From NCBI RefSeq assembly GCF_045679555.1, contig NC_092094.1, positions 10,286,319 through 10,350,318 of the forward strand: a stretch of DNA of 64,000 nt, read 5' to 3'. Shown here piece after piece: positions 1-64,000 of this stretch; the first letter of the stretch is position 1, and the number at the start of each line of letters is the position of its first letter. The notes beneath the pieces are model-generated. The model worked only from the letters and a program-made list of their open reading frames with translations. It made no database searches and had not been told where the DNA came from. Both the position numbers and the translations under genes were made by a program. The DNA is from Salvelinus alpinus (taxonomy: Eukaryota > Chordata > Actinopteri > Salmoniformes > Salmonidae).

Positions 1-140
1 GGGTGGCAGGGGGAGGGGCTTGGTGTGGGTGGCAGGGGGAGGGGCTTGGTGTGAGTGGCAGGGACTTGGTGTGGGTGGCAGGGGCTTGGTGTGGGTGGCA
101 GGGGGAGGGGCTTGGTGTGAGTGGCAGGGGCTTGGTGTGT
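1..140. repeat. G-rich minisatellite, 5' edge of window
   Basis: Tandem units of about 20-30 bp built on GGTGGCAGGGGGAGGGGCTTGGTGTG, some lacking the GGGGGAGG block, run from base 1 to about 140. The G-runs could form G-quadruplexes. The array lies in the net1 intron downstream of exon 5. The 71-codon open frame over it is a repeat artefact. Confidence 0.85.
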
Positions 141-492
141 TTGTAAATGGGAAGGTGCACACAGCACAGGAGCGAGAACGACAAAACAACATGAGAACAA
201 GCAGACAAACACTCAAAAACATTTTTAAAAAATAAAAAAATCGTGATTCTTGCGATACAGACATTTGGAATATCGCGCTAAATGATCAATTAGAATAAAT
301 TTTATTCACTATATCACCCAGCCCTACTACCTATACTATAATTAAGCAATAATGCCAGAGGGGCTCAAACCACCCAGTTTATAATAAAGCAATAAGGCAT
401 GATATATTGTGATTATATTATGTTTGGCACAACGCATTATCTATAAAAGTCATTGAACTATGATGATAACGTGTGCTACAGTTGTATGTTAC
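141..492. other. net1 intron sequence, no gene seen
   Basis: AT-rich sequence between the minisatellite and net1 exon 5. The stretch around 240-330 (TATCGCG, then ATATCACCCAGCCCTAC) resembles the end of a decayed fish hAT-type repeat, but I cannot define its borders. The next net1 exon, which should begin the DH domain (family sequence AIYEMSRGEQDL), is not here and must lie left of the window. Confidence 0.5.
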
Positions 493-3400
493 CTCCTGTC
501 TCTTAATCTCTTTGGTGGAGAAGGTGCTCTTCTGGTGAACGTCCAGTGTTTCAGACCACAGAGTGCTGTTTCTGCGTTTGGGAGGTGTTGGGCCCGCTGC
601 CTTACTGCACGACTTCAGGGACGCACCCGGCGACTTGCTGTCACCCCGCAGTGACATGTTCTGAAGACATGAGTAAAAATTTAGACATGCCAGAGTCTGG
701 TCTCGGCTTCTCTGTCCGTGCCACTCTACTGTCAATCTCCTTCTCTATAACTTCCTGCTGTTCATTAAACAAAATCCACACGAAAAAATGATCTACTATC
801 AGGTCAAGTGCCATTGGCTTCTGTCTGGAGTTATTACAGTGTAATACAGGGGGTATATACTGTACCTGGATGGTTTGACCAAAGCGTCGGACAGCTCCAT
901 TCTTGGAAGGGGAGATCAGGTTAGCCAGAGATGACACCCGACTCAGTGGCCGCACACGCTTGTTACTGGGCTCCTGGAATACAGAGGAGAGAAATCAGTG
1001 TTACGGACGGCAATCTGAATACATACCCAGGGGATATTACTAACGACCCTATCGCTTTGCTTTACTCCACTTCTCACATTTTATTGGTCACATACACATG
1101 GTTGCAGATGTTATTGCGAGTGTAGCAAAATGCTTGTGCCAATGTAAGAAATAATACATAAAAACAGCAAAGTTTCCATCCCTCTCTGTCGACTTACTTT
1201 GAGGTCAAAACTGGACAGACTGACGGTGTCTTCATCCTCCTTTTTCTCTTTGCGTTTTCTCTTCTGTAAAAAGGGTACCAGAGAAGGCTCAGACTACAGT
1301 TAGTGACACTCACAAGGCCGTTAGGGGGGGGGGGGGGGGAACGTGTGACGCAAGTGTATTAATCCTCAGAAATCTTGTAACATTTGGTGGAGCCTTGGCT
1401 TACTTTGAGGTCAAAGCTGGACAGACTGACAGTGTCATCATCCTTGGGCTCTTTATTTTTCCTCTTCTGTGGGAAAGATAAACACGTGTACAGAATGAGT
1501 GTGTTGCTAACCTTCACAAAACGTAAAAATGTGTATATACAGTACCATGCAAAAGTACTCAGACCCCTTGAATTTCTTCACATTGTATTGTGTTACAAAG
1601 TGGGATTACAATGGATTGAACCGTAAGTTTTTGGTCAACGATCTACACAAAATACTCTAACGTCAAAACGTACGAAAATAAAAAAATTATATTAATACAA
1701 ATATAGTAGTTGCATAAGTATTCAGCTCCCTGAGTCAATAGATGTTAGAAACACCTTTAGCATTGATTAAAGTTGCGAGTCTTCTGGGTAAGTCTCTAAG
1801 AGCTTTGCACACCTGGATTGTGCAATATTTATCCATTATTTTTTCCCCAAAATTCTTCAAGCTCTGTTGGGGATCATGGCTATTCAGCAATTTTCTAAAC
1901 TTGCTAATGATTTTCAAGCAGATTTAAGTCAAAGCTTTAACTTGGCCACTCAAAAACATTGTCTTCTTTGTAAGCAACTCCAGTGTAGATTTGGCCTTGT
2001 GTTGTAGTTCATTGTCCTGCTGAAAGGTGATCTCCCCAGTTTCTGGTGGAATGCAGACTGTAGTAGGTTTTTATTCTAGGATTTTGTCTTTGCTTAGCCT
2101 CACCCAGTTTCTCTTTATACTGAAAAAGTGTATTGCTTTGCTGTTTTTTTCCTCCCAGCATATTTTGGAATATTTTTTATTCTGTATATTTGTATTCTTC
2201 TTTTCACTCTGTCATTTAGGTAATTATTGTGAGTCACTACAGTTTTCTCCCACCACAACCATTGAACTCTTTAGCCGTTTTAAAATCACCAATGGCCTCA
2301 TGGTAACTAAATCTCTCAGCAGTTTCATTCTTGTCCTGAAGCTCAGTTCAGGACAACTGTATCTTTGATGTGTCTGGGTGGTTTAATACATAATCCACAG
2401 CATAATTATTAACTTGACTACGCTTAAAGATATATTCAATGTCTGATGTGTTATTGTTACCCATCTACCAATCACTGCCCTTATTTATGAGGCTTTCAAA
2501 AAGCTCCCTGGTCTTTGAAGTTGAAACTGTGCTTGAAATACTTGACTGAGGAACCTTACAGATGCTGTATGTATGGGGGACAGAGGAAGGGTTAGTCATT
2601 CAAAAATCATGTCAACCCCTATTATTTCACACAGAGTGAATCCATGTAATTTATGTGATTTGTTAAGCCACATTTTACTCCTGAACTAATGTAGGCTTGT
2701 CTAAACAAAGAGGCAGAATACTTTTACAAGGCACTGTACATTTCACATTGAAATAAATGAAGTATTTATTTTGTACTGTGTTAAAGTTTATTGACTTGAC
2801 TTCGTAGTAATTGAGAAAGACAGAGATAGATGCTGGTTTGATGTTGGCGTGACATTAGTTTAGTACTACTCACCAGACTGAAGTCCCATGGTGTTCCTGG
2901 AGTCAGAAAGGTGAAGGAACTCCCTCTGCACAGTGGAGGTCTACAGTGAGAGAGAGAAAACAGGCAGAAATAAACACTATTTGAGATATTCATACTGTAT
3001 CCCAACCCAAATGCCCCTACCTAGGGCGTATGGCATCTGACTCTTTGACAAATCAGACACACACACAAATCATACTTTTGGTGTTAAGTGTAGACTTACA
3101 TGTTGATTTTGTCCACCCACACCAGACGCGATCAGGACAAGCATATTGAAATATCAAAACGAACTCTTAACAAACTATATTAATTTGGGGACATGTCGAA
3201 AAGCATTAAACATTTATTGCAATGTAGCTTGCCAACCGCCATATAAAGTCCAAAGAAAAAGAAGCCTGGAGGAGGAGAGATTACTAGAAACAAACTCTGT
3301 TTAACCTTTTATCTGTGGATTAATTGTCTGAGTAGAGGACAATGTGCGTTTCAGGTAAAATAACAACCCAATGTTTATATCCCAGGATAGCAACAGCAAG

Positions 3401-4189
3401 CTAGGGAAATTGGCATAAATGTTTAATGCTTTTCGATCTGTCCCAAAATGAATATAGTTGGTTCAGTTTGTTTTGATATTTCAACCTGTGTGTCCTGATC
3501 GCGTCTGGTGTGGGTGGACAAAAATCAACATGCGATGGGGGTCTGGTCAGTATGTTTGAGACAAAGCATACAACTTTCCTCTAAGGTGTTCTAGATAAAC
3601 CTACAACACCGATATAGAAGAACAATGCCATATTTTGATGGACTCTTTCCTCAGAAGATAGTAAGCTCAGCATCAGATGCCTCTAAAAGGCTGTGGGGTG
3701 GTCCACTAATGTACTGCTATGGACGTAGTTATCTAGCTAACTATTTTAGGCAAATTTGAGACTACTCAAACTTCACATTTGTTTGTCTAAATAAATCAAA
3801 CGAACTAGTTAGCTACATAACGTTACTAGTTAGTATAGCCAATATACGTATACCCTAGCAGATACGCTAGGCTAACTAGCCACAGTAACGTCGGTACATG
3901 AAGGCCAAACCTGAATCCATATTTATTGAAACATTAATGATTTGCCATGTGATGTGACAAACTTTGGGTTCAAAATTTGGCTAGCTAATCTTGAATATTA
4001 TTTAGTCAAAACACACATTTATGTATCAATATTACCCATCGCTCCTTACTTTTTAGAGTTGTTGACAGTGGCGGGGGAGGTTTCTGAGCTGACGACGGCT
4101 AGGCTGATGGTGGACGTTCTCTTCGAGGAAATCCTTCGACTCTTCGGCTTGTCTTCCACAGATAATTCGACCACCTCTGACTCCTCCAT
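493..4189 (-). CDS. net1: net1, RhoA guanine-nucleotide exchange factor, 5' exons (partial)
   Basis: NET1 is a Dbl-family exchange factor for RhoA; its N-terminus holds nuclear localisation signals. Exons on the minus strand, in coding order: exon 1 4050-4189 (ATG at 4189, 46 codons plus 2 nt, begins MEESEVVELSVEDKPKSRR); exon 2 2874-2940 (GSSFTFLTPGTPWDFSL, matching the long human isoform); exon 3, two tandem versions at 1404-1466 and 1198-1263; exon 4 866-973 (36 codons, NKRVRPLSRVSSLANLIS, then RRFGQTIQ); exon 5 493-660 (56 codons, LRGDSKSPG, then RRNSTLWSETLD, ending KRQE). All borders have AG/GT sites and the phases agree (140+67 nt, then multiples of 3). Exon 2 has a second in-phase acceptor 15 nt downstream. 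About 182 residues are encoded here; the DH and PH domains are off the left edge. The paralogue ARHGEF3 fits worse because these motifs are NET1-type. Confidence 0.93.
1198..1263 (-). CDS. net1: net1 exon 3b, second copy of tandem-duplicated exon
   Basis: A 66-nt, phase 0-0 exon encoding KRKRKEKKEDED followed by TVSLSSFDLK. Acceptor TTTTACAG and donor GTAAGT flank it. Its C-terminal ten residues equal those of exon 3a 140 nt upstream. Human NET1 has one such segment (KRKRREKDDD, then VSLSSLDLK). The basic run is part of the NLS-like N-terminal region. Confidence 0.85.
1404..1466 (-). CDS. net1: net1 exon 3a, first copy of tandem-duplicated exon
   Basis: A 63-nt, phase 0-0 exon encoding KRKNKEPKDDD followed by TVSLSSFDLK, with acceptor CCCACAG and donor GTAAGC. 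It differs from exon 3b mainly in the basic/acidic half, where KRKNKEPK replaces KRKRKEKK. The 140-nt intron between the two copies holds a G-run near 1326-1339, which reads as a pyrimidine tract in the gene. Use of one copy, the other or both keeps the reading frame. Confidence 0.85.
1538..2739. mobile_element. Degenerate Tc1-like element in net1 intron 2
   Basis: The ends match imperfectly as inverted repeats: TACAGTACCATGCAAAAGTA at the left, and TACAGTGCCTTGTAAAAGTA read from the right end on the minus strand. TA is present at both ends. Inside are the usual landmarks of minus-strand Tc1 transposase (for example TTGGCCACTCAAAAACATTG near 1943), but no long frame survives. It is an old, dead copy. 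Confidence 0.7.
3099..3532. mobile_element. Foldback (long inverted repeat) element in net1 intron 1
   Basis: Bases 3099-3230 reappear in reverse complement at about 3400-3532. The outer 35-40 bp are nearly identical (CATGTTGATTTTGTCCACCC at the left), and the arms share the GATCGCGTCTGG and AAAGCATTAAACATTTAT segments. The central part is unrelated and non-coding. This is the structure of a non-autonomous foldback DNA element. I cannot name the family. Confidence 0.75.
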
Positions 4190-4370
4190 TTTAGAGGTTG
4201 GGTGTAGGAAGCTAGCTAATATTACTAATTCAAAACAATGAAATTATAATGGAACAGCAGCAACGATGATGAAAGAAAGAAACAAACCCGCAGTAAATCG
4301 ATCAATCCAACCAAAAGTGACGGCGGAAGTTTGAATATGGCGGAATATCACAAATCGGCCAATAAGGAAA
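4190..4370 (-). promoter_or_regulatory. net1 5' UTR and putative promoter
   Basis: Immediately upstream of the net1 long-isoform ATG. It contains an ETS-like GGCGGAAGT (4322-4330), a YY1-like AATATGGCGG (4334-4343) and a CCAAT box (4359-4363), the usual set for a TATA-less vertebrate promoter. No TATA box is seen at a suitable spacing. The transcription start cannot be read from sequence alone. Confidence 0.45.
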
Positions 4371-4599
4371 AAGCTTGAGGATTTAGAGTGGGAGGAGTTA
4401 ATTTACTGAAAAGAATATTGAGGAAAACCACGTTGGCGGTCTCTGCGGTGCATCTCAGTAAATTCATTTCAGTGAGAAGCATGGCCGGATTAAGCGATCA
4501 GTGCTGGTGTTTGCTAAAAAATTGTAGTTGTTGAGAATTGTTTTTATTCTATTGGGTCTCTCTTTTCAGCAGAAGGCATTTGCTTTCCAAACTGTACGT

Positions 4600-4968
4600 T
4601 TTTCCCGCGATTGTATTTTGAAATCGGCAAAAGGGAAAATGACAATACCAAACCACCATAGAAATATAATCCATAGATGGCAGTTCCCATTCAAATCAGG
4701 ACTGGCATCCATTGCTTGAGTACCCATTAGTTTAGCAGTCAAATTGCCAGGGTAAGATGTTACAAATCCTTTCTATGGAGTATATGTCTGTGGCTATAAT
4801 GCAACAAACTGTATATTTGGCTTGCATGCTGCCCGAGAAAACCAGCCCAAACTGCAGTTTTCCCGACTGTAGGCATCCTGGTAAGTGCCCAAATAAAGGA
4901 CACAGTGTTATGGTGGGGGATGCATTTTTCTGGCATGGTTTAGGTCCACTTGTAGAATCTATGCCAAG
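4600..4968. repeat. Interspersed repeat remnant, shared with about 42240-42370
   Basis: The phrase AATTGCCAGGGT and its flanks (TACCCAT..GTTTA..) recur near 42310-42335. The end (about 4905-4968) reads like a decayed Tc1-type GHSVMVG..FFWHGLGPLV motif. No intact frame is present. Identity is uncertain. Confidence 0.35.
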
Positions 4969-6180
4969 CAGTGGTGACCCGTTATTCAAGGCAGGTGGGG
5001 CAGGGCTTGCCTGTTTTGCATGTTATTTTGGCATTAATACGTGTCACATATCAGTTTGCAAACAATGTAAAAAAAAAAATATATATATATATAATTGAGT
5101 TAATAAAGCTGCATACAAACATTCTCTTTTTTGTTTTCTTGAGTAAGGCAGCTACAAAATGCAGGTGTTTCAGCCTAGCTCAGTGCTTTCTGTGGTGGTG
5201 GGGCCAGCCAGCAGAAAATATGGTGCTCTGTGATTGGCTCAGTGTTCTGTCACTCAAGGGGACACTACGTCACCGCCAAGTCTAAAACTAGAGTTACGAA
5301 ATTCTAGCCCCTTGGGTGCTGCCATAGAGTTACATTAGAAGTGCCTTTCGAAGAAGGCTCAAGGTCATTGGCCACAGATAAAATGACATCAAATCACGTT
5401 ATATGTACAGTAGCTTTGATTGGACTGATCATGTCAACATACTTTCAAAATCTTAGCTAACGATCATTATGAATCAAGTCAACAATCTACTGGCAAACCC
5501 TTTTTAATCCTTGACATATGAAGAGAAATAATGAAGAGAAATTATAGATAAAATGTATCGATACTCATCGGCCATTAGACATAAACAACAAGTTGGAAAT
5601 CGCAAATTCAAAATGAGTGGTTTGGAAGGAATCAGTGACAGTGGCTAACTGCTAGCATTGCAAAGCAATCACTAGCCTGCTATTCAGTGGAGTGGCTGTG
5701 TGGTCCAAAATCTTGGATTAAGGGGATTGAGATAAAACTGTCCAGTTTGAGTGTTTGTTGCAGCTCGAATTCTGTCACTGTACATTTCAAAAGTGCTAAA
5801 CAAATAGTTATATGACTACGTCCGTCCTAGCTCACTCATTAATGTCTTAATCAAAATTACGGATAGCCTCTTATCCGCTTGTCGTCCCCTTTATGCCATA
5901 GTTTGTACATCTCAAATGACAGTAGAAACCAATTTTTTTAAAGTAAGTCAGCCATATCAATTTAGCTTTTTTAAAGACAGTAAATGAGGCTGACTGAACT
6001 GTTTTGCTGCCAGACAAGGCTCCGCTGATAACCAGGTGTAGCGGTGGTAAGGTGTTGGGACTGCTGTTGGGACAGCTTTATGTAGGCCCTAACAGTTTGT
6101 GGGCACTGTTTGTCACCGTTATAGTGCAATTAATGTATTTTTTTGTGTTGTGTGGTGACTTTGCTGGCATGCATCCCCAC

Positions 6181-9010
6181 TAGGATTGCACATTTTGGGC
6201 AATATTTAGAGGTGGAAACTTTCCGTGGGAATTAACGGGAATATACGGGAAATAACGGGAATTAACAGAAATATATGCAAATAATATTAATACCATTTAA
6301 ATGTAATGTTTTTTGCATTGGTTATATTTACCATATCATATGAAGACAGACACATAAACCTTTTACCTTATCATAAGTATACATAATTGCAAATGATTAA
6401 ATCCTTCTAATAGATATTTAAAAAACTATTTAGTTACGAATTGAACTTTAATTAAATGAGTTGACTCTTCACATGGAATGATTTCACTGAACAACAAAAG
6501 AAAGAGAATATTGAATGATCCCCAATGATCCATCGCATCTCCCAAAAACGTTTTCAACATACATCTGTAAAATGATAGTCTAGAAACTAAAGCTTAGGTT
6601 GTCTTCCTCTCAGGCTTCCATGTCTTCTCCCTGCACCTACTCAATGACCACCTCTTGAACATCAGACTCTGAGGCCTCATCTTCATTGTCACTTTCCAAC
6701 CTTGTTGAGTTCAAATTTGCCCGGATGGCCACCAATTTTTCAACACTTGTATTGTTTAGCCTGTTGCGTGCTTTGGTGTGTGTGTTCCCAAACAAGGACC
6801 AGTTGTGCTCTGAGGTGACTGATCTTGGTGGGATTTGGAGGATGATGGAGGCAACAAGGGAAAGAGCCTCAGATCCACAAAGTCCCTTCCATCAGGGGGA
6901 TGATGAGATATGTTGGCACAACTGCCATATTGCATCTCCATCCCAAAGCCCTTGCTTGGAAGTGTACTTCGCCAGACTGCCAAGAACCTTGCCCTCATCC
7001 AGGCCAAGGTGGCGAGACACGGTAGTGATGACACCATAGACCTTGTTGATCTCTGCACCAGACAGGATGCACTTGCCAGCATACTTGGGGTCCAACATGT
7101 ACGCTGCGGCGTGTATAGGCTTCAGGCAGAAGTCTTCACGCTTTTTGACTTATTTCAGAACTGCAGTGTCCTCTGCTTGGAGCAACAGTGAAGTGGGCAG
7201 GGCAGTATGGACTTCTTCTCTTACATCTGCAAGCAGAGTCTGAACATTAGACAGGGTGGCATTGTCTCCCTCAATCCATGCAATGTCTACTGCTATAGGC
7301 TTCAGGAGTTTCAGGCTGCTTACCACTCTTTCCCAAAATACATCATCCAGGAGGATCCACTTGATGGGGCTGTCCATATCGTCAGACTGTGATATGGCCA
7401 TTTCTTGGAGAGACTCCTTCCCCTCCAGGAGACTGTCAAACAGGATGACAACACCACCCCAACGGGTGTTGTTGGGCAGCTTCAATGTGTTGCTCTTATT
7501 CTTCTCACTTTGCTTGGTGAGGTAGATTGCTGCTATATGACTTGATGACCCTTAACATACCTAACCATTTCCTTGGCTCTCTTGTAGAGTGTATCCATTG
7601 TTTTCAGTCCCATGATGTCCTTAAGGAGCCGATTCAATGCATGAGCAGCTCAGCCAATGGGTGTGATGTTAGGGTAGACCAAGCAGCCTTCATGTTCACA
7701 GCATTGTCTGTCATCAGTGCAAATACCTTCTGTGGTCCAAGGTAATTGATGACTGCCTTCACCTCATCTGCAATGCAGAGACTGGTGTGTCTGTTGTCTC
7801 TTGTGTCTGTGCTCTTGTATAATACTGGTTGAGGGGTGGAGACGATGTAGTTAATTATTCCTTGCCCACGAACATTCGACCACCCATCAGAGATGATTTC
7901 AATACAGTCTGCTTTCTCTATGATTTGCTTGACCTTCACTTGCACTCTGTCGAACTCTGCATCCAGCAAATGTATAGATAAAGCATGTCTGATTGGAGGG
8001 GTGTATGCTGGGCGAAGAACATTCAGAAATCTCTTCCAATACACATTGCCTGTGAGCATCAGAGGTGAACCAGAATACACAGCTCGAGCAAGACATTCAT
8101 CAGCATATCTCTGACTACGGTCCTCCATTGAGTCAAAAAAACTTCTGATTCCAGGAGGACCATGAGCTGTTGCTATCGATGTCTGATTCATCATTTTCAC
8201 CTCGAATAGAAGTAGAGGGACTTTTGTTGCTTGTTGTGAGTGCTGAGGGAACTTTATGCACTTGGCCAGATGATTCTGCATCTTTGTTGCATTCTTCACA
8301 TATGATTTGGCACAGTATTTGCAAATGTACACAGCTTTTCCTTCTACATTAGCTGCAGTGAAATGTCTCCAAACATCAGATATTGCCCGTGGCATTTTCC
8401 TGTAAAAAATGGGTTTAAAAAAACAACAAATACAATTCCATGTACAGATAAATAGTTAAGCAGTTAGATTACATAACTACTTTGTAAGATAAATGTTTTA
8501 AAATGAAACATGTATGGAAACAGGTGAATTAACACCACTCAGTTAGCAGGCTCAAGCAAGCTAAAACCCACATGGTAGAAAAAACTAACAGGCAGAAATT
8601 GTAAACAGTTAGAAATGATTTAAACACACTTTCATGTAAACTACTATTTACTAGTTAACAAAAAATAATGTATGTCATATAAAATATATTCACCCCACCC
8701 AGTATTGTAATGAAAACTTACCAGAAAGCATGTAGTCCTTGGCTCAGACAGTTTAGTAGTGTGGGCTCAATAGCATCTCATTAGTGTGCAAGATCTTGAG
8801 AATCAGCTGTACATGTGATGGAAGAATGCACTGTGCATGCAGAGGGTTGCAATTCCATTGAATTGGGGATAGTTTTACCAAAATATGCCACAAGACCTAT
8901 AATTGCCTTATGTTTATCCCACAAAAACTTTTTTTGATGAATTTAAGCCCAATTCCCCATATTCCCAGGCTTAACTTCCCATGGAAAATTTCCGGCCCTT
9001 TGCAACCCTA
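6181..9010 (-). mobile_element. hAT-superfamily DNA transposon with 8-bp target duplication
   Basis: Terminal inverted repeats are TAGGATTGCA at 6181 and TAGGGTTGCA read from 9010 on the minus strand. They are flanked by 8-bp target duplications ATCCCCAC (6173-6180) and ATTCCCAC (9011-9018), one mismatch apart. Eight base pairs is the hallmark length for hAT. The element is about 2.8 kb and carries a degenerate transposase on the minus strand. Confidence 0.9.
6640..8395 (-). pseudogene. hAT transposase relic with N-terminal BED zinc finger
   Basis: The frame begins at 8395 (MPRAISDVWRHF) and stays open for 253 codons. It starts with a BED finger: CKYC followed by HLAKC, around residues 23-46. 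After a stop near 7634 the homology continues in other frames: 7485-7150 (LKPIAVDIAWIEGD, then TALPTSLLLQAEDTAVLK), 7098-6892 (MLDPKYAGK, then VSRHLGLDEGKVLGSLAKY), and a C-terminal dimerisation region near 6850-6720 that would read WSLFGNTHTKARNRL. At least three frame breaks show that it is dead. Confidence 0.88.
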
Positions 9011-9071
9011 ATTCCCACATATATATATATTTTTTTACCCCACCAAGATTTACATGCTAAAATCGCCACTG

Positions 9072-10796
9072 CTGATAGTAGACCTATGTAATGGTACACA
9101 TGTCATATAGAACACAAATAATGCTGATCCTAGATCTGTTGTGAGGTGCAACCTCTAAAAGAGCATGGGAAAATACCTAACTGTAGAGTTATGAAAAGTA
9201 TGCTGTAGAATACTTATTTCCTTTGAAACCAGTCTCAGGATCCAATTAATGGTAATTATCTGACCCTGGACAATGAGCAAGAAGCGTTGAATGAGGGTGG
9301 TTGTGGTGGTGGGGTACATGTAGGTCAGTGGATGGTAACAAATGTGACATTCCTTTGTGTATTGTAATATTCCATTGGTTCCCAGCTAATATGGAAAACT
9401 GTTACAGTAACAGTGAATACTGGGAGAGAAATTCCAATATATGTGAGACAGTGAACACTGCAAAGATAATTGATGTCCCTCTGAACAGCACCAAAACATC
9501 TCCTGACTGGAAGACACTGTCAGGCCTGCCTCACTCTTTCTGATGATGGCCTATACCAATGTAATCAAATTCGAACCTATTTGTTATTCAAACCAAATGT
9601 AGAGTTTATATTAAAATGTGAGCCTACTATAGCTTTGTAATACATGCATTTTATACATATTCAAGGTTAATTGAATTTCTCAATGATTGGACCACATACA
9701 GCCAATGTTATAACACTGTATAATAGTGCTGCATTTAATATGTTGGAGTTGTTGCCAACAGTTTTTTTTTAAATCCCAAAATCCCTCATCATTACTCCCA
9801 TTTGGTCATAATATTGTTGTTTATGAAAAAACAGGATCCATTCTATTGGCTGTATGAGGCAAAGTCAAGGGAATTATGTTAATAAAATCACATAATATAA
9901 TTACAGGGCCATCATCACATAGACATAGAAATATATTTAGGACCAACCGTTTGCATGACATCACTTTAAGCCTAGCAGAAGACCTTAGAGAAAGAAGTGT
10001 TCTTACAAAATGAAATCATTCATACCCCAAGGCCGTTTATGAAACAAAAGGACATACGCCAGCTTTATGAGGTACAGAGAGAACACGCAGTACACGTATT
10101 TCTCATTTTAATTCAAGGACATTAGAAAAGATTAGGGTTGAGGAGAGAAGAATCTTTTCCAAGAACAAAGACAAATGTAGATTTGAAATAACATGTCTAG
10201 TCTGTTTTCAGTTTTCTTACGAATATTACAGAATGCCAGCACGTGACAGAGAGTGGTTACGTCCGAAATGACACCCTATTGCCTACATAGTACACTACTT
10301 TTGACCAGACCCTATGACTATAGTGAATAGGGTGCCATTTCAGACAGTGTTTCATCCGATATTATTCAGCATTGCATTGTCTACAATAATAATCATATTA
10401 TGTATTCTACGAACTCTCAGAGACAGTGTGGTAGGCGTACAGTAACCAGAGGCTCATCAGTATTAGACAAAGGATAACAGCGGATGCTGAAATGTGAAGA
10501 ATTTTGATGATGTAATCCTGGAGAATAGCTCTTGCATTCATTTCTGCCTGAATAATTGGCTCAGACAAGCAATCAATGCTAGGCCCATCTAGATTAGACA
10601 ATGGAGATTAGGAAAGGACATGTTGGCCCTCTGGTAAACATTTTCATATCGCTTGTCGTATTGTAGTCGTACCACAACATGGGAATACGTCACAAGAAGT
10701 GTTTTGATAAACTGCATGTCGTGGGAAGTTAGCGATTTCCTGATCTGTGGGGCCCATAGGTCTGGGCCTTCATTCATAAAGAAACTCAGAGAAGGA
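9072..10796. other. Intergenic sequence without a recognisable gene
   Basis: AT-rich DNA. An 80-codon frame at 9301-9543 matches nothing I recognise. Bases 10258-10347 form an imperfect inverted repeat (GTCCGAAATGACACCCTATT at the left, AATAGGGTGCCATTTCAGAC at the right) of the very common fish type that flanks TAGTGCACTACTTTTGACCA. I see no splice-bounded exons. Confidence 0.5.
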
Positions 10797-10975
10797 GTGC
10801 TGATCTAAGATCAGCATGATCAAAAAGGTTAAACTGATCCTAGATCAGCACCTCTAAACTGATCCTAAATCAGCACCTCTACTCTGATCAAAAAGGTTAA
10901 ACTGATCCTAGATCAGCACCTCTACTCTGATCAAAAAGGTTAAACTGATCCTAGATCAGCATCTATACTCTGATC

Positions 10976-11651
10976 AGGTTCATGCTCTACAACATTCGCA
11001 GAGTACGACCCTGCCTCACACAGGAAGCGGCGCAGGTCCTAATCCAGGCACTTGTCATCTCCCGTCTGGATTACTGCAACTCGCTGTTGGCTGGGCTCCC
11101 TGCCTGTGCCATTAAACCCCTACAACTCATCCAGAACGCCGAGCCCGTCTGGTGTTCAACCTTCCCAAGTTCTCTCACGTCACTCCGCTCTCTCCACTGG
11201 CTTCCAGTTGAAGCTCGCATCCGCTACAAGACCATGGTGCTTGCCTACGGAGCTGTGAGGGTAACGGCACCTCCGTACCTTCAGGCTCTGATCAGGCCCT
11301 ACACCCAAACAAGGGCACTGCGTTCATCCACCTCTGGCCTGCTCGCCTCCCTACCTCTGAGGAAGTACAGTTCCCGCTCAGCCCAGTCAAAACTGTTCGC
11401 TGCTCTGGCACCCCAATGGTGGAACAAACTCCCTCACGACGCCAGGTCAGCGGAGTCAATCACCACCTTCCGGAGACACCTGAAACCCCACCTCTTTAAG
11501 GAATACCTAGGATAGGATAAAGTAATCCTTCTAACCCCCCCCCCCCCCCTTAAAAGAGTTAGATGCACTATTGTAAAGTGGTTGTTCCACTGGATATCAT
11601 AAGGTGAATGCACCAATTTGTAAGTCGCTCTGGATAAGAGCGACTTACAAA
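10976..11651 (+). mobile_element. 5'-truncated L2-type LINE inserted in the array
   Basis: It contains the C-terminal end of an L2/CR1-group reverse transcriptase frame, a C-run at 11536-11550, and the diagnostic L2 tail GTAAGTCGCTCTGGATAAGA near the 3' end. The surrounding 43-bp array resumes right after the tail (ATGATCAAAAAGG), with a short TGATCA repeated at both sides. Confidence 0.85.
10982..11515 (+). pseudogene. L2 reverse transcriptase, C-terminal fragment
   Basis: 177 open codons, ending LFKEYLG and a stop. Family phrases: LIQALVISRLDYCNSLLAGL, LRSLHWLPVEARIRYKTMVL, APQWWNKLP and FRRHLKPHLF. This is the conserved region after the RT palm in teleost L2 elements. The endonuclease and the catalytic YxDD region are missing because of 5' truncation, so it is inert despite the open frame. 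Confidence 0.88.
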
Positions 11652-12029
11652 TGATCAAAAAGGTTGAACTGATCCTAGATCAGCACCTCTACTCTGATCA
11701 AAAAGGTTAAACTGATCCTAGATCAGCACCTCTACTCTGATCAAAAAGGTTAAACTGATCCTAGATCAGCACCTATACTTTATTTAAAAAAGGTTAAACT
11801 GATCCTAGATCAGCACCTATACCTTGATAAAAAAAAGGTTAAACTGATCCTAGATCAGCACCTATACTCTGATCAAAAAGATTAAACAGATGCTACCCCA
11901 TGGCAAGGCACTACAAGTCCGTACACCATGGCAACCCTGCCTCCCTACAAGCTATGGGTATTGATCATGTTCCGGCCTCTATTAGAAAAGGGGACCGTCT
12001 TAAACAGTTAAACCAAAGGGAAAGTTTTG

Positions 12030-12668
12030 GGATTTACAATCTACAGGCCACTAAGTACCCAGTTTAAATGAAGATATGGATTTACAAACTACAGGCCACT
12101 AAGTACACTGGTTTAAATGAAGATATGGATTTACAAACTACAGGCCACTAAGTACCCAGTTTAAATGAAGATATGGATTTACAAACTACAGGCCACTAAA
12201 TACCCTGGTTTCAATGAAGATATGGATTTACAAACTACAGGCCACTAAGTACCCTGGTTTAAATGAAGATATGGATTTACAAACTACAGGCCACTAAGTA
12301 CCCAGTTTAAATGAAGATATGGATTTACAAACTACAGGCCACTAAGTACCCAGTTTAAATGAAGATATGGATTTACAAACTACAGGCCACTAAATACCCT
12401 GGTTTCAATGAAGATATGGATTTACAAACTACAGGCCACTAAGTACCCTGGTTTAAATGAAGATATGGATTTACAAACTACAGGCCACTAAATACCCTGG
12501 TTTCAATGAAGATATGGATTTACAAACTACAGGCCACTAAATACCCAGTTTAAATGAAGATATGGATTTACAAACTACAGGCCACTAAATACCCTGGTTT
12601 AAATGAAGATATGGATTTACAAACTACAGGCCACTAAGTACCCTGGTTTAAATGAAGATATGGATTTC
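12030..12668. repeat. 48-49-bp minisatellite, about 13 copies
   Basis: The unit is GATATGGATTTACAAACTAC, AGGCCACTAAGTACCCAGTT, TAAATGAA. GATATGGATT occurs 13 times. Two variant classes alternate: ..TACCCAGTTTAAATG.. and ..TACCCTGGTTTCAATG... This suggests that a two-unit block was amplified more than once. It begins with a diverged copy near 12030. Confidence 0.9.
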
Positions 12669-12669
12669 T

Positions 12670-13160
12670 CACCCTTCCTGTAGGGTCGTGATTGGTCCAT
12701 TTGCTGTCATCTAGTGGACATTTTGCTCAATTGCCCTCAGCTATGTTTAGACTGTTGTCGTTCATGTTTTGCTGTGTACTATGGAATATATTGCTTTCTT
12801 ATTCTTGACACTTCTCCCAGTCATATTTAAGGTCAGAACTACCTTTCTAAGTGTCCTGATACTTCTAGCTTGAAGTTGTATTTTTATGATAACATAGCTA
12901 CAGTATTTCACTTTTTAATGTGTAGAGTATTGCTTACTAGGTGTGTCCAATCAATTTTGTAACCACTCCCTCTTCTAATTAGGGCTAATTGGAAAAGCTG
13001 TTCAAAAGAGGACATTGTATTATTTCTTTGTACTCCCTGACGAAGGCCATGCAGCCGAAACGTGTCGGATTTTTAAAACTTTGTTTCTATTGAACATGCC
13101 ATACTAATAAAGGCATTTTAATTCATTATATGAAGAGTGCCTTGGTCCTCCTTTCTTTTT
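12670..13160 (+). mobile_element. Penelope-like element 3' tail (probable)
   Basis: Ends ...CTAATAAAGGCATTTTAATT, then TGAAGAGTGCCTTGGTCCTC, CTTTCTTTTT. Just before the end is CTGACGAAGGCC..GCCGAAACGTGTC, a phrase repeated in many fish and frog 3' tails that I associate with Penelope-like retroelements. No coding region remains. Assignment rests on this tail alone. Confidence 0.45.
13034..13069 (+). ncRNA. Hammerhead-ribozyme-like motif (candidate)
   Basis: The order TCC / CTGACGA / (A)GGC-loop-GCC / GAAAC / GTGTC / GGA matches a minimal hammerhead. TCC can pair with GGA as stem I, GGC with GCC as stem II, AC with GU as a very short stem III, and the cleavage site would follow GUC at 13066. 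One extra A sits between the CUGACGA core and stem II, and stems I and III are very short. Activity is therefore doubtful. Confidence 0.35.
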
Positions 13161-13319
13161 GATGATCATAGATCAGCACCTATACTCTGATAAAAAAGGT
13201 TAAACTGATCCTAGATCAGCACCTATACTCAGAGGTTTTACGAATACTTGCCCACTGCCCAGGTTTCCCTGTTATCACTCAGTCAAACGATCTCCTTGGA
13301 TTCTGCTGGCCCTGTCCTT

Positions 13320-13440
13320 TGTGTACATCATCATCTCCTTCATGTGTACATCATCATCATCATCTCCTTCGTGTGTAGATCATCATCATCATCTCCTTTG
13401 TGTGTAGATCATCATCATCTCCTTCGTGTGTAGATCAGCT
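13320..13440. repeat. Short tandem array (about 25-31 bp) with ATC runs
   Basis: Four units of GTGTA(C/G)ATCATCATCATC followed by TCCTT(C/T)(G/A)TGT. Units differ in the number of ATC triplets, which is typical of slippage. Non-coding. Confidence 0.75.
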
Positions 13441-13464
13441 CAGTGAGGCCGTCCATCCATCACC

Positions 13465-13600
13465 CTGCCTTTACATTTTTTTATTATTTTTTTTATTTAA
13501 CTAGACAGTTAAGAACAAATTCTTATTTACAATGACGGCCTACCAAAAGGCCTCCTGCGGGGACAAGGGCTGGAGATTAAACATTTAAATATAGGACAAA
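13465..13600 (-). mobile_element. Salmonid retroelement 3' tail fragment (minus)
   Basis: TTATTTAACTAGACAGTTAA, then GAACAAATTCTTATTTACAA and TGACGGCCTACC is the reverse complement of the tail shared by salmonid tRNA-derived SINEs (..GTCATTGTAAATAAGAATTTG..). The SINE head is missing. Confidence 0.65.
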
Positions 13601-14452
13601 ACATACATCATGACAAGAGAGACATTAAAAAGGTCAGCGTTAGGCTTGGCGACGATAGGGGCTGCAACCTTAAAGAAGAAAAGATCCAAACCATCTGACC
13701 CAGATGTTTTTTTCGGGGTCAAGTTTAAGGAGCTCCTTTAGTACCTCGGACTCAGTGTCCGCCTGCAGGGAGAAACTTTGTAGCGGGGCAGGGGGGAAAG
13801 AGGGAGGAGCATCGGGGCTAGTCGCATTATAAGGGGTGGGAGATGAGGAAATGAAAGACAGGCAATGAGGCATTGCTGAGTCAAATAGGATTTAATGAAG
13901 TGGAGATGGAAGAGCTCAGCCATGTGCTCCTTCTCAGTAACAACCACATCAACATTAAGGGACATGGGCAGCTGTGAGGAGGGTTTATTTCTCTAGGTCT
14001 GTAACCGTTTTCCAGAACTTCTTTGGGTTAGACCCACAGAGAGAGAACTGTTCCTTAAAGTAACTAACTTTGGCCTTCCGGATGGCCTGAGTGCACTTAT
14101 TTCTCATTTGCCTGAACGAGAGCCAGTCACCCTGAGTATGCGTGCTGAGCCTTTCGCCAAATGGAATTCTTGAGGTGGAGTAACTGCCAGATCACGGTCG
14201 AACCAGGGGCTGAACCTGTTTTTAATTCTAATTGTCTTTATGGGGGCGTGTTTGTTAATAATACCACTGAAAATATTAAAAAAGAAGGTCCAAGTGTCTT
14301 CGACAGAGGGGATCAAGCTGATTCTATGCCAGTTCATGAAGGAAGGCTTGCTCATTAAAGTTTTTTAGCAAGCGTCTATGACAAATCAGGACAGAATGTT
14401 TCACTGAGCAACCAGTACGAACACAGGCTGTAAAACAGTGATCACTAAGGTC

Positions 14453-14622
14453 ATTACAGAAAACAGCAGACTGATACCGATCAGGATTATTGGTGAGGAT
14501 AACATCAAGGAGAGTAGCCTTTTCTGGGTGCTTGGAGTCATTACAGAAAACAGCAGACTGATACCGATCAGGATTATTTGTGAGGATAACATCAAGGAGA
14601 GTAGCCTTTTCTGGGTGGGATC
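14453..14622. repeat. 85-bp tandem duplication inside the LINE
   Basis: CATTACAGAAAACAGCAGAC, TGATACCGATCAGGATTATT and the rest through CCTTTTCTGGGTG occurs twice back to back with one or two mismatches. It duplicates a LINE coding segment (minus-strand LLSLMLSS..IILIGISLLFSV). Confidence 0.9.
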
Positions 14623-14739
14623 TTGTGGGATCCTTGAGGGATCAGTAATAATCTGAGAAAGATTTAGGGAGTCCCATTGCTTTAGGACTTGGTCAGGATG
14701 TTTAAGCATGCCTTTTGCACACAATGTATATAGACTCAT

Positions 14740-14915
14740 TTTTTTTTCTCCCTGCTGTGTTATTGACTTGTTTATTGTTTACTCCATGTGTAACTCTGTG
14801 TTGCTGTCTGTTCACACTGCTATGCTTTATCTTGGCCAGGTCGCAGTTGTAAATGAGAACTTGTTCTCAACTAGCCTACCTAGTTAAATAAAGGTGAAAT
14901 AAAATGTAAAAAAAT
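14740..14915 (+). mobile_element. Retroelement 3' tail, plus strand, inserted in LINE
   Basis: Ends GCCAGGTCGCAGTTGTAAAT, GAGAACTTGTTCTCAACTAG, CCTACCTAGTTAAATAAAGG plus an A-rich tail, a 3' end widespread in salmonid genomes. Upstream sequence (TGTGTAACTCTGTGTTGCTG) belongs to the same family. No coding part is present. Confidence 0.65.
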
Positions 14916-15362
14916 TAGGTCACCTAGCAGGACAAATTAAGACTTAGCGTGTAAAGGGCCAGGAGAGAGTTTAGGGTACAGCCCGGTGCTGATGGAGGAC
15001 GATAGCACCCAGCAACAGTCAACAAAGAGCTATTTGAAAATGTAATGCTTAAACCAGCGAATCAAATTGTTTGGGGACAGACTTGGTGGAGACAACTGAG
15101 CACTGAAGGTGATCCTTGTTAAAGACTGCCACTCTACCACCTTTGGAAGATCTGTCTTGCCGAAAAAGGATATAACCAGAAAGGTTAACATCATTGTTCA
15201 AAACTCTCTTTCTTAACCACATCTCAGTAATGACCAACACATCTGGATTGGAGCTGTGAACCCACACTTTCAATTGATCCATTTTAGGTAATAAGCTTCT
15301 AGTGATAACGTCCAGAAAACCCAAGCTTTTACGAGAGCAGAAATCAGTGAAACCGATATCAG

Positions 15363-15848
15363 TGTAACAGTTTAACTTTAGTACGTCCCCTCGCCCCGAC
15401 CCGGGCGCGAACCAGGGACCCTCTGCACACATCAACAACAGTCACCCACGAAGCATCGTTACCCATCGCTCCACAAAAGCCGCGGCCGCCCCTCTGCAAG
15501 GGGAACAACTACTTCTAGGTCTCAGAGCGAGTGACGTGACCGATTGAAACACTATTAGCGCGCACCACCGCTAACTAGCTAGCCATTTCACATCGGTTAC
15601 ATTCACCTCCCTTTCCCGCAGTAACCAGTGATTCGGGTCAACAGCATCAATGTAACAGTTTTAACTTTAGTCCGTCCCCTCGCCCGGGCGCGAACCAGGG
15701 ACCCTCTGCACACAGACAACAGTCACCCACGAAGCATCGTTACCCATCGCTCCACAAAAGCCACGGCCCTTGCAGAGCAAGGGGAACAACTACAACTACT
15801 ATTAGCGCGCACCACCGCTAACTAGCTAGCCATTTCACATCGGTTACA
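15363..15848 (-). mobile_element. TRIM-like miniature LTR element with tRNA-like promoter in the LTR
   Basis: Two direct copies, 15363-15601 and 15651-15848, each begin TGTAAC and end GTTACA, the TG..CA form of LTRs. They are separated by only 49 bp. On the minus strand the 49-bp centre ends GGGAAAGGGAGGTGAA just before the downstream copy, which is where a polypurine tract belongs. Each copy contains a tRNA-like stretch: GTGGAGCGATGGGTAACG (A-box-like, in copies that keep it) and, downstream, GGTTCGCGCCC (B box). No primer-binding site is obvious, and no gag or pol exists. A solo copy with a clean 4-bp duplication lies at 35207-35404. A tandem tRNA-derived SINE is the alternative reading. 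Confidence 0.6.
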
Positions 15849-16299
15849 AGAGCACAAGTCAGAATTAGGGCTAGAAACAGTGTTGATTTTTTATGACATT
15901 TGAATGTGCACCAGATGGCAACAAGATCATATTGTACAGCAATTTCATCAGGTAACATGAATACAAAGCCGGCGAGAGGTGGTTAGAATAGGATGGGAGG
16001 CCAAAAGTCTGTGTAACCAATAGAGAGTCAGAGTCCCGAGTGTGGGAACAAACAGTCTGTCCCACGGTTGGGTAAACAAGCAAGTTCATAGTTAACAAAG
16101 CACACATGAGTCATGAGGCAAATAGCATAAAGCACAGGGAAAAAAAGTATAACGACTTGGGGCCAGCCATTGTAAGTTCAGAGACTCACTCGCCCCAACA
16201 TGATAACTTGAGAGAGGAACTCTCTCGGACTCCAGTAAGCTGTACAAGTATGAACATCGCCTCCCTGTCTGTCAGGTGAAATATAGTCCGACATCGAAG

Positions 16300-17270
16300 A
16301 GCGAGGGGTGTGTGTGTTTAATGTCAGATGGGACAGTGTGTGTGTGTATGTGTTTGTGCGTGTGTGTGTGTAATATGTGTGTGTGCGTGCAAGTGTGTGC
16401 AGGACCGTAACCAGGGTCTGAGTTTTAGTGAATGCTAAAATGCTATTTGGAGAACAGCAAAAACAAGCCAAAATGACTCCTGTCATTATCACATTGCTTG
16501 CTGTAGCTTCATTAACCTCAGTCTATCTACAAACACATAGCTTATTAGCTATACAATTAGCCACTACACATTAACTCAGCACCAGAATTAAAAACAAATA
16601 ATTTAATAAGTACAAAGGGATCTGTTAGCAGAAAAAGTATTTTATTAAAAATCCAATGCGGACGTTTTTATCTCAATATCAAATAATTTCTCTGTAATAA
16701 TTAAGTACCTTACTGTAGTTGTTTTCAATTAAAATGGTCAAAAATAAACAAAAAAGCTTCTTCGCAAAGAGCAATTTCTCTAGCAAGAATTTGACTTGGA
16801 CTGTCTGGGAGTGGTCTAAAATCTAGCTGTTATTGGAAGAAAGGTTTGGAATTTGTCTATGAACTAATTTGCCAAAACTCCATCCCACCAACAGCTCGTA
16901 CACTAAAAGGTAATTATCATAATTTTCATAGTATTATTCCAACCTCATAGTGTGGAGATATATAAAACACAGACAAATCTAAACAGTAAGATGAGACCAC
17001 AACCAAGTTCCAACATTTTAGTTTTTTCAAATTCGAAAAGATTACCGAGGTCCGGACTTCGGTGTCCTCATATGTAGTTACGGCCCTGAGTGTGTGTGCG
17101 GGCATCTGTGTGTGCGCGAGCTTGCATGTGTGTGTGTGCAGTCACCGTCGAGTCACCACAAGAGATGACATGTATCGACATGCTTATGGTTAATCTGATA
17201 TTAACTGGCACCGTTAAAGAAGAACCATAAAATGTGTTGAGGCAACAGTTCATGGTCAACAACACACAGA
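16300..17270. other. GT-rich microsatellites and AT-rich spacer, no gene
   Basis: Interrupted GT runs lie at about 16300-16398 and 17088-17135. Between them is AT-rich DNA without recognisable exons. The 104-codon frame across the first GT run is a repeat artefact. Confidence 0.6.
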
Positions 17271-17274
17271 GACT

Positions 17275-18640
17275 ACAGGAATAAATAACAGAGAGAGAGT
17301 ACAGGAATAAACAACCACAGAGAGAGAGTACAGGAATAAACAACCACAGAGAGAGAGAGTACAGGAATAAACAACCACAGAGAGAGAGTACAGGAATAAA
17401 CAACCAGAGAGAGAGAGCGAGTACAGGAATAAACAACCAGAGAGAGAGAGAGTACAGGAATAAACAACCACAGAGAGAGAGAGAGAGTACAGGAATAAAC
17501 AACCAGAGAGAGAGAGAGTACAGGAATAAACAACCACAGAGAGAGAGAGAGTACAGGAATAAACAACCACAGAGATAGAGTACAGGAATAAACAACCAGA
17601 GAGAGAGAGTACAGGAATAAACAACCAGAGAGAGAGAGAGAGTACAGGAATAAACAACCAGAGAGAGAGAGAGAGTACAGGAATAAACAACCACAGAGAG
17701 AGAGTACAGGAATAAACAACCACAGAGAGAGAGAGAGTACAGGAATAAACAACCACAGAGAGAGAGTACAGGAATAAACAACCAGAGAGAGAGAGAGAGT
17801 ACAGGAATAAACAACCAGAGAGAGAGAGAGTACAGGAATAAACAACCACAGAGAGAGAGTACAGGAATAAACAACCACAGAGAGAGAGAGAGTACAGGAA
17901 TAAACAACCAGAGAGAGAGAGAGTACAGGAATAAACAACCACAGAGAGAGAGTACAGGAATAAACAACTACAGAGAGAGAGTACAGGAATAAACAACCAC
18001 AGAGAGAGTACAGGAATAAACAACCACAGAGAGAGAGTACAGGAATAAACAACCAGAGAGAGAGAGAGAGTACAGGAATAAACAACCAGAGAGAGAGAGA
18101 GTACAGGAATAAACAACCAGAGAGAGAGAGAGTACAGGAATAAACAACCAGAGAGAGAGAGAGAGTACAGGAATAAACAACCAGAGAGAGAGAGAGAGTA
18201 CAGGAATAAACAACCACAGAGAGAGAGAGAGTACAGGAATAAACAACCAGAGAGAGAGAGTACAGGAATAAACAACCACAGAGAGAGTACAGGAATAAAC
18301 AACCACAGAGAGAGAGAGTACATGAATAAACAACCACAGAGAGAGAGAGTACAGGAATAAACAACCACAGAGAGAGAGAGAGTACAGGAATAAACAACCA
18401 GAGAGAGAGAGTACAGGAATAAACAACCAGAGAGAGAGAGTACAGGAATAAACAACCACAGAGAGAGAGTACAGGAATAAACAACCACAGAGAGAGAGAG
18501 TACAGGAATAAACAACCACAGAGAGAGAGAGAGTACAGGAATAAACAACCACAGAGCGAGAGAGAGTACAGGAATAAACAACCACAGAGAGAGAGAGAGT
18601 ACAGGAATAAACAACAGAGAGTACAGGAATAAATAACAAT
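17275..18640. repeat. Large 28-34-bp minisatellite with internal GA microsatellite
   Basis: About 45 units of TACAGGAATAAACAACCA, an optional CA, and (GA)4-8. The length of the GA run varies between units while the 18-bp core is almost invariant, so this is a minisatellite whose units each contain a slipping microsatellite. Open frames of 223-472 codons on the minus strand (LFIPVLSL.. repeats) arise only from the repeat. Confidence 0.97.
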
Positions 18641-18659
18641 AGAGACTACAGCCATAAAT

Positions 18660-19850
18660 AAAGGAGTCATACACACTGATGGTATCATTTATTCACTTTA
18701 ATAACTTTAGATGTTATACAGAAAGTAGCCAAACTAATAACATAGTTATCAAGACAGAAATATATATTTTTACAAAATTGCAATGAAACACTTTATGCAG
18801 TTGTACTTACCATATACACCATACATCATTATATATCATATACGTGTAAACTACGATTTGGTCCGTTTCCATGAGCTGCTAATCTGCCTCCCAGAACACT
18901 GATTTCATATGGTGCTAGAACAGGGAACACACATCTAAACCACCATAGGAAACCAGCTTCTGGGGGGAGTAACTCAGTACACCTTCAGTGCTCTGTATTT
19001 TTACTGTGTCTGAGGTCATTGAAATTGTCTTCATTCTGCCAGCAGAGGTCTGCAGACAGTGGGTGTGGTAGGTTATTTGTGGATTATAGAGCAATGCGAT
19101 GGCCTGGCTGAGACCGGCTTGTTATTAAAGTAGGAAGTAGGGAGATCACAGGTTACCTTGGTGACGGGTTGGAGAGAGAGAGTAACTCTCCTAATTCTCG
19201 CATTTCACTGTCTGCATGTCATGTCCCCTTCTAAAAATGAGAGCATAGAGAACAGGGAGTGTGGCCTGGTCACATGTACTATTCAGAAACCAAAACGGTT
19301 GTGATGAAAACCTGAACAGGGAAACAAAGAGGGAGCGTCATGGAGAAATTCTGCCAGCTTGCATTCTAGCAATACAATGCGCAGTATTTCCTGGATACAC
19401 ACGAGGGTAGGTTACCATTTACTTCAGGAGGAGTGAGGAGTAGTACATGGATATTCTGAAAGCTTGCACATTTACCATTACAGTTGGCAGTACTTCCTAC
19501 ATTCTTACGAGAGTACAGTTTCCCTGAAGAGGACAGAGGTTCAGTACAGTACCGTTGTGCAGCATCAGCAAAGCACGGCAGGACGCTCCCGGGTGGTTGG
19601 GAGGTCTCCTCCTGAGAGTAAAGAGGGAGAAGAAAATAGACTTAGCTTGTAATATAGAGAGGAGTTGTGTGTTATAGTGAGAGTCTACGAATCCTCAATT
19701 CAACCATGTACATAACGGTTGTGTTGAGAGCGTGGGCTGTTCTCAGATGGTCCACACACCACCACCCCCGGGTGTCACCCGGTGTCATTTGACATGGCGA
19801 GTTCACCATGTTGCACGGACACACACACACCATATGTCCACTATAGGCTC
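18660..19850. other. Unique sequence, no confident gene
   Basis: Mixed-composition DNA. A minus-strand stretch from about 19620 to 19372 stays open for roughly 80 codons after a CTCTCAG acceptor-like site, but it has no start and matches nothing I know. It could be part of a terminal exon or a long non-coding transcript. Confidence 0.35.
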
Positions 19851-19936
19851 TGCAGCTGAAGTCAGAAGTTTACATACACTTATGTTGGAGTCATTAAAAC
19901 TCGTTTTTCAACCACTCCACAAATGTCTTGTTAACA

Positions 19937-20412
19937 AGCCAGCAGCATACCACCCTGCATACCACTGCTGGCTTGCTTCTGAAGCTAAGCAGGGTTGGTC
20001 CTGGTCAGTCCCTGGATGGGAGACCAGATGCTGCTGGAAGTGGTGTTGGAGGGCCAGCAGGAGGCACTCTTCCCTCTGGTCTAAAATAAAAAATAATATC
20101 CCAATGCCAAAGGGCAGTGATTGAGGACATTGCCCTGTGTAGGGTGCTGTCTTTCGGGTGGGATGTTAAACAGGTGTCCTGACTCTCTGAGGTCATTAAA
20201 GATCCCATGGCACTTATTGTAAGAGTAGGGGTGTTAACACTGGTGTCCTGGCTAAATTCCCAATCTGGCCCTCAAAACCATCACGGTCACCTAATAATCC
20301 CCAGTTCACAATTGGCTAATTCATCCCTCTCCCCTGTAACTATTCCCCAGGTTGTTGCTGTAAATGAGAATGTGTTCTCAGTCAACTTACCTGAAAAAAA
20401 AAAAATAATAAT
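19937..20412 (+). mobile_element. 5S rRNA-derived SINE (SINE3 type) inside Tc1 copy A
   Basis: The head is 5S rRNA-like: ATACCACCCTGCATACCACT, then GAAGCTAAGCAGGGTTGG (box A) and TGGATGGGAGACC (box C). The body is unrelated and the tail ends TCAACTTACCTG plus an A-rich stretch. It replaces a few bases of the Tc1 inverted repeat (TTGTTAACAA, then TTTGGCAAG). A second copy is at 58322-58799. Confidence 0.9.
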
Positions 20413-20666
20413 AATTTTGGCAAGACACAAATAATTTTTACAACAATTGTTGACAGACAGATTATTTCACTGTATCACAATTCCAGTGGGTCAGAAGTTT
20501 ACATACACTAAGTTGATTGTGCCTTTAAACAGCTTCAAAAATTACCAAAAATGATATGTTAGAAGCTTCTGATAGGCTAATTGACATAATTTGAGTCAAT
20601 TGGAGGTGTACCTGTGGATGTATTTCAAGGCCTACCTTCAAACTCAGTGCCTCTTTTCTTGATATC

Positions 20667-21689
<1,023 letters not shown>

Positions 21690-21917
21690 TTAAGTATATG
21701 TAAACTTCTGACCCACTGAGAATGTGATGAAAGAAATAAAACCTAAAATAAATAATTCTCTCTGCTATTATTCTGACATTTCACATTCTTAAAATAAAGT
21801 GGTGATCCTAACTGACCTAAGACAGGGACTTTTTACTCGGATTAAATGTCAGAAATTGTGAAAAACTGAGTTTAAAGGTATTTGGCTAAGGTGTATGTAA
21901 ACTTCTGACTTCAACTG

Positions 21918-22660
21918 TACGTGTCAGAGCTCCTAGGCTAAGCCAAAGCAGTTCAAACTGCCATGCAGAGAGACTGTTAAAGCAAAACAAGTACATGTCC
22001 AGGAAAGAGGAAAGAACACATTCATTACTCAGCAATCTTCTACAGACATCACAACACATTAGTAGGTCTGTCTGTGACCCATTGTGTGAAAGGGTTTTGT
22101 CTCTGCATCAACTTAAAGGATCGTATTTCCAGGAGCAATGACTGACTAATGCAGACAGGAATCTGAGAGAGTGGCACTTGTGTTTTGAGTCACCAATTTG
22201 TTACTCATCACATCAGTAGTTCTCCCATCACCACGTCATTTAACATATCCTGGAAATCGGGGCTTGGTCCGTAACCTGATACAGTCTAAGTGAGTCACAT
22301 CAGCTCCTTATTGGACCATAAGGAGTGGTCCTACTGAGAGGCTCAGTTTGTAACAGCATGGCGCTAAACACCAAGGTTGTGGGTTCAATTCCCACAGTGA
22401 TCACATACAAAAGACTCAAAATGTCTGCATTCCCTATACTGTAGGTCACATTGGATAAAATAGTCTGTCAAGTGCCATATACAGTATTTTGCTGTACCCT
22501 AAAGATGAGGATACGACAGTGAGTTATCCCCTGTGCCTGGGGAGGACAGGGAGCTGTGTCTGTACACTACCGTAGTTCATGTCGAAGTTAAAGTGGCTTG
22601 CTGTGCCTCTCCAGGTTCACGTCTGAGTTAATGTCCCTTAGCATACCGCAGTGGGTTCAC
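21918..22660. other. Unique spacer, no gene seen
   Basis: No splice-bounded exon or repeat family recognised. It ends at the AC microsatellite. Confidence 0.4.
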
Positions 22661-22666
22661 GCTTGG

Positions 22667-22773
<107 letters not shown>

Positions 22774-23123
22774 CAATTATCCTTAATAGCACAAGCTAGG
22801 CTATAGCTGTGGAAAGTGTGAATCTGCTGACAGAAGCGTATTCCAGGGAACCGCCCCAGAGAAGCGGTCTGATATTCATCATGCCATGAGCTACTAGGAC
22901 ATTATACAACACAGTGTACTTACATCAACACTCCCGGTTTAAATGCACACGCAAACTTTCCTTCGTAACATGGGTAAGCATTTTCCTTTCAAATGTAATA
23001 CAGGGGATTGAAGAGGGATTAAGGAGTAAATTACTTGACTCTGCTTGCTGGATTGACAACCAAAAAAAGCTCCAGGACACAGCGTGCTCAAATCACACCC
23101 TGGCTGTGACTAACAAGGTCGTA

Positions 23124-23665
23124 ACCTGGACTTCACATCCAAACAGCATTCTAATGGCAGTTAGTCAATTTCAAATCCAAACAGCATTCTAATGGCAGTT
23201 AGTCAATTTCAAATCCAAACAGCATTCTAATGGCAGTTAGTCAATTTCAAATCCAAACAGCATTCTAATGGCAGTTAGTCAATTTCAAATCCAAACAGCA
23301 TTCTAATGGCAGTTAGTCAATTTCAAATCCAAACAGCATTCTAATGGCAGTTAGTCAATTTCAAATCCAAACAGCATTCTAATGGCAGTTAGTCAATTTC
23401 AAATCCAAACAGCATTCTAATGGCAGTTAGTCAATTTCAAATCCAAACAGCATTCTAATGGCAGTTAGTCAATTTCAAATCCAAACAGCATTCTAATGGC
23501 AGTTAGTCAATTTCAAATCCAAACAGCATTCTAATGGCAGTTAGTCAATTTCAAATCCAAACAGCATTCTAATGGCAGTTAGTCAATTTCAAATCCAAAC
23601 AGCATTCTAATGGCAGTTAGTCAATTTCAAATCCAAACAGCATTCTAATGGCAGTTAGTCAAAAA
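23124..23665. repeat. 38-bp minisatellite, 14 near-identical copies
   Basis: The unit is ATCCAAACAGCATTCTAATG plus GCAGTTAGTCAATTTCAA. The copies are essentially perfect, which suggests recent amplification or strong homogenisation. There are no spacers, so it is not CRISPR-like. Confidence 0.97.
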
Positions 23666-24590
23666 AGGTAAGAACAAGCTCTTATCCAAACTCCTTTCAA
23701 ATGTGTCTGTCTAAAACCATGACCTCATCCTTGTACTTTCCCAGAATGGACACCTTATAATAATTTCAAAACACCACTTCATGTCCTCTTATCGTTTATT
23801 ATGGATACAAATGTCAGCACAATTTCCCAGCGCTACTTCCCTAAGGGAAACTGACTCACAGTGAGACTTCAGGGAGTGTGTTCTGTGTCCTTTCTCTTTT
23901 AGAGAAAACAAAGCGGGGCGGGGCTGCCGTTCTGTTGTTTTTTCAAGTTACTGAGTGGGGCTTTCAGTACAGGAACCCAGTAAGGTTCTGGGACTGGGCA
24001 GTGGGCCAGACAGGAGAAACCCATCCCTTCCCATCATCCTTCTAACCAGGATGTTATAATGTACTCCTCCAACCAGCTCCGCCTTGCTTCCTCCTACCAA
24101 TGTCAACACTTCAACGGAGACGTCAGAGCGGCCTGCGCTACATGGCAACGACGCGCTCAACGCATTCTACAGACAGAAAGCAATCCCTGGCCTATCATTG
24201 TGACAGATCAGTCATAATAACATGGATTTTCACTCAGTAGATTTTCATTTCAATAGACAGCTTTAAAGGAGGTAGTCTGAAACCAGGTAAACCAGATTGT
24301 AAAGCCCATAAATGAAAATATTAGCCATCTACATATAGAATCCTTGCCATTATGAGATGCAAAAATATGCTAAATATCCACATAAATAATGGAGGAAAAG
24401 GTCAAAGTGCATTTCCTAGTACAAGATTTGATGTATGGGCCAGCCATGAGTCCTCGCCAGTACAGTAATGTATGGATAGTAATGTATGGATGAGAGTCCT
24501 CATCTAACTAGACAGCGTTGCTACAGTTAAGCTACACTTTACACTGAGAGAAGCAAAAGTTTGTAGTTAATTAGGCTGAACCTTTGTCAC
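23666..24590. other. Unique spacer, no gene seen
   Basis: No exon with convincing splice sites. A minus-strand 70-codon frame at 23948-24160 has no recognisable homology. Confidence 0.4.
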
Positions 24591-24595
24591 CCGCG

Positions 24596-24767
24596 CTACA
24601 GATCAGGGACTGTACAGACAGAGGGACCGTCTCTACAGATCAGGGACTGTACAGACAGAGGGACCGTCTCTACAGATCAGGGACTGTACAGACAGAGGGA
24701 CCGACTCTATAGATCAGGGACTGTACAGACAGAGGGACCGACTCTATAGATCATGGACTGAACAGAC
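24596..24767. repeat. 38-bp tandem repeat, about 4.5 copies
   Basis: The unit is CTACAGATCAGGGACTGTAC plus AGACAGAGGGACCGTCT. The last copies carry CTATAGATCA variants. Confidence 0.92.
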
Positions 24768-24946
24768 AGGATAGAACTGACAGAATGAGTCTCGCCACTC
24801 AGGAAGAGACGTAGCTATATACATGCACAGCCAATGTAGGACAAAATCCAGGTGTGATCACCCGGAACTAACATGGGCTATGTGGATACGAGAGAGAATG
24901 AGAAAGCTAAGCAGAGTCGAAGTGAAACTTACACACAAAAAAGGCA

Positions 24947-25208
<262 letters not shown>

Positions 25209-25265
25209 ATACATGCGTGTGTGAGGTTACAACTGAATATGAGATCATTGTTTACTCTTTCTGGT

Positions 25266-25530
25266 CTTGAGTGGGTAATGTCTTCCGGCCAGTCTTTCTG
25301 TGGCTAAGCCTTAGCATCTGTGAGGGTAACGTCTTCCAGCCAGTCTCTCTGTGGCTAAGCCTTAGCATCTGTGAGGGTAACGTCTTCCAGCCAGTCTCTC
25401 TGTGGCTAAGCCTTAGCATCTGTGAGGGTAACGTCTTCCAGCCAGTCTCTCTGTGGCTAAGCCTTAGCATCTGTGAGGGTAACGTCTTCCAGCCAGTCTC
25501 TCTGTGGCTAAGCCTTAGCATCTGTGAGAC
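25266..25530. repeat. 51-bp minisatellite, 5 copies
   Basis: The unit is CTGTGAGGGTAACGTCTTCC, AGCCAGTCTCTCTGTGGCTA, AGCCTTAGCAT. Because 51 is divisible by three, both strands stay open, but the frames are not genes. The first unit is the most diverged. Confidence 0.95.
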
Positions 25531-25677
25531 GTTTGGCGTGAGGGAGTAGCTACATACTGCATTACACGACAGCACAGCATTCTATTGATGTCTATGAGTG
25601 TTTGGGGACCCTGGTGTCTACAGTACAGTGCATGACAGATGTTAGTGAAACCTCAGACGCCCAGTTTGTTAGCAACT

Positions 25678-26095
25678 GTCTTGTCAGCGCGTGCCAGAGA
25701 ATAGGAGATTGATTCAACAGTCTTGTCAGCGCGTGCCAGAGAATAGGAGATTGATTCAACAGTCTTGTCAGCGCGTGCCAGAGAATAGGAGAATGATTCA
25801 ACAGCCTTGTCAGCACGTGCCAGAGAATAGGAGATTGATTCAACAGTCTTGTCAGCGCGTGCCAGAGAATAGGAGATTGATTCAACTGTCTTGTCAGCGC
25901 ATGCCAGAGAATAGGAGATTGATTCAACAGTCTTGTCAGCGCGTGCCAGAGAATAGGAGATTGATTCAACAGTCTTGTCAGCGCGTGCCAGAGAATAGGA
26001 GATTGATTCAACAGTCTTGTCAGCGCATGCCAGAGAATAGGAGATTGATTCAACAGTCTTGTCAGCGCGTGCCAGAGAATAGGAGATTGATTAAA
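25678..26095. repeat. 42-bp minisatellite, 10 copies
   Basis: The unit is CTTGTCAGCGCGTGCCAGAG plus AATAGGAGATTGATTCAACAGT. A few units carry CGCATG for CGCGTG. The unit length is a multiple of three, so repetitive open frames appear on both strands. Confidence 0.95.
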
Positions 26096-26099
26096 GTCT

Positions 26100-28098
26100 G
26101 GATACACTATAAATGCCGAATCTTACTGAAAACATGAGTTACTTTTCCAATTACACCATCTAAATGCCATTGAACATCATTTAACATAGTTGTTGTAACA
26201 GTGAATTTCAGTTGCATTTATACTCTAGAATAAGTACCATGTACACAAAGACACACTAACCTGTTAGAAAACTCCCCCTGTGAGCCACATGAGGTCCAGG
26301 AGCCATCTCCATGTTGCCTGTGTTGCTGTGCTGTTTGGTTGAAAGGAGAGGAGTCCATCCACCCAGCAAGCCTATAGAAACATTATGTAGCTCTCTAAGC
26401 CCTCATGTCTGTCTCTAAACAAGCCCAAAGAGAGTGAAGAATAGATGCTCTGAAGGGTAGGTTCCAGAGAGACTGTACAGCTACTACCTCTCTTCCTCTC
26501 TGCCTTCCTCCCTCTCTTCTCTTCCTTCCTCTCGCTCTCTCTTCGCCTTCCTCTCGCTCTCTCTTCTCTGCCTTCCTCTCGCTCCCTTTCCTCTCTCTCC
26601 TCTCTGCCTTCCTCCCTCTCTCTCCTCCTCTTTACTCTAAGTGTGAGCCTGTGATCTGTTCATCCAGACCTGAAGCAGATTAAGTCATTCTTATGCTGAG
26701 AGTCAACAGGCTTTATGACACACTCTCGCTCTCCTTTTAAAACACACACACAAACTGTACTCTCACACACTTTTAGAATCACAACTGTACAAACACACTT
26801 TTAGAATCACTTCCCGTACACTTGAAAACCGAGTGCGACACACCCACAGTGCAGCTCCAGTATTCACCACATGGTAACATTGTTTGCTTTTTCTCCTTAG
26901 AGCCCCTTTTAAAATAATACTTAACACATTTAAAAAATAATATTGTTTTGATGAGAGACAAACTCATCATAAATGATAAATCCCTAAAATCAGGGACACT
27001 TGAGATCCAATTATCCACATGCGCACGCACTACAACCCCAGTGACATTCACTATGTCCAGACCACACAGAATGGGAAAGTCCCGCATAGACAAGAGGAAG
27101 TATTGGTATCCAGGTGGTGAAGGTTGGGCAGGTGAGTGGGAGAGACTAACAGGACAGGAATCCTGCTCCAACATTCCAATCAAGTGACAGGAAACAGAAC
27201 TAATGGAAGCCCTGGCTGTCAAAGACCACACACACTCACTCACATACACAGAGACAGAGAGAGAGAGACACACACACACACACACACACACTTGCCCCTC
27301 CAGCTGCACATGCTCCCCGTCGTTCCCTGTGGTCAGAGTCAGCTGACCACATGCTGAGTCACTCCCGCTCTCCTTCCTCTCCTCCTTTCATCTTCCGTCT
27401 CTGCGGGGGCTGAGTCACAGCTACCCATAACCCCTCACCCAGATCAGCCTCCATCACCACCACTCATCCCCTCCACACACCACTAACAAGTGACAGAATC
27501 ATCATGTTTCAGGGATGGTTTCTTGGATATAGATTTTTTTTTAAATAAAAATAATACTAGTCCATTGTGTGTGTGCACCTGCTGCTCCTCTACTCTCGCC
27601 TCTCCCTCCGTTTGTGCTCTGACCAGCTGACCAGCTGAGCTGCATGCTGCCACAGCATCGTGTGGAATGTCTGTTTGGACGTCTGCTGTCCCACAAACAG
27701 TCCCCACCCTAGCCTTTTACCAGAAATCCTGACCACCCCTCTATTTCTCTGTCTGTTTAAAATACAAACCAGCTGTATTATCTGGCACCTAGCAAGTGGA
27801 ACTTTCTCTCTCTTTTCACACGAACGCTCACACAGTTTCACAGAAGCACATTACACAGGCATCTTCATTAATCTGTCAAAACCAATTACATATAAAATGC
27901 ACATAATTACAATGAACATTCACTGTATAATCAACAGTGCAATCAGCTTCCATAATGTTTAACCTGCCACTGAGAGCCGAGACTCTGAGGCCACATAAAC
28001 ACTGGTGTTACATCAGACTTCCCGAGTGCGAAGTACTTTGCTTTATGTTTTTTCTGTGTTTTATGTTAAATGTCAGCTCAGCACACACGCTCTACATA
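26100..28098. other. Spacer with CT-rich tract, no confident gene
   Basis: A polypyrimidine tract of CTCTCTTC/CTTCCTC words occupies about 26490-26640. A possible minus-strand exon at 26271-26345 (MEMAPGPHVAHRGSFLT followed by GTTAGT) is too short to support. A 176-codon minus frame at 26779-27309 lacks splice context or homology. Confidence 0.4.
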
Positions 28099-29725
28099 CA
28101 GTTGAAATCATGAAATCATACACCTTAGCCAAATACCTTTAAACTCAGTTTTTCACAATTCCTGACATTTAATCCAAGTACAAATTCCCTGTTTTAGGTC
28201 AGTTTGGATCACCACTTTATTGTAAGAATGTGAAATGTCAGAATAATAGTAGAGAGAATTATTTCTTTCAGCTTTTATTTCTTTCATCACATTCCCAGTG
28301 GGTCATAAGTTTACATACACTCAATTAATATTTAGTAGCATTGCCTTTAAATTGTTTAACTTGGGTCAAATGTTTTGGGTAGCTTTCCACAAGCTTCCCA
28401 CAATAAGTTGGGTGAATTTTGGCCCATTCCTCCTGACAGGGCTGGTGTAACTGAGTCAGGTTTGTAGGCCTCCTTGCTCGCACATGCTTTTACAGTTCTG
28501 CCCACAAATGTTCTATAGGATTGAGGTCAGGGCTTTGTGACGGCCACTCCAATACCTTGACTTTGTTGTCCTTAAGCCATTTGCCACAACTTTGGAAGTA
28601 TGCTTGGGGTCATTGTTCAATTGGAAGACCCATTTGCGACCACGCTTTAACTTTGTGACTGATGTCTTGAGATGTTGCTTCAATATATCCACATAATTAT
28701 CCTGCCTCATGATGCCATATATTTTGTGAAGTGCAACAGTCCCTCCTGCAGTAAAGCACTCCCACAACATGATGCTGCCACCACCGTGCTTCACGGTTGG
28801 GATGGTGTTCTTTGGATTGCAAGCCTCCCCCTTTTTCCTCCAAACATAACGATGGTCATTATGGCCAAACAGTACTATTTTTGTTTCATCAGACCAGAGG
28901 ACATTTCTCCAAAAAGCACGATCTTTGTCCTCATGTGCAGTTGCAAACCGTAGTCTGGCTTTTTTATGGCCGTTTTGGAGCAGTGGCTTCTTCCTTGCTG
29001 AGCGGCCTTTCAGGTTATGTCGATATAGGACTTGTTTTACTACGGATATAGATACTTTTGTACCCGTTTCCTCCAGCATCTTCACAAGGTCCTTTGCTGT
29101 TGTTCTGGGATTGATTTGCACTTTTCGCACCAAAGTACGTTCATCTCTAGGAGACAGAACGCGTCTCCTTCCTGAGCGGTATGGCGGCTGCATGGTCCCA
29201 TGATGTTTATACTTGCGTACTATTGTTTGTACAGATGAACGTGGTACCTTCATGGGTTTGGAAATTGCTCCCAAGGATGAACCAGACTTGTGGAGGTCTA
29301 CAATTGTTTTTCTGAGGTCTTGGCTGATTTCTTTTGATTTTCCCATGATGTCAAGCAAAGAGGCACTGAGTTTGAAGGTAGGCCTTGAAATACATCCACG
29401 GGTACCCCTCCAATTGACTCAAATTATGTCAATTAGCCTATCAGAAGCTTCTAAAGACATGACATCATTTTCAGTAATTTCCCAAGCTGTTTAAAGGCAC
29501 AGTCAACTTAGTGTATGTAAACTTCTGACCCACTGGAATTGAGATACAGTGAATTATAAGTTAAATAATCTGTCTGTAAACAATTGTTGGGAAAATTATT
29601 TGTGTCATGCACAAAGTAGATGTCCTAACCGACTTGCCAAAACTATAGTTTAACAAGAAATTTGTGGAGTGGTCGAAAAACCGAGTTTTAATGACTCCAA
29701 CATAAGTGTATGTAAACTTCAACTG
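28099..29725 (-). mobile_element. Tc1-like transposon, copy B
   Basis: Same family as copy A, opposite orientation. The ends are CAGTTGAAATCATGAAATCA at 28099 and CAGTTGAAGTTTACATACAC read from 29725; TA flanks both. The right end has lost several bases of the outer inverted repeat. Length is 1627 bp, close to the family norm. Confidence 0.93.
28332..29346 (-). pseudogene. Tc1 transposase, copy B, nearly full length but frameshifted
   Basis: ATG at 29346. About 278 codons are open: an N-terminal paired-like helix-turn-helix region ([19 protein letters not shown]), then LWSDETKI with the first Asp. The second catalytic Asp is Asn here (FQLNNDPKH against FQMDNDPKH). A frameshift after SKVVA makes the DNA-encoded DLNPIE motif unreadable, and the frame stops at 28513. 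It needs both a frame repair and the lost Asp to be active, so it is dead. Confidence 0.93.
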
Positions 29726-30202
29726 TATGTAATTACATAATAACTATGTATTCATACTATAACTTCTCCATTCCATAGAATGTCCACTGCCCTCATATGT
29801 CTGATACATTTTTGTTATCTAGTTCTTCAATGATAGACAGAACAGAAAAGGTTAACTTGATTTTGTACAAGACCAAGAAAATCCAATTTATTACATGGAA
29901 TCTGTACGGGCTCCATGACGGGGGGGAAAAAAGTATATGGTTCTTGAACATTTAGAGATTGTCAGCAGATGTGGTTCCCTGCAAGAGTTACACTTCCAAA
30001 AAGGAGAAATGTAATATTTAAAGAGGAGCTGGGTTGGAGAAGTCTATGCTTCCACCTACTGTGGTAACAACAGAGGTATAGGCATCCTGATAAATAAGAA
30101 GACACCCTTTCCCCTTATATCCCAGCACATGGACCAAGAAGGACATTTTCTACTTTTGAATTGTACCTTACATGGTGAAAAATACACATTGATTTCATTG
30201 TA

Positions 30203-31681
30203 AACTCAGCAAAAAAAGAAATGTCAACTGCGTTTATTTTCAGCGAACTTAACATGTGTAAATATTTGTATGAACACAAGATTCAACAACTGAGACAAAC
30301 TGAACAAGTTCCACAGACATGTGACTAATATAAATGAAATAATGTGTCCCTGAACAAAAAGGGGGGGGGGGGGGGGTCAAAATCAAAAGTAACAGTCAGT
30401 ATCTGGTGTGGCCACAAACTGCTTTAAGTACTGCAGTGCATCTCATACATGGACTGCACCAGATTTGCCGGTTCTTGCTGTGCGATGTTACCCCACTCTT
30501 CCACCGAGGCACATGCAAGTTCCCGGACATTTCTCGGGGGGAATGGCCTTAACCCTCACCCTCCGATCCAACAGGTCCCAGACATGCTCAATGGGATTGA
30601 GATCTGGGCTCTTCGCTGGCCATGGCAGAACACTGACATTCCTGTCTTGCAGGAAATCACGCACAGCACGAACAGTATGGCTGGTGGCATTGTCATGCTG
30701 GAGGGTCATGTCAGGATGAGCCTGCAGTAAGGGTACCACATGTAGGAGGAGGATGTCTTCCCTGTAACGCACAGCATTGAGATTGCCTGCAATGACAACA
30801 AGCTCAGTCCGATGATGCTGTGACATACCGCCCCAGACCCTCCACCTCCAAATCGATCCCGCTCCAGAGTACAGGCCTTGGTGTAACGCTTATTCCTTCG
30901 ACGATAAACGCGAATCCGACTATCACCCCTGGTGAGACAAAACCGTGACTCGTCAGTGAAGAGCACTTTTTGCCAGTCCTGTCTGGTCCAGCAACGGTGG
31001 GTTTGTGCCCATAGGTGACGTTGTTGCCGGTGATGTCTGGTGAGGACCTGCCTTACAACAGGCCTACAAGCCCTCAGTCCAGCCTCTCTCAGCCTATTGC
31101 GGACAGTCTGAGCACTGATGGAGGGATTGTGCATTCCTGGTGTAACTTGGGCAGTTGTTGTTGCCTTCCTGTACCTGTCCCGCAGGTGTGATGTTTGGAT
31201 GTACCGATCCTGTGCAGGTGTTGTTACACGTGGTCTGCCACTGCGAGGACGATCAGCTGTTGGTCCTGTCTTCCTGTAGCGCCGTCTTTGGCGTCTCACA
31301 GTACGGACATTGCAATTTATTGCCCTGGCCACATCTGCAGTACTCATGCCTCCTTGCAGCATGCTTAAGGCACGTTCACACAGATGAGCAGGGACCTTGG
31401 GCATCTTTCATTTGGTGTTTTTCAGAGTCAGTAGAAAGACCTCTTTAGTGTCCTAAGTTTTCATAACTGTGACCTTAATTGCCTACCGTCTGTAAGCTGT
31501 TCGTGTCTTAACGACCGTTCCACAGGTGCATGCTCATTAATTGTTTATGGTTCATTGAACAAGCATGGGAAACAGTGTTTAACCCCTTTACAATGAAAAT
31601 CTGTGAAGTTATTTGGATTTTTACGAATTATCTTTGAAAGAAAAGGTCTTGAAAAAGGGATGTTTCTTTTTTTGCTGAGTT
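30203..31681 (-). mobile_element. Tc1-like transposon, second family
   Basis: Inverted ends AACTCAGCAAAAAAAGAAAT at 30203 and AACTCAGCAAAAAAAGAAAC read from 31681; TA at both sides (30201-30202 and 31682-31683). A G-run at 30361-30377 has expanded inside it. Inserted in the L1 relic. Confidence 0.92.
30400..31404 (-). pseudogene. Tc1-like transposase, second family, frameshifted
   Basis: ATG at 31404 (MPKVPAHLCERALSMLQGGM). An N-terminal helix-turn-helix region (RTVRRQRRRYRKTGPTADRP) is followed by the first catalytic Asp in LFTDESRFCL. A deletion in the family's GGGSVMVWGG motif, near 30850, shifts the frame. The remainder is readable at 30826-30488 with the second Asp (LQHDNATSH) and Glu ([14 protein letters not shown]). 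A further break after IPPEK ends it. The triad is present but split between two frames. Confidence 0.92.
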
Positions 31682-31689
31682 TATATCCT

Positions 31690-31785
31690 ACCAGGGGCAA
31701 ATCGGTGTGTTTTCCAGGGGCAGATCTGGTGTGTTTTCCAGGGGCAGATCTGGTGTGTTTTCCAGGGGCAGATCTTGTGTGTTTT
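31690..31785. repeat. 24-bp tandem repeat, 4 copies
   Basis: The unit is GTGTGTTTTCCAGGGGCAGA plus TCTG, directly beside the right end of the Tc1 element. Confidence 0.88.
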
Positions 31786-32809
31786 TAGATAGAATCCAAA
31801 CTATATTAGATCAAATCCAGACAGAAACTATTATTTTCTCATGCAAACTAAATCATACATTCGATAAGAAGTAGCAACAAAAAAAAGGCAAATTCAAGTA
31901 AACTCCAAAGAGGCTGAAAAATGTCTACAAATAATTTACAGGATACCTGAAGTTTACTATTCCCAACTACAAAAGACTACTATTTTTTTCTTAACGTAAG
32001 AAAAGCTATTTAAGTATTGACATTTTTTTCTTCTCAAAAAAATGCTCTCAACAATTTACTTGGTTAAAAAAATCCATGACAGTGATATTGGATCATTCTC
32101 CACTTTCATGCTAAATTACAACAGAAAATACACTTAGCGACAGAATATGAACAGAGCGCATCTTCAATGAAATGTATTAAATACGTAAATGAAATAATGA
32201 AAACCTTTACCATTACAAATGTACACATTGAGGACAGAGAAAAGCCGACCCCCAATATAATTTAGGATGCTTTTAAGGCGTACATTAGGGGAATGATAAT
32301 CTCATACTAGGCAAAAGTAAAATCTGAGTTAGAAATTAAAATTAAATAAAAAAGACCATCTAAAATCTTTACAAGGTAAGAAGATTTAGATTCTGAACTT
32401 AAGCAGGAATATTATCTTTTACGTTTGAAGAGAGCCAACAACTACAGGTTGAACTCAAATAAAGCATACTGTTTAATGGCAAATACACCTGGTAAACATC
32501 TCGCAGCTCTCACAAAACAAATAATCCCCAAACCAGTTATAATTTGAAAACATACAAATGTGTTAATTAGAAACAATAACGCAATTAAGGACTATTTTAA
32601 AAGCTTCTATGAAAATCGATATAAATCCGAATTTAACAACCTACAACCTTCTTAGACTCAACAACCCTGAAACAATTATCAGCAGACAAAAAATGTAAAA
32701 ACAGAGATCACCCAAATATAAATATTAGACACGGGTAACATTTTGGTACAAAGCAGCGCCCTTATTTACACAAATGTCATTCAATTCCACACTTCCTAGT
32801 TCAAATCAA

Positions 32810-33325
32810 ATTGTATTTGTCACATGCGCCGAATACAAGAGTAAAATACTTACTTACAAGCCCTTAACCAACAATGCAGTTTCAAGAAAATACATAAAAA
32901 ATAAAAGTAACAAATAATTAAAGAGCAGCAGTAAAAGAACACTAGCGAGGCTATATACAGGTGGTACCGGTTAGTCGAGGTAATTGCGGTAATATGCACA
33001 TGAAGGTAGAGTTATTGAAGTGATTATGCATAGATAATAACAACAGAGAGTAGCAGCAGTGTAGAAAGAGGGGGGGGGGTAATGCAAATAGTCTGGGTAG
33101 CCATTAGATTAGACGTTCAGCAGTCTTATGGCTTGGGGGTAGAAGCTGTTTAGAAGCCTCTTGGACCTAGACTTGGTGATCCGGCACCGCTTGCCGTGCG
33201 GTAGCAGGGAGAACAATCTATGACTAGGGTGGCTGGAGTCTGACATTTTTTAGGACTTTCCTCTGACACCGCCTGGTATAGAGTTCCTGGATGGCAGGAA
33301 GCTGGGCCTTACATTCCATGTATCA
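32810..33325 (-). mobile_element. 5'-truncated LINE 3' end (same family as 49.8 and 57.6 kb)
   Basis: Reverse complement of the tail seen at about 54480-55030: CAAATCAAATTGTATTTGTC at its 3' terminus, and the C-terminal coding region ([11 protein letters not shown] equivalent) near 33120-33200. It has no upstream coding part. It lies antisense inside the L1 relic. Confidence 0.85.
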
Positions 33326-33480
33326 AACAGTTATTTCAGTGATATTAAAAACAGGAAATTCTGGAGAGTCCCCTGCTGATTACAGGCCCATACCTTTAAT
33401 AAAATGTGACAAAATAATAAAGGTCATAATCCATAGAATGGTGTTTCAGTTTAATACAATACGCTAAAAAACAAGATATA

Positions 33481-34003
33481 CAGTGCATTCGGAAAGTATT
33501 CAGACCCCTTGACTTTTTCCACATTTTGTTACATTACAGCCTTATTCTAAAATGGATTAAATTGTTTTTTTTACCTCTTCAATCTACAAACAATACACCA
33601 TAATGACAAAGCAATAACCGTATAAAAAATTTAAAAAAATCTGCAAATGTAAAAACAGAAATATCACATGTACATAAGTATTCATACTTTTACTCAGTAC
33701 TTTGTGGAAGCACCTTTGGCAGCGATTACAGCCTCGAGTCTTCTTGGGTATGATGCTACAAGCTTGGCACACCTGTATTTGGAGAGTTTCTCCCATTCTT
33801 CTCTGCAGATCCTCTCAAGCTTGGTCAGGTTGGATGGGGAGCGTCGCTGCACAGCTATTTTCAGGTCTCTACAGAAATATTAGATCGGATTCAAGTCTGG
33901 GCTCTGGTTGGGCCACTCAAGGACATTCAGAGACTTGTCCCAAAGCCACTCCTGCATTGTCTTGGCCGTGTGTTTAGAGTCATTGTCCTGCCTTCTAGGC
34001 AGA
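33481..34003 (-). mobile_element. Tc1-like element, third family, truncated
   Basis: The left end CAGTGCATTCGGAAAGTATT follows a TA. Minus-strand transposase text near 33880-34000 reads [20 protein letters not shown], then [12 protein letters not shown], holding the second Asp and Glu region. It stops abruptly at about 34003, where a different Tc1 family begins. No right end is present. Confidence 0.75.
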
Positions 34004-34255
34004 GTTGCAAAGAAAAAGCCATATCTCAGACTGGCCAATAAAAAGAAAAGATTAAGATGGGGATAAAGAGCAGACACTTGACAGAGGAACTCTTTGCAAC
34101 TCTGCCTAGAAGGCCAGCATCCCAGAGTCGCCTCTTTACTGTTGACGTTGAGACTAGAGGTCGACCGATTAATTGGAATGGCCGATTAATTAGGGCTGAT
34201 TTCAAGTTTTCATAACAATCGGAAATCGGTAATTTTGGACGCTGATTTTTTTGAT

Positions 34256-34440
34256 TTTTTTACACCTTTATTTAACAAGGCAAGTCAGTTAAGAACACAT
34301 TCTTATTTTCAATGACGGCCTAGGAACGGTGGGTTAACTGCCTTGTTCAGGGGCAGAACGACAGATTTTTACTTGTCAGCTCAGGGATTCAATCTTGCAA
34401 CCTTACGGTTTACTAGTCCAACGCTCTAACCACCTGCCTC
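34256..34440 (-). mobile_element. HpaI-type tRNA-derived SINE
   Basis: On the minus strand: GGCAGGTGGTTAGAGCGTTG (A-box region), TTGCAAGATTGAATCCC (B-box region), the HpaI site in CAGTTAACCCAC, then the shared tail ..GAACTAACTG-type and TTAAATAAAGGTGTAAAA. This matches the salmonid HpaI SINE family. Copy 2 of the host element lacks it. Confidence 0.88.
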
Positions 34441-35206
34441 ACGAGGAGCCCGCTTGTTACGCGAATGCAGTAAGAAGCCAAGGTAAGTTGCTAGCTAGCA
34501 TTAAACTTATCTTATAAAAAACAATTAATCAATCAATCATAATCACTAGTTATAACTACACATGGTTGATGATATTATTAGTTTATCTAGCGTGTCCTGC
34601 GTTGCATATAATTGATGCAGTGCGCATTCGCGAAAAATGACTGTCGTTGCTCCAACGTGTACCTAACCATAAACATCAATCCCTTTCTTAAAATCAATAC
34701 ACAGAAGTATATATTTTTAAACCTGCATATTTAGCTAAAGGAAATCCAGGTTAGCAGGCAATATTAACCAGGTGAAATTGTGTCACTTCTCCTGCGTTCA
34801 TTGCACGCAGAGTCAGGGTATATGCAACAGTTTGGGCCGCCTGGCAAACTAATTTGCCAGAATTGTACGTAATTATGACATAACATTGAAGGTTGTGCAA
34901 TGTAACAGGAATATTTAGACTTATGGATGCCACCCGTTAGATAAAATACGGAACGGTTCCGTATTTCACTGAAAGAATAAACGTTTTGTTTTCGAGATGA
35001 TAGTTTCCAGATTCTACCATATTAATGACCTAAGGGTCGTATTTCTGTGTGTTATTATGTTATAATTAAGTCTGTCTATGATTTGACAGGCTCGTAAGCA
35101 TTCATTCAAACAGCACTTTCGTGCGTTTTGCCAGCAGCTCTTCGCAATGCTTCAAGCATTGCGCTGTTTATGACTTCAAGCCTATCAACTCCTGAGATTA
35201 GGCTGG

Positions 35207-35404
35207 TGTAACCGATGTGAAATGGCTAGCTAGTTAGCGGAGTGCGCGCTAATAGCGTTTCAAACGTCACTCGCTCTGAGATTTGGAGTAGTCGTTCCCC
35301 TTGCTCTGCATGGGTAACGCTGCTTCGAGGGTGGCTGTTGTCGATGTGTTCCTGGTTCGAGCCCAGGTAGCGGCGAGGAGAGGGATGGAAGCTATACTGT
35401 TACA
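35207..35404 (+). mobile_element. Solo LTR of the TRIM-like element
   Basis: 198 bp from TGTAACC to GTTACA with a 4-bp duplication CTGG (35203-35206, 35405-35408). The empty site is preserved in the sister hAT-like copy (GGCTGGCAATAC at 53731-53742), so the borders are exact. It contains a perfect tRNA T-arm (CCTGG-TTCGAGC-CCAGG). The A-box-like part is partly deleted in this copy. Confidence 0.8.
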
Positions 35405-36689
35405 CTGGCAATACTAAAGTGCCTATAAGAACATCCAATAGTCAAGCTATATGAAATACAAATCGTATAGAGAGAAATAGTCCTATAATTCCTATAATAA
35501 CTACAACCTAAAACTTCTTACCTGGGAATATTGAAGACTCATGTTAAAAGGAACCACCAGCTTTCATATATTCTCATGTTCTGAGCAAGGAACTTAAACT
35601 TTAGCTTTCTTACATGGCACATATTGCACTTTTACTTTCTTCTCCAACACTTTGTTTTTGCATTATTTAAACCGAATTGAACATGTTTCATTATTTATTT
35701 GAGGCTAACTTGATTTTATTGATGTATTATATTATATTAAGTTAAAATAAGTGTTCATTCAGTATTGTTGTAATTGTCATTATTACAAATTAATAAATAA
35801 AAATTGGCTGATTAATCGGTAATCGGCCTTTTTGGTCCTCCAGTAACCGGTATCGGTATCAGCTTTGAAAAATCATAATCGGTCGACCTTTAGTTGAGAC
35901 TAGTGTTTTGCGGGTACTATTTAATGAAGCTGCCAGTTGAGGACTTGTGAGATGTATGTTTCTCAAACTAGACACTAACGTACTTGTTCTCTTGCTCAGT
36001 TGTGCACCGGGGCCTCCCACTCCTCTTTCTATTCTGGTTAGACAGTTTGCGCTGTTCTGTGAAGGGAGTAGTACACAGCGTTGTACGAGATCTTCCGTTT
36101 CTTGGAAATTTCTCGCATGGAATAGCCTTCATTTCTCAGAACAAGAATAGACTGACAAGTTTCAGAAGACAGTTCTTTGTTTCTGGAAATTTTGAGCCTG
36201 TAATTGAACCCACAAATGATGATGCTCCAGATACTCAACTAGTCTAAGGCCAGTTTATTTGCTTCTTTATTTAGAACAACAATTTTCAGCTATGCTAACA
36301 TAATTGCAAAAGGGTTTTCTAATGATCAATTACCCTTTTAAAATGATAAACTTCGATTAGCTAACACAACGTGCCATTGGAACACGGGAGTGATGGTTGC
36401 TGATAATGGGCCTCTGTATGCATATGTAGATATTCCATAAAAAAATCTGCCGTTTGGACCTACAATAGTCATTTACAACATTAACAATGTCTACACTGTA
36501 TTTCGGATCAATTTGATGTTATTTTAATTGACAAAAAAAAAAGCTTTTCTTTCAAAAACAAGGACGTTTCTAAGTGACCCAAAACTTTTGAACGGTAGTG
36601 TATATATATAAAATAAATACTACCCCTGATTGGTCTCCAGACTGCAAACAGACACATCCTTGGTAACAATCACTATGGCATGCCCTGCC

Positions 36690-36845
36690 ACCTGAGTCTA
36701 TGAAATGAGGCCGTTCTGTCCTTGAGCTGTTCTTGTCTATTGATGTTCTGTATTATGTCATGTTTCATGTTTTGTGTGGACCCCAGGAAGAGTAGCTACT
36801 GCTTTTGCAACAGCTAATGGGGATCCTAATAAAATACCAACAATA
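36690..36845 (+). mobile_element. Retroelement 3' tail
   Basis: TTGTGTGGACCCCAGGAAGA, GTAGCTACTGCTTTTGCAAC, AGCTAATGGGGATCCTAATA, AAATACCAA is a LINE-type tail widespread in salmonids. No coding part is present. Confidence 0.6.
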
Positions 36846-37204
36846 CCAAATATAATAGCCAATTGTATCCCTTATAAAACACAGCTATACAGCTGGAGCT
36901 GCTATACATTTACATAGGGTATTGGGATACTGAAACAAGGCTGTAGGAACACATTCGCTAGAACGTTTTTACCAAAATCTTAAATCTGAAGACATAACAT
37001 TGCCCAGATTATGTTGCTATGGACACTGATGTAATTGTACGAGTCAGTACAACATTTAGCTATTGCATACATCTTACAACATGCATCTCAAATGTGTGAA
37101 TTCCTGTACCTCTGAGTGAGCAATCAGGTCAACAGGGGGGGGGGGGGATTTACAATCTCTAGTATACTAGTATACAAAGAGAAGGTACTGTACTACTCGC
37201 TCAT

Positions 37205-37278
<74 letters not shown>

Positions 37279-39150
37279 AGAATATGGGTGTGCACTAACA
37301 CAGTTACGTCAAACTCACACCAGTCAGAATCATGATGTACAAACAGAACAAGCCACAGAAAACCACCATGTTATTCTGACCACAGCATCCTCTCTGGATA
37401 ATGGAGTAGGGAGCAGACAGACGCCAAGTCTGGTTTTGGAGACGCAGACCACAGTTTGGTTTAGTGTTTTGTTTTCCCAGTCTGCTATTAGGTGGGTTAG
37501 CCCATAAGCAGCTGTGGGAGTGTTTGAGGCAGAAGACAAAAAAAACTAAAACACACACGCACACTTTCTCTATTAAGACAAACAGAACTATTACTGTGGT
37601 CAATACAGTTCCCCCTTGAAATATTCTGGCATTGGATCCCTAACAATGAACTACCACATGCTCTTCTTGTCAGAGATGCACTGACTGGTCCTGCAGAGTG
37701 ACGACTTCACACCTCAGCAACTGAACTCGTTGCCAAGAGATGCTAAAAGTGAAAGGACTGAAAATGTGTTCTAAAATGTGTCGTGTGTTAGCCACTTCCT
37801 CTTCCTCCTGCTCTCACTACCCCTACTAGGCTACGGTACAACTCACTTGGACCACCCACCTTCTCTGTCTAATTCCTGTCATCTCACACACACACTTGTA
37901 AACACAAATGGCACCAGTGTGATGGCCCCCAACACAACACCCAGTTATAATATATTCTGCAATGGTTAATGGGTTTGGATGTGATTCTTTTCCCCCCGTA
38001 TCTGCTTCATGTACTATACTGGGACATTGACTACCAGTCCCACTCAAACACACAAGCCTAAAAAACACATAAATATGCACTGTCAGACACTCTCCCATAA
38101 GCATAATGGCGAGACAGAGACATGCCCTGATGTCTGGCGCACAGGAGAACTGCCAAGACTCTCACTCTGTAGGAGGCATGGCAAAGCATCAGTCAATGGA
38201 TGCAAAATATAACCGGTGAGTTCACAGCTTTTTAAAGGCAGCAGATGAGGTGAGCTAGAGTTGACTGAGGAACGAGTCAAACTGACTCAGTCTTTTAGTT
38301 GTTGTAACCAGGCCAATGCAGTACAGCTCGGCTCACTAGGTTTGAAAAAGGTCTAAGAAAGAGGGCCCTCTCCTGGTGACAGAGCATGGTGCAGCCAAGT
38401 ACCACAGCACATTTGTTTTAAATCGGTAAAAACGGGGTGGACATTGAATACATCTATATACCAGCCCTTAAAGGCCACTGATGGCCAGATATGATCTTAG
38501 CAAGCTGCTATACATTTACCACACGTCAGGTTCACCTGAAGGAACAATTATCATACAGCCTATAGAAGCCAATACTTTGGGATCTCCTAGAATCATGGCA
38601 GTCTCCTGCAGATCTCGAGTAGAAAACAGTGTTTGAGGATTATATATTTATCAGGTCATCCACTGAGGAGTTACGTGCATTAAATAGCAGAGGGATTCAC
38701 AAGTTATTTACGCTTTAATTACGGTTTCACTTTCTTGTATTGATAGATAAAAAGACATTCACCTCCTGGTTATTCCGAATACTTCAGCACTGGATTTGTA
38801 TCTGCGCAACATGATGCGGAATGCGGACGTTGGGCAATGCCCCAAGTGTCAGACACATGTGGCGGCTGACGAAAACATCCTCCCTTTGGCAACAAAAACA
38901 TTGCGCAGCATCAATTCCTCAAGTCACACTAGTCTACAAAAACATTGGGCAGCATCAATTCCTCTAGTCACACTTGTCTATAAAAACATTTCTATAGACT
39001 ATTTAATAAAACAAACAAATTAACGTCGTTGGCCACCGTTATTGTAGCTACAATTAAATATATTAGCCTAGCATACTTAGAATCGGCATAATAAAACACA
39101 ACACTTCAGCATCAAATAAACCAACTGGGATACAGTAAATAATTGGACTT
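36846..39150. other. Spacer with (AC)n at 37204-37276, no confident gene
   Basis: A G-run lies at 37136-37147 and an AC microsatellite at 37204-37276. A minus-strand stretch just left of 37560 is open and ends MVVFCGLFCLYIMILTG before GTGAGT, so it could be an exon of the gene that may start at 39241. It has no homology I recognise. Confidence 0.35.
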
Positions 39151-39152
39151 AC

Positions 39153-39241
39153 ATCATTGAAATAAAGATAAAATAAAATGTCAAACTTGCATGTACAAGC
39201 AAATGGCGAAGCTTCCGTGCAGGTGTCCGTCTCCCCGCCAT
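39153..39241 (-). CDS. Candidate first coding exon of an unidentified gene
   Basis: ATG at 39241 opens MAGRRTPARKLRHLLVHASL, followed by TFYFIFISM and a consensus donor GTAAGTCC at 39152. Arg/Lys-rich residues then a hydrophobic run resemble a signal anchor of a type II membrane protein. The upstream sequence (39242-39340) is locally GC- and CpG-rich, as a promoter would be. No following exon can be assigned and I do not recognise the protein. Confidence 0.3.
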
Positions 39242-39697
39242 GCAGACGAAGCGCGAGTCGCGGATGGTGTGGTCGTTCCGAGTGGAATGGATGGAGGTGG
39301 GACGTTCCGTGCGCTCGCTTTGACCGATGTTTTTGTGGTCCGTTGCGCACTTTGCTTTTCCCTATCTATTCTGTCATCGTACCCATGCCATAATGTGCGT
39401 CTTCTCTCTTTGGAAATGTAAGGGAACTCCGAAGTGGTAGATTAGAAATCCGACATGCAACAGATAGGTAGACCTACAGTTGAGTATGTACCCGGGTCGC
39501 CCGATCTCCGCATGCTGCAGTATGCGGAAAAAGGTGCGCAATCTAATGGCCAAAACACGAGCGCAGTAGACTATACGCAGTGACAGGTATCGGAAGACGA
39601 TACATTTCCACACAAGTAGGCTACACTGGATGTGATTAAGTTAAAACAACAACCCTTTAAAGAGTGACATTTTGGGTCAATTGTTTACTTGTTATCC

Positions 39698-39935
39698 TCT
39701 CCCGAGTGGCGCAGCGGTCTAAGGCACTGCATCTTCAGTGCAAGAGGCGTCAATACAGTCCCTGGTTCGAATCCAGGCTATATCACATCCGGCCGTGATT
39801 GGGAGTACCATAGGGTAGCGCACAATTGGCCCAGCGTCGTCTGCGTTTGGTCAAGGAAGGCCATCATTGTAAATAAGAATTTGTTCTTAACTGACTCGCC
39901 TAGTTAAATAAAGGTTGAATTAAAAATAAATAGAA
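39698..39935 (+). mobile_element. tRNA-derived SINE (salmonid SmaI/SlmI-like)
   Basis: tRNA-like head: CGAGTGGCGCAGCGGTCTAA (A box) and CCTGGTTCGAATCCAGG (B box). The unrelated body reads GGCCGTGATTGGGAGTACCA, then CAATTGGCCCAGCGTCGTC, and the shared tail AGAATTTGTTCTTAACTGAC, TTAAATAAAGG. The exact family name is uncertain. Confidence 0.88.
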
Positions 39936-40069
39936 ATTGTGTAATTCTAACCATGTCCACAGGAGGGCAGTGCCACTCAAACAAAGCAACATTTTTATTT
40001 CCAATAAACATTCTTATAGCTGAACCAATATAAATTCCAATCTGAAGGCTGATGGGTGTTTCACAACAA

Positions 40070-40075
40070 TTTATT
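40070..40075 (-). terminator. Possible chchd3 polyadenylation signal
   Basis: AATAAA on the minus strand (TTTATT at 40070-40075), about 1.08 kb past the chchd3 stop. If used, the 3' UTR would include the 36-bp minisatellite and the 21-bp inverted repeat. I saw no closer AATAAA. Confidence 0.35.
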
Positions 40076-40140
40076 GAGATCAGAACAACTCCCGTTTACA
40101 CCCTCCGTGAACAAAGTGACAAATTTGTCTTGGTCTGTGG

Positions 40141-40221
40141 CGACCAAGTGTGAGGTCTGGCCCAAATTACACACTATGCACTACTTTTGCACTAGTTTTA
40201 GCCAGACCTCACACTTGGTCG
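40141..40221. repeat. Perfect 21-bp inverted repeat (39-bp loop)
   Basis: CGACCAAGTGTGAGGTCTGG plus C at 40141-40161 is exactly reversed at 40201-40221. The loop and right flank hold the common fish phrase CACTACTTTTGCACTAG and AGGGAATAGGATGTCATTTG. Confidence 0.92.
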
Positions 40222-40539
40222 TAGTGCACTTCATAGGGAATAGGATGTCATTTGGGACACACATTCAGTTCCCACCCCCATATGTGTTTGTATTTTATAA
40301 CAATAAAGATGAAAATTACATTATTTGTTTTGCATAGGCAACATTTGTGTTTTGATAGAACATTAAGGCATAGGTGCATATTAACTCAACAAACAAACAA
40401 TGCACAATATCTTTCACAACTTGGCTATTCCATTATGTTTCATACTGCTGTCAACGGCAAAACCGTAATCCCAATATTTCCATTGGTGGAGATGTATAAA
40501 GCATTTTATATACAGTCAGGGATGAGATGTCTCGCATTT

Positions 40540-40850
40540 CCTGTCATAGTGTAGTCATGGTAACAATGTCCATTGCCTGTCATAGTGTATTCATGGTAAC
40601 AATGTCCATTTCCTGTCATAGTGTAGTCATGGTAACAATGTCCATTTCCTGTCATAGGGTAGTCATGGTAACAATGTCCATTGCCTGTCATAGTGTATTC
40701 ATGGTAACAATGTACATTTCCTGTCATAGTGTAGTCATGGTAACAATGTCCATTTCCTGTCATAGTGTAGTCATGGTAACAATGTCCATTTTCTGTCAGT
40801 GTAGTCATGGTAACAATGTCCATTTTCTGTCAGTGTGGTGCTAATAGCAC
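40540..40850. repeat. 36-bp minisatellite, about 8.5 copies
   Basis: The unit is CCTGTCATAGTGTAGTCATG plus GTAACAATGTCCATTT. Copies alternate between GTGTAGTC and GTGTATTC variants; the last two have lost CATA. It lies about 0.3 kb past the chchd3 stop codon, probably in its 3' UTR. Confidence 0.93.
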
Positions 40851-41149
40851 TGTCCATTTGTGTACCCAAGAACCATATTGTGCAAGCTCTCTCACATCAG
40901 TACCAGTCTCTAGCCTGTACTGGGTCAGGACATGGTCTCCTCATTCTACCTCTGACCCTCTCGGTGGGGGGGGGGGGGGGGTGTTAATACAGATACCATG
41001 GATGGGAGGAAGGGATGGTAGAGCAGGAGTGTCTTCAGCTGTGGTGGTTCAACAGTTCAACTGGTTTTGGTGTGTCTCGATGGCTGATGGCGTCCGGCTC
41101 CTGTCCCTCTGGTTAAACAGTAACGCCATTGGTGAAAAATGAGGCTCTT

Positions 41150-44100
41150 CTAACCTCCAATGCTCTTAGTCTGAAAAACAAAGAAGAAGAACGGGCTTGA
41201 CTAAAATGTCAGTTCACAATAGCGTTGTGTATGTTTCACTTTCAGTCTGTGTGTCAGAGAGAGAAATAAAGATGTGTGTGAGACCTTGTGGTTGTCCACA
41301 CACTGCATGTACAAGTTGGCGATGCCAGAGCAGGTGAGGGTCTGTCCAGTGTTCTCCCTGTAGCACTTCAGGATCTGACTCTGCAGGTCACCACACACTG
41401 GCTTGATGTCAACACGCCTGGGAATAGAGAGAGAGATGAGACACATCCTACTATACCATAGTCTGCCCAGTCAAGACAGTTTGTTTTTGTCAAACAGAAT
41501 GTGTTCTCAATAACCTACCTGGTTAAATAGTAAAGGAAGTTAAAACCTTTAGCCTACGGCCCAGTGTAATGACGAGCAATGGGGGGGACAAAAACAGATA
41601 GTTACATATCGCGATATGATTTTTGGATGATATTATAAATTGATACTTGACTCCAAGTATTTATTTAAAAAAATGTGTTTTTGTTAGGTAGCCTTAGAGA
41701 GCTAGTCAGCTGTATCTCCGACAAAACGCTGGTATTTTTCATCCTATAGCTTGTTCTCCATCTTTTTAAATAGTAATCCAACATGTTTTCAGCACTTTTA
41801 CTTCCACGACTGATCAGAACTAATTTTGTCATGCTGTCTCTTGTCCCTCTGTAGCAGACATATGTTGAGCAATATGTAGGGCTGAAGGTCATGGAATTTT
41901 GGATGACAGTAATTGACCAGCCAAATTACCATGGTAATAACGGTTTGAATATTTTATTTATATATATAAAAAAATATAAAAAAATGGATGCACATTTTCT
42001 CCTCTCCTGAATGCATGTGATGCCATAGAAATAGAATGAATAGAACGGGTGTCCGAATTCAAGTCAATGATGGCATAATGGGTGGACTGGCGGCCATTGC
42101 GAGTGTATCCATAGGAACAAAGGAGGACGTAAAAGCAGGAAGTGCACCCATCAATATGTGCTGTGATTTGTTGATTCAAATCAACTGACATAAAAAATAT
42201 AAACACATTCCATTGCATGAGCCACATCAGTTAACATCATTTGAATGAACATTCTCCATTACCATGGAAATTATTGCATCACAATACCAGGCAGTCATTG
42301 TACCCATGAGTTTACCTATCAAATTGCCAGGGTTAGAGGTTCCAAGCCCATTCTATTTATTGTTTGCTACCACACCTTGCTTGTTTCAGCAAGGGGTAAC
42401 ACAGTTTCATCACGTTGTTAAGAGTCCATGTTACCTTAGAAACGGACTCAACCACACGAATACCTAGCCATCCCGTCTTCAGTCACCTGTTCGTTCGGTT
42501 ATAGCGGTCATTTTATTTCTTCATCCACAACTGTCAGTTACATGGTTATTGTGCCAGCCCTAGCAATGTTTGGAACATCAAATTGCAATAAAATCAAAGT
42601 ATCGAACCGGCACCTAAGTATAGTGAAACAATCATATTGGGAGGTCCCTGGCAAATCCCAGCCCCAATAACGATGATACTCACTTGAAGGTGTTGTGAGC
42701 GTCCTCTCTGCCCTTCTTGAAGTTCTCTGTGGTGACTTTGAAGAACTGAGCACTCTGTTAACGAGGTGAACAACACAACAGCTGTTGAACTGTTGACAAG
42801 CTGTAGGACACTGGTATGACTGTGCCTACTGAGCTGTCATGCATTGTAGGGAAAGTAAGGTGGTGTGTCAGCATTTACAGTTGAAGTTGGAAGTTTAGAC
42901 ACACCTTAGTCAAATACATTTAAACTCAGTTTCACAATTCCTGACATTTAATCCTAGCAAAAATGATTTATTTCAACTTTTATTTCTTTCATCACATTCT
43001 CAGTGGGTCAGAAGTTAACATACATTCAATTATTATTTGGTAGCATTGCCTTTAAATTGTGGGTAGCCTTTAAATTGTGGGAAGCTTGGGTAGCCTTCCA
43101 CAAGCTTCCCACAATAAGTTGGGTGAATTTTGGCCCACTCCTCCTGACGGAGCTGATGTAACTGAGTCAGGTTTGTAGGCCTCGTTGCTCGCACACACTT
43201 TTTCAGTTTTGCACACAAATTCTCTATAGGATTGAGGTCAGGGCTTTGTGATGGCCACTCCAATAACTTGACTTTGTTTTCCTTAAGCCATTTTGCCACA
43301 ACTTTGGAAGTATGCTTGGGGTCATTGTCCATTTGGAAGACCCAATTGCGACCAGGCTTTAACTTCCTGACTGATGTCTTGAGCGACTTACAAGTCTCCA
43401 ACTTGTAAGTCGCTCTGGATAAGAGCGTCTGCTAAATGACTTAAATGTTGATGTTGCTTCAATATATCCACATAATTTTTCTACCTCAGGATGCCATCTA
43501 TTTTGTGAAGTGTACCACCCCCACAACATGATGCTGCTACCCCCGTGCTTCATGGTTGGGATGGTGTTCTTCGGCTTGCAAGCGTCCCCCTTTTTCCTCC
43601 AAACATAACGATGGTCCTTATGGCCAAACAGTTCTATTTTGGTTTCATCGGACATTTCTCCAAATAGTACGATCTTTGTGCAGCTGCAAACCGTAGTCTG
43701 GCTATTTTATGGCCTTTTTGGAGCAGTGGCTTCTTCCTTGCTGAGTGGCCTTTCAGGTTACGTCGATATATAGGACTTGTTTTACTGTGGATATAGATAC
43801 TTTTGTACCTGTTTCCTCCAGCATCTTCACAAGGTAATTTGCTGCTGTTCTGGGATTGATTTGCACTTTTCGCACCAAAGTACGTTCATCTCTAGGAGAC
43901 AGAACGCGTCTCCTTCCTGAGCGGTATGATGGCTGCGTGGTCCTATGGTGTTTATACTTGCGTACTATTGTTTGTACAGATGAACGTGGTACCTTCAGGC
44001 GTTTGGAAATTGCTCCCAAGGATGACCCAGACTTGTGGAGGTATACAATTTTTTTTCTGAAGTCTTGGCTAATTTCTTTTGATTTTCCCATGATGTCAAG

Positions 44101-47100
44101 CAAAGAGGCACTGAGTTTTAAGGTAGGCCTTGAAATACATCCACAGGTACACCTCCAATTGACTCAAATTATGTCAATTAGCCTATCAGAAGCGTCTAAA
44201 GCCATGACATCATTTTCTGGAATTTTCCAAGCTGTTTAAAGGCACAGTCAACTTAGTGTATGTTTACTTCTGACCCACTGGAATTGTGATACAGTGAATT
44301 ATAAGTGAAATAATCTGTCTGTAAACAATTGTTGGAAAAATTACTTGTGTCATGCACAAAGTAGATGTCCTAACCAACTTGCCAAAACTATAGTTTGTTA
44401 ACATAGAAATTTGTGGAGTGGTTGAAAAACAAGTTTTAATGACTCCAACCTAAGTGTATGTAAACTTCCGACTTCAACTGTAGATGCAATGCTGCAACGC
44501 AGTGTGCACAGTCATTTTGACCTGAAGAAGATCCTTTTTGGATCCAAACATTGTCAATAAAGGTGGCAATTGGGAGCATATTCAGTGTTCTTTTCTAGTA
44601 TTCTTCCATAGTCCAGCACCTACCTTTAAGGATGTGCTTATGACCACAAACCTTTCTACAGTGCCTACAGTAATAACACAATGTGACAGGAATAATAACA
44701 GAGGCGGTGGCCGTGTGTGTGTGTGTGTGAGACGTTTGTATGTCAGAGTCCGTGTGTTCGTGTACCTTTTCTTCCAGCTTGGCGACCTGTTCCCTGAAGA
44801 GTGCATCTTGTTTCTTCACCTGGTTCTCTTTCTCCTCCAGTTTGTGGGCCTGAGAAGGAGAGAGAGAATATATTTGTATAATGGAACATAAAGTAATATA
44901 TTCTTTCCTCCTAAATGACAGCCTGAGTGAGATGACAATGAAAATCAAATATTCAACACGAAATTCATATAGAACTTTTGTTTTTAAGGAAGTGAATAGA
45001 TAATCTTCAAGGCATGCATGAAGTAGGATCACTCCCTTGTCTTACCTTAAGCTCTATCCACTGAAACAAGATAGCAGAACAGGAAGGAAGATGAAGCCGG
45101 ATTGGTGAGAACTAGGATCTTTACAGGTCTAAGGGGAAACGCAGACATCCAAGATGCAGCGTCATGCCATTCTATTTCATAGCAGAAGCAAACAACAAGC
45201 CATCCCTTGGGATCTGCTCTGAACTCAACTTGCCAGCCTGGCAGTCAGGATTGAGGAAGCAGATCTGCTCTGAACTCAACTTGCCAGCCTGGCAGTCAGG
45301 ATTGAGGAAGCAGATCTGCTCTGAACTCAACTTGCCAGCCTGGCAGTCAGGATTGAGGAGGCAGATCTGCTCTGAACTCAACTTGCCAGCCTGGCAGTCA
45401 GGATTGAGGAAGCAGCTCTGTTCTGAACTCAACTTGCCAGCCTGGCAGTCAACTGACCAGTGCGCTGTCCACAAATCTGGGTGAGCTGTATGGGCCAGCT
45501 GCAGCCAAGCTCATTAGTGGTGGCAGGGGGTAAGGAGTGGTACCTTTGCCTGTTTTCCTGGGCAAATCACCTGGCTCACCCTAAGAGGTGATCTCGTGCC
45601 AAAAGAATAGGAGCAATCCAGCATGCCAAACAAGCCACAAGCAGTCATGCACAAAATATTACCAACATCAGTCAGACTTTTTATGGAAACAGCTAAAACA
45701 CTTACCTGCAAGGCCTTCGCAAGCATTTTAGACAGAATGAAACAATAGATAAATAAATCCAAGTACTCTGTAACATTAGTCATGATCAGACAGAAAGTAT
45801 AAACAGACAAACCTCAAACAAATATTTAAAACTACAGAAGAGCAAATACCTCTTAGTGAACACAATTAGTGGCAAATGGCTAGGTAGCTCTGGTTAAGTT
45901 GATAGACCAGTCTGACTGTACTTAGTTAGCATTTCAGGCATTGCTTATATTCAAGCTTGCACATCCACCACTGTATCTAGTGCTGTGTCTTACGTAGAGC
46001 TGGGCCATGAGTCTCTCATCCTCTGCGGTCATGCGTTCCTTCGCGAGGGCCACCATCAGGTTCTCTCCCTGCGCTGCCTTCTCCAGATCCAGGATTTTCT
46101 TAACCTCCTCCTGGATCTGGGCCTGGGCTACAGCCTGCGCCTGGGCTCTGGCCTGGACCTTCACCTCATACAACCTATAGATAGACAGAGAGACACAGAA
46201 GTTCAGACCTGACCATGTCCCTAAAAAGGCTATTCCTAGGACCACTTTGAAAAAGTGTATTTTACTAAGTATTTTACTAAAAAGGCATTTTCAAATGAGA
46301 TATTCCATTGAGCTTGTGTTTAAGTCCAGTACTCAGCTTAACCTGTGCTTAAACAGCCCTTTATTATTTATGTTGGTCTCCTCACTGTTTTTCAAACTCC
46401 TGCCGCTTCACTTTCATCTCCTCTTCCAGGCCCTTCGTTAGCTCAGCTTGGATCTGCCTCCTCAGCACTTCTTCATCTATCACCAAACCAGAAAAGATGG
46501 ACACGTTTCATGTGAAAGTTGTGTGTTAAAATCAACAATGCTCGACGTATCAAATCATCCGAGACGTCTGAAAGGTCTATATTGAATTCTGTAGTGTAGG
46601 AGTCAAACAAAGCACACACTTATGCATCATGACAGGTCTCTGTGTCTTCATTTACGTCACCGTTGCAATCGGGTACACATGGTCAACAACCATATACGCT
46701 TGAATTATTGCAGCCAATAAGAAACACATCATGACTACATGATTGCAAACCAATAACACAAATCAATACAACTTGAATGAGAGAAAGCAGACTCACCTAA
46801 TGGAGGTTGCAGTGGGATCACAGTGGGGGTCACAACAGGAGCCACGACTGGAACAGCCACGTTTTCAATGAGAGGGAATGGTGGAATGCTGACCATGGGT
46901 TCTACCGGGGCAGAGAGAGGAGGGGGAGCTATGGGCTCTTCTACAGGGGGAGGGATATCAGTTGGTTTGCTAGCAGCCGATGCAGTAGACAGGGTGGCCA
47001 GCTCCATGTAGGGACATGGTGCTGGAGGAAGTTCCTCCATAATAGGCTCTGGGATAGGTGCTAGGACTGGGGGAGGTGGAGGATCTGCAACAGGCGGAGG

Positions 47101-50100
47101 AGTAGAGACAGGTAGGGGCTCTACAGGTGGACGTGTGGGTAGGACAACCTCTTCAACAACAAGTGGTGTCGTAATGGTGACAGATTCCACAACAGGTGGC
47201 AGGACTACCGGTTCTACGAGGGTAGGTGTTGCTACTTTCTCAACCACAACAGGTGGCAGGACAAAAGCTTCAACAGGTGAAGGGTCAGGGGTAAGTGCGT
47301 CTACCTGTTCTACAGGGTGATGTAGGACAACAGATTCAACCACTGGAGGCAGCACAATTGGTTCCACAGCTGGAGGAGCTAGAACCACAGGTTTCACAGG
47401 CTTAGGTGGTACGGCGGGTTCTATAGGGACAAGTGGGATAATAGCTTCAGCCAGTGTCGGCAGAACTACAGGTTCCTCAGTGGTAGGGGTACATAGGAGT
47501 ACAGGTACTGGTTCTTCTATTGGTGGAGATGGGGCCAAAGATGGCACTATAGGTTCTAAAGGCACCAGAGGAAGTATGGGTTCTTCCCCTTGAGGAAGCA
47601 CTTTGGTATCTAGAGGTGGAACAATAGGTTCAACAGCTGGAGCTCGGACTATCGGTTCCTTAGGTGGAGAGGGAGGTGTGGGTAGGGCCGCAGGTGGACA
47701 GGGAGCAGAGACAAATGTGACAGGAGGTGGAGGAGTAAGCTTTACTGGCTGAACAGGGGGAGACGGAGGTGTGGGTAGGACCACAGGTGGAGGGGCTGTG
47801 GGGATAAACAGGGAAGGGGAGACCAGAAGGGGGACCAAATGATCGACTGTGGGGGCTGGTGTGGACAGAGGGACCACAGGTTCTGTTGAGACCGTGGAAG
47901 CAGGGCCATTCTGCTGTGAGCGAGGATGGACAACCTTCTGGGCCTGGCACTCCTCTCTCATTCGATTGATGACTTTGTCGGTCAGCTGTCAGGGAAAGAA
48001 GGCAAAAGGTCAACAATCATCAGGCATAAAAAATTTCTAGAAACACAGCACTAGACTGTACTAAAGATAATACAATTAGATTTGTGTGCCATGTAAATCA
48101 ACTAACACTAATAGCTTATATTGGCGTAGCACCCCCCCCCCCCTCCCACCAGCTCCTGCAAAGACGTGCACAAGCTTACACCCTGTAAAGACTGGGAACT
48201 TTCTCAATTAGATTTGCTCAACTCTTGGGTCCACGCTCCTCCATTCTCTCTAGCCTCCTTTTGAGAGAAAGGTCAAAAGGTAATCAAGGAGAGGAGGCAA
48301 GGAGAGGGAAAGTGGACGAAAATACGCTTGTATGAAACTCCTTCTCCAATTGCGCGTCCTCAGGCAAATTTTCTTTACAGGATAGATTTCCAAAATAAAA
48401 TGTATAAAGTGCTAAAAACAAAATGTAGCTAGTTGTGCAAGACATTTAGCAGATAAAAAGATACGTTGTTTTTAAATGTTTGCATGCTTTTCTCCTTTGA
48501 GAAAACAATAGCTAATTCAAGGGGTGTGTTGCAGATAGCAAAACTCTTCTGCGAAGGACTCAAGTAGGATACACTTGTGCTTCCTCGCCAAACGGAGGCT
48601 ATCGAGGAGGGGAGGACAGTCTTCCGTTTGCCTACTAATGAATTGACACCAAAGATTGTCTTTTATATTGACAAGATAGTTGAGTGACCGCTCCAACAAT
48701 GGAAATACATGTCCTCAAAGATAGAAGGCTGACGGGAGAAAGCGATATCAGGTTGGACCATTCTAGTCAATGCGAGGGCAGATACGCGTGTAAACAGGCC
48801 ACATAGATAGAGCACTCATCTTTATGTCTGTGCCATCATAGCGTCTGTGACAGCTTCAATGACGCTGCCCGTGCTTTCTTCTTCTTCTTCATTGGCTGAT
48901 TCCTATGAGTTGGGAGCAATCCCCACCCAGTTGACTACTTTAAAAATGTCGGAAGCCCTCAATGGCAATGTCCAATCTAAAACAGGTTATATCCATGAGT
49001 CATCTATCTATGTCAACAGGCACAACTCCAATATAAAGTCATTTTTTTCAAAGTTGCCGAACTACTACGTGCGTCCACTTATATCAGTGCATTTGTAACA
49101 ACCTAACTATTACCAAACTTCTATTTGATCAAATAATCCCGACGTAGCAAATAAGCAATAAAACATTTTGCTCCCCCATATTTGACACTCCTCACTTAGT
49201 GGGCTTATTTTCGTGGTCAGACTTTGGGCGGAGTAAAACCTCTCGCTTTGCCTCTTCCTCTCTGTTAACACTCTTCTCAACCACTTACCGCAGGGTTCCC
49301 CAACTGGCGGCCTGCGGGTGATTTTTTATTTGGACCCCAAGTTCTCTGCGGAAAACTATATTTTTTTTTGGGGGGGGGGGGGCATAAAAGCCTAAAAACA
49401 CCAGCAAATCAAGTGATTTTAATTTTGGAAATCTTTGGTCCAAAGTATTCCCATCCATAATAGAGAGATATATGTGATATCGTATACAAATGTAAGCAAA
49501 GTTTGAAATTATTATGTTTTAGTCAAAGATTCTCTCTTTCTGGGCTTCTTGTAGTCTACAAATTACTTATAATTATGTTCCTGACCATCCGCTCAAGAAA
49601 AAAAGAAAAAAACGTCTCGTGGCTGAATCTAGTTGATGATCTGACTTTTCGGTTTCCGGCCCTTACAAAAAATAATATCACATTTTTAAAAAACTGCAGT
49701 CAACTGTGGTATTTTGGACGCAGTGATTGCAGAATAAACTACCACTGGGTCTTTTACAGAATGGCGCCCGAGGGGATGGCCACCATTTTACAGGCTCCTG
49801 ACCAATTGGATTCTTTTGTGTGTTTTCTTTCTAGTGTTCTTCCCACTTATTAGATACATACTGTTTTCGCCATCGTTTCCTACGACCAAAAAGAGCTTCT
49901 GGACATCGGAACAGTGATTTACTCACCTCAAACTGGACAATTTATCTTAATTGGGTCGGACGTGAAGGATATACTGCTCTTCATGGACCTGGCCCAAATC
50001 CCCATCATTCATATGAAGAGGAGACGCTGTTACAGAGGTCGATGAACCAGATGCCTGGCAAGACTGTGTCGGCTCAATCTCTAATATTAAGGAAGACTCT

Positions 50101-53100
50101 AGGTTTTGCTAGCCTGAGGTAGAATACCTCATGATAAGCTGTAGACCACGCTATTTACTGAGAGCTTTCATCTATATTCTTCGTAGCTGTCTATTTACCA
50201 CCACAAACCGATCCTGGGACTAAGAGCACACTCAAAGAGCTGTATAAGGCCATAAGAAAACACTCATGGCGCTTCTAGTGGCCAGGGACTTTAATGCAGG
50301 AAAACTGAAATCCGTTTTACCTCATTTCTACCAGTATGTCACATGTGCAGCTAGAAGGAAAAAACAACAACCTCTAGATCACCTTTACTTCACACACAGA
50401 GACACGTACAAATCTCTCCTTCACCCTCCATTTGGTAAATCTGAGCATAACTCTATCCTCCTGATTCCTGCTTACAAGCTAAAACTCAAAAAGTCCCAGC
50501 TCAATACGGAAAGCGGCCCGATGAAGCGGATTCTAAGCTACAGAACTGTTTCACAAGCACAGACTGGAATATGTTCCGGGATTCATCCGATGGCATTGAG
50601 GAGTCTAACACAGTCACCGGCTTCATTATAAGTGCATCGACGAAGTCATCCCCAAAGTGACCATACGTACATATCCCAACCAGAAGCCATAAATTCCAGG
50701 AGACATTCGCACTGAGCTAAAGGCCAGAGCTTGCAAACTATCACAGATTACAAAGGGAATCCCAGCTGCGAGCCTACCAGATGAGCTAAATGCCTTCTAT
50801 GCGCGCTTCGTGGCAAGCAACACTGAACAATGCATGAGAGCACCAGCTGTTCCAGACAACTATGCTTGATCACACTCGCCATAGTTGATGTGCGTAAGGC
50901 CTTTAAACAGGTTCATTTTCACAAGGCCGCAGAGCCAGACAGATTACCAGTATGCGCTGGACACATGCCAGACATTTTCAACCTCTCCCTGACCCAGTCT
51001 GTACCTACATGTTTCAAGCAGACCACCATAGTACCTGTGCCCTAGAATGCCAAAGTATCCTGCCTAAATGACTACCACCGCCATAGCACTCACATCTGTA
51101 GCCATGAAATGCTTTGAAAGGCTGGTCATGGCTCACATCAACACCATCCTCCCAGAAACCTTGGACCCACTTCAATTCACATACCGCCCCAACAGATCCG
51201 CAGATTGCACAATCTCTATTTCACTCCACACTGCCCTTTCCCACCTGGATAAAAGAAACACCTAGACTACATGAACATCTCATTCAAAATCATGGGCATT
51301 AATATGGAGTTGGTCCCCTTTGATGCCATTACATCCTCCACTCTTCTGGGAAGGCGTTCCACTAGATGTTGGAACATGTCTGCAGGGACTTACTTTCATT
51401 CAGCTACAAGAGCATTAGTGAAGTCGGGCACTGATGTTGGCCTGGCTCGGACTCAGCATTCCAATTCATCCCAAAGGTGTTTGATGGGCTTGAGGTCAGG
51501 ACTCTGTGGAGGTCGATCAAGTTCTTCCACATCGATCTCAACAAACCATTTATGTATGGACCTCACTTTGTGCATGGGGGCATTGTTATCCTGAAACAGG
51601 GAAGGGCCTTCCTCAAACTGTTGCCACAAAGTTGGAAACACAGAATCGTCTAGAATGTCATTGTATGCTATAGCGTTAAGATTTCCCTTCAATGGAACTA
51701 AACAGCCCCAGACCATTATCCATCCTCCACCAAACTTTACAGTTGGCACTACGCATTGGGGCAGGTTCTCCTGGCATCCACCAAACCCAGATTTGTCCGC
51801 CGGACTTCCAGATGGTGAAGCATGATTCATCACTCCAGAGAATGCATTTTCACTGCTCCAGAGTTTAATGGCGGCGCACCTTACAACACTACAGCCAACG
51901 CTTAGCATTGGTGATCTTAGGCTTGCGTACGGCTGCTCGGCCATGGAAGCCAATTTCATGACGCTCCCCACAGATAGTTATTGTGCTGATGTTGCTTCCA
52001 GAGGAAGTTTGGAACTCAGTAGTGACTATTGAAATGGAGGACAGGCGATATTTACACACGCTTCAGCAGTCGGCGGTCCCGTTCTATGGCTTGTGTGGCC
52101 TAGAAATTTGACAAACTGACTTGTTGGAAAGGTGCATCCTATGACAGTGCCACGTTGAAAGTCACTGAGCTCTTCATTAAGGCTATTCTCCTGACAATAT
52201 TTGTCTATGGAGATTGCACGGCTGGGTGCTGGATTTTATACACCGGTCAGCCACGGTTGTGGGTGAAATAGCCGAATCCACTAATATGAAGGGGCGTCCA
52301 CATATTTATGTATTTATAGTGTATGTGAGAAAGCTGTTCATTGACTACAGCTCAGTGTTCAACACCATAGAGCCCTCCAAGCTCATCACTAAGCTAAGGA
52401 TCCTGGGACGAGCCACCCCCAGGTGGTGAGGGTAGGCAACAACACATCTGCCACGCTGATCCTCAACACGGGGGCCCCTCAGGGGTACGTGCTGTTGTGG
52501 AAAATAAAACGAATTATTCCACCACAGTGCTTAATCCCCTCCTGTACTCCCTGTTCACCCACGACCGCGTGGCTATGACGTGGTAGGACTGATCACACGC
52601 GTATCTGCCCTCGCATTGACTAGAATGGTCCAACCTGATATCGCTTTCTCCCATCAGCCTTCTATCTTTGAGGACATGTATTTCCATTGTTGGAGCGGTC
52701 ACTCAACTATCTTGTCAATATAAAAGACAGTCTATAGGGAGGAGGTCAGAGACCTGGCAGTGTGTTGCCAGGACAACAACATCTCCCTCAATGTGATCAA
52801 AACAAAGGAGATGATTGTGGACTACAGGAAAAGGAGGGCTGAGCACGCCCCCTTTCACATCGACAGGGCTGTAGTGGAGCGGGTTGAGAGCTTCAAGTTC
52901 CTTGGTGTCCACATCTAAGGACCTATCGCGGTCCAAACTAGAGGTCGACCGATTAATCGGAATGGCCGATTAATTAGGGACGATTTCAAGTTTTCATAAC
53001 AATCGGTTATCGGCATTTTTGGACGCCGATTATGGCCGATTATATTGCAATCCACGAGGAGACTGCGTGGCAGGCTGACCACCTGTTACGTGAGTGCAGG

Positions 53101-55544
53101 CAGCAAGGAGCCATGGTAAGTTGCTAGCTAGCATTAACCTTATCTTATAAAAAACAATCAATCTTAACATAATCACTAGTTAACTGCACATGGTTGATGA
53201 TATTACTAGTTTAACTAGCTTGTCCTGCGTTGCATATAATCAATGCTGTGCCTGAAATTGTGTCACTTCTCTTGCGTTCAGTGTAAGCAGAGTCAGGGTA
53301 TATGCAGCAGTTTGGGCCGCCTGGCTCGTTGCGAACTGTGTGAAGACCGTAATTTGCCAGAATTTTACATAATTATGACATAACATTGAAGGTTGTGCAA
53401 TGTAACAGCAATATTTAGACTTATGGATGCCACCCGTTCGATAAAATACGGAACAGTTGTGTATTTCCCTGAAAGAATAAACGTTTTGTTTTCGAAATGA
53501 TAGTTTCCGGATTTGACCATATTAATGACCTAAGGCTCGTATTTCTGTGTGTTCATTATATTATAATTAAGTCTATGATTTGATATAGCAGTCTGACTGA
53601 GCGGTGGTAGGCAGCAGCAGGCTCTAAATCATTCATTCAAACCACACTTTCCTCCATTTGCCAGCACCTTTTAGCAATGCTTGAAGCACAGCGCTGTTTA
53701 TGACTTCAAGCCTATCAACTCCCAGGATTAGGCTGGCAATACTAAAGTGCCTATAAGAACATCCAAAAGTCAAAGGTCTATGAAATACAAATGGTATAGA
53801 GAGAAATAGTCCTATAATAACTACAACCTAAAACGTCTTAACTGGGAATATTGAAGACTCATGTTAAAAGGAACCACCAGCTGTCATATGTTCTCATGTT
53901 CTGAGCAAGGAACTTAACGTTAGGTTTTTTTACATGGCACATATTGCACTTTTACTTTCTTCTCCAACACTGTGTTTTTCATTATTTAAACAAATTGAAC
54001 ATGTTTAATTATTTATTTGAGACTAAATAGATGTTATTTATGCATTATATTAAGTTCAAATAAGTGTTCATTGTTCATTCAGTATTGTTGTAATTGTCAT
54101 TATTACAACTATATAAATAAAATAAAATAAAAGTATCGTCTTTTTTTGGTCCTCCAATAATCGGTATCGGCGTTGAAAAAATCATTGTCAGTCGACCTAT
54201 AGTCCAAACACACCAATACAGTCGTGAAGAGGGCACAGCAACGTCTATTCCCTCTCAGGAGGCTGAAAATATTAGGCATGGCGGGACATCAACTCCTCAA
54301 AAAGTTATACAGCTGCACCATCTAGAGCATCCTGTCTGGTTGCATCACCGCTTGGTATGGCAACTGCTCGGCATCTGACCACAAGACGATACAGATGGTA
54401 GTGCGTACGGCCCAGTACATCACTGGGGCCGAACTTCCAGGCGGTGTCAGATGAAGGCCCTAAAAATGTTCAAAAACTCCAGCCACCCAAGTCAGACTGT
54501 TTTCTCTGCTACCGCACGGCAAGCGGTACCGGAGCGCCAAGTCTGGGACCAAAAAGTTCCTTAACAGCTTCTACCCCCAAGCCATAAGACTGCTGAATAG
54601 TTCATCAGATAGCAACCCGGATTATTTGCATTGCCCCCCTTATTTTATTATAATTTTTTGCACCGACTCTCTTGCACAGACTTGATGTCAACTCACTGGA
54701 CTCCAACCACACACACACACACATTCCTTCACATATGCTGCTGCTATTCTCTATGCTTAGTCACTTTACCCCTACCTACATATTACCTCAATTACCTTGA
54801 CTAACCAGTACCACTGCACATTGACTCGGTATATAACCTCGTTATTGTTATCTTATTCTGTTACTATTTTCTCTAGTTTATTTAGCACATTTTTCTTACT
54901 TTAAAAACAAAAAATAACAAAAAACACTCTGCATTGTTGGTTAGGGGCTCCTAAGTAAGCAATTCACGGTAATATCTTCGCCTGTTCTATTCTGTGCATG
55001 TGACAAATACTGTCCAAAATCAAATTGTAACTGCAGTTACATTTCAAAATTACTGCAGTACTGCAAACGATTTAAAAGGGACGGGGGGGTCACGGAGGAG
55101 AGAGGATGGAGGGCGGGGACGGACTTTTCCCCAAATGAGAAAAGGCCTGGGCAATTTGGGGGGCGTAGCAGCATATTGTTTTCAAATTAAATGGTTGTGC
55201 AATGTGTAAAAACTGGCTGTTTGCCCGCTTATGAAAATACATCGATTTTGATTTACTTGGAAAGTGAACGTGCTGATGGGGCTGTTGGAAGAAGCATATG
55301 CATCGATGTTTTTCACGAATGTGGTGCGTTTCAGTATTTTGGCATAATATCGACATTCGACAAAAACAAATGCAACATAACTGAAATTATACGGTTTTCT
55401 GTAATCAATGACTAAGGGCACGTAACATTGTTGCATGTTTTTGGGTTACATAAACTTTGTATCTCGTTGCTCACTCACCCTAATGCCCTTCACAAAAGTA
55501 ACGTGGTCGTCTTCATACGAGACGTGGCTGCTGTTGCCTCCCAT
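41150..55544 (-). CDS. chchd3: chchd3 / Mic19, MICOS subunit with a long Pro/Val-rich insert (complete)
   Basis: Mic19 is an inner-membrane-associated subunit of the mitochondrial MICOS complex that maintains crista junctions. Exons in coding order: 55479-55544 ([22 protein letters not shown]; the Gly2 start fits N-myristoylation as in human CHCHD3), 46797-47985, 46386-46476 ([12 protein letters not shown]), 45994-46174 (coiled coil, [20 protein letters not shown]), 44766-44849 ([20 protein letters not shown]), 42684-42754 ([20 protein letters not shown]), 41285-41417 (CHCH domain, [11 protein letters not shown] and [11 protein letters not shown], twin CX9C), 41150-41170 (TKSIGG, stop TAG). 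All junctions carry AG/GT and the phases close exactly: 1836 nt, 611 aa. Human CHCHD3 is 227 aa; exon 2 supplies nearly all the excess. The paralogue CHCHD6 is less likely because of the N- and C-terminal matches and the slc35b4 neighbour. Confidence 0.93.
42878..44480 (-). mobile_element. Tc1-like transposon, copy C, in a chchd3 intron
   Basis: Same family as copies A and B. The ends are CAGTTGAAGTTGGAAGTTTA at 42878 and CAGTTGAAGTCGGAAGTTTA read from 44480; TA flanks both. Transposase pieces on the minus strand: 44091-43753 ([20 protein letters not shown]), 43655-43460 ([19 protein letters not shown], then a deletion after SSIMLWG) and 43380-43033 ([17 protein letters not shown]). It is dead through deletions, frameshifts and an L2-tail insertion at about 43381. 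Confidence 0.93.
43381..43452 (+). mobile_element. L2-tail fragment with a 15-bp hairpin, inside Tc1 copy C
   Basis: GAGCGACTTACAAGT (43381-43395) is perfectly reversed at 43401-43415, and GTAAGTCGCTCTGGATAAGA, GCGTCTGCTAAATGACTTAA is the teleost L2 3' end. It interrupts the family text ..GTCTTGA / GATGTTGCTTC.., with only a few bases repeated at the sides. It resembles a tail-only retrotransposition, or a small SINE using the L2 tail. Confidence 0.8.
44483..44580 (+). mobile_element. Retroelement tail with degenerate hammerhead-like phrase
   Basis: CTGAAGAAGATCCTTTTTGG, ATCCAAACATTGTCAATAAA, then GGTGGCAATTGGGAGC. It is structurally like the tail at 13037-13066 (CTGA..GA, hairpin GATCC/GGATC, AAAC..GTC), but the G of GAAA is lost and no stem I pairing is visible. 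It abuts the Tc1 copy C end. Confidence 0.4.
45209..45450. repeat. 51-bp minisatellite, about 5 copies, chchd3 intron
   Basis: The unit is GATCTGCTCTGAACTCAACT, TGCCAGCCTGGCAGTCAGGA, TTGAGGAAGCA. Each unit contains the palindrome GCCAGCCTGGC. The open frames on both strands reflect the multiple-of-three length. Confidence 0.93.
46797..47985 (-). CDS. chchd3: chchd3 exon 2: 396-codon Pro/Val/Glu-rich insertion
   Basis: After an acceptor at 47986 the exon begins [19 protein letters not shown], the equivalent of human LSENVIDRMKES. It continues for about 380 codons of degenerate PEVK-like sequence ([47 protein letters not shown]) and ends at a GTGAGT donor with phase 1. There is no stop in 1189 nt. 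Weak 10-13-residue periodicity around the EP(I/V)V motif suggests growth by internal duplication. The segment is probably disordered and separates the N-terminal motif from the coiled coil. Intron retention is unlikely because both borders fit neighbouring exon phases. Confidence 0.88.
48657..48790. repeat. Interspersed repeat, inverted copy at 52599-52727
   Basis: GTCTTTTATATTGACAAGAT, AGTTGAGTGACCGCTCCAAC through GGGCAGATACGCGTGT occurs here and, reversed, inside the LINE at 52.6 kb. It continues rightward here (..AAACAGGCCACATAGATAG..), so this copy is the longer. A non-autonomous repeat family is the simplest reading. Confidence 0.7.
49293..49560. mobile_element. hAT-derived repeat fragment
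   Basis: Starts CAGGGTTCCCCAACTGGCGG CC, the terminal sequence of a widespread fish/vertebrate hAT group, and continues with family text (GATATATGTGATATCGTATA, CAAATGTAAGCAAAG). A G-run lies at 49371-49382. No coding region remains. Confidence 0.6.
51265..52321 (-). mobile_element. Tc1-like element, fifth family, inserted in LINE copy 1
   Basis: The LINE text ..AAACACC TA / TA TGTGAG.. is split by it, leaving TA on both sides (51263-51264 and 52322-52323). The inner right end reads CACTATAAATACATAAATAT on the minus strand. Minus-strand transposase at 51971-51453 retains [30 protein letters not shown] (Asp followed by NN) and [17 protein letters not shown], where the catalytic Glu is Lys. It is dead. 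Confidence 0.88.
52939..54201. mobile_element. Non-autonomous hAT-like element, GGTCGACC ends, copy 2
   Basis: Ends TAGAGGTCGACCGATTAATC and TATAGGTCGACTGACAATG; a perfect 8-bp target duplication GTCCAAAC lies at 52931-52938 and 54202-54209. The interior matches copy 1 closely (for example GTTGCTAGCTAGCATTAA, TTTGGGCCGCCTGGC) but lacks its SINE and solo LTR. Inserted in LINE copy 1. Confidence 0.92.
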
Positions 55545-55810
55545 CCTTTTCGTACAGACAGAGTGCCTAAAATGTTATTGAGAAATGTGTAGGTAGGTTT
55601 GGTGTAAATCTTGTACCACAAAGTGGGTCGTTGGACCGAGAACACGGGACCCAGTTTTAATCTCACAACTCCGATACAAACACAACCGCAAGTGCCTGCC
55701 CTTCCCACTTCTGAGTAATGTTTATTGGTTATTTCTATTGGCTGAGAAAAAGCGTCTTGAACAAGACCCCTTTCCATTGGTCTTCATTTTCACGGAAACT
55801 ATGACGTAAG
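55545..55810 (-). promoter_or_regulatory. chchd3 5' flank with three CCAAT boxes and a CRE-like site
   Basis: On the minus strand CCAAT occurs at 55776-55780, 55737-55741 and 55724-55728, that is 180-236 bp upstream of the ATG, a spacing usual for NF-Y promoters. TGACGTAA at about 55802-55809 is CRE-like. No TATA box is seen. The region lies between chchd3 and the end of slc35b4. Confidence 0.5.
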
Positions 55811-56370
55811 GAGTACAGTATGTCCCATTATCAGGGTCTGATGTTATGGAAATATACGTACAGAGAAATGTAATATATGGAAACTATGTAATACAATGTA
55901 ATTTCAGTAGATAGAGAATGGATGGTGTAATGATTCTAGAATGTAGGAAAATGGCAAAAATGCATTTGCATGGTTTTTCACATTGGTGTTTTTCATGACA
56001 AAGTTACTGGTCCTGCCAAGTACTACTTTGATAGGACAAACAGCTTCCTAATGAAATATTTCTAAAATAAAACGAACAAGTATCACAATACATTAACATA
56101 ATGCTTTTCACTCGTGTCCCATCAATATCTGTTGATGAAGTGGTTTGTCAACTCACTAACACACAGATCAGAATATCCCCAACCTCATATTTAGTTAAAT
56201 AAATACTGTTTTCACAAAACAAAATTAACATAACAGTACGGTATCAGTTTCACAATAGCTTGCCTTATTTTATTTTTTATTAACCCATTTGTCTTCAGAG
56301 GACAAATATGTGTTTTATTTTTTATCTTGCCTTGGCTTATTCGGTCAATAGGTACTGTAGTGTTTGTCTA
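55811..56370. other. AT-rich intergenic DNA between slc35b4 and chchd3
   Basis: No exons recognised. TTTATT words near 56264-56325 could supply AATAAA signals for slc35b4 on the minus strand. Confidence 0.4.
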
Positions 56371-56522
56371 GCACAGGAGGTTGGTGTCACCTTAATTGGG
56401 GAGAACGGGCTCGTAATGGCTGGAAAGTAATAGTGGAATGGTCTGGTTTCCATGCGTTTGATGCCTGTTCATTCACGCCATTCTATTATTATGAGCCGTC
56501 CTCCCCTCAGCAGCCTCCACTG
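56371..56522. mobile_element. Palindromic MITE (CAGGAGGTTGGTG type)
   Basis: The left arm ACAGGAGGTTGGTGTCACCT, then GGGGAGAACGGGCTCGTAAT, is matched by a reversed right arm ending GAGCCGTCCTCCCCTCAGCA, GCCTCCACTG. Between the arms the ATGG..CCAT half-sites are also inverted. This is a highly repeated teleost/salmonid foldback element. Confidence 0.8.
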
Positions 56523-56985
56523 TTAGGTGATGTCCTTAAAAATGGGTTAGGCGGGAAGCCTATTGGGCCTAACCCATGGGAAGCCTATTGGGAAGCCATC
56601 TTTCCTAAGGAAATAGGAAAATCCTTACTAAAAATACATAATTATGATCATATTAAAAACGGACGTGGTCCCACTGCGACTGCAGCAGAGAGAGAAGGGG
56701 GGGAAGCACACCTACAACAAATACAGTACACACACACACACACAACAGTGCTGCCAGAGGCACTCTCGTGACATTGGCTCTATTTCCTCGCATCCTCTCT
56801 CCTCTACTACTTTACAGTCATATTGAAAGAGAATGTCTCAGGTCCCTCCCTAGACCTTCTTCTCCAATGTGTTTTGAGAATGAGGTAAGGAGAGAGGATG
56901 CAAGGAATTGAGGAAAGATTAAGTGAAAAACAGTCATTGAGTGATACGTCAGTGCTGTGTATTACTCCGCCTTTAGTGCTGCGTA

Positions 56986-58497
56986 TCACTCCGCCTTCTT
57001 CTCTTTCAGCTCTTCTTTTCCTCTCAGTGCCATGCGGACGCTAGTCCAGACCTCCGTGTAAATCAGGGTGCCCAGGAAGACGACGGCAGTGCCCACCCAG
57101 TGCCAGGCGGTGAAGGGGTTCTTGAAGTAGAGGATGGAGAAGATGAGGCTGATGAACTTCCTCAGTGTGACCACCAGGGTCACAGTGAGAGAGGCACACT
57201 CTGTGGTCAGGATGAACACGCCGCGGATACACACGTATCTGAGGAGAAGGTGAAGGACTGCAAGAGGGTGATGATGATATTTAATAAATGTTCATTAATA
57301 GAAATGTTATGCTTTTTTGGGGGGGGCTCTTCTATATCCTTGCATGAGTACTATGCACAGTCATACATGTTTAAGGTGAATGTTCATAGTCTTCTAGTAT
57401 GCAGAGAGCAATAGTGTGCCGTTCTTACAGCTGTATAAAAACAATCTCTACATTCATCTAATTAGTTTACAGTGGGATGAATTCCCCACCAATTATGCCC
57501 ATTTGTGTTCAGTGACTACACACAAAGTGTTTCAAGTAAGAGTTACGTGACGTGAGTGAAGCCCTGTGAGGACACTTTTCTGAGGTTTTTGTCCTTAATG
57601 TTTTGTTATTGTCGATTATGTTTCGTCTCTAGGTGTACTTTAAAAACAAATAAAACAATTGCAATAATACTGTAAAAGAATGACACCGGAGGGGATGGTT
57701 GCCGTTTTACAGGCTCCAAACAAACTGTGCCATTTTGTATGTTTTTTCACATTGTTTGTAACTTATTTTGTACATAATTTGCTGCTATCGTCTCTTATGA
57801 CCAAAAAGAGCTTCTGGGTATCTGAACAGCGATTATTCACCTCGAACTGGACAAAGATATTTTCTTTAATTATTCTGACACGAAGGATATACTGCTTCTC
57901 CGAGACCAGGCACAAATCCTAGATATTCGCGTGAAGAAAAGACGGAAATAGAGGGTGCGGAGATCGCGGTGCCTTGTTAGAATTTGTCGGCGAGTGGGTT
58001 ATCCGCCTCTATTGGCTGACGTGCAATCACTGGAGAATAAACTGGATGATCTCTGTTCAAGACTATCCCACCAACGGGACATTAAAAACTGTAATATCTT
58101 ATGTTTCACCGAGTCGTGGCTGAACGAAGACACGGATAATATACATTTGGCTGGGTTTTCCTAGCAATGGCAGCACAGAACAGCTACATCTGGTAAGACG
58201 AGGGGTGGGGGGGGTGTCTAATTGTCATTAACAGCTGGTGCGCAATGTCTAATATTAAGGAAGTCTCGAGGTATTTCTCGCCTGAGGTAGAGTACCTAAT
58301 GATAAACTGTAGACCACACTATTTTTATTTATTTTTTATTTTACCGTTATTTTACCAGGTAAGTTGACTGAGAACACGTTCTCATTTGCAGCAACGACCT
58401 GGGGAATAGTTACAGGGGAGAGGAGGGGGATGAATGAGCCAATTGTAAACTGGGGATTATTAGGTGACCGTGATGGTTGAGGGCCAGATTGGGAATT

Positions 58498-58531
<34 letters not shown>

Positions 58532-60052
58532 ACGATAAGTGCCATGGGATCTTTAATGACCTCAGAGAGTCAGGACACCCGTTTAACGTCCCATCCGAAA
58601 GACGGCACCCTACACAGAGCAGTGTCCCCAATCACTGCCCTGGGGCATTGGGATCTTTGTTTAGACCAGAGGAAAGAGTGCCTCCTACTGGCCCTCCAAC
58701 ACCACTTCCAGCAGCACCTGGTCTCCCATCCAGGGACTGACCAGGACCAACCCTGCTTAGCTTCAGAAGCAAGCCAGCAGTGGTATGCAGGGTGGTACCA
58801 AGAGAGTTTATCTATATTTTTCGTAGCCATCTATTTACCACCACAAACCGATGCTGGCACAAAGACCGCACTCAGCGAGCTGTATAAGGCCATAAGCAAA
58901 CAAGAAAATGCTCATCGTGAAGTGGCGCTCCTAGTAGCCGGGGCAAACTTAAATCGGTTTTACATCATTTCTACCAGCATGTCACATGTGCAACCAAAGG
59001 GGGGGGGGGGACTCTAGACCACCTTTACTCCACACACAGAGACACATACAAAGCTCTCCTTGCCCTCAATTAGGCAAATCTGACCATAATTATATCCTCC
59101 TGATTCCTGCTTACAAGCAAAAAATAAGGCAGGAAGTACCAGTGACTCGCTCAATACGGAAGTGGTCAGATGATGCGGATCCTACAGGACTGTTTCACTA
59201 GCACAGACTGGAATATGTTCCGGGATTCATCCAATGGCATTGAGCAGTATACCACCTCCGTCACCGGCTTCATCAATAAGTGCATCAACGACGTCATCCC
59301 CACAGTGACCATACTTACATATCCCAACCAGAAGTTTCAAGTTCATTGGTGTCCACATCACCAACAAAGGCACGACAACACCTTTTCCCCTCAGGAGACT
59401 GAAAAGATTTGGCATGGGTCCCCAGATCCTCAAAAAGTTCTACAGCTGCACCATCGAGAGCATCCTGACAGGTTGCATCACCGCTTGGTATGGCAACTGC
59501 TTGGAATCCGACCGTAAGGCGCTACAGAAGGTAGTGCGTATGGCCCAGGTCATCACTGGTGCCAAGCTTCCTGCAATCCAGGACCTACTGTGTCAGAGGA
59601 AGGCCCAACAAATTGTCAAAGACTCCAGTCACCCAAGTCATAGACTGTTCTCTCTGCTACTGCATGGCAAGTGGTACTGGAGCGGCAAGTCTAGGTCCAA
59701 AAGGCTCCTTAACAGCTTCTACCCCCAAGCCATAAGACTGCTGAACAACTAATCAAATGGCCACGCGGACTATTTACATTGACTCCCCCCACCTCCTCCT
59801 TTGATTTGACATTGCTGGTACTCGCTGTTAATCATCTACGCATAGTCACTTTACCTCTACCAAAATGTTCAAATGACCTCGACTAACCTGTACCCCCTGT
59901 ACATAGCCTCGTTATTGTTACTTTGTGTTACTTTTCACGGTATTCTGCGCATGTGACAAATACAATTTGATTTGATCAAGGATACTGTGTGATTACGTTA
60001 ATCAGCAGGTAGAGCCACATCACTGGAACAGCCTGGCCAATCACAGGAACCT
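56986..60052 (-). CDS. slc35b4: slc35b4, nucleotide-sugar transporter, last two exons (partial)
   Basis: SLC35B4 carries UDP-xylose and UDP-N-acetylglucosamine into the Golgi/ER lumen. Penultimate exon 59986-60052 ([20 protein letters not shown], then TQ split by the intron; the acceptor may instead be 2 nt inward) ends at a GTATCC donor. Terminal exon 56986-57238 encodes [38 protein letters not shown], a [19 protein letters not shown] helix and a Lys/Glu-rich tail [10 protein letters not shown], stop at 56986. This is the C-terminal third with the last transmembrane helices. The phase (2+1 nt) restores Gln at the junction. Remaining exons must lie to the right of the window. The intron holds LINE copy 2. 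Confidence 0.93.
57640..59978 (+). mobile_element. LINE copy 2 in slc35b4 intron, RT domain deleted
   Basis: Same family as copy 1. Endonuclease text: [20 protein letters not shown]-like at 58025-58080 ([20 protein letters not shown]), [20 protein letters not shown] at 58820-58880. RT core is absent: text passes from TILTYPNQK (59335) directly into FQVHWCPHH, equivalent to [10 protein letters not shown], so the palm and YxDD are deleted. C-terminal part intact: [20 protein letters not shown] and [13 protein letters not shown]. It is interrupted by a 5S-derived SINE at 58322-58799. The tail ends GTGACAAATACAATTTGATT. Confidence 0.88.
58322..58799 (-). mobile_element. 5S rRNA-derived SINE inside LINE copy 2
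   Basis: The minus strand begins GGTACCACCCTGCATACCAC and contains GAAGCTAAGCAGGGTTGG and TGGATGGGAGACC (5S box A and C), ending in TCAACTTACCTGG and an A/T-rich tail. It matches the copy at 19937-20412. LINE copy 1 shows the empty site (CGCTATTTACTGAGAGC near 50147-50165). Confidence 0.9.
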
Positions 60053-60197
60053 CTACAGGAGCTGGAAGACAAATTACATTTAGGCTACAGCACAACAAGA
60101 GGACAACAAGAAGACAACAGGACAAGAACTCAACATAATATTACAAGAAAGACTCCAACAGACATAACATGTAAAGTCACTTCTTTACTATCATATA

Positions 60198-61800
60198 CAG
60201 TGGGGAGAACAAGTATGATACACTGCCGAATTTGCAGGTTTTCCTACTTACAAAGCATGTAGAGGTCTGTAAATTTTATCATAGGTACACTTCAACTGTG
60301 AGAGACAGAATATAAAACAAAAATCCAGAAAATCCCATTGTATGATTTTTAAGTAATTAATTAGCATTATATTGCATGACATAAGTATTTGATCACCTAC
60401 CAACCAGTAAAAATTCCAGCTCTCACAGGCCTGTTAGTTTTTCTTTAAGAAGCCCTCCTGTTCTTCACTCATTACCTGTATTAACTGGACCTGTTTGAAC
60501 TCGTTACCTGTATAAAAGACACCTGTCCACATACTCAATCAAACAGACTCCAACCTCTCCACAATGGCCAAGACCAGACAGCTGTGTAAGGACATCAGGG
60601 ATGAAATTGTAGACCTGCACAAGGCTGGGATGGGCTACAGGACAATAGGCAAGCAGCTTGGTGAGAAGGCAACAACTGTTGGCGCAATTATTAGAAAATG
60701 GAAGAAGTTCAAGATGACGGTCAATCACCCTCGGTCTGGGGCTCCATGCAAGATCTCACCTCGTGGGGCATCAATGATCATGAGGAAGGTGAGGGATAGG
60801 CCCAGAACTACACGGCAGGACCTGGTCAATGACCTGAAGAGAGCTGGGACCACAGTCTCAAAGAAAACCATTAGTAACACACTACGCCGTCATGGATTAA
60901 AATCTTGCAGTGCACGCAAGGTCCCCCTGCTCAAGCCAGCGCATTTCCAGGCCCGTCTGAAGTTTGCCAATGACCATCTGGATGATCCAGAGGAGGAATG
61001 GGAGAAGATCATGTGGTCTGATGAGACAAAAATAGAGCTTTTTGGTCTAAACTCCACTCGCCGTGTTTGGAGGAAGAGGAAGGATGAGTACAACCACAAA
61101 AACACCATCCCAATCGTGAAGCATGGAGGTGGAAACATCATTCTTTGGGGATGCTTTTCTGCAAAGGGGACAGGACGACTGCACCGTATTGAGGGGAGGA
61201 TGGATGGGGCCATGTATCGCGAGATCTTGGTCAACAACCTCCTTCCCTTAGTAAGAGCATTGAAGATGGGTCGTGGCTGGGTCTTCCAGCATGACAACGA
61301 CCCAAAACACACAGGCAGGGCAACTAAGGAGTGGCTCCGTAAGAAGCATCTCAAGGTCCTGGAGTGGCCTAGCCAGTCTCCAGACCTGAACCTAATAGAA
61401 AATCTTTGGAGGGAGCTGAAAGTCCGTAATGACCAGCGACAGCCTCGAAACCTGAAGGATCTGGAGAAGGTCTGTATGGAGGAGTGGGCCAAAATCCTTG
61501 CTGCAGTGTGTGCAAACCTGGTCAAGAACTACAGGAAACGTATGATCTCTGTAATTGCAAACAAAAGTTTCTGTACCAAATATTAAGTTCTGCTTTTCTG
61601 ATGTATCAAATACTTATGTCATGCAATAAAATGCAAATTAATTACTTAAAAATCATACAATGTGATTTTCTGGATATTTGTTTTAGATTCCGTCTCTCAC
61701 AGTTGAAGTGTACCTATGATAAAAAATTACAGACCTCTACATGCTTTGTAAGTAGGAAAACCTGCAAAATCGGCAGTGTATCAAATACTTCTCCCCACTG
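60198..61800 (+). mobile_element. Tc1-like transposon, sixth family, structurally complete
   Basis: 1603 bp between TA dinucleotides (60196-60197, 61801-61802). Long inverted repeats of about 190 bp begin CAGTGGGGAGAA at both ends and contain the inner direct repeat AAGTATTTGATCA/ACA. The two arms agree closely, but the left has lost TT and the right ACA near their tips. It carries an intact transposase. Confidence 0.94.
60564..61586 (+). CDS. Tc1-like transposase, intact 340-aa open frame
   Basis: Cut-and-paste DD34E transposase. Start [20 protein letters not shown], a paired-like DNA-binding half with two helix-turn-helix segments ([35 protein letters not shown]) joined by a GRPR-type hook ([14 protein letters not shown]). 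The catalytic triad is Asp in [11 protein letters not shown], Asp in [13 protein letters not shown] and Glu in [11 protein letters not shown], with 34 residues between the last two. It ends NKSFCTKY with stop TAA at 61584. Full family length, no stop or frameshift. One change at a usually conserved site: Pro to Leu in NPIE. Whether it is active cannot be told. Confidence 0.95.
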
Positions 61801-61820
61801 TATATATATACACACACACA

Positions 61821-63373
61821 CAGTCGTGGCCAAAAGTTTTGAGAAAGACACATATATAAATTTTCACAAAGTCTGCTGCCTCAGTTTGTTTGATGGCAAT
61901 TTGCATATACTCCAGAATGTTATGAAGAGTGATCAGATGAATTGCAATTAACTGCAGAGTCCCTCTTTGCCATGCAAATGAACTGAATCCCCCAAAAACA
62001 TTTCCACTGCATTTCAGCCCTGCCACAAAAGGACCAGCTGACATCATGTCAGTGATTCTCTCGTTAACACAGGTGTGAGTGTTGACGAGGACAGGGCTGG
62101 AGATCACTCTCCCATGCTGTTTGAGTTCGAATAACACGCTGGAAGCTTCAAAAGGAGGGTGGTGCTTGGAATCATTGTTCTTCCTCTGTCAACCATGGTT
62201 ACCTGCAAGGAAACACGTGCCGTCATCATTGCTTTGCACAAAAAAGGCTTCACAGGCAAGGATATTGCTGCCAGCAAGATAGCACCTAAATAAACCATTT
62301 ATCGGATCATCAAGAACTTGAAGGAGAGCGGTTCAATTGTTGTGAAGAAGGCTTCAAGGCGCCCAAGAAAGTCCAGCAAGCGCCAGGACTGTCTCCTAAA
62401 GTTGATTCAGCTGCAGGATCGGGGCACCACCAGTACAGAGCTTGCTCAGGAATGGCAGCAGGCAGGTGTGAGTGCATCTGCACGCACAGTGAGGCGAAGA
62501 CTTTTGGAGGATGGCCTAGTGTCAAGAAGGGCAGCAAAGAAGCCACTTCTCTCCAGGAAAAACATCAGGGAAAGACTGATATTCTGCAAAAGGTACAGGG
62601 ATTGGACTGCTGAGGACTGGTATAAAGTCATTTTCTCTGATAAATCCCCTTTCCGATTGTTTGGGGCATCCGGAAAAAAGCTTGTCCGGAGAAGACAAGG
62701 TGAGCGCTACCATCAGTCCTGTGTCATGCCAACAGTAAAGCATCCTGAGACCATTCATGTGTGGGGTTGCTTCTCAGCCAAGGGAGTGGGCTCACTCACA
62801 ATTTTGCCTAAGAACACAGCCATGAATAAAGAATGGTACCAACACATCCTCCGAGAGCAACTTCTCCCAACCATCCAGGAACAGTTTGGTGATGAACAAT
62901 GCCTTTTCCAGCATGATGGAGCACCTTGACATAAGGCAAAGTGATAACTAAGTGGCTCGGGGAACAAAACATAGATATTTTGGGTCCATGGCCAGGAAAC
63001 TCCCTAGACCTTAATCCAATTGAGAACTTGTGGTCAATCCTCAAGAGGCGGGTGGACAAACAAAACCCCACAAATTCTGACAAACTCCAAGCAAGAATGG
63101 GCTGCCATCAGTCAGGATGTGGCCCAGAAGTTAATTGACAGCATGCCAGGGCGGATTACAGAGGTCTTGAAAAAGAAGGGTCAACACTGCAAATATTGAC
63201 TCTGCATCAACTTCATGTAATTGTCAATAAAATCCTTTGACACTTATGAAATACTTGTAATTATACTTCAGTATTCCATAGTAATATCTGACAAAAATAT
63301 CTAAAGACACTGAAGCAGCAAACTTTGTGGAAATTCATATTTGTGTCATTCTCAAAACTTTTGGCCACGACTG
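61821..63373 (+). mobile_element. Tc1-like transposon, seventh family
   Basis: Ends CAGTCGTGGCCAAAAGTTTT at 61821 and CAGTCGTGGCCAAAAGTTTT read from 63373 on the minus strand, a perfect 20-bp match. TA follows the right end; the left is embedded in a CA run. It begins only 20 bp after the previous Tc1 element. Confidence 0.93.
62194..63199 (+). pseudogene. Tc1-like transposase, seventh family, with stops
   Basis: Starts MVTCKETRAVIIALHKKGFT. A stop lies at 62291, with further stops at 62928 and 62943. The longest open part (62318-62929) reads RTVRRRLLEDGLVSRRAAKK, then FSDKSPFRLFG, where the family has an Asp-Glu pair (SDE), and QCLFQHDGAP with the second Asp. LNPIENLW with the Glu survives at about 63015. 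It ends CKY. Inactive. Confidence 0.92.
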
Positions 63374-63392
63374 TATATAAAAAACATACACA

Positions 63393-64000
63393 CAGAACCA
63401 GTCAAAAGTTTGGACACATCTACTCATTCCCAGGGTTTTTCGTTATTTGTACTATTCTCTACATTGTGGAATAATAGTGAAGACATGAAATAACACATAT
63501 GAAATCATGTAGTAACCAAAAGTGTTAAACAACTCAAAATATATTTTATATTTGAGATTCTTTAAAGTAGCCACCCTTTGCCTTGATGACAGCTTTGCAC
63601 ACTCATGGCATTGTTGCAACCAGCTCATGAGGTAGTCACCTGGAATGGATTCCAATTAACAGGTGTGCCAAGTCAAAAGTTAATTTGAGGAATTTCTTTC
63701 CTTCTTAATGCGTTTGAGCCAATCAGTTGTGTTTTGACAAGGTAGGGGTGGTATACAGAATATTGCCCTATTTGGTAAAATACCAAGTCCATATTATGGC
63801 AAGAACAGCTCAAATAAGCAAAGAGAAACGACAGTCCATCATTGTTTTAAGACATGAAGTTCAGTCAATCCAACACATTTCAAGAACTTTGAAAGTTCCT
63901 GCATCAGTCAAGTGCAGTCGCAAAAACCATCAAGCGCTATGATGAAACTGGCTCTCATGAGGACCGCCACAGGAAAGGAAGACCCAGAGTTACCCCTGCT
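63393..64000 (+). mobile_element. Tc1-like transposon, eighth family, cut by window end
   Basis: Left inverted repeat CAGAACCAGTCAAAAGTTTG GACACATCTACTCATTC. Transposase starts at 63798 with MARTAQISKEKRQSIIVLRH, then QHISRTLKVPASV. A frameshift follows near 63905, after which IKRYDETGSHEDRHRKGRP is readable to the edge. The rest lies to the right. Confidence 0.88.

Follow-up and report, generated by a model that had tools for sequence, protein, structure and literature searches.

The locus described here raises the question of whether two closely spaced direct repeats form a retrotransposon and, if so, how such a short element is transcribed and copied. It lies in the window, by which we mean the entire 64,000-nucleotide stretch of Salvelinus alpinus DNA that was analyzed. 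The initial annotation had described TG..CA direct repeats of about 200 bp around 49 bp, with a polypurine tract right before the downstream repeat, and had read them as a TRIM-like element whose LTRs carry a tRNA-like Pol III promoter. This architecture was borne out: in minus-strand sense, TG..CA LTRs of 198 and 239 nt, with the termini TGTAAC...GTTACA, enclose 49 nt, and the polypurine tract abuts the 3′ LTR (Table 1). The two LTRs are unlike at 12 of 197 aligned sites. They have in common a 32-mer for which shuffling gives an expectation of 0.00 occurrences when up to 3 mismatches are tolerated, and a 34-mer from the LTR start has 2,467 exact matches in the 2.37-Gb genome compared to 0 for the reversed control; the repeat pair is thus not a product of chance. 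At less than 1000 bp, the window element is too short for genes, and its assignment as a non-coding TRIM is strongly supported. It is a shortened copy of 486 nt, whereas intact ones reach about 540 nt. The internal region of most of the other full copies examined measures 62-63 nt and consists of the primer-binding site (PBS) followed by purines. The flanks of the window copy, CTCT and CTGA, form no 4-bp duplication.

Table 1. Features of the window, with positions counted from its first nucleotide
Feature	Position	Strand	Description
5′ LTR	15651-15848	-	198 nt, TGTAACCG...CTGTTACA; shortened by internal deletions
Internal region	15602-15650	-	49 nt
3′ LTR	15363-15601	-	239 nt
Polypurine tract	15602-15617	-	GGGAAAGGGAGGTGAA; adjoins 3′ LTR
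PBS region	15632-15650	-	Decayed copy of variant form TTGATGCTGTTGACCCGGAT
A-box-like stretch	15457-15473 (3′ LTR), 15738-15754 (5′ LTR)	-	TGGAGCGATGGGTAACG; weak promoter match
B-box-like stretch	15403-15413 (3′ LTR), 15686-15696 (5′ LTR)	-	GGTTCGCGCCC
CTTTTG with T4 run	15474-15479 (3′ LTR), 15755-15760 (5′ LTR)	-	Just upstream of A-box-like stretch
Solo LTR	35207-35404	+	Related subfamily without T4 and part of A-box region; target duplication CTGG at 35203-35206 and 35405-35408
T-arm-like stretch in solo LTR	35351-35367	+	CCTGGTTCGAGCCCAGG
hAT-like DNA transposon carrying solo LTR	34155-35892	+	Ends TAGAGGTCGACC.../...GGTCGACCTTTA; 8-bp duplication GTTGAGAC
Second hAT-like copy, LTR site empty	52939-54201	+	8-bp duplication GTCCAAAC; single CTGG at 53733-53736
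Tc1/Sleeping Beauty-type transposase ORF	28513-29418	-	
Tc1/Sleeping Beauty-type transposase ORF	60516-61586	+	
Tc1/Sleeping Beauty-type transposase ORF	20835-21557	+	
Tc1/Sleeping Beauty-type transposase ORF	30706-31407	-	
Tc1/Sleeping Beauty-type transposase ORF	62294-62929	+	
ORF with DUF659 and BED-finger matches	7634-8455	-	
mir-29 precursor	18893-18961	-	Exceeds Rfam gathering score
Minisatellite	17290-18615		Long, 33-nt unit; near mir-29 precursor
UnaL2 LINE 3′ element	43392-43445	+	

Copies elsewhere in the genome strongly support the TRIM-like reading, since they combine LTR-internal-LTR units and TG..CA ends with a PBS, a polypurine tract and short target duplications, all of 4 bp. 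We sampled the first 100 of the 2,467 matches listed, all of which are on contig C1, and after merging 4 with a neighbor we obtained 96 loci. Both LTR ends were found in 82 of these, and the other 14, in which one end was not found, were set aside. The flanks resemble those of the solo LTR of the window (AGATTAGGCTGG...CTGGCAATACTA or near) in 57 of the two-ended loci and do not in 25. Perfect 4-bp duplications surround 17 of 23 complete non-hAT copies (18 of 25 before the omission of L071, in which the end of an array was misread, and L083, in which the upstream flank is the copy's own polypurine tract), compared to 8 of 600 cross-pairings of flanks from all 25 non-hAT copies. A perfect 5- or 6-bp duplication was found at none of the 82 two-ended loci. 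In a second set of 20 copies, picked by an exact form of the PBS, 19 are complete at both ends and flanked by a 4-bp duplication, which is uninformative in the case of L105 because this copy sits in a TA repeat. The LTR pairs of three copies (L105, L111 and L119) are identical over 235-238 nt, indicating that the family was recently active. The genome also contains tandem arrays in which the units recur about every 300 nt. As expected of a fish repeat, exact 22-mers of the element had no match in IMG/VR and GTDB contigs.

Solo copies with 4-bp duplications had likewise been put forward as evidence of LTR behavior, and this point was upheld only in part. Scanning the window with both LTRs identified one solo LTR, not several. 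It has CTGG on both sides, but it was most likely multiplied by a DNA transposon and provides no independent genome-wide evidence. Its carrier is hAT-like by its 8-bp duplications and inverted ends, which were observed in two window copies and correspond to the 8-bp duplications and short inverted ends of hAT non-autonomous transposons. Joined at a single CTGG, the flanks of the filled site agree with the empty site of the second copy at 350 of 381 positions, and the filled junction TTAGGCTGG-TGTAACCGATGTGAAATGG occurs at 1,714 places in the genome (control, 0). Because the filled junction is present at 1,714 places or more and the second copy has an empty site, the solo LTR is most likely a single insertion that the hAT-like transposon multiplied to at least 1,714 places. 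It would have formed once inside the transposon, probably through LTR-LTR recombination, with the spread of the transposon following. Counts of solo LTRs would consequently overstate retrotransposition, with one insertion standing behind at least 1,714 copies made by a DNA transposon. The hAT-like transposon merely carries the LTR and is no part of the TRIM. Two hAT-borne LTRs 53 kb apart (L025 and L026) have in common an insert of about 430 nt within the LTR; either the carrier spread further or the segment was duplicated locally.

The primer used by the family points to tRNA-His. Among 25 tRNAs compared, tRNA-His was the best by complementarity to two intact internal regions, and shuffles scored as well against it in 0 of 300 and 1 of 300 cases, respectively; the decayed PBS of the window copy alone was not significant (42 of 300 shuffles equal). 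The human-type tRNA-His end had 0 matches in the genome, and a fish form was found instead: the genome's own tRNA-His end, CCGCAGCAACCCCGGTTCGAATCCGGGTCACGGCA, is present at 15 exact places and 2 places with one mismatch, at which the 3′ part of the gene was read. The exact form of the PBS, TGGTGCCGTGACCCGGAT, pairs in full with the last 18 nt of this genomic end once CCA is added, and it begins 1 nt after the 5′ LTR. A tRNA primer gives 18 nt when copying halts at methylated A58. Past the PBS follow four other bases and then a second, 11-nt complement of tRNA-His, GGTTGCTGCGG. Out of 5,000 shuffles each, the longest complementary run was attained by 0 for the variant form, 29 for L071 and 342 for the window copy. 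The internal region may thus be built almost wholly from a primer copy and the purine tract. The internal region of L111, a copy with identical LTRs, is partly replaced and includes 16 nt that we take to be identical to the sense D-arm of human tRNA-His, perhaps reflecting a template switch onto the primer tRNA. Taken together, the element seems to carry readable traces of a cellular tRNA-His starting its copying.

The PBS exists in two forms. When counted together with the adjoining LTR end, the tRNA-exact form occurs at 292 places in the genome and the variant form, with two substitutions and an extra base relative to tRNA-His, at 1,308. A degenerate pattern covering both forms and some intermediates matched 1,656 places, and the first 100 of these listed comprise 88 variant, 11 exact and 1 intermediate form. 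Among sites with 64 identical nt from TGACCC on, which include the PBS remainder, the polypurine tract and the LTR start TGTAACGGATG, 151 are exact and 727 variant. The exact share is 17.2% in this identical context and 18.3% overall. Form and subfamily are not fully separated, since 17 of 20 sampled exact-form copies start with TGTAACGG.

Some elements contain both forms. Among the 20 exact-form copies visible from both sides, L112, L120 and L122 are three-LTR elements with the exact PBS first and the variant second, and in each of them one 4-bp duplication surrounds the entire unit. No upstream unit was found in the other two-ended copies of this set. Among 40 further exact-form copies viewed downstream only, a second unit was present in 5, and all of these units were variant. 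Among the listed matches of the degenerate pattern, eight variant-variant neighbor pairs and no variant-exact pair were noted, and the listed matches of the exact form include exact-exact arrays at two places (C4:35096717/35097018 and C5:79736053/350/647). The exact-then-variant order thus rests on the three elements visible from both sides; a sign test of the order (8 vs 0) was discarded as invalid because, for 40 of the 60 exact-form copies, the view was limited to the downstream side. Based on counts of LTR differences, the outer pair is the closest in L120 (1 vs 2 and 3) and L112 (12 vs 14 and 15) and tied in L122 (5 vs 8 and 5), and it is not the closest pair in the variant-variant array L007 (10 vs 7 and 5). 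For L114, in which the LTRs were split by the alignment, the pair comparison (21 sites) was left unused.

What transcribes such an element is less clearly indicated by its sequence. For each of 10 LTRs, the best tRNA alignment on the sense strand was equalled by just 0-3 of 100 dinucleotide shuffles, and the A- and B-box-like stretches are collinear, A then B, in element sense. However, the Rfam tRNA model had no match in the window copies or in six young copies, ARAGORN reported no tRNA in the window or in 20 loci, and the combined A and B box score was equalled by 47 of 500 and 55 of 500 shuffles of two young LTRs, about 10%. In an alignment of 42 LTRs, conservation was 0.978 for the A-box-like stretch and 0.916 for GGTTCGCGCCC, compared to a mean of 0.938; by rank, the A-box-like window was 29th of 223 and CCCTGGTTCG was 41st of 230. 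Exactly one T4 run is present in 34 of the 42 LTRs, and 31 of 36 runs fall within offsets 122-124 of the LTR, immediately 5′ of the A-box-like stretch. In exact-form copies, the 5′ LTR has T4 at the usual place in 15 of 19 cases, counting L114, for which it was printed at 107 of a segment starting at LTR position 13. The run is missing from L107, L110, L113 and L123, and three of these four copies have just 1-2 LTR differences. It is possible that the T4 run of the 3′ LTR acts as a putative Pol III terminator. Of the tRNA-like Pol III promoter that had been proposed, the tRNA-like part is thus real as a resemblance, and the predicted promoter is weakly supported. A CRE-like motif, TGACGTCA, was considered as a promoter element and rejected: it is present in 35 of 42 LTRs, but exact-form copies lack it in 35 of 38 LTR segments.

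During reverse transcription, the tRNA end serves as the template for the plus strand, and the PBS in the minus strand is templated by the RNA. Where the PBS no longer corresponds to its primer, a mismatched duplex therefore results, and a more internal PBS is copied from RNA only. Set against this background, two discrete PBS forms in one sequence context, together with mixed elements in which the exact form is first, suggest that the primer tRNA overwrites the PBS. We favor, with moderate confidence, a TRIM that is moved by the enzymes of an LTR retrotransposon and primed by tRNA-His, with the PBS mismatch resolved both ways and Pol III transcription as the weakest part; our confidence is slightly lowered by the fact that the order of PBS forms was seen from both sides in three elements. 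According to this model, an RNA would run from the 5′ LTR into the 3′ LTR. At the weakest step, Pol III would start from the tRNA-like stretch of the 5′ LTR, and the transcript would stop at the T4 run of the 3′ LTR, giving a short terminal repeat comparable to that of Cassandra. Host tRNA-His would prime at the PBS 1 nt past the 5′ LTR, copying would follow and be finished from the polypurine tract, and integration would proceed through 4-bp staggered cuts. At that stage, the 18 nt copied from tRNA-His would sit in the plus strand, opposite a minus-strand PBS that stems from the RNA template. Resolution of this mismatch in the integrated copy would mostly favor the template variant, at about 82% of junctions, and would yield the tRNA-exact form at about 18%. 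We infer the step from the mismatch to 18% exact forms; a 50:50 resolution would exceed the observed 17-18%.

Three other explanations have to be weighed against this model. A SINE with fortuitous terminal repeats would account for the tRNA-like stretch, but we consider it extremely improbable given the 4-bp duplications, TG..CA ends, LTR pairs, PBS and polypurine tract, and an A-rich tail is absent from the copies printed. Neither A-rich tails with long variable duplications nor a loss of TG..CA ends was found in the copies examined, and SINE behavior is thus refuted and rejected. A different objection concerns the PBS forms, which could represent two lineages, each with its own primer or with a modified mode of priming, with the mixed elements as recombinants. 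The existence of exact-exact arrays and the start of 17 of 20 exact-form copies, which is TGTAACGG and not the TGTAACCG pattern, are what would be expected of separate lineages. Yet both forms occur within 64 identical downstream nt that include TGTAACGG, at a similar share (17.2% and 18.3%), and each of the three mixed elements, with its three LTRs, is enclosed as a whole by a single 4-bp duplication. Moreover, a tRNA matching the variant would, by inference, need a TCA end and not CCA. On balance, two lineages appear rather unlikely.

More weight must be given to the possibility that the TRIM is transcribed by Pol II from its LTR and that the A- and B-box-like stretches are chance matches or functionless relics. 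The failure of tRNA models to match, the roughly 10% of shuffles that attain the A and B score, a conservation of GGTTCGCGCCC slightly below the LTR mean and the absence of T4 from some young copies all agree with transcription by Pol II. They stand against a tRNA alignment that just 0-3 of 100 shuffles attain in each of 10 LTRs, a match that is collinear and in element sense, and an A-box-like stretch ranking among the better conserved windows. In addition, tRNA-like LTR stretches recur in fish TRIMs according to the text of PMC10886601. We regard Pol II transcription as a serious contender that is still the less probable one.

Taken further, the family could be read as a genomic record of primer use, in which the template PBS has drifted, an exact 18-nt copy of tRNA-His enters one strand at every reverse transcription and is kept in about one-sixth of insertions, and the inner PBSs of tandem elements, which are never primed, stay drifted. 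We consider the chances of this interpretation to be even. If it holds, the exact share would be a measure of how the host resolves PBS mismatches after integration, with a bias against the tRNA-derived strand. Work on this step generally relies on retroviruses with engineered PBS mutations. In a retroelement that has two PBS states and many copies that can be dated, both the priming tRNA and the resolution of the mismatch could be readable from genome sequence alone.

A search for an autonomous partner, as the initial annotation had advised, led to other families sharing the PBS and not to a coding element. At 50 places in the genome, the 18-nt PBS is present but the next base is not the C of the TRIM; some of these places lie in TRIM arrays (C12:10522248 and neighbors) or at tRNA-His places (C23, C31 and C33). 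Twelve such sites in which the PBS ends in ATG were fetched (L165-L176), and 10 share an LTR end while the remaining 2 have a different one; tRNA-His thus appears to prime at least two LTR families besides the TRIM. Six open frames from two 2.5-kb loci were scanned one by one; a GDSL lipase-like domain was the sole match, and no reverse transcriptase was found in these frames. The frame with this domain (L178:428-1069, plus strand) is located some 2.2 kb past a tRNA-His PBS that is not part of the TRIM and possibly belongs, as we presume, to a CR1-like LINE. Within the window, a Pfam scan of ten chosen of the 32 listed ORFs identified no reverse transcriptase, and four had no match at all. Five ORFs are of the Tc1/Sleeping Beauty transposase type, and the ORF with DUF659 and BED-finger matches possibly derives from a hAT-type transposase. 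A mir-29 precursor, a minisatellite and the 3′ element of an UnaL2 LINE are further features of the window (Table 1); the transposases of the Tc1 and Sleeping Beauty type and the UnaL2 end are in keeping with fish DNA.

The salmonid family can be compared with two known systems. Helenus elements are TRIMs of less than 1000 bp that have a tRNA-like stretch in the LTR, a PBS and a polypurine tract (Kojima 2024, PMC10886601). The text of this paper describes 4-bp duplications in animals, tRNA-His, -Leu or -Lys as vertebrate primers, tandem arrays of zebrafish LTR-11_DR, and, in most families, box A as TRGCY and YGG and box B as GGTTC; Pol III transcription is putative for Helenus as well (PMC10886601). 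The family reported here has in common with Helenus, as described there, the tRNA-like LTR stretch, a length below 1000 bp, the PBS and polypurine tract, 4-bp duplications, a tRNA-His primer and tandem arrays. Its likeness to tRNA is weaker: YGG and GGTTC are present, whereas the TRGCY position reads TGGAG. We therefore classify the family as a TRIM and, provisionally, as Helenus-like, likened by description and not by consensus sequences, because the evidence on a tRNA origin of the LTR stretch is divided between the alignments that 0-3 of 100 shuffles equal and the lack of a tRNA model match, together with A and B boxes that about 10% of shuffles equal. No salmonid is present in Table 1 of PMC10886601, and Salmo, trout and Oncorhynchus are absent from its main text. 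Full-text literature searches returned no match for strings of the LTR sequence and none for a salmonid TRIM or a tRNA-linked non-autonomous LTR element of Salmo salar, and in the accessible part of the literature since 2023 the name Helenus appeared otherwise in a meeting report alone. The two PBS forms, with their hint of overwriting, and the hAT-multiplied solo LTR go beyond what the text of PMC10886601 describes.

The animal counterpart of Cassandra that had been envisaged does exist as a kind of element, but it was already published in 2024 as Helenus (PMC10886601). Cassandra of plants likewise carries a small-RNA sequence resembling a Pol III promoter in its LTRs, with a start in the 5′ LTR and a stop in the 3′ LTR, as outlined in the text of PMC10886601. 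The small RNA is 5S rRNA in Cassandra, for which transcription has been reported in its plant hosts, whereas the salmonid family has a tRNA-like stretch and is known from sequence. Our findings add a large salmonid family to the TRIMs with tRNA-like LTRs.
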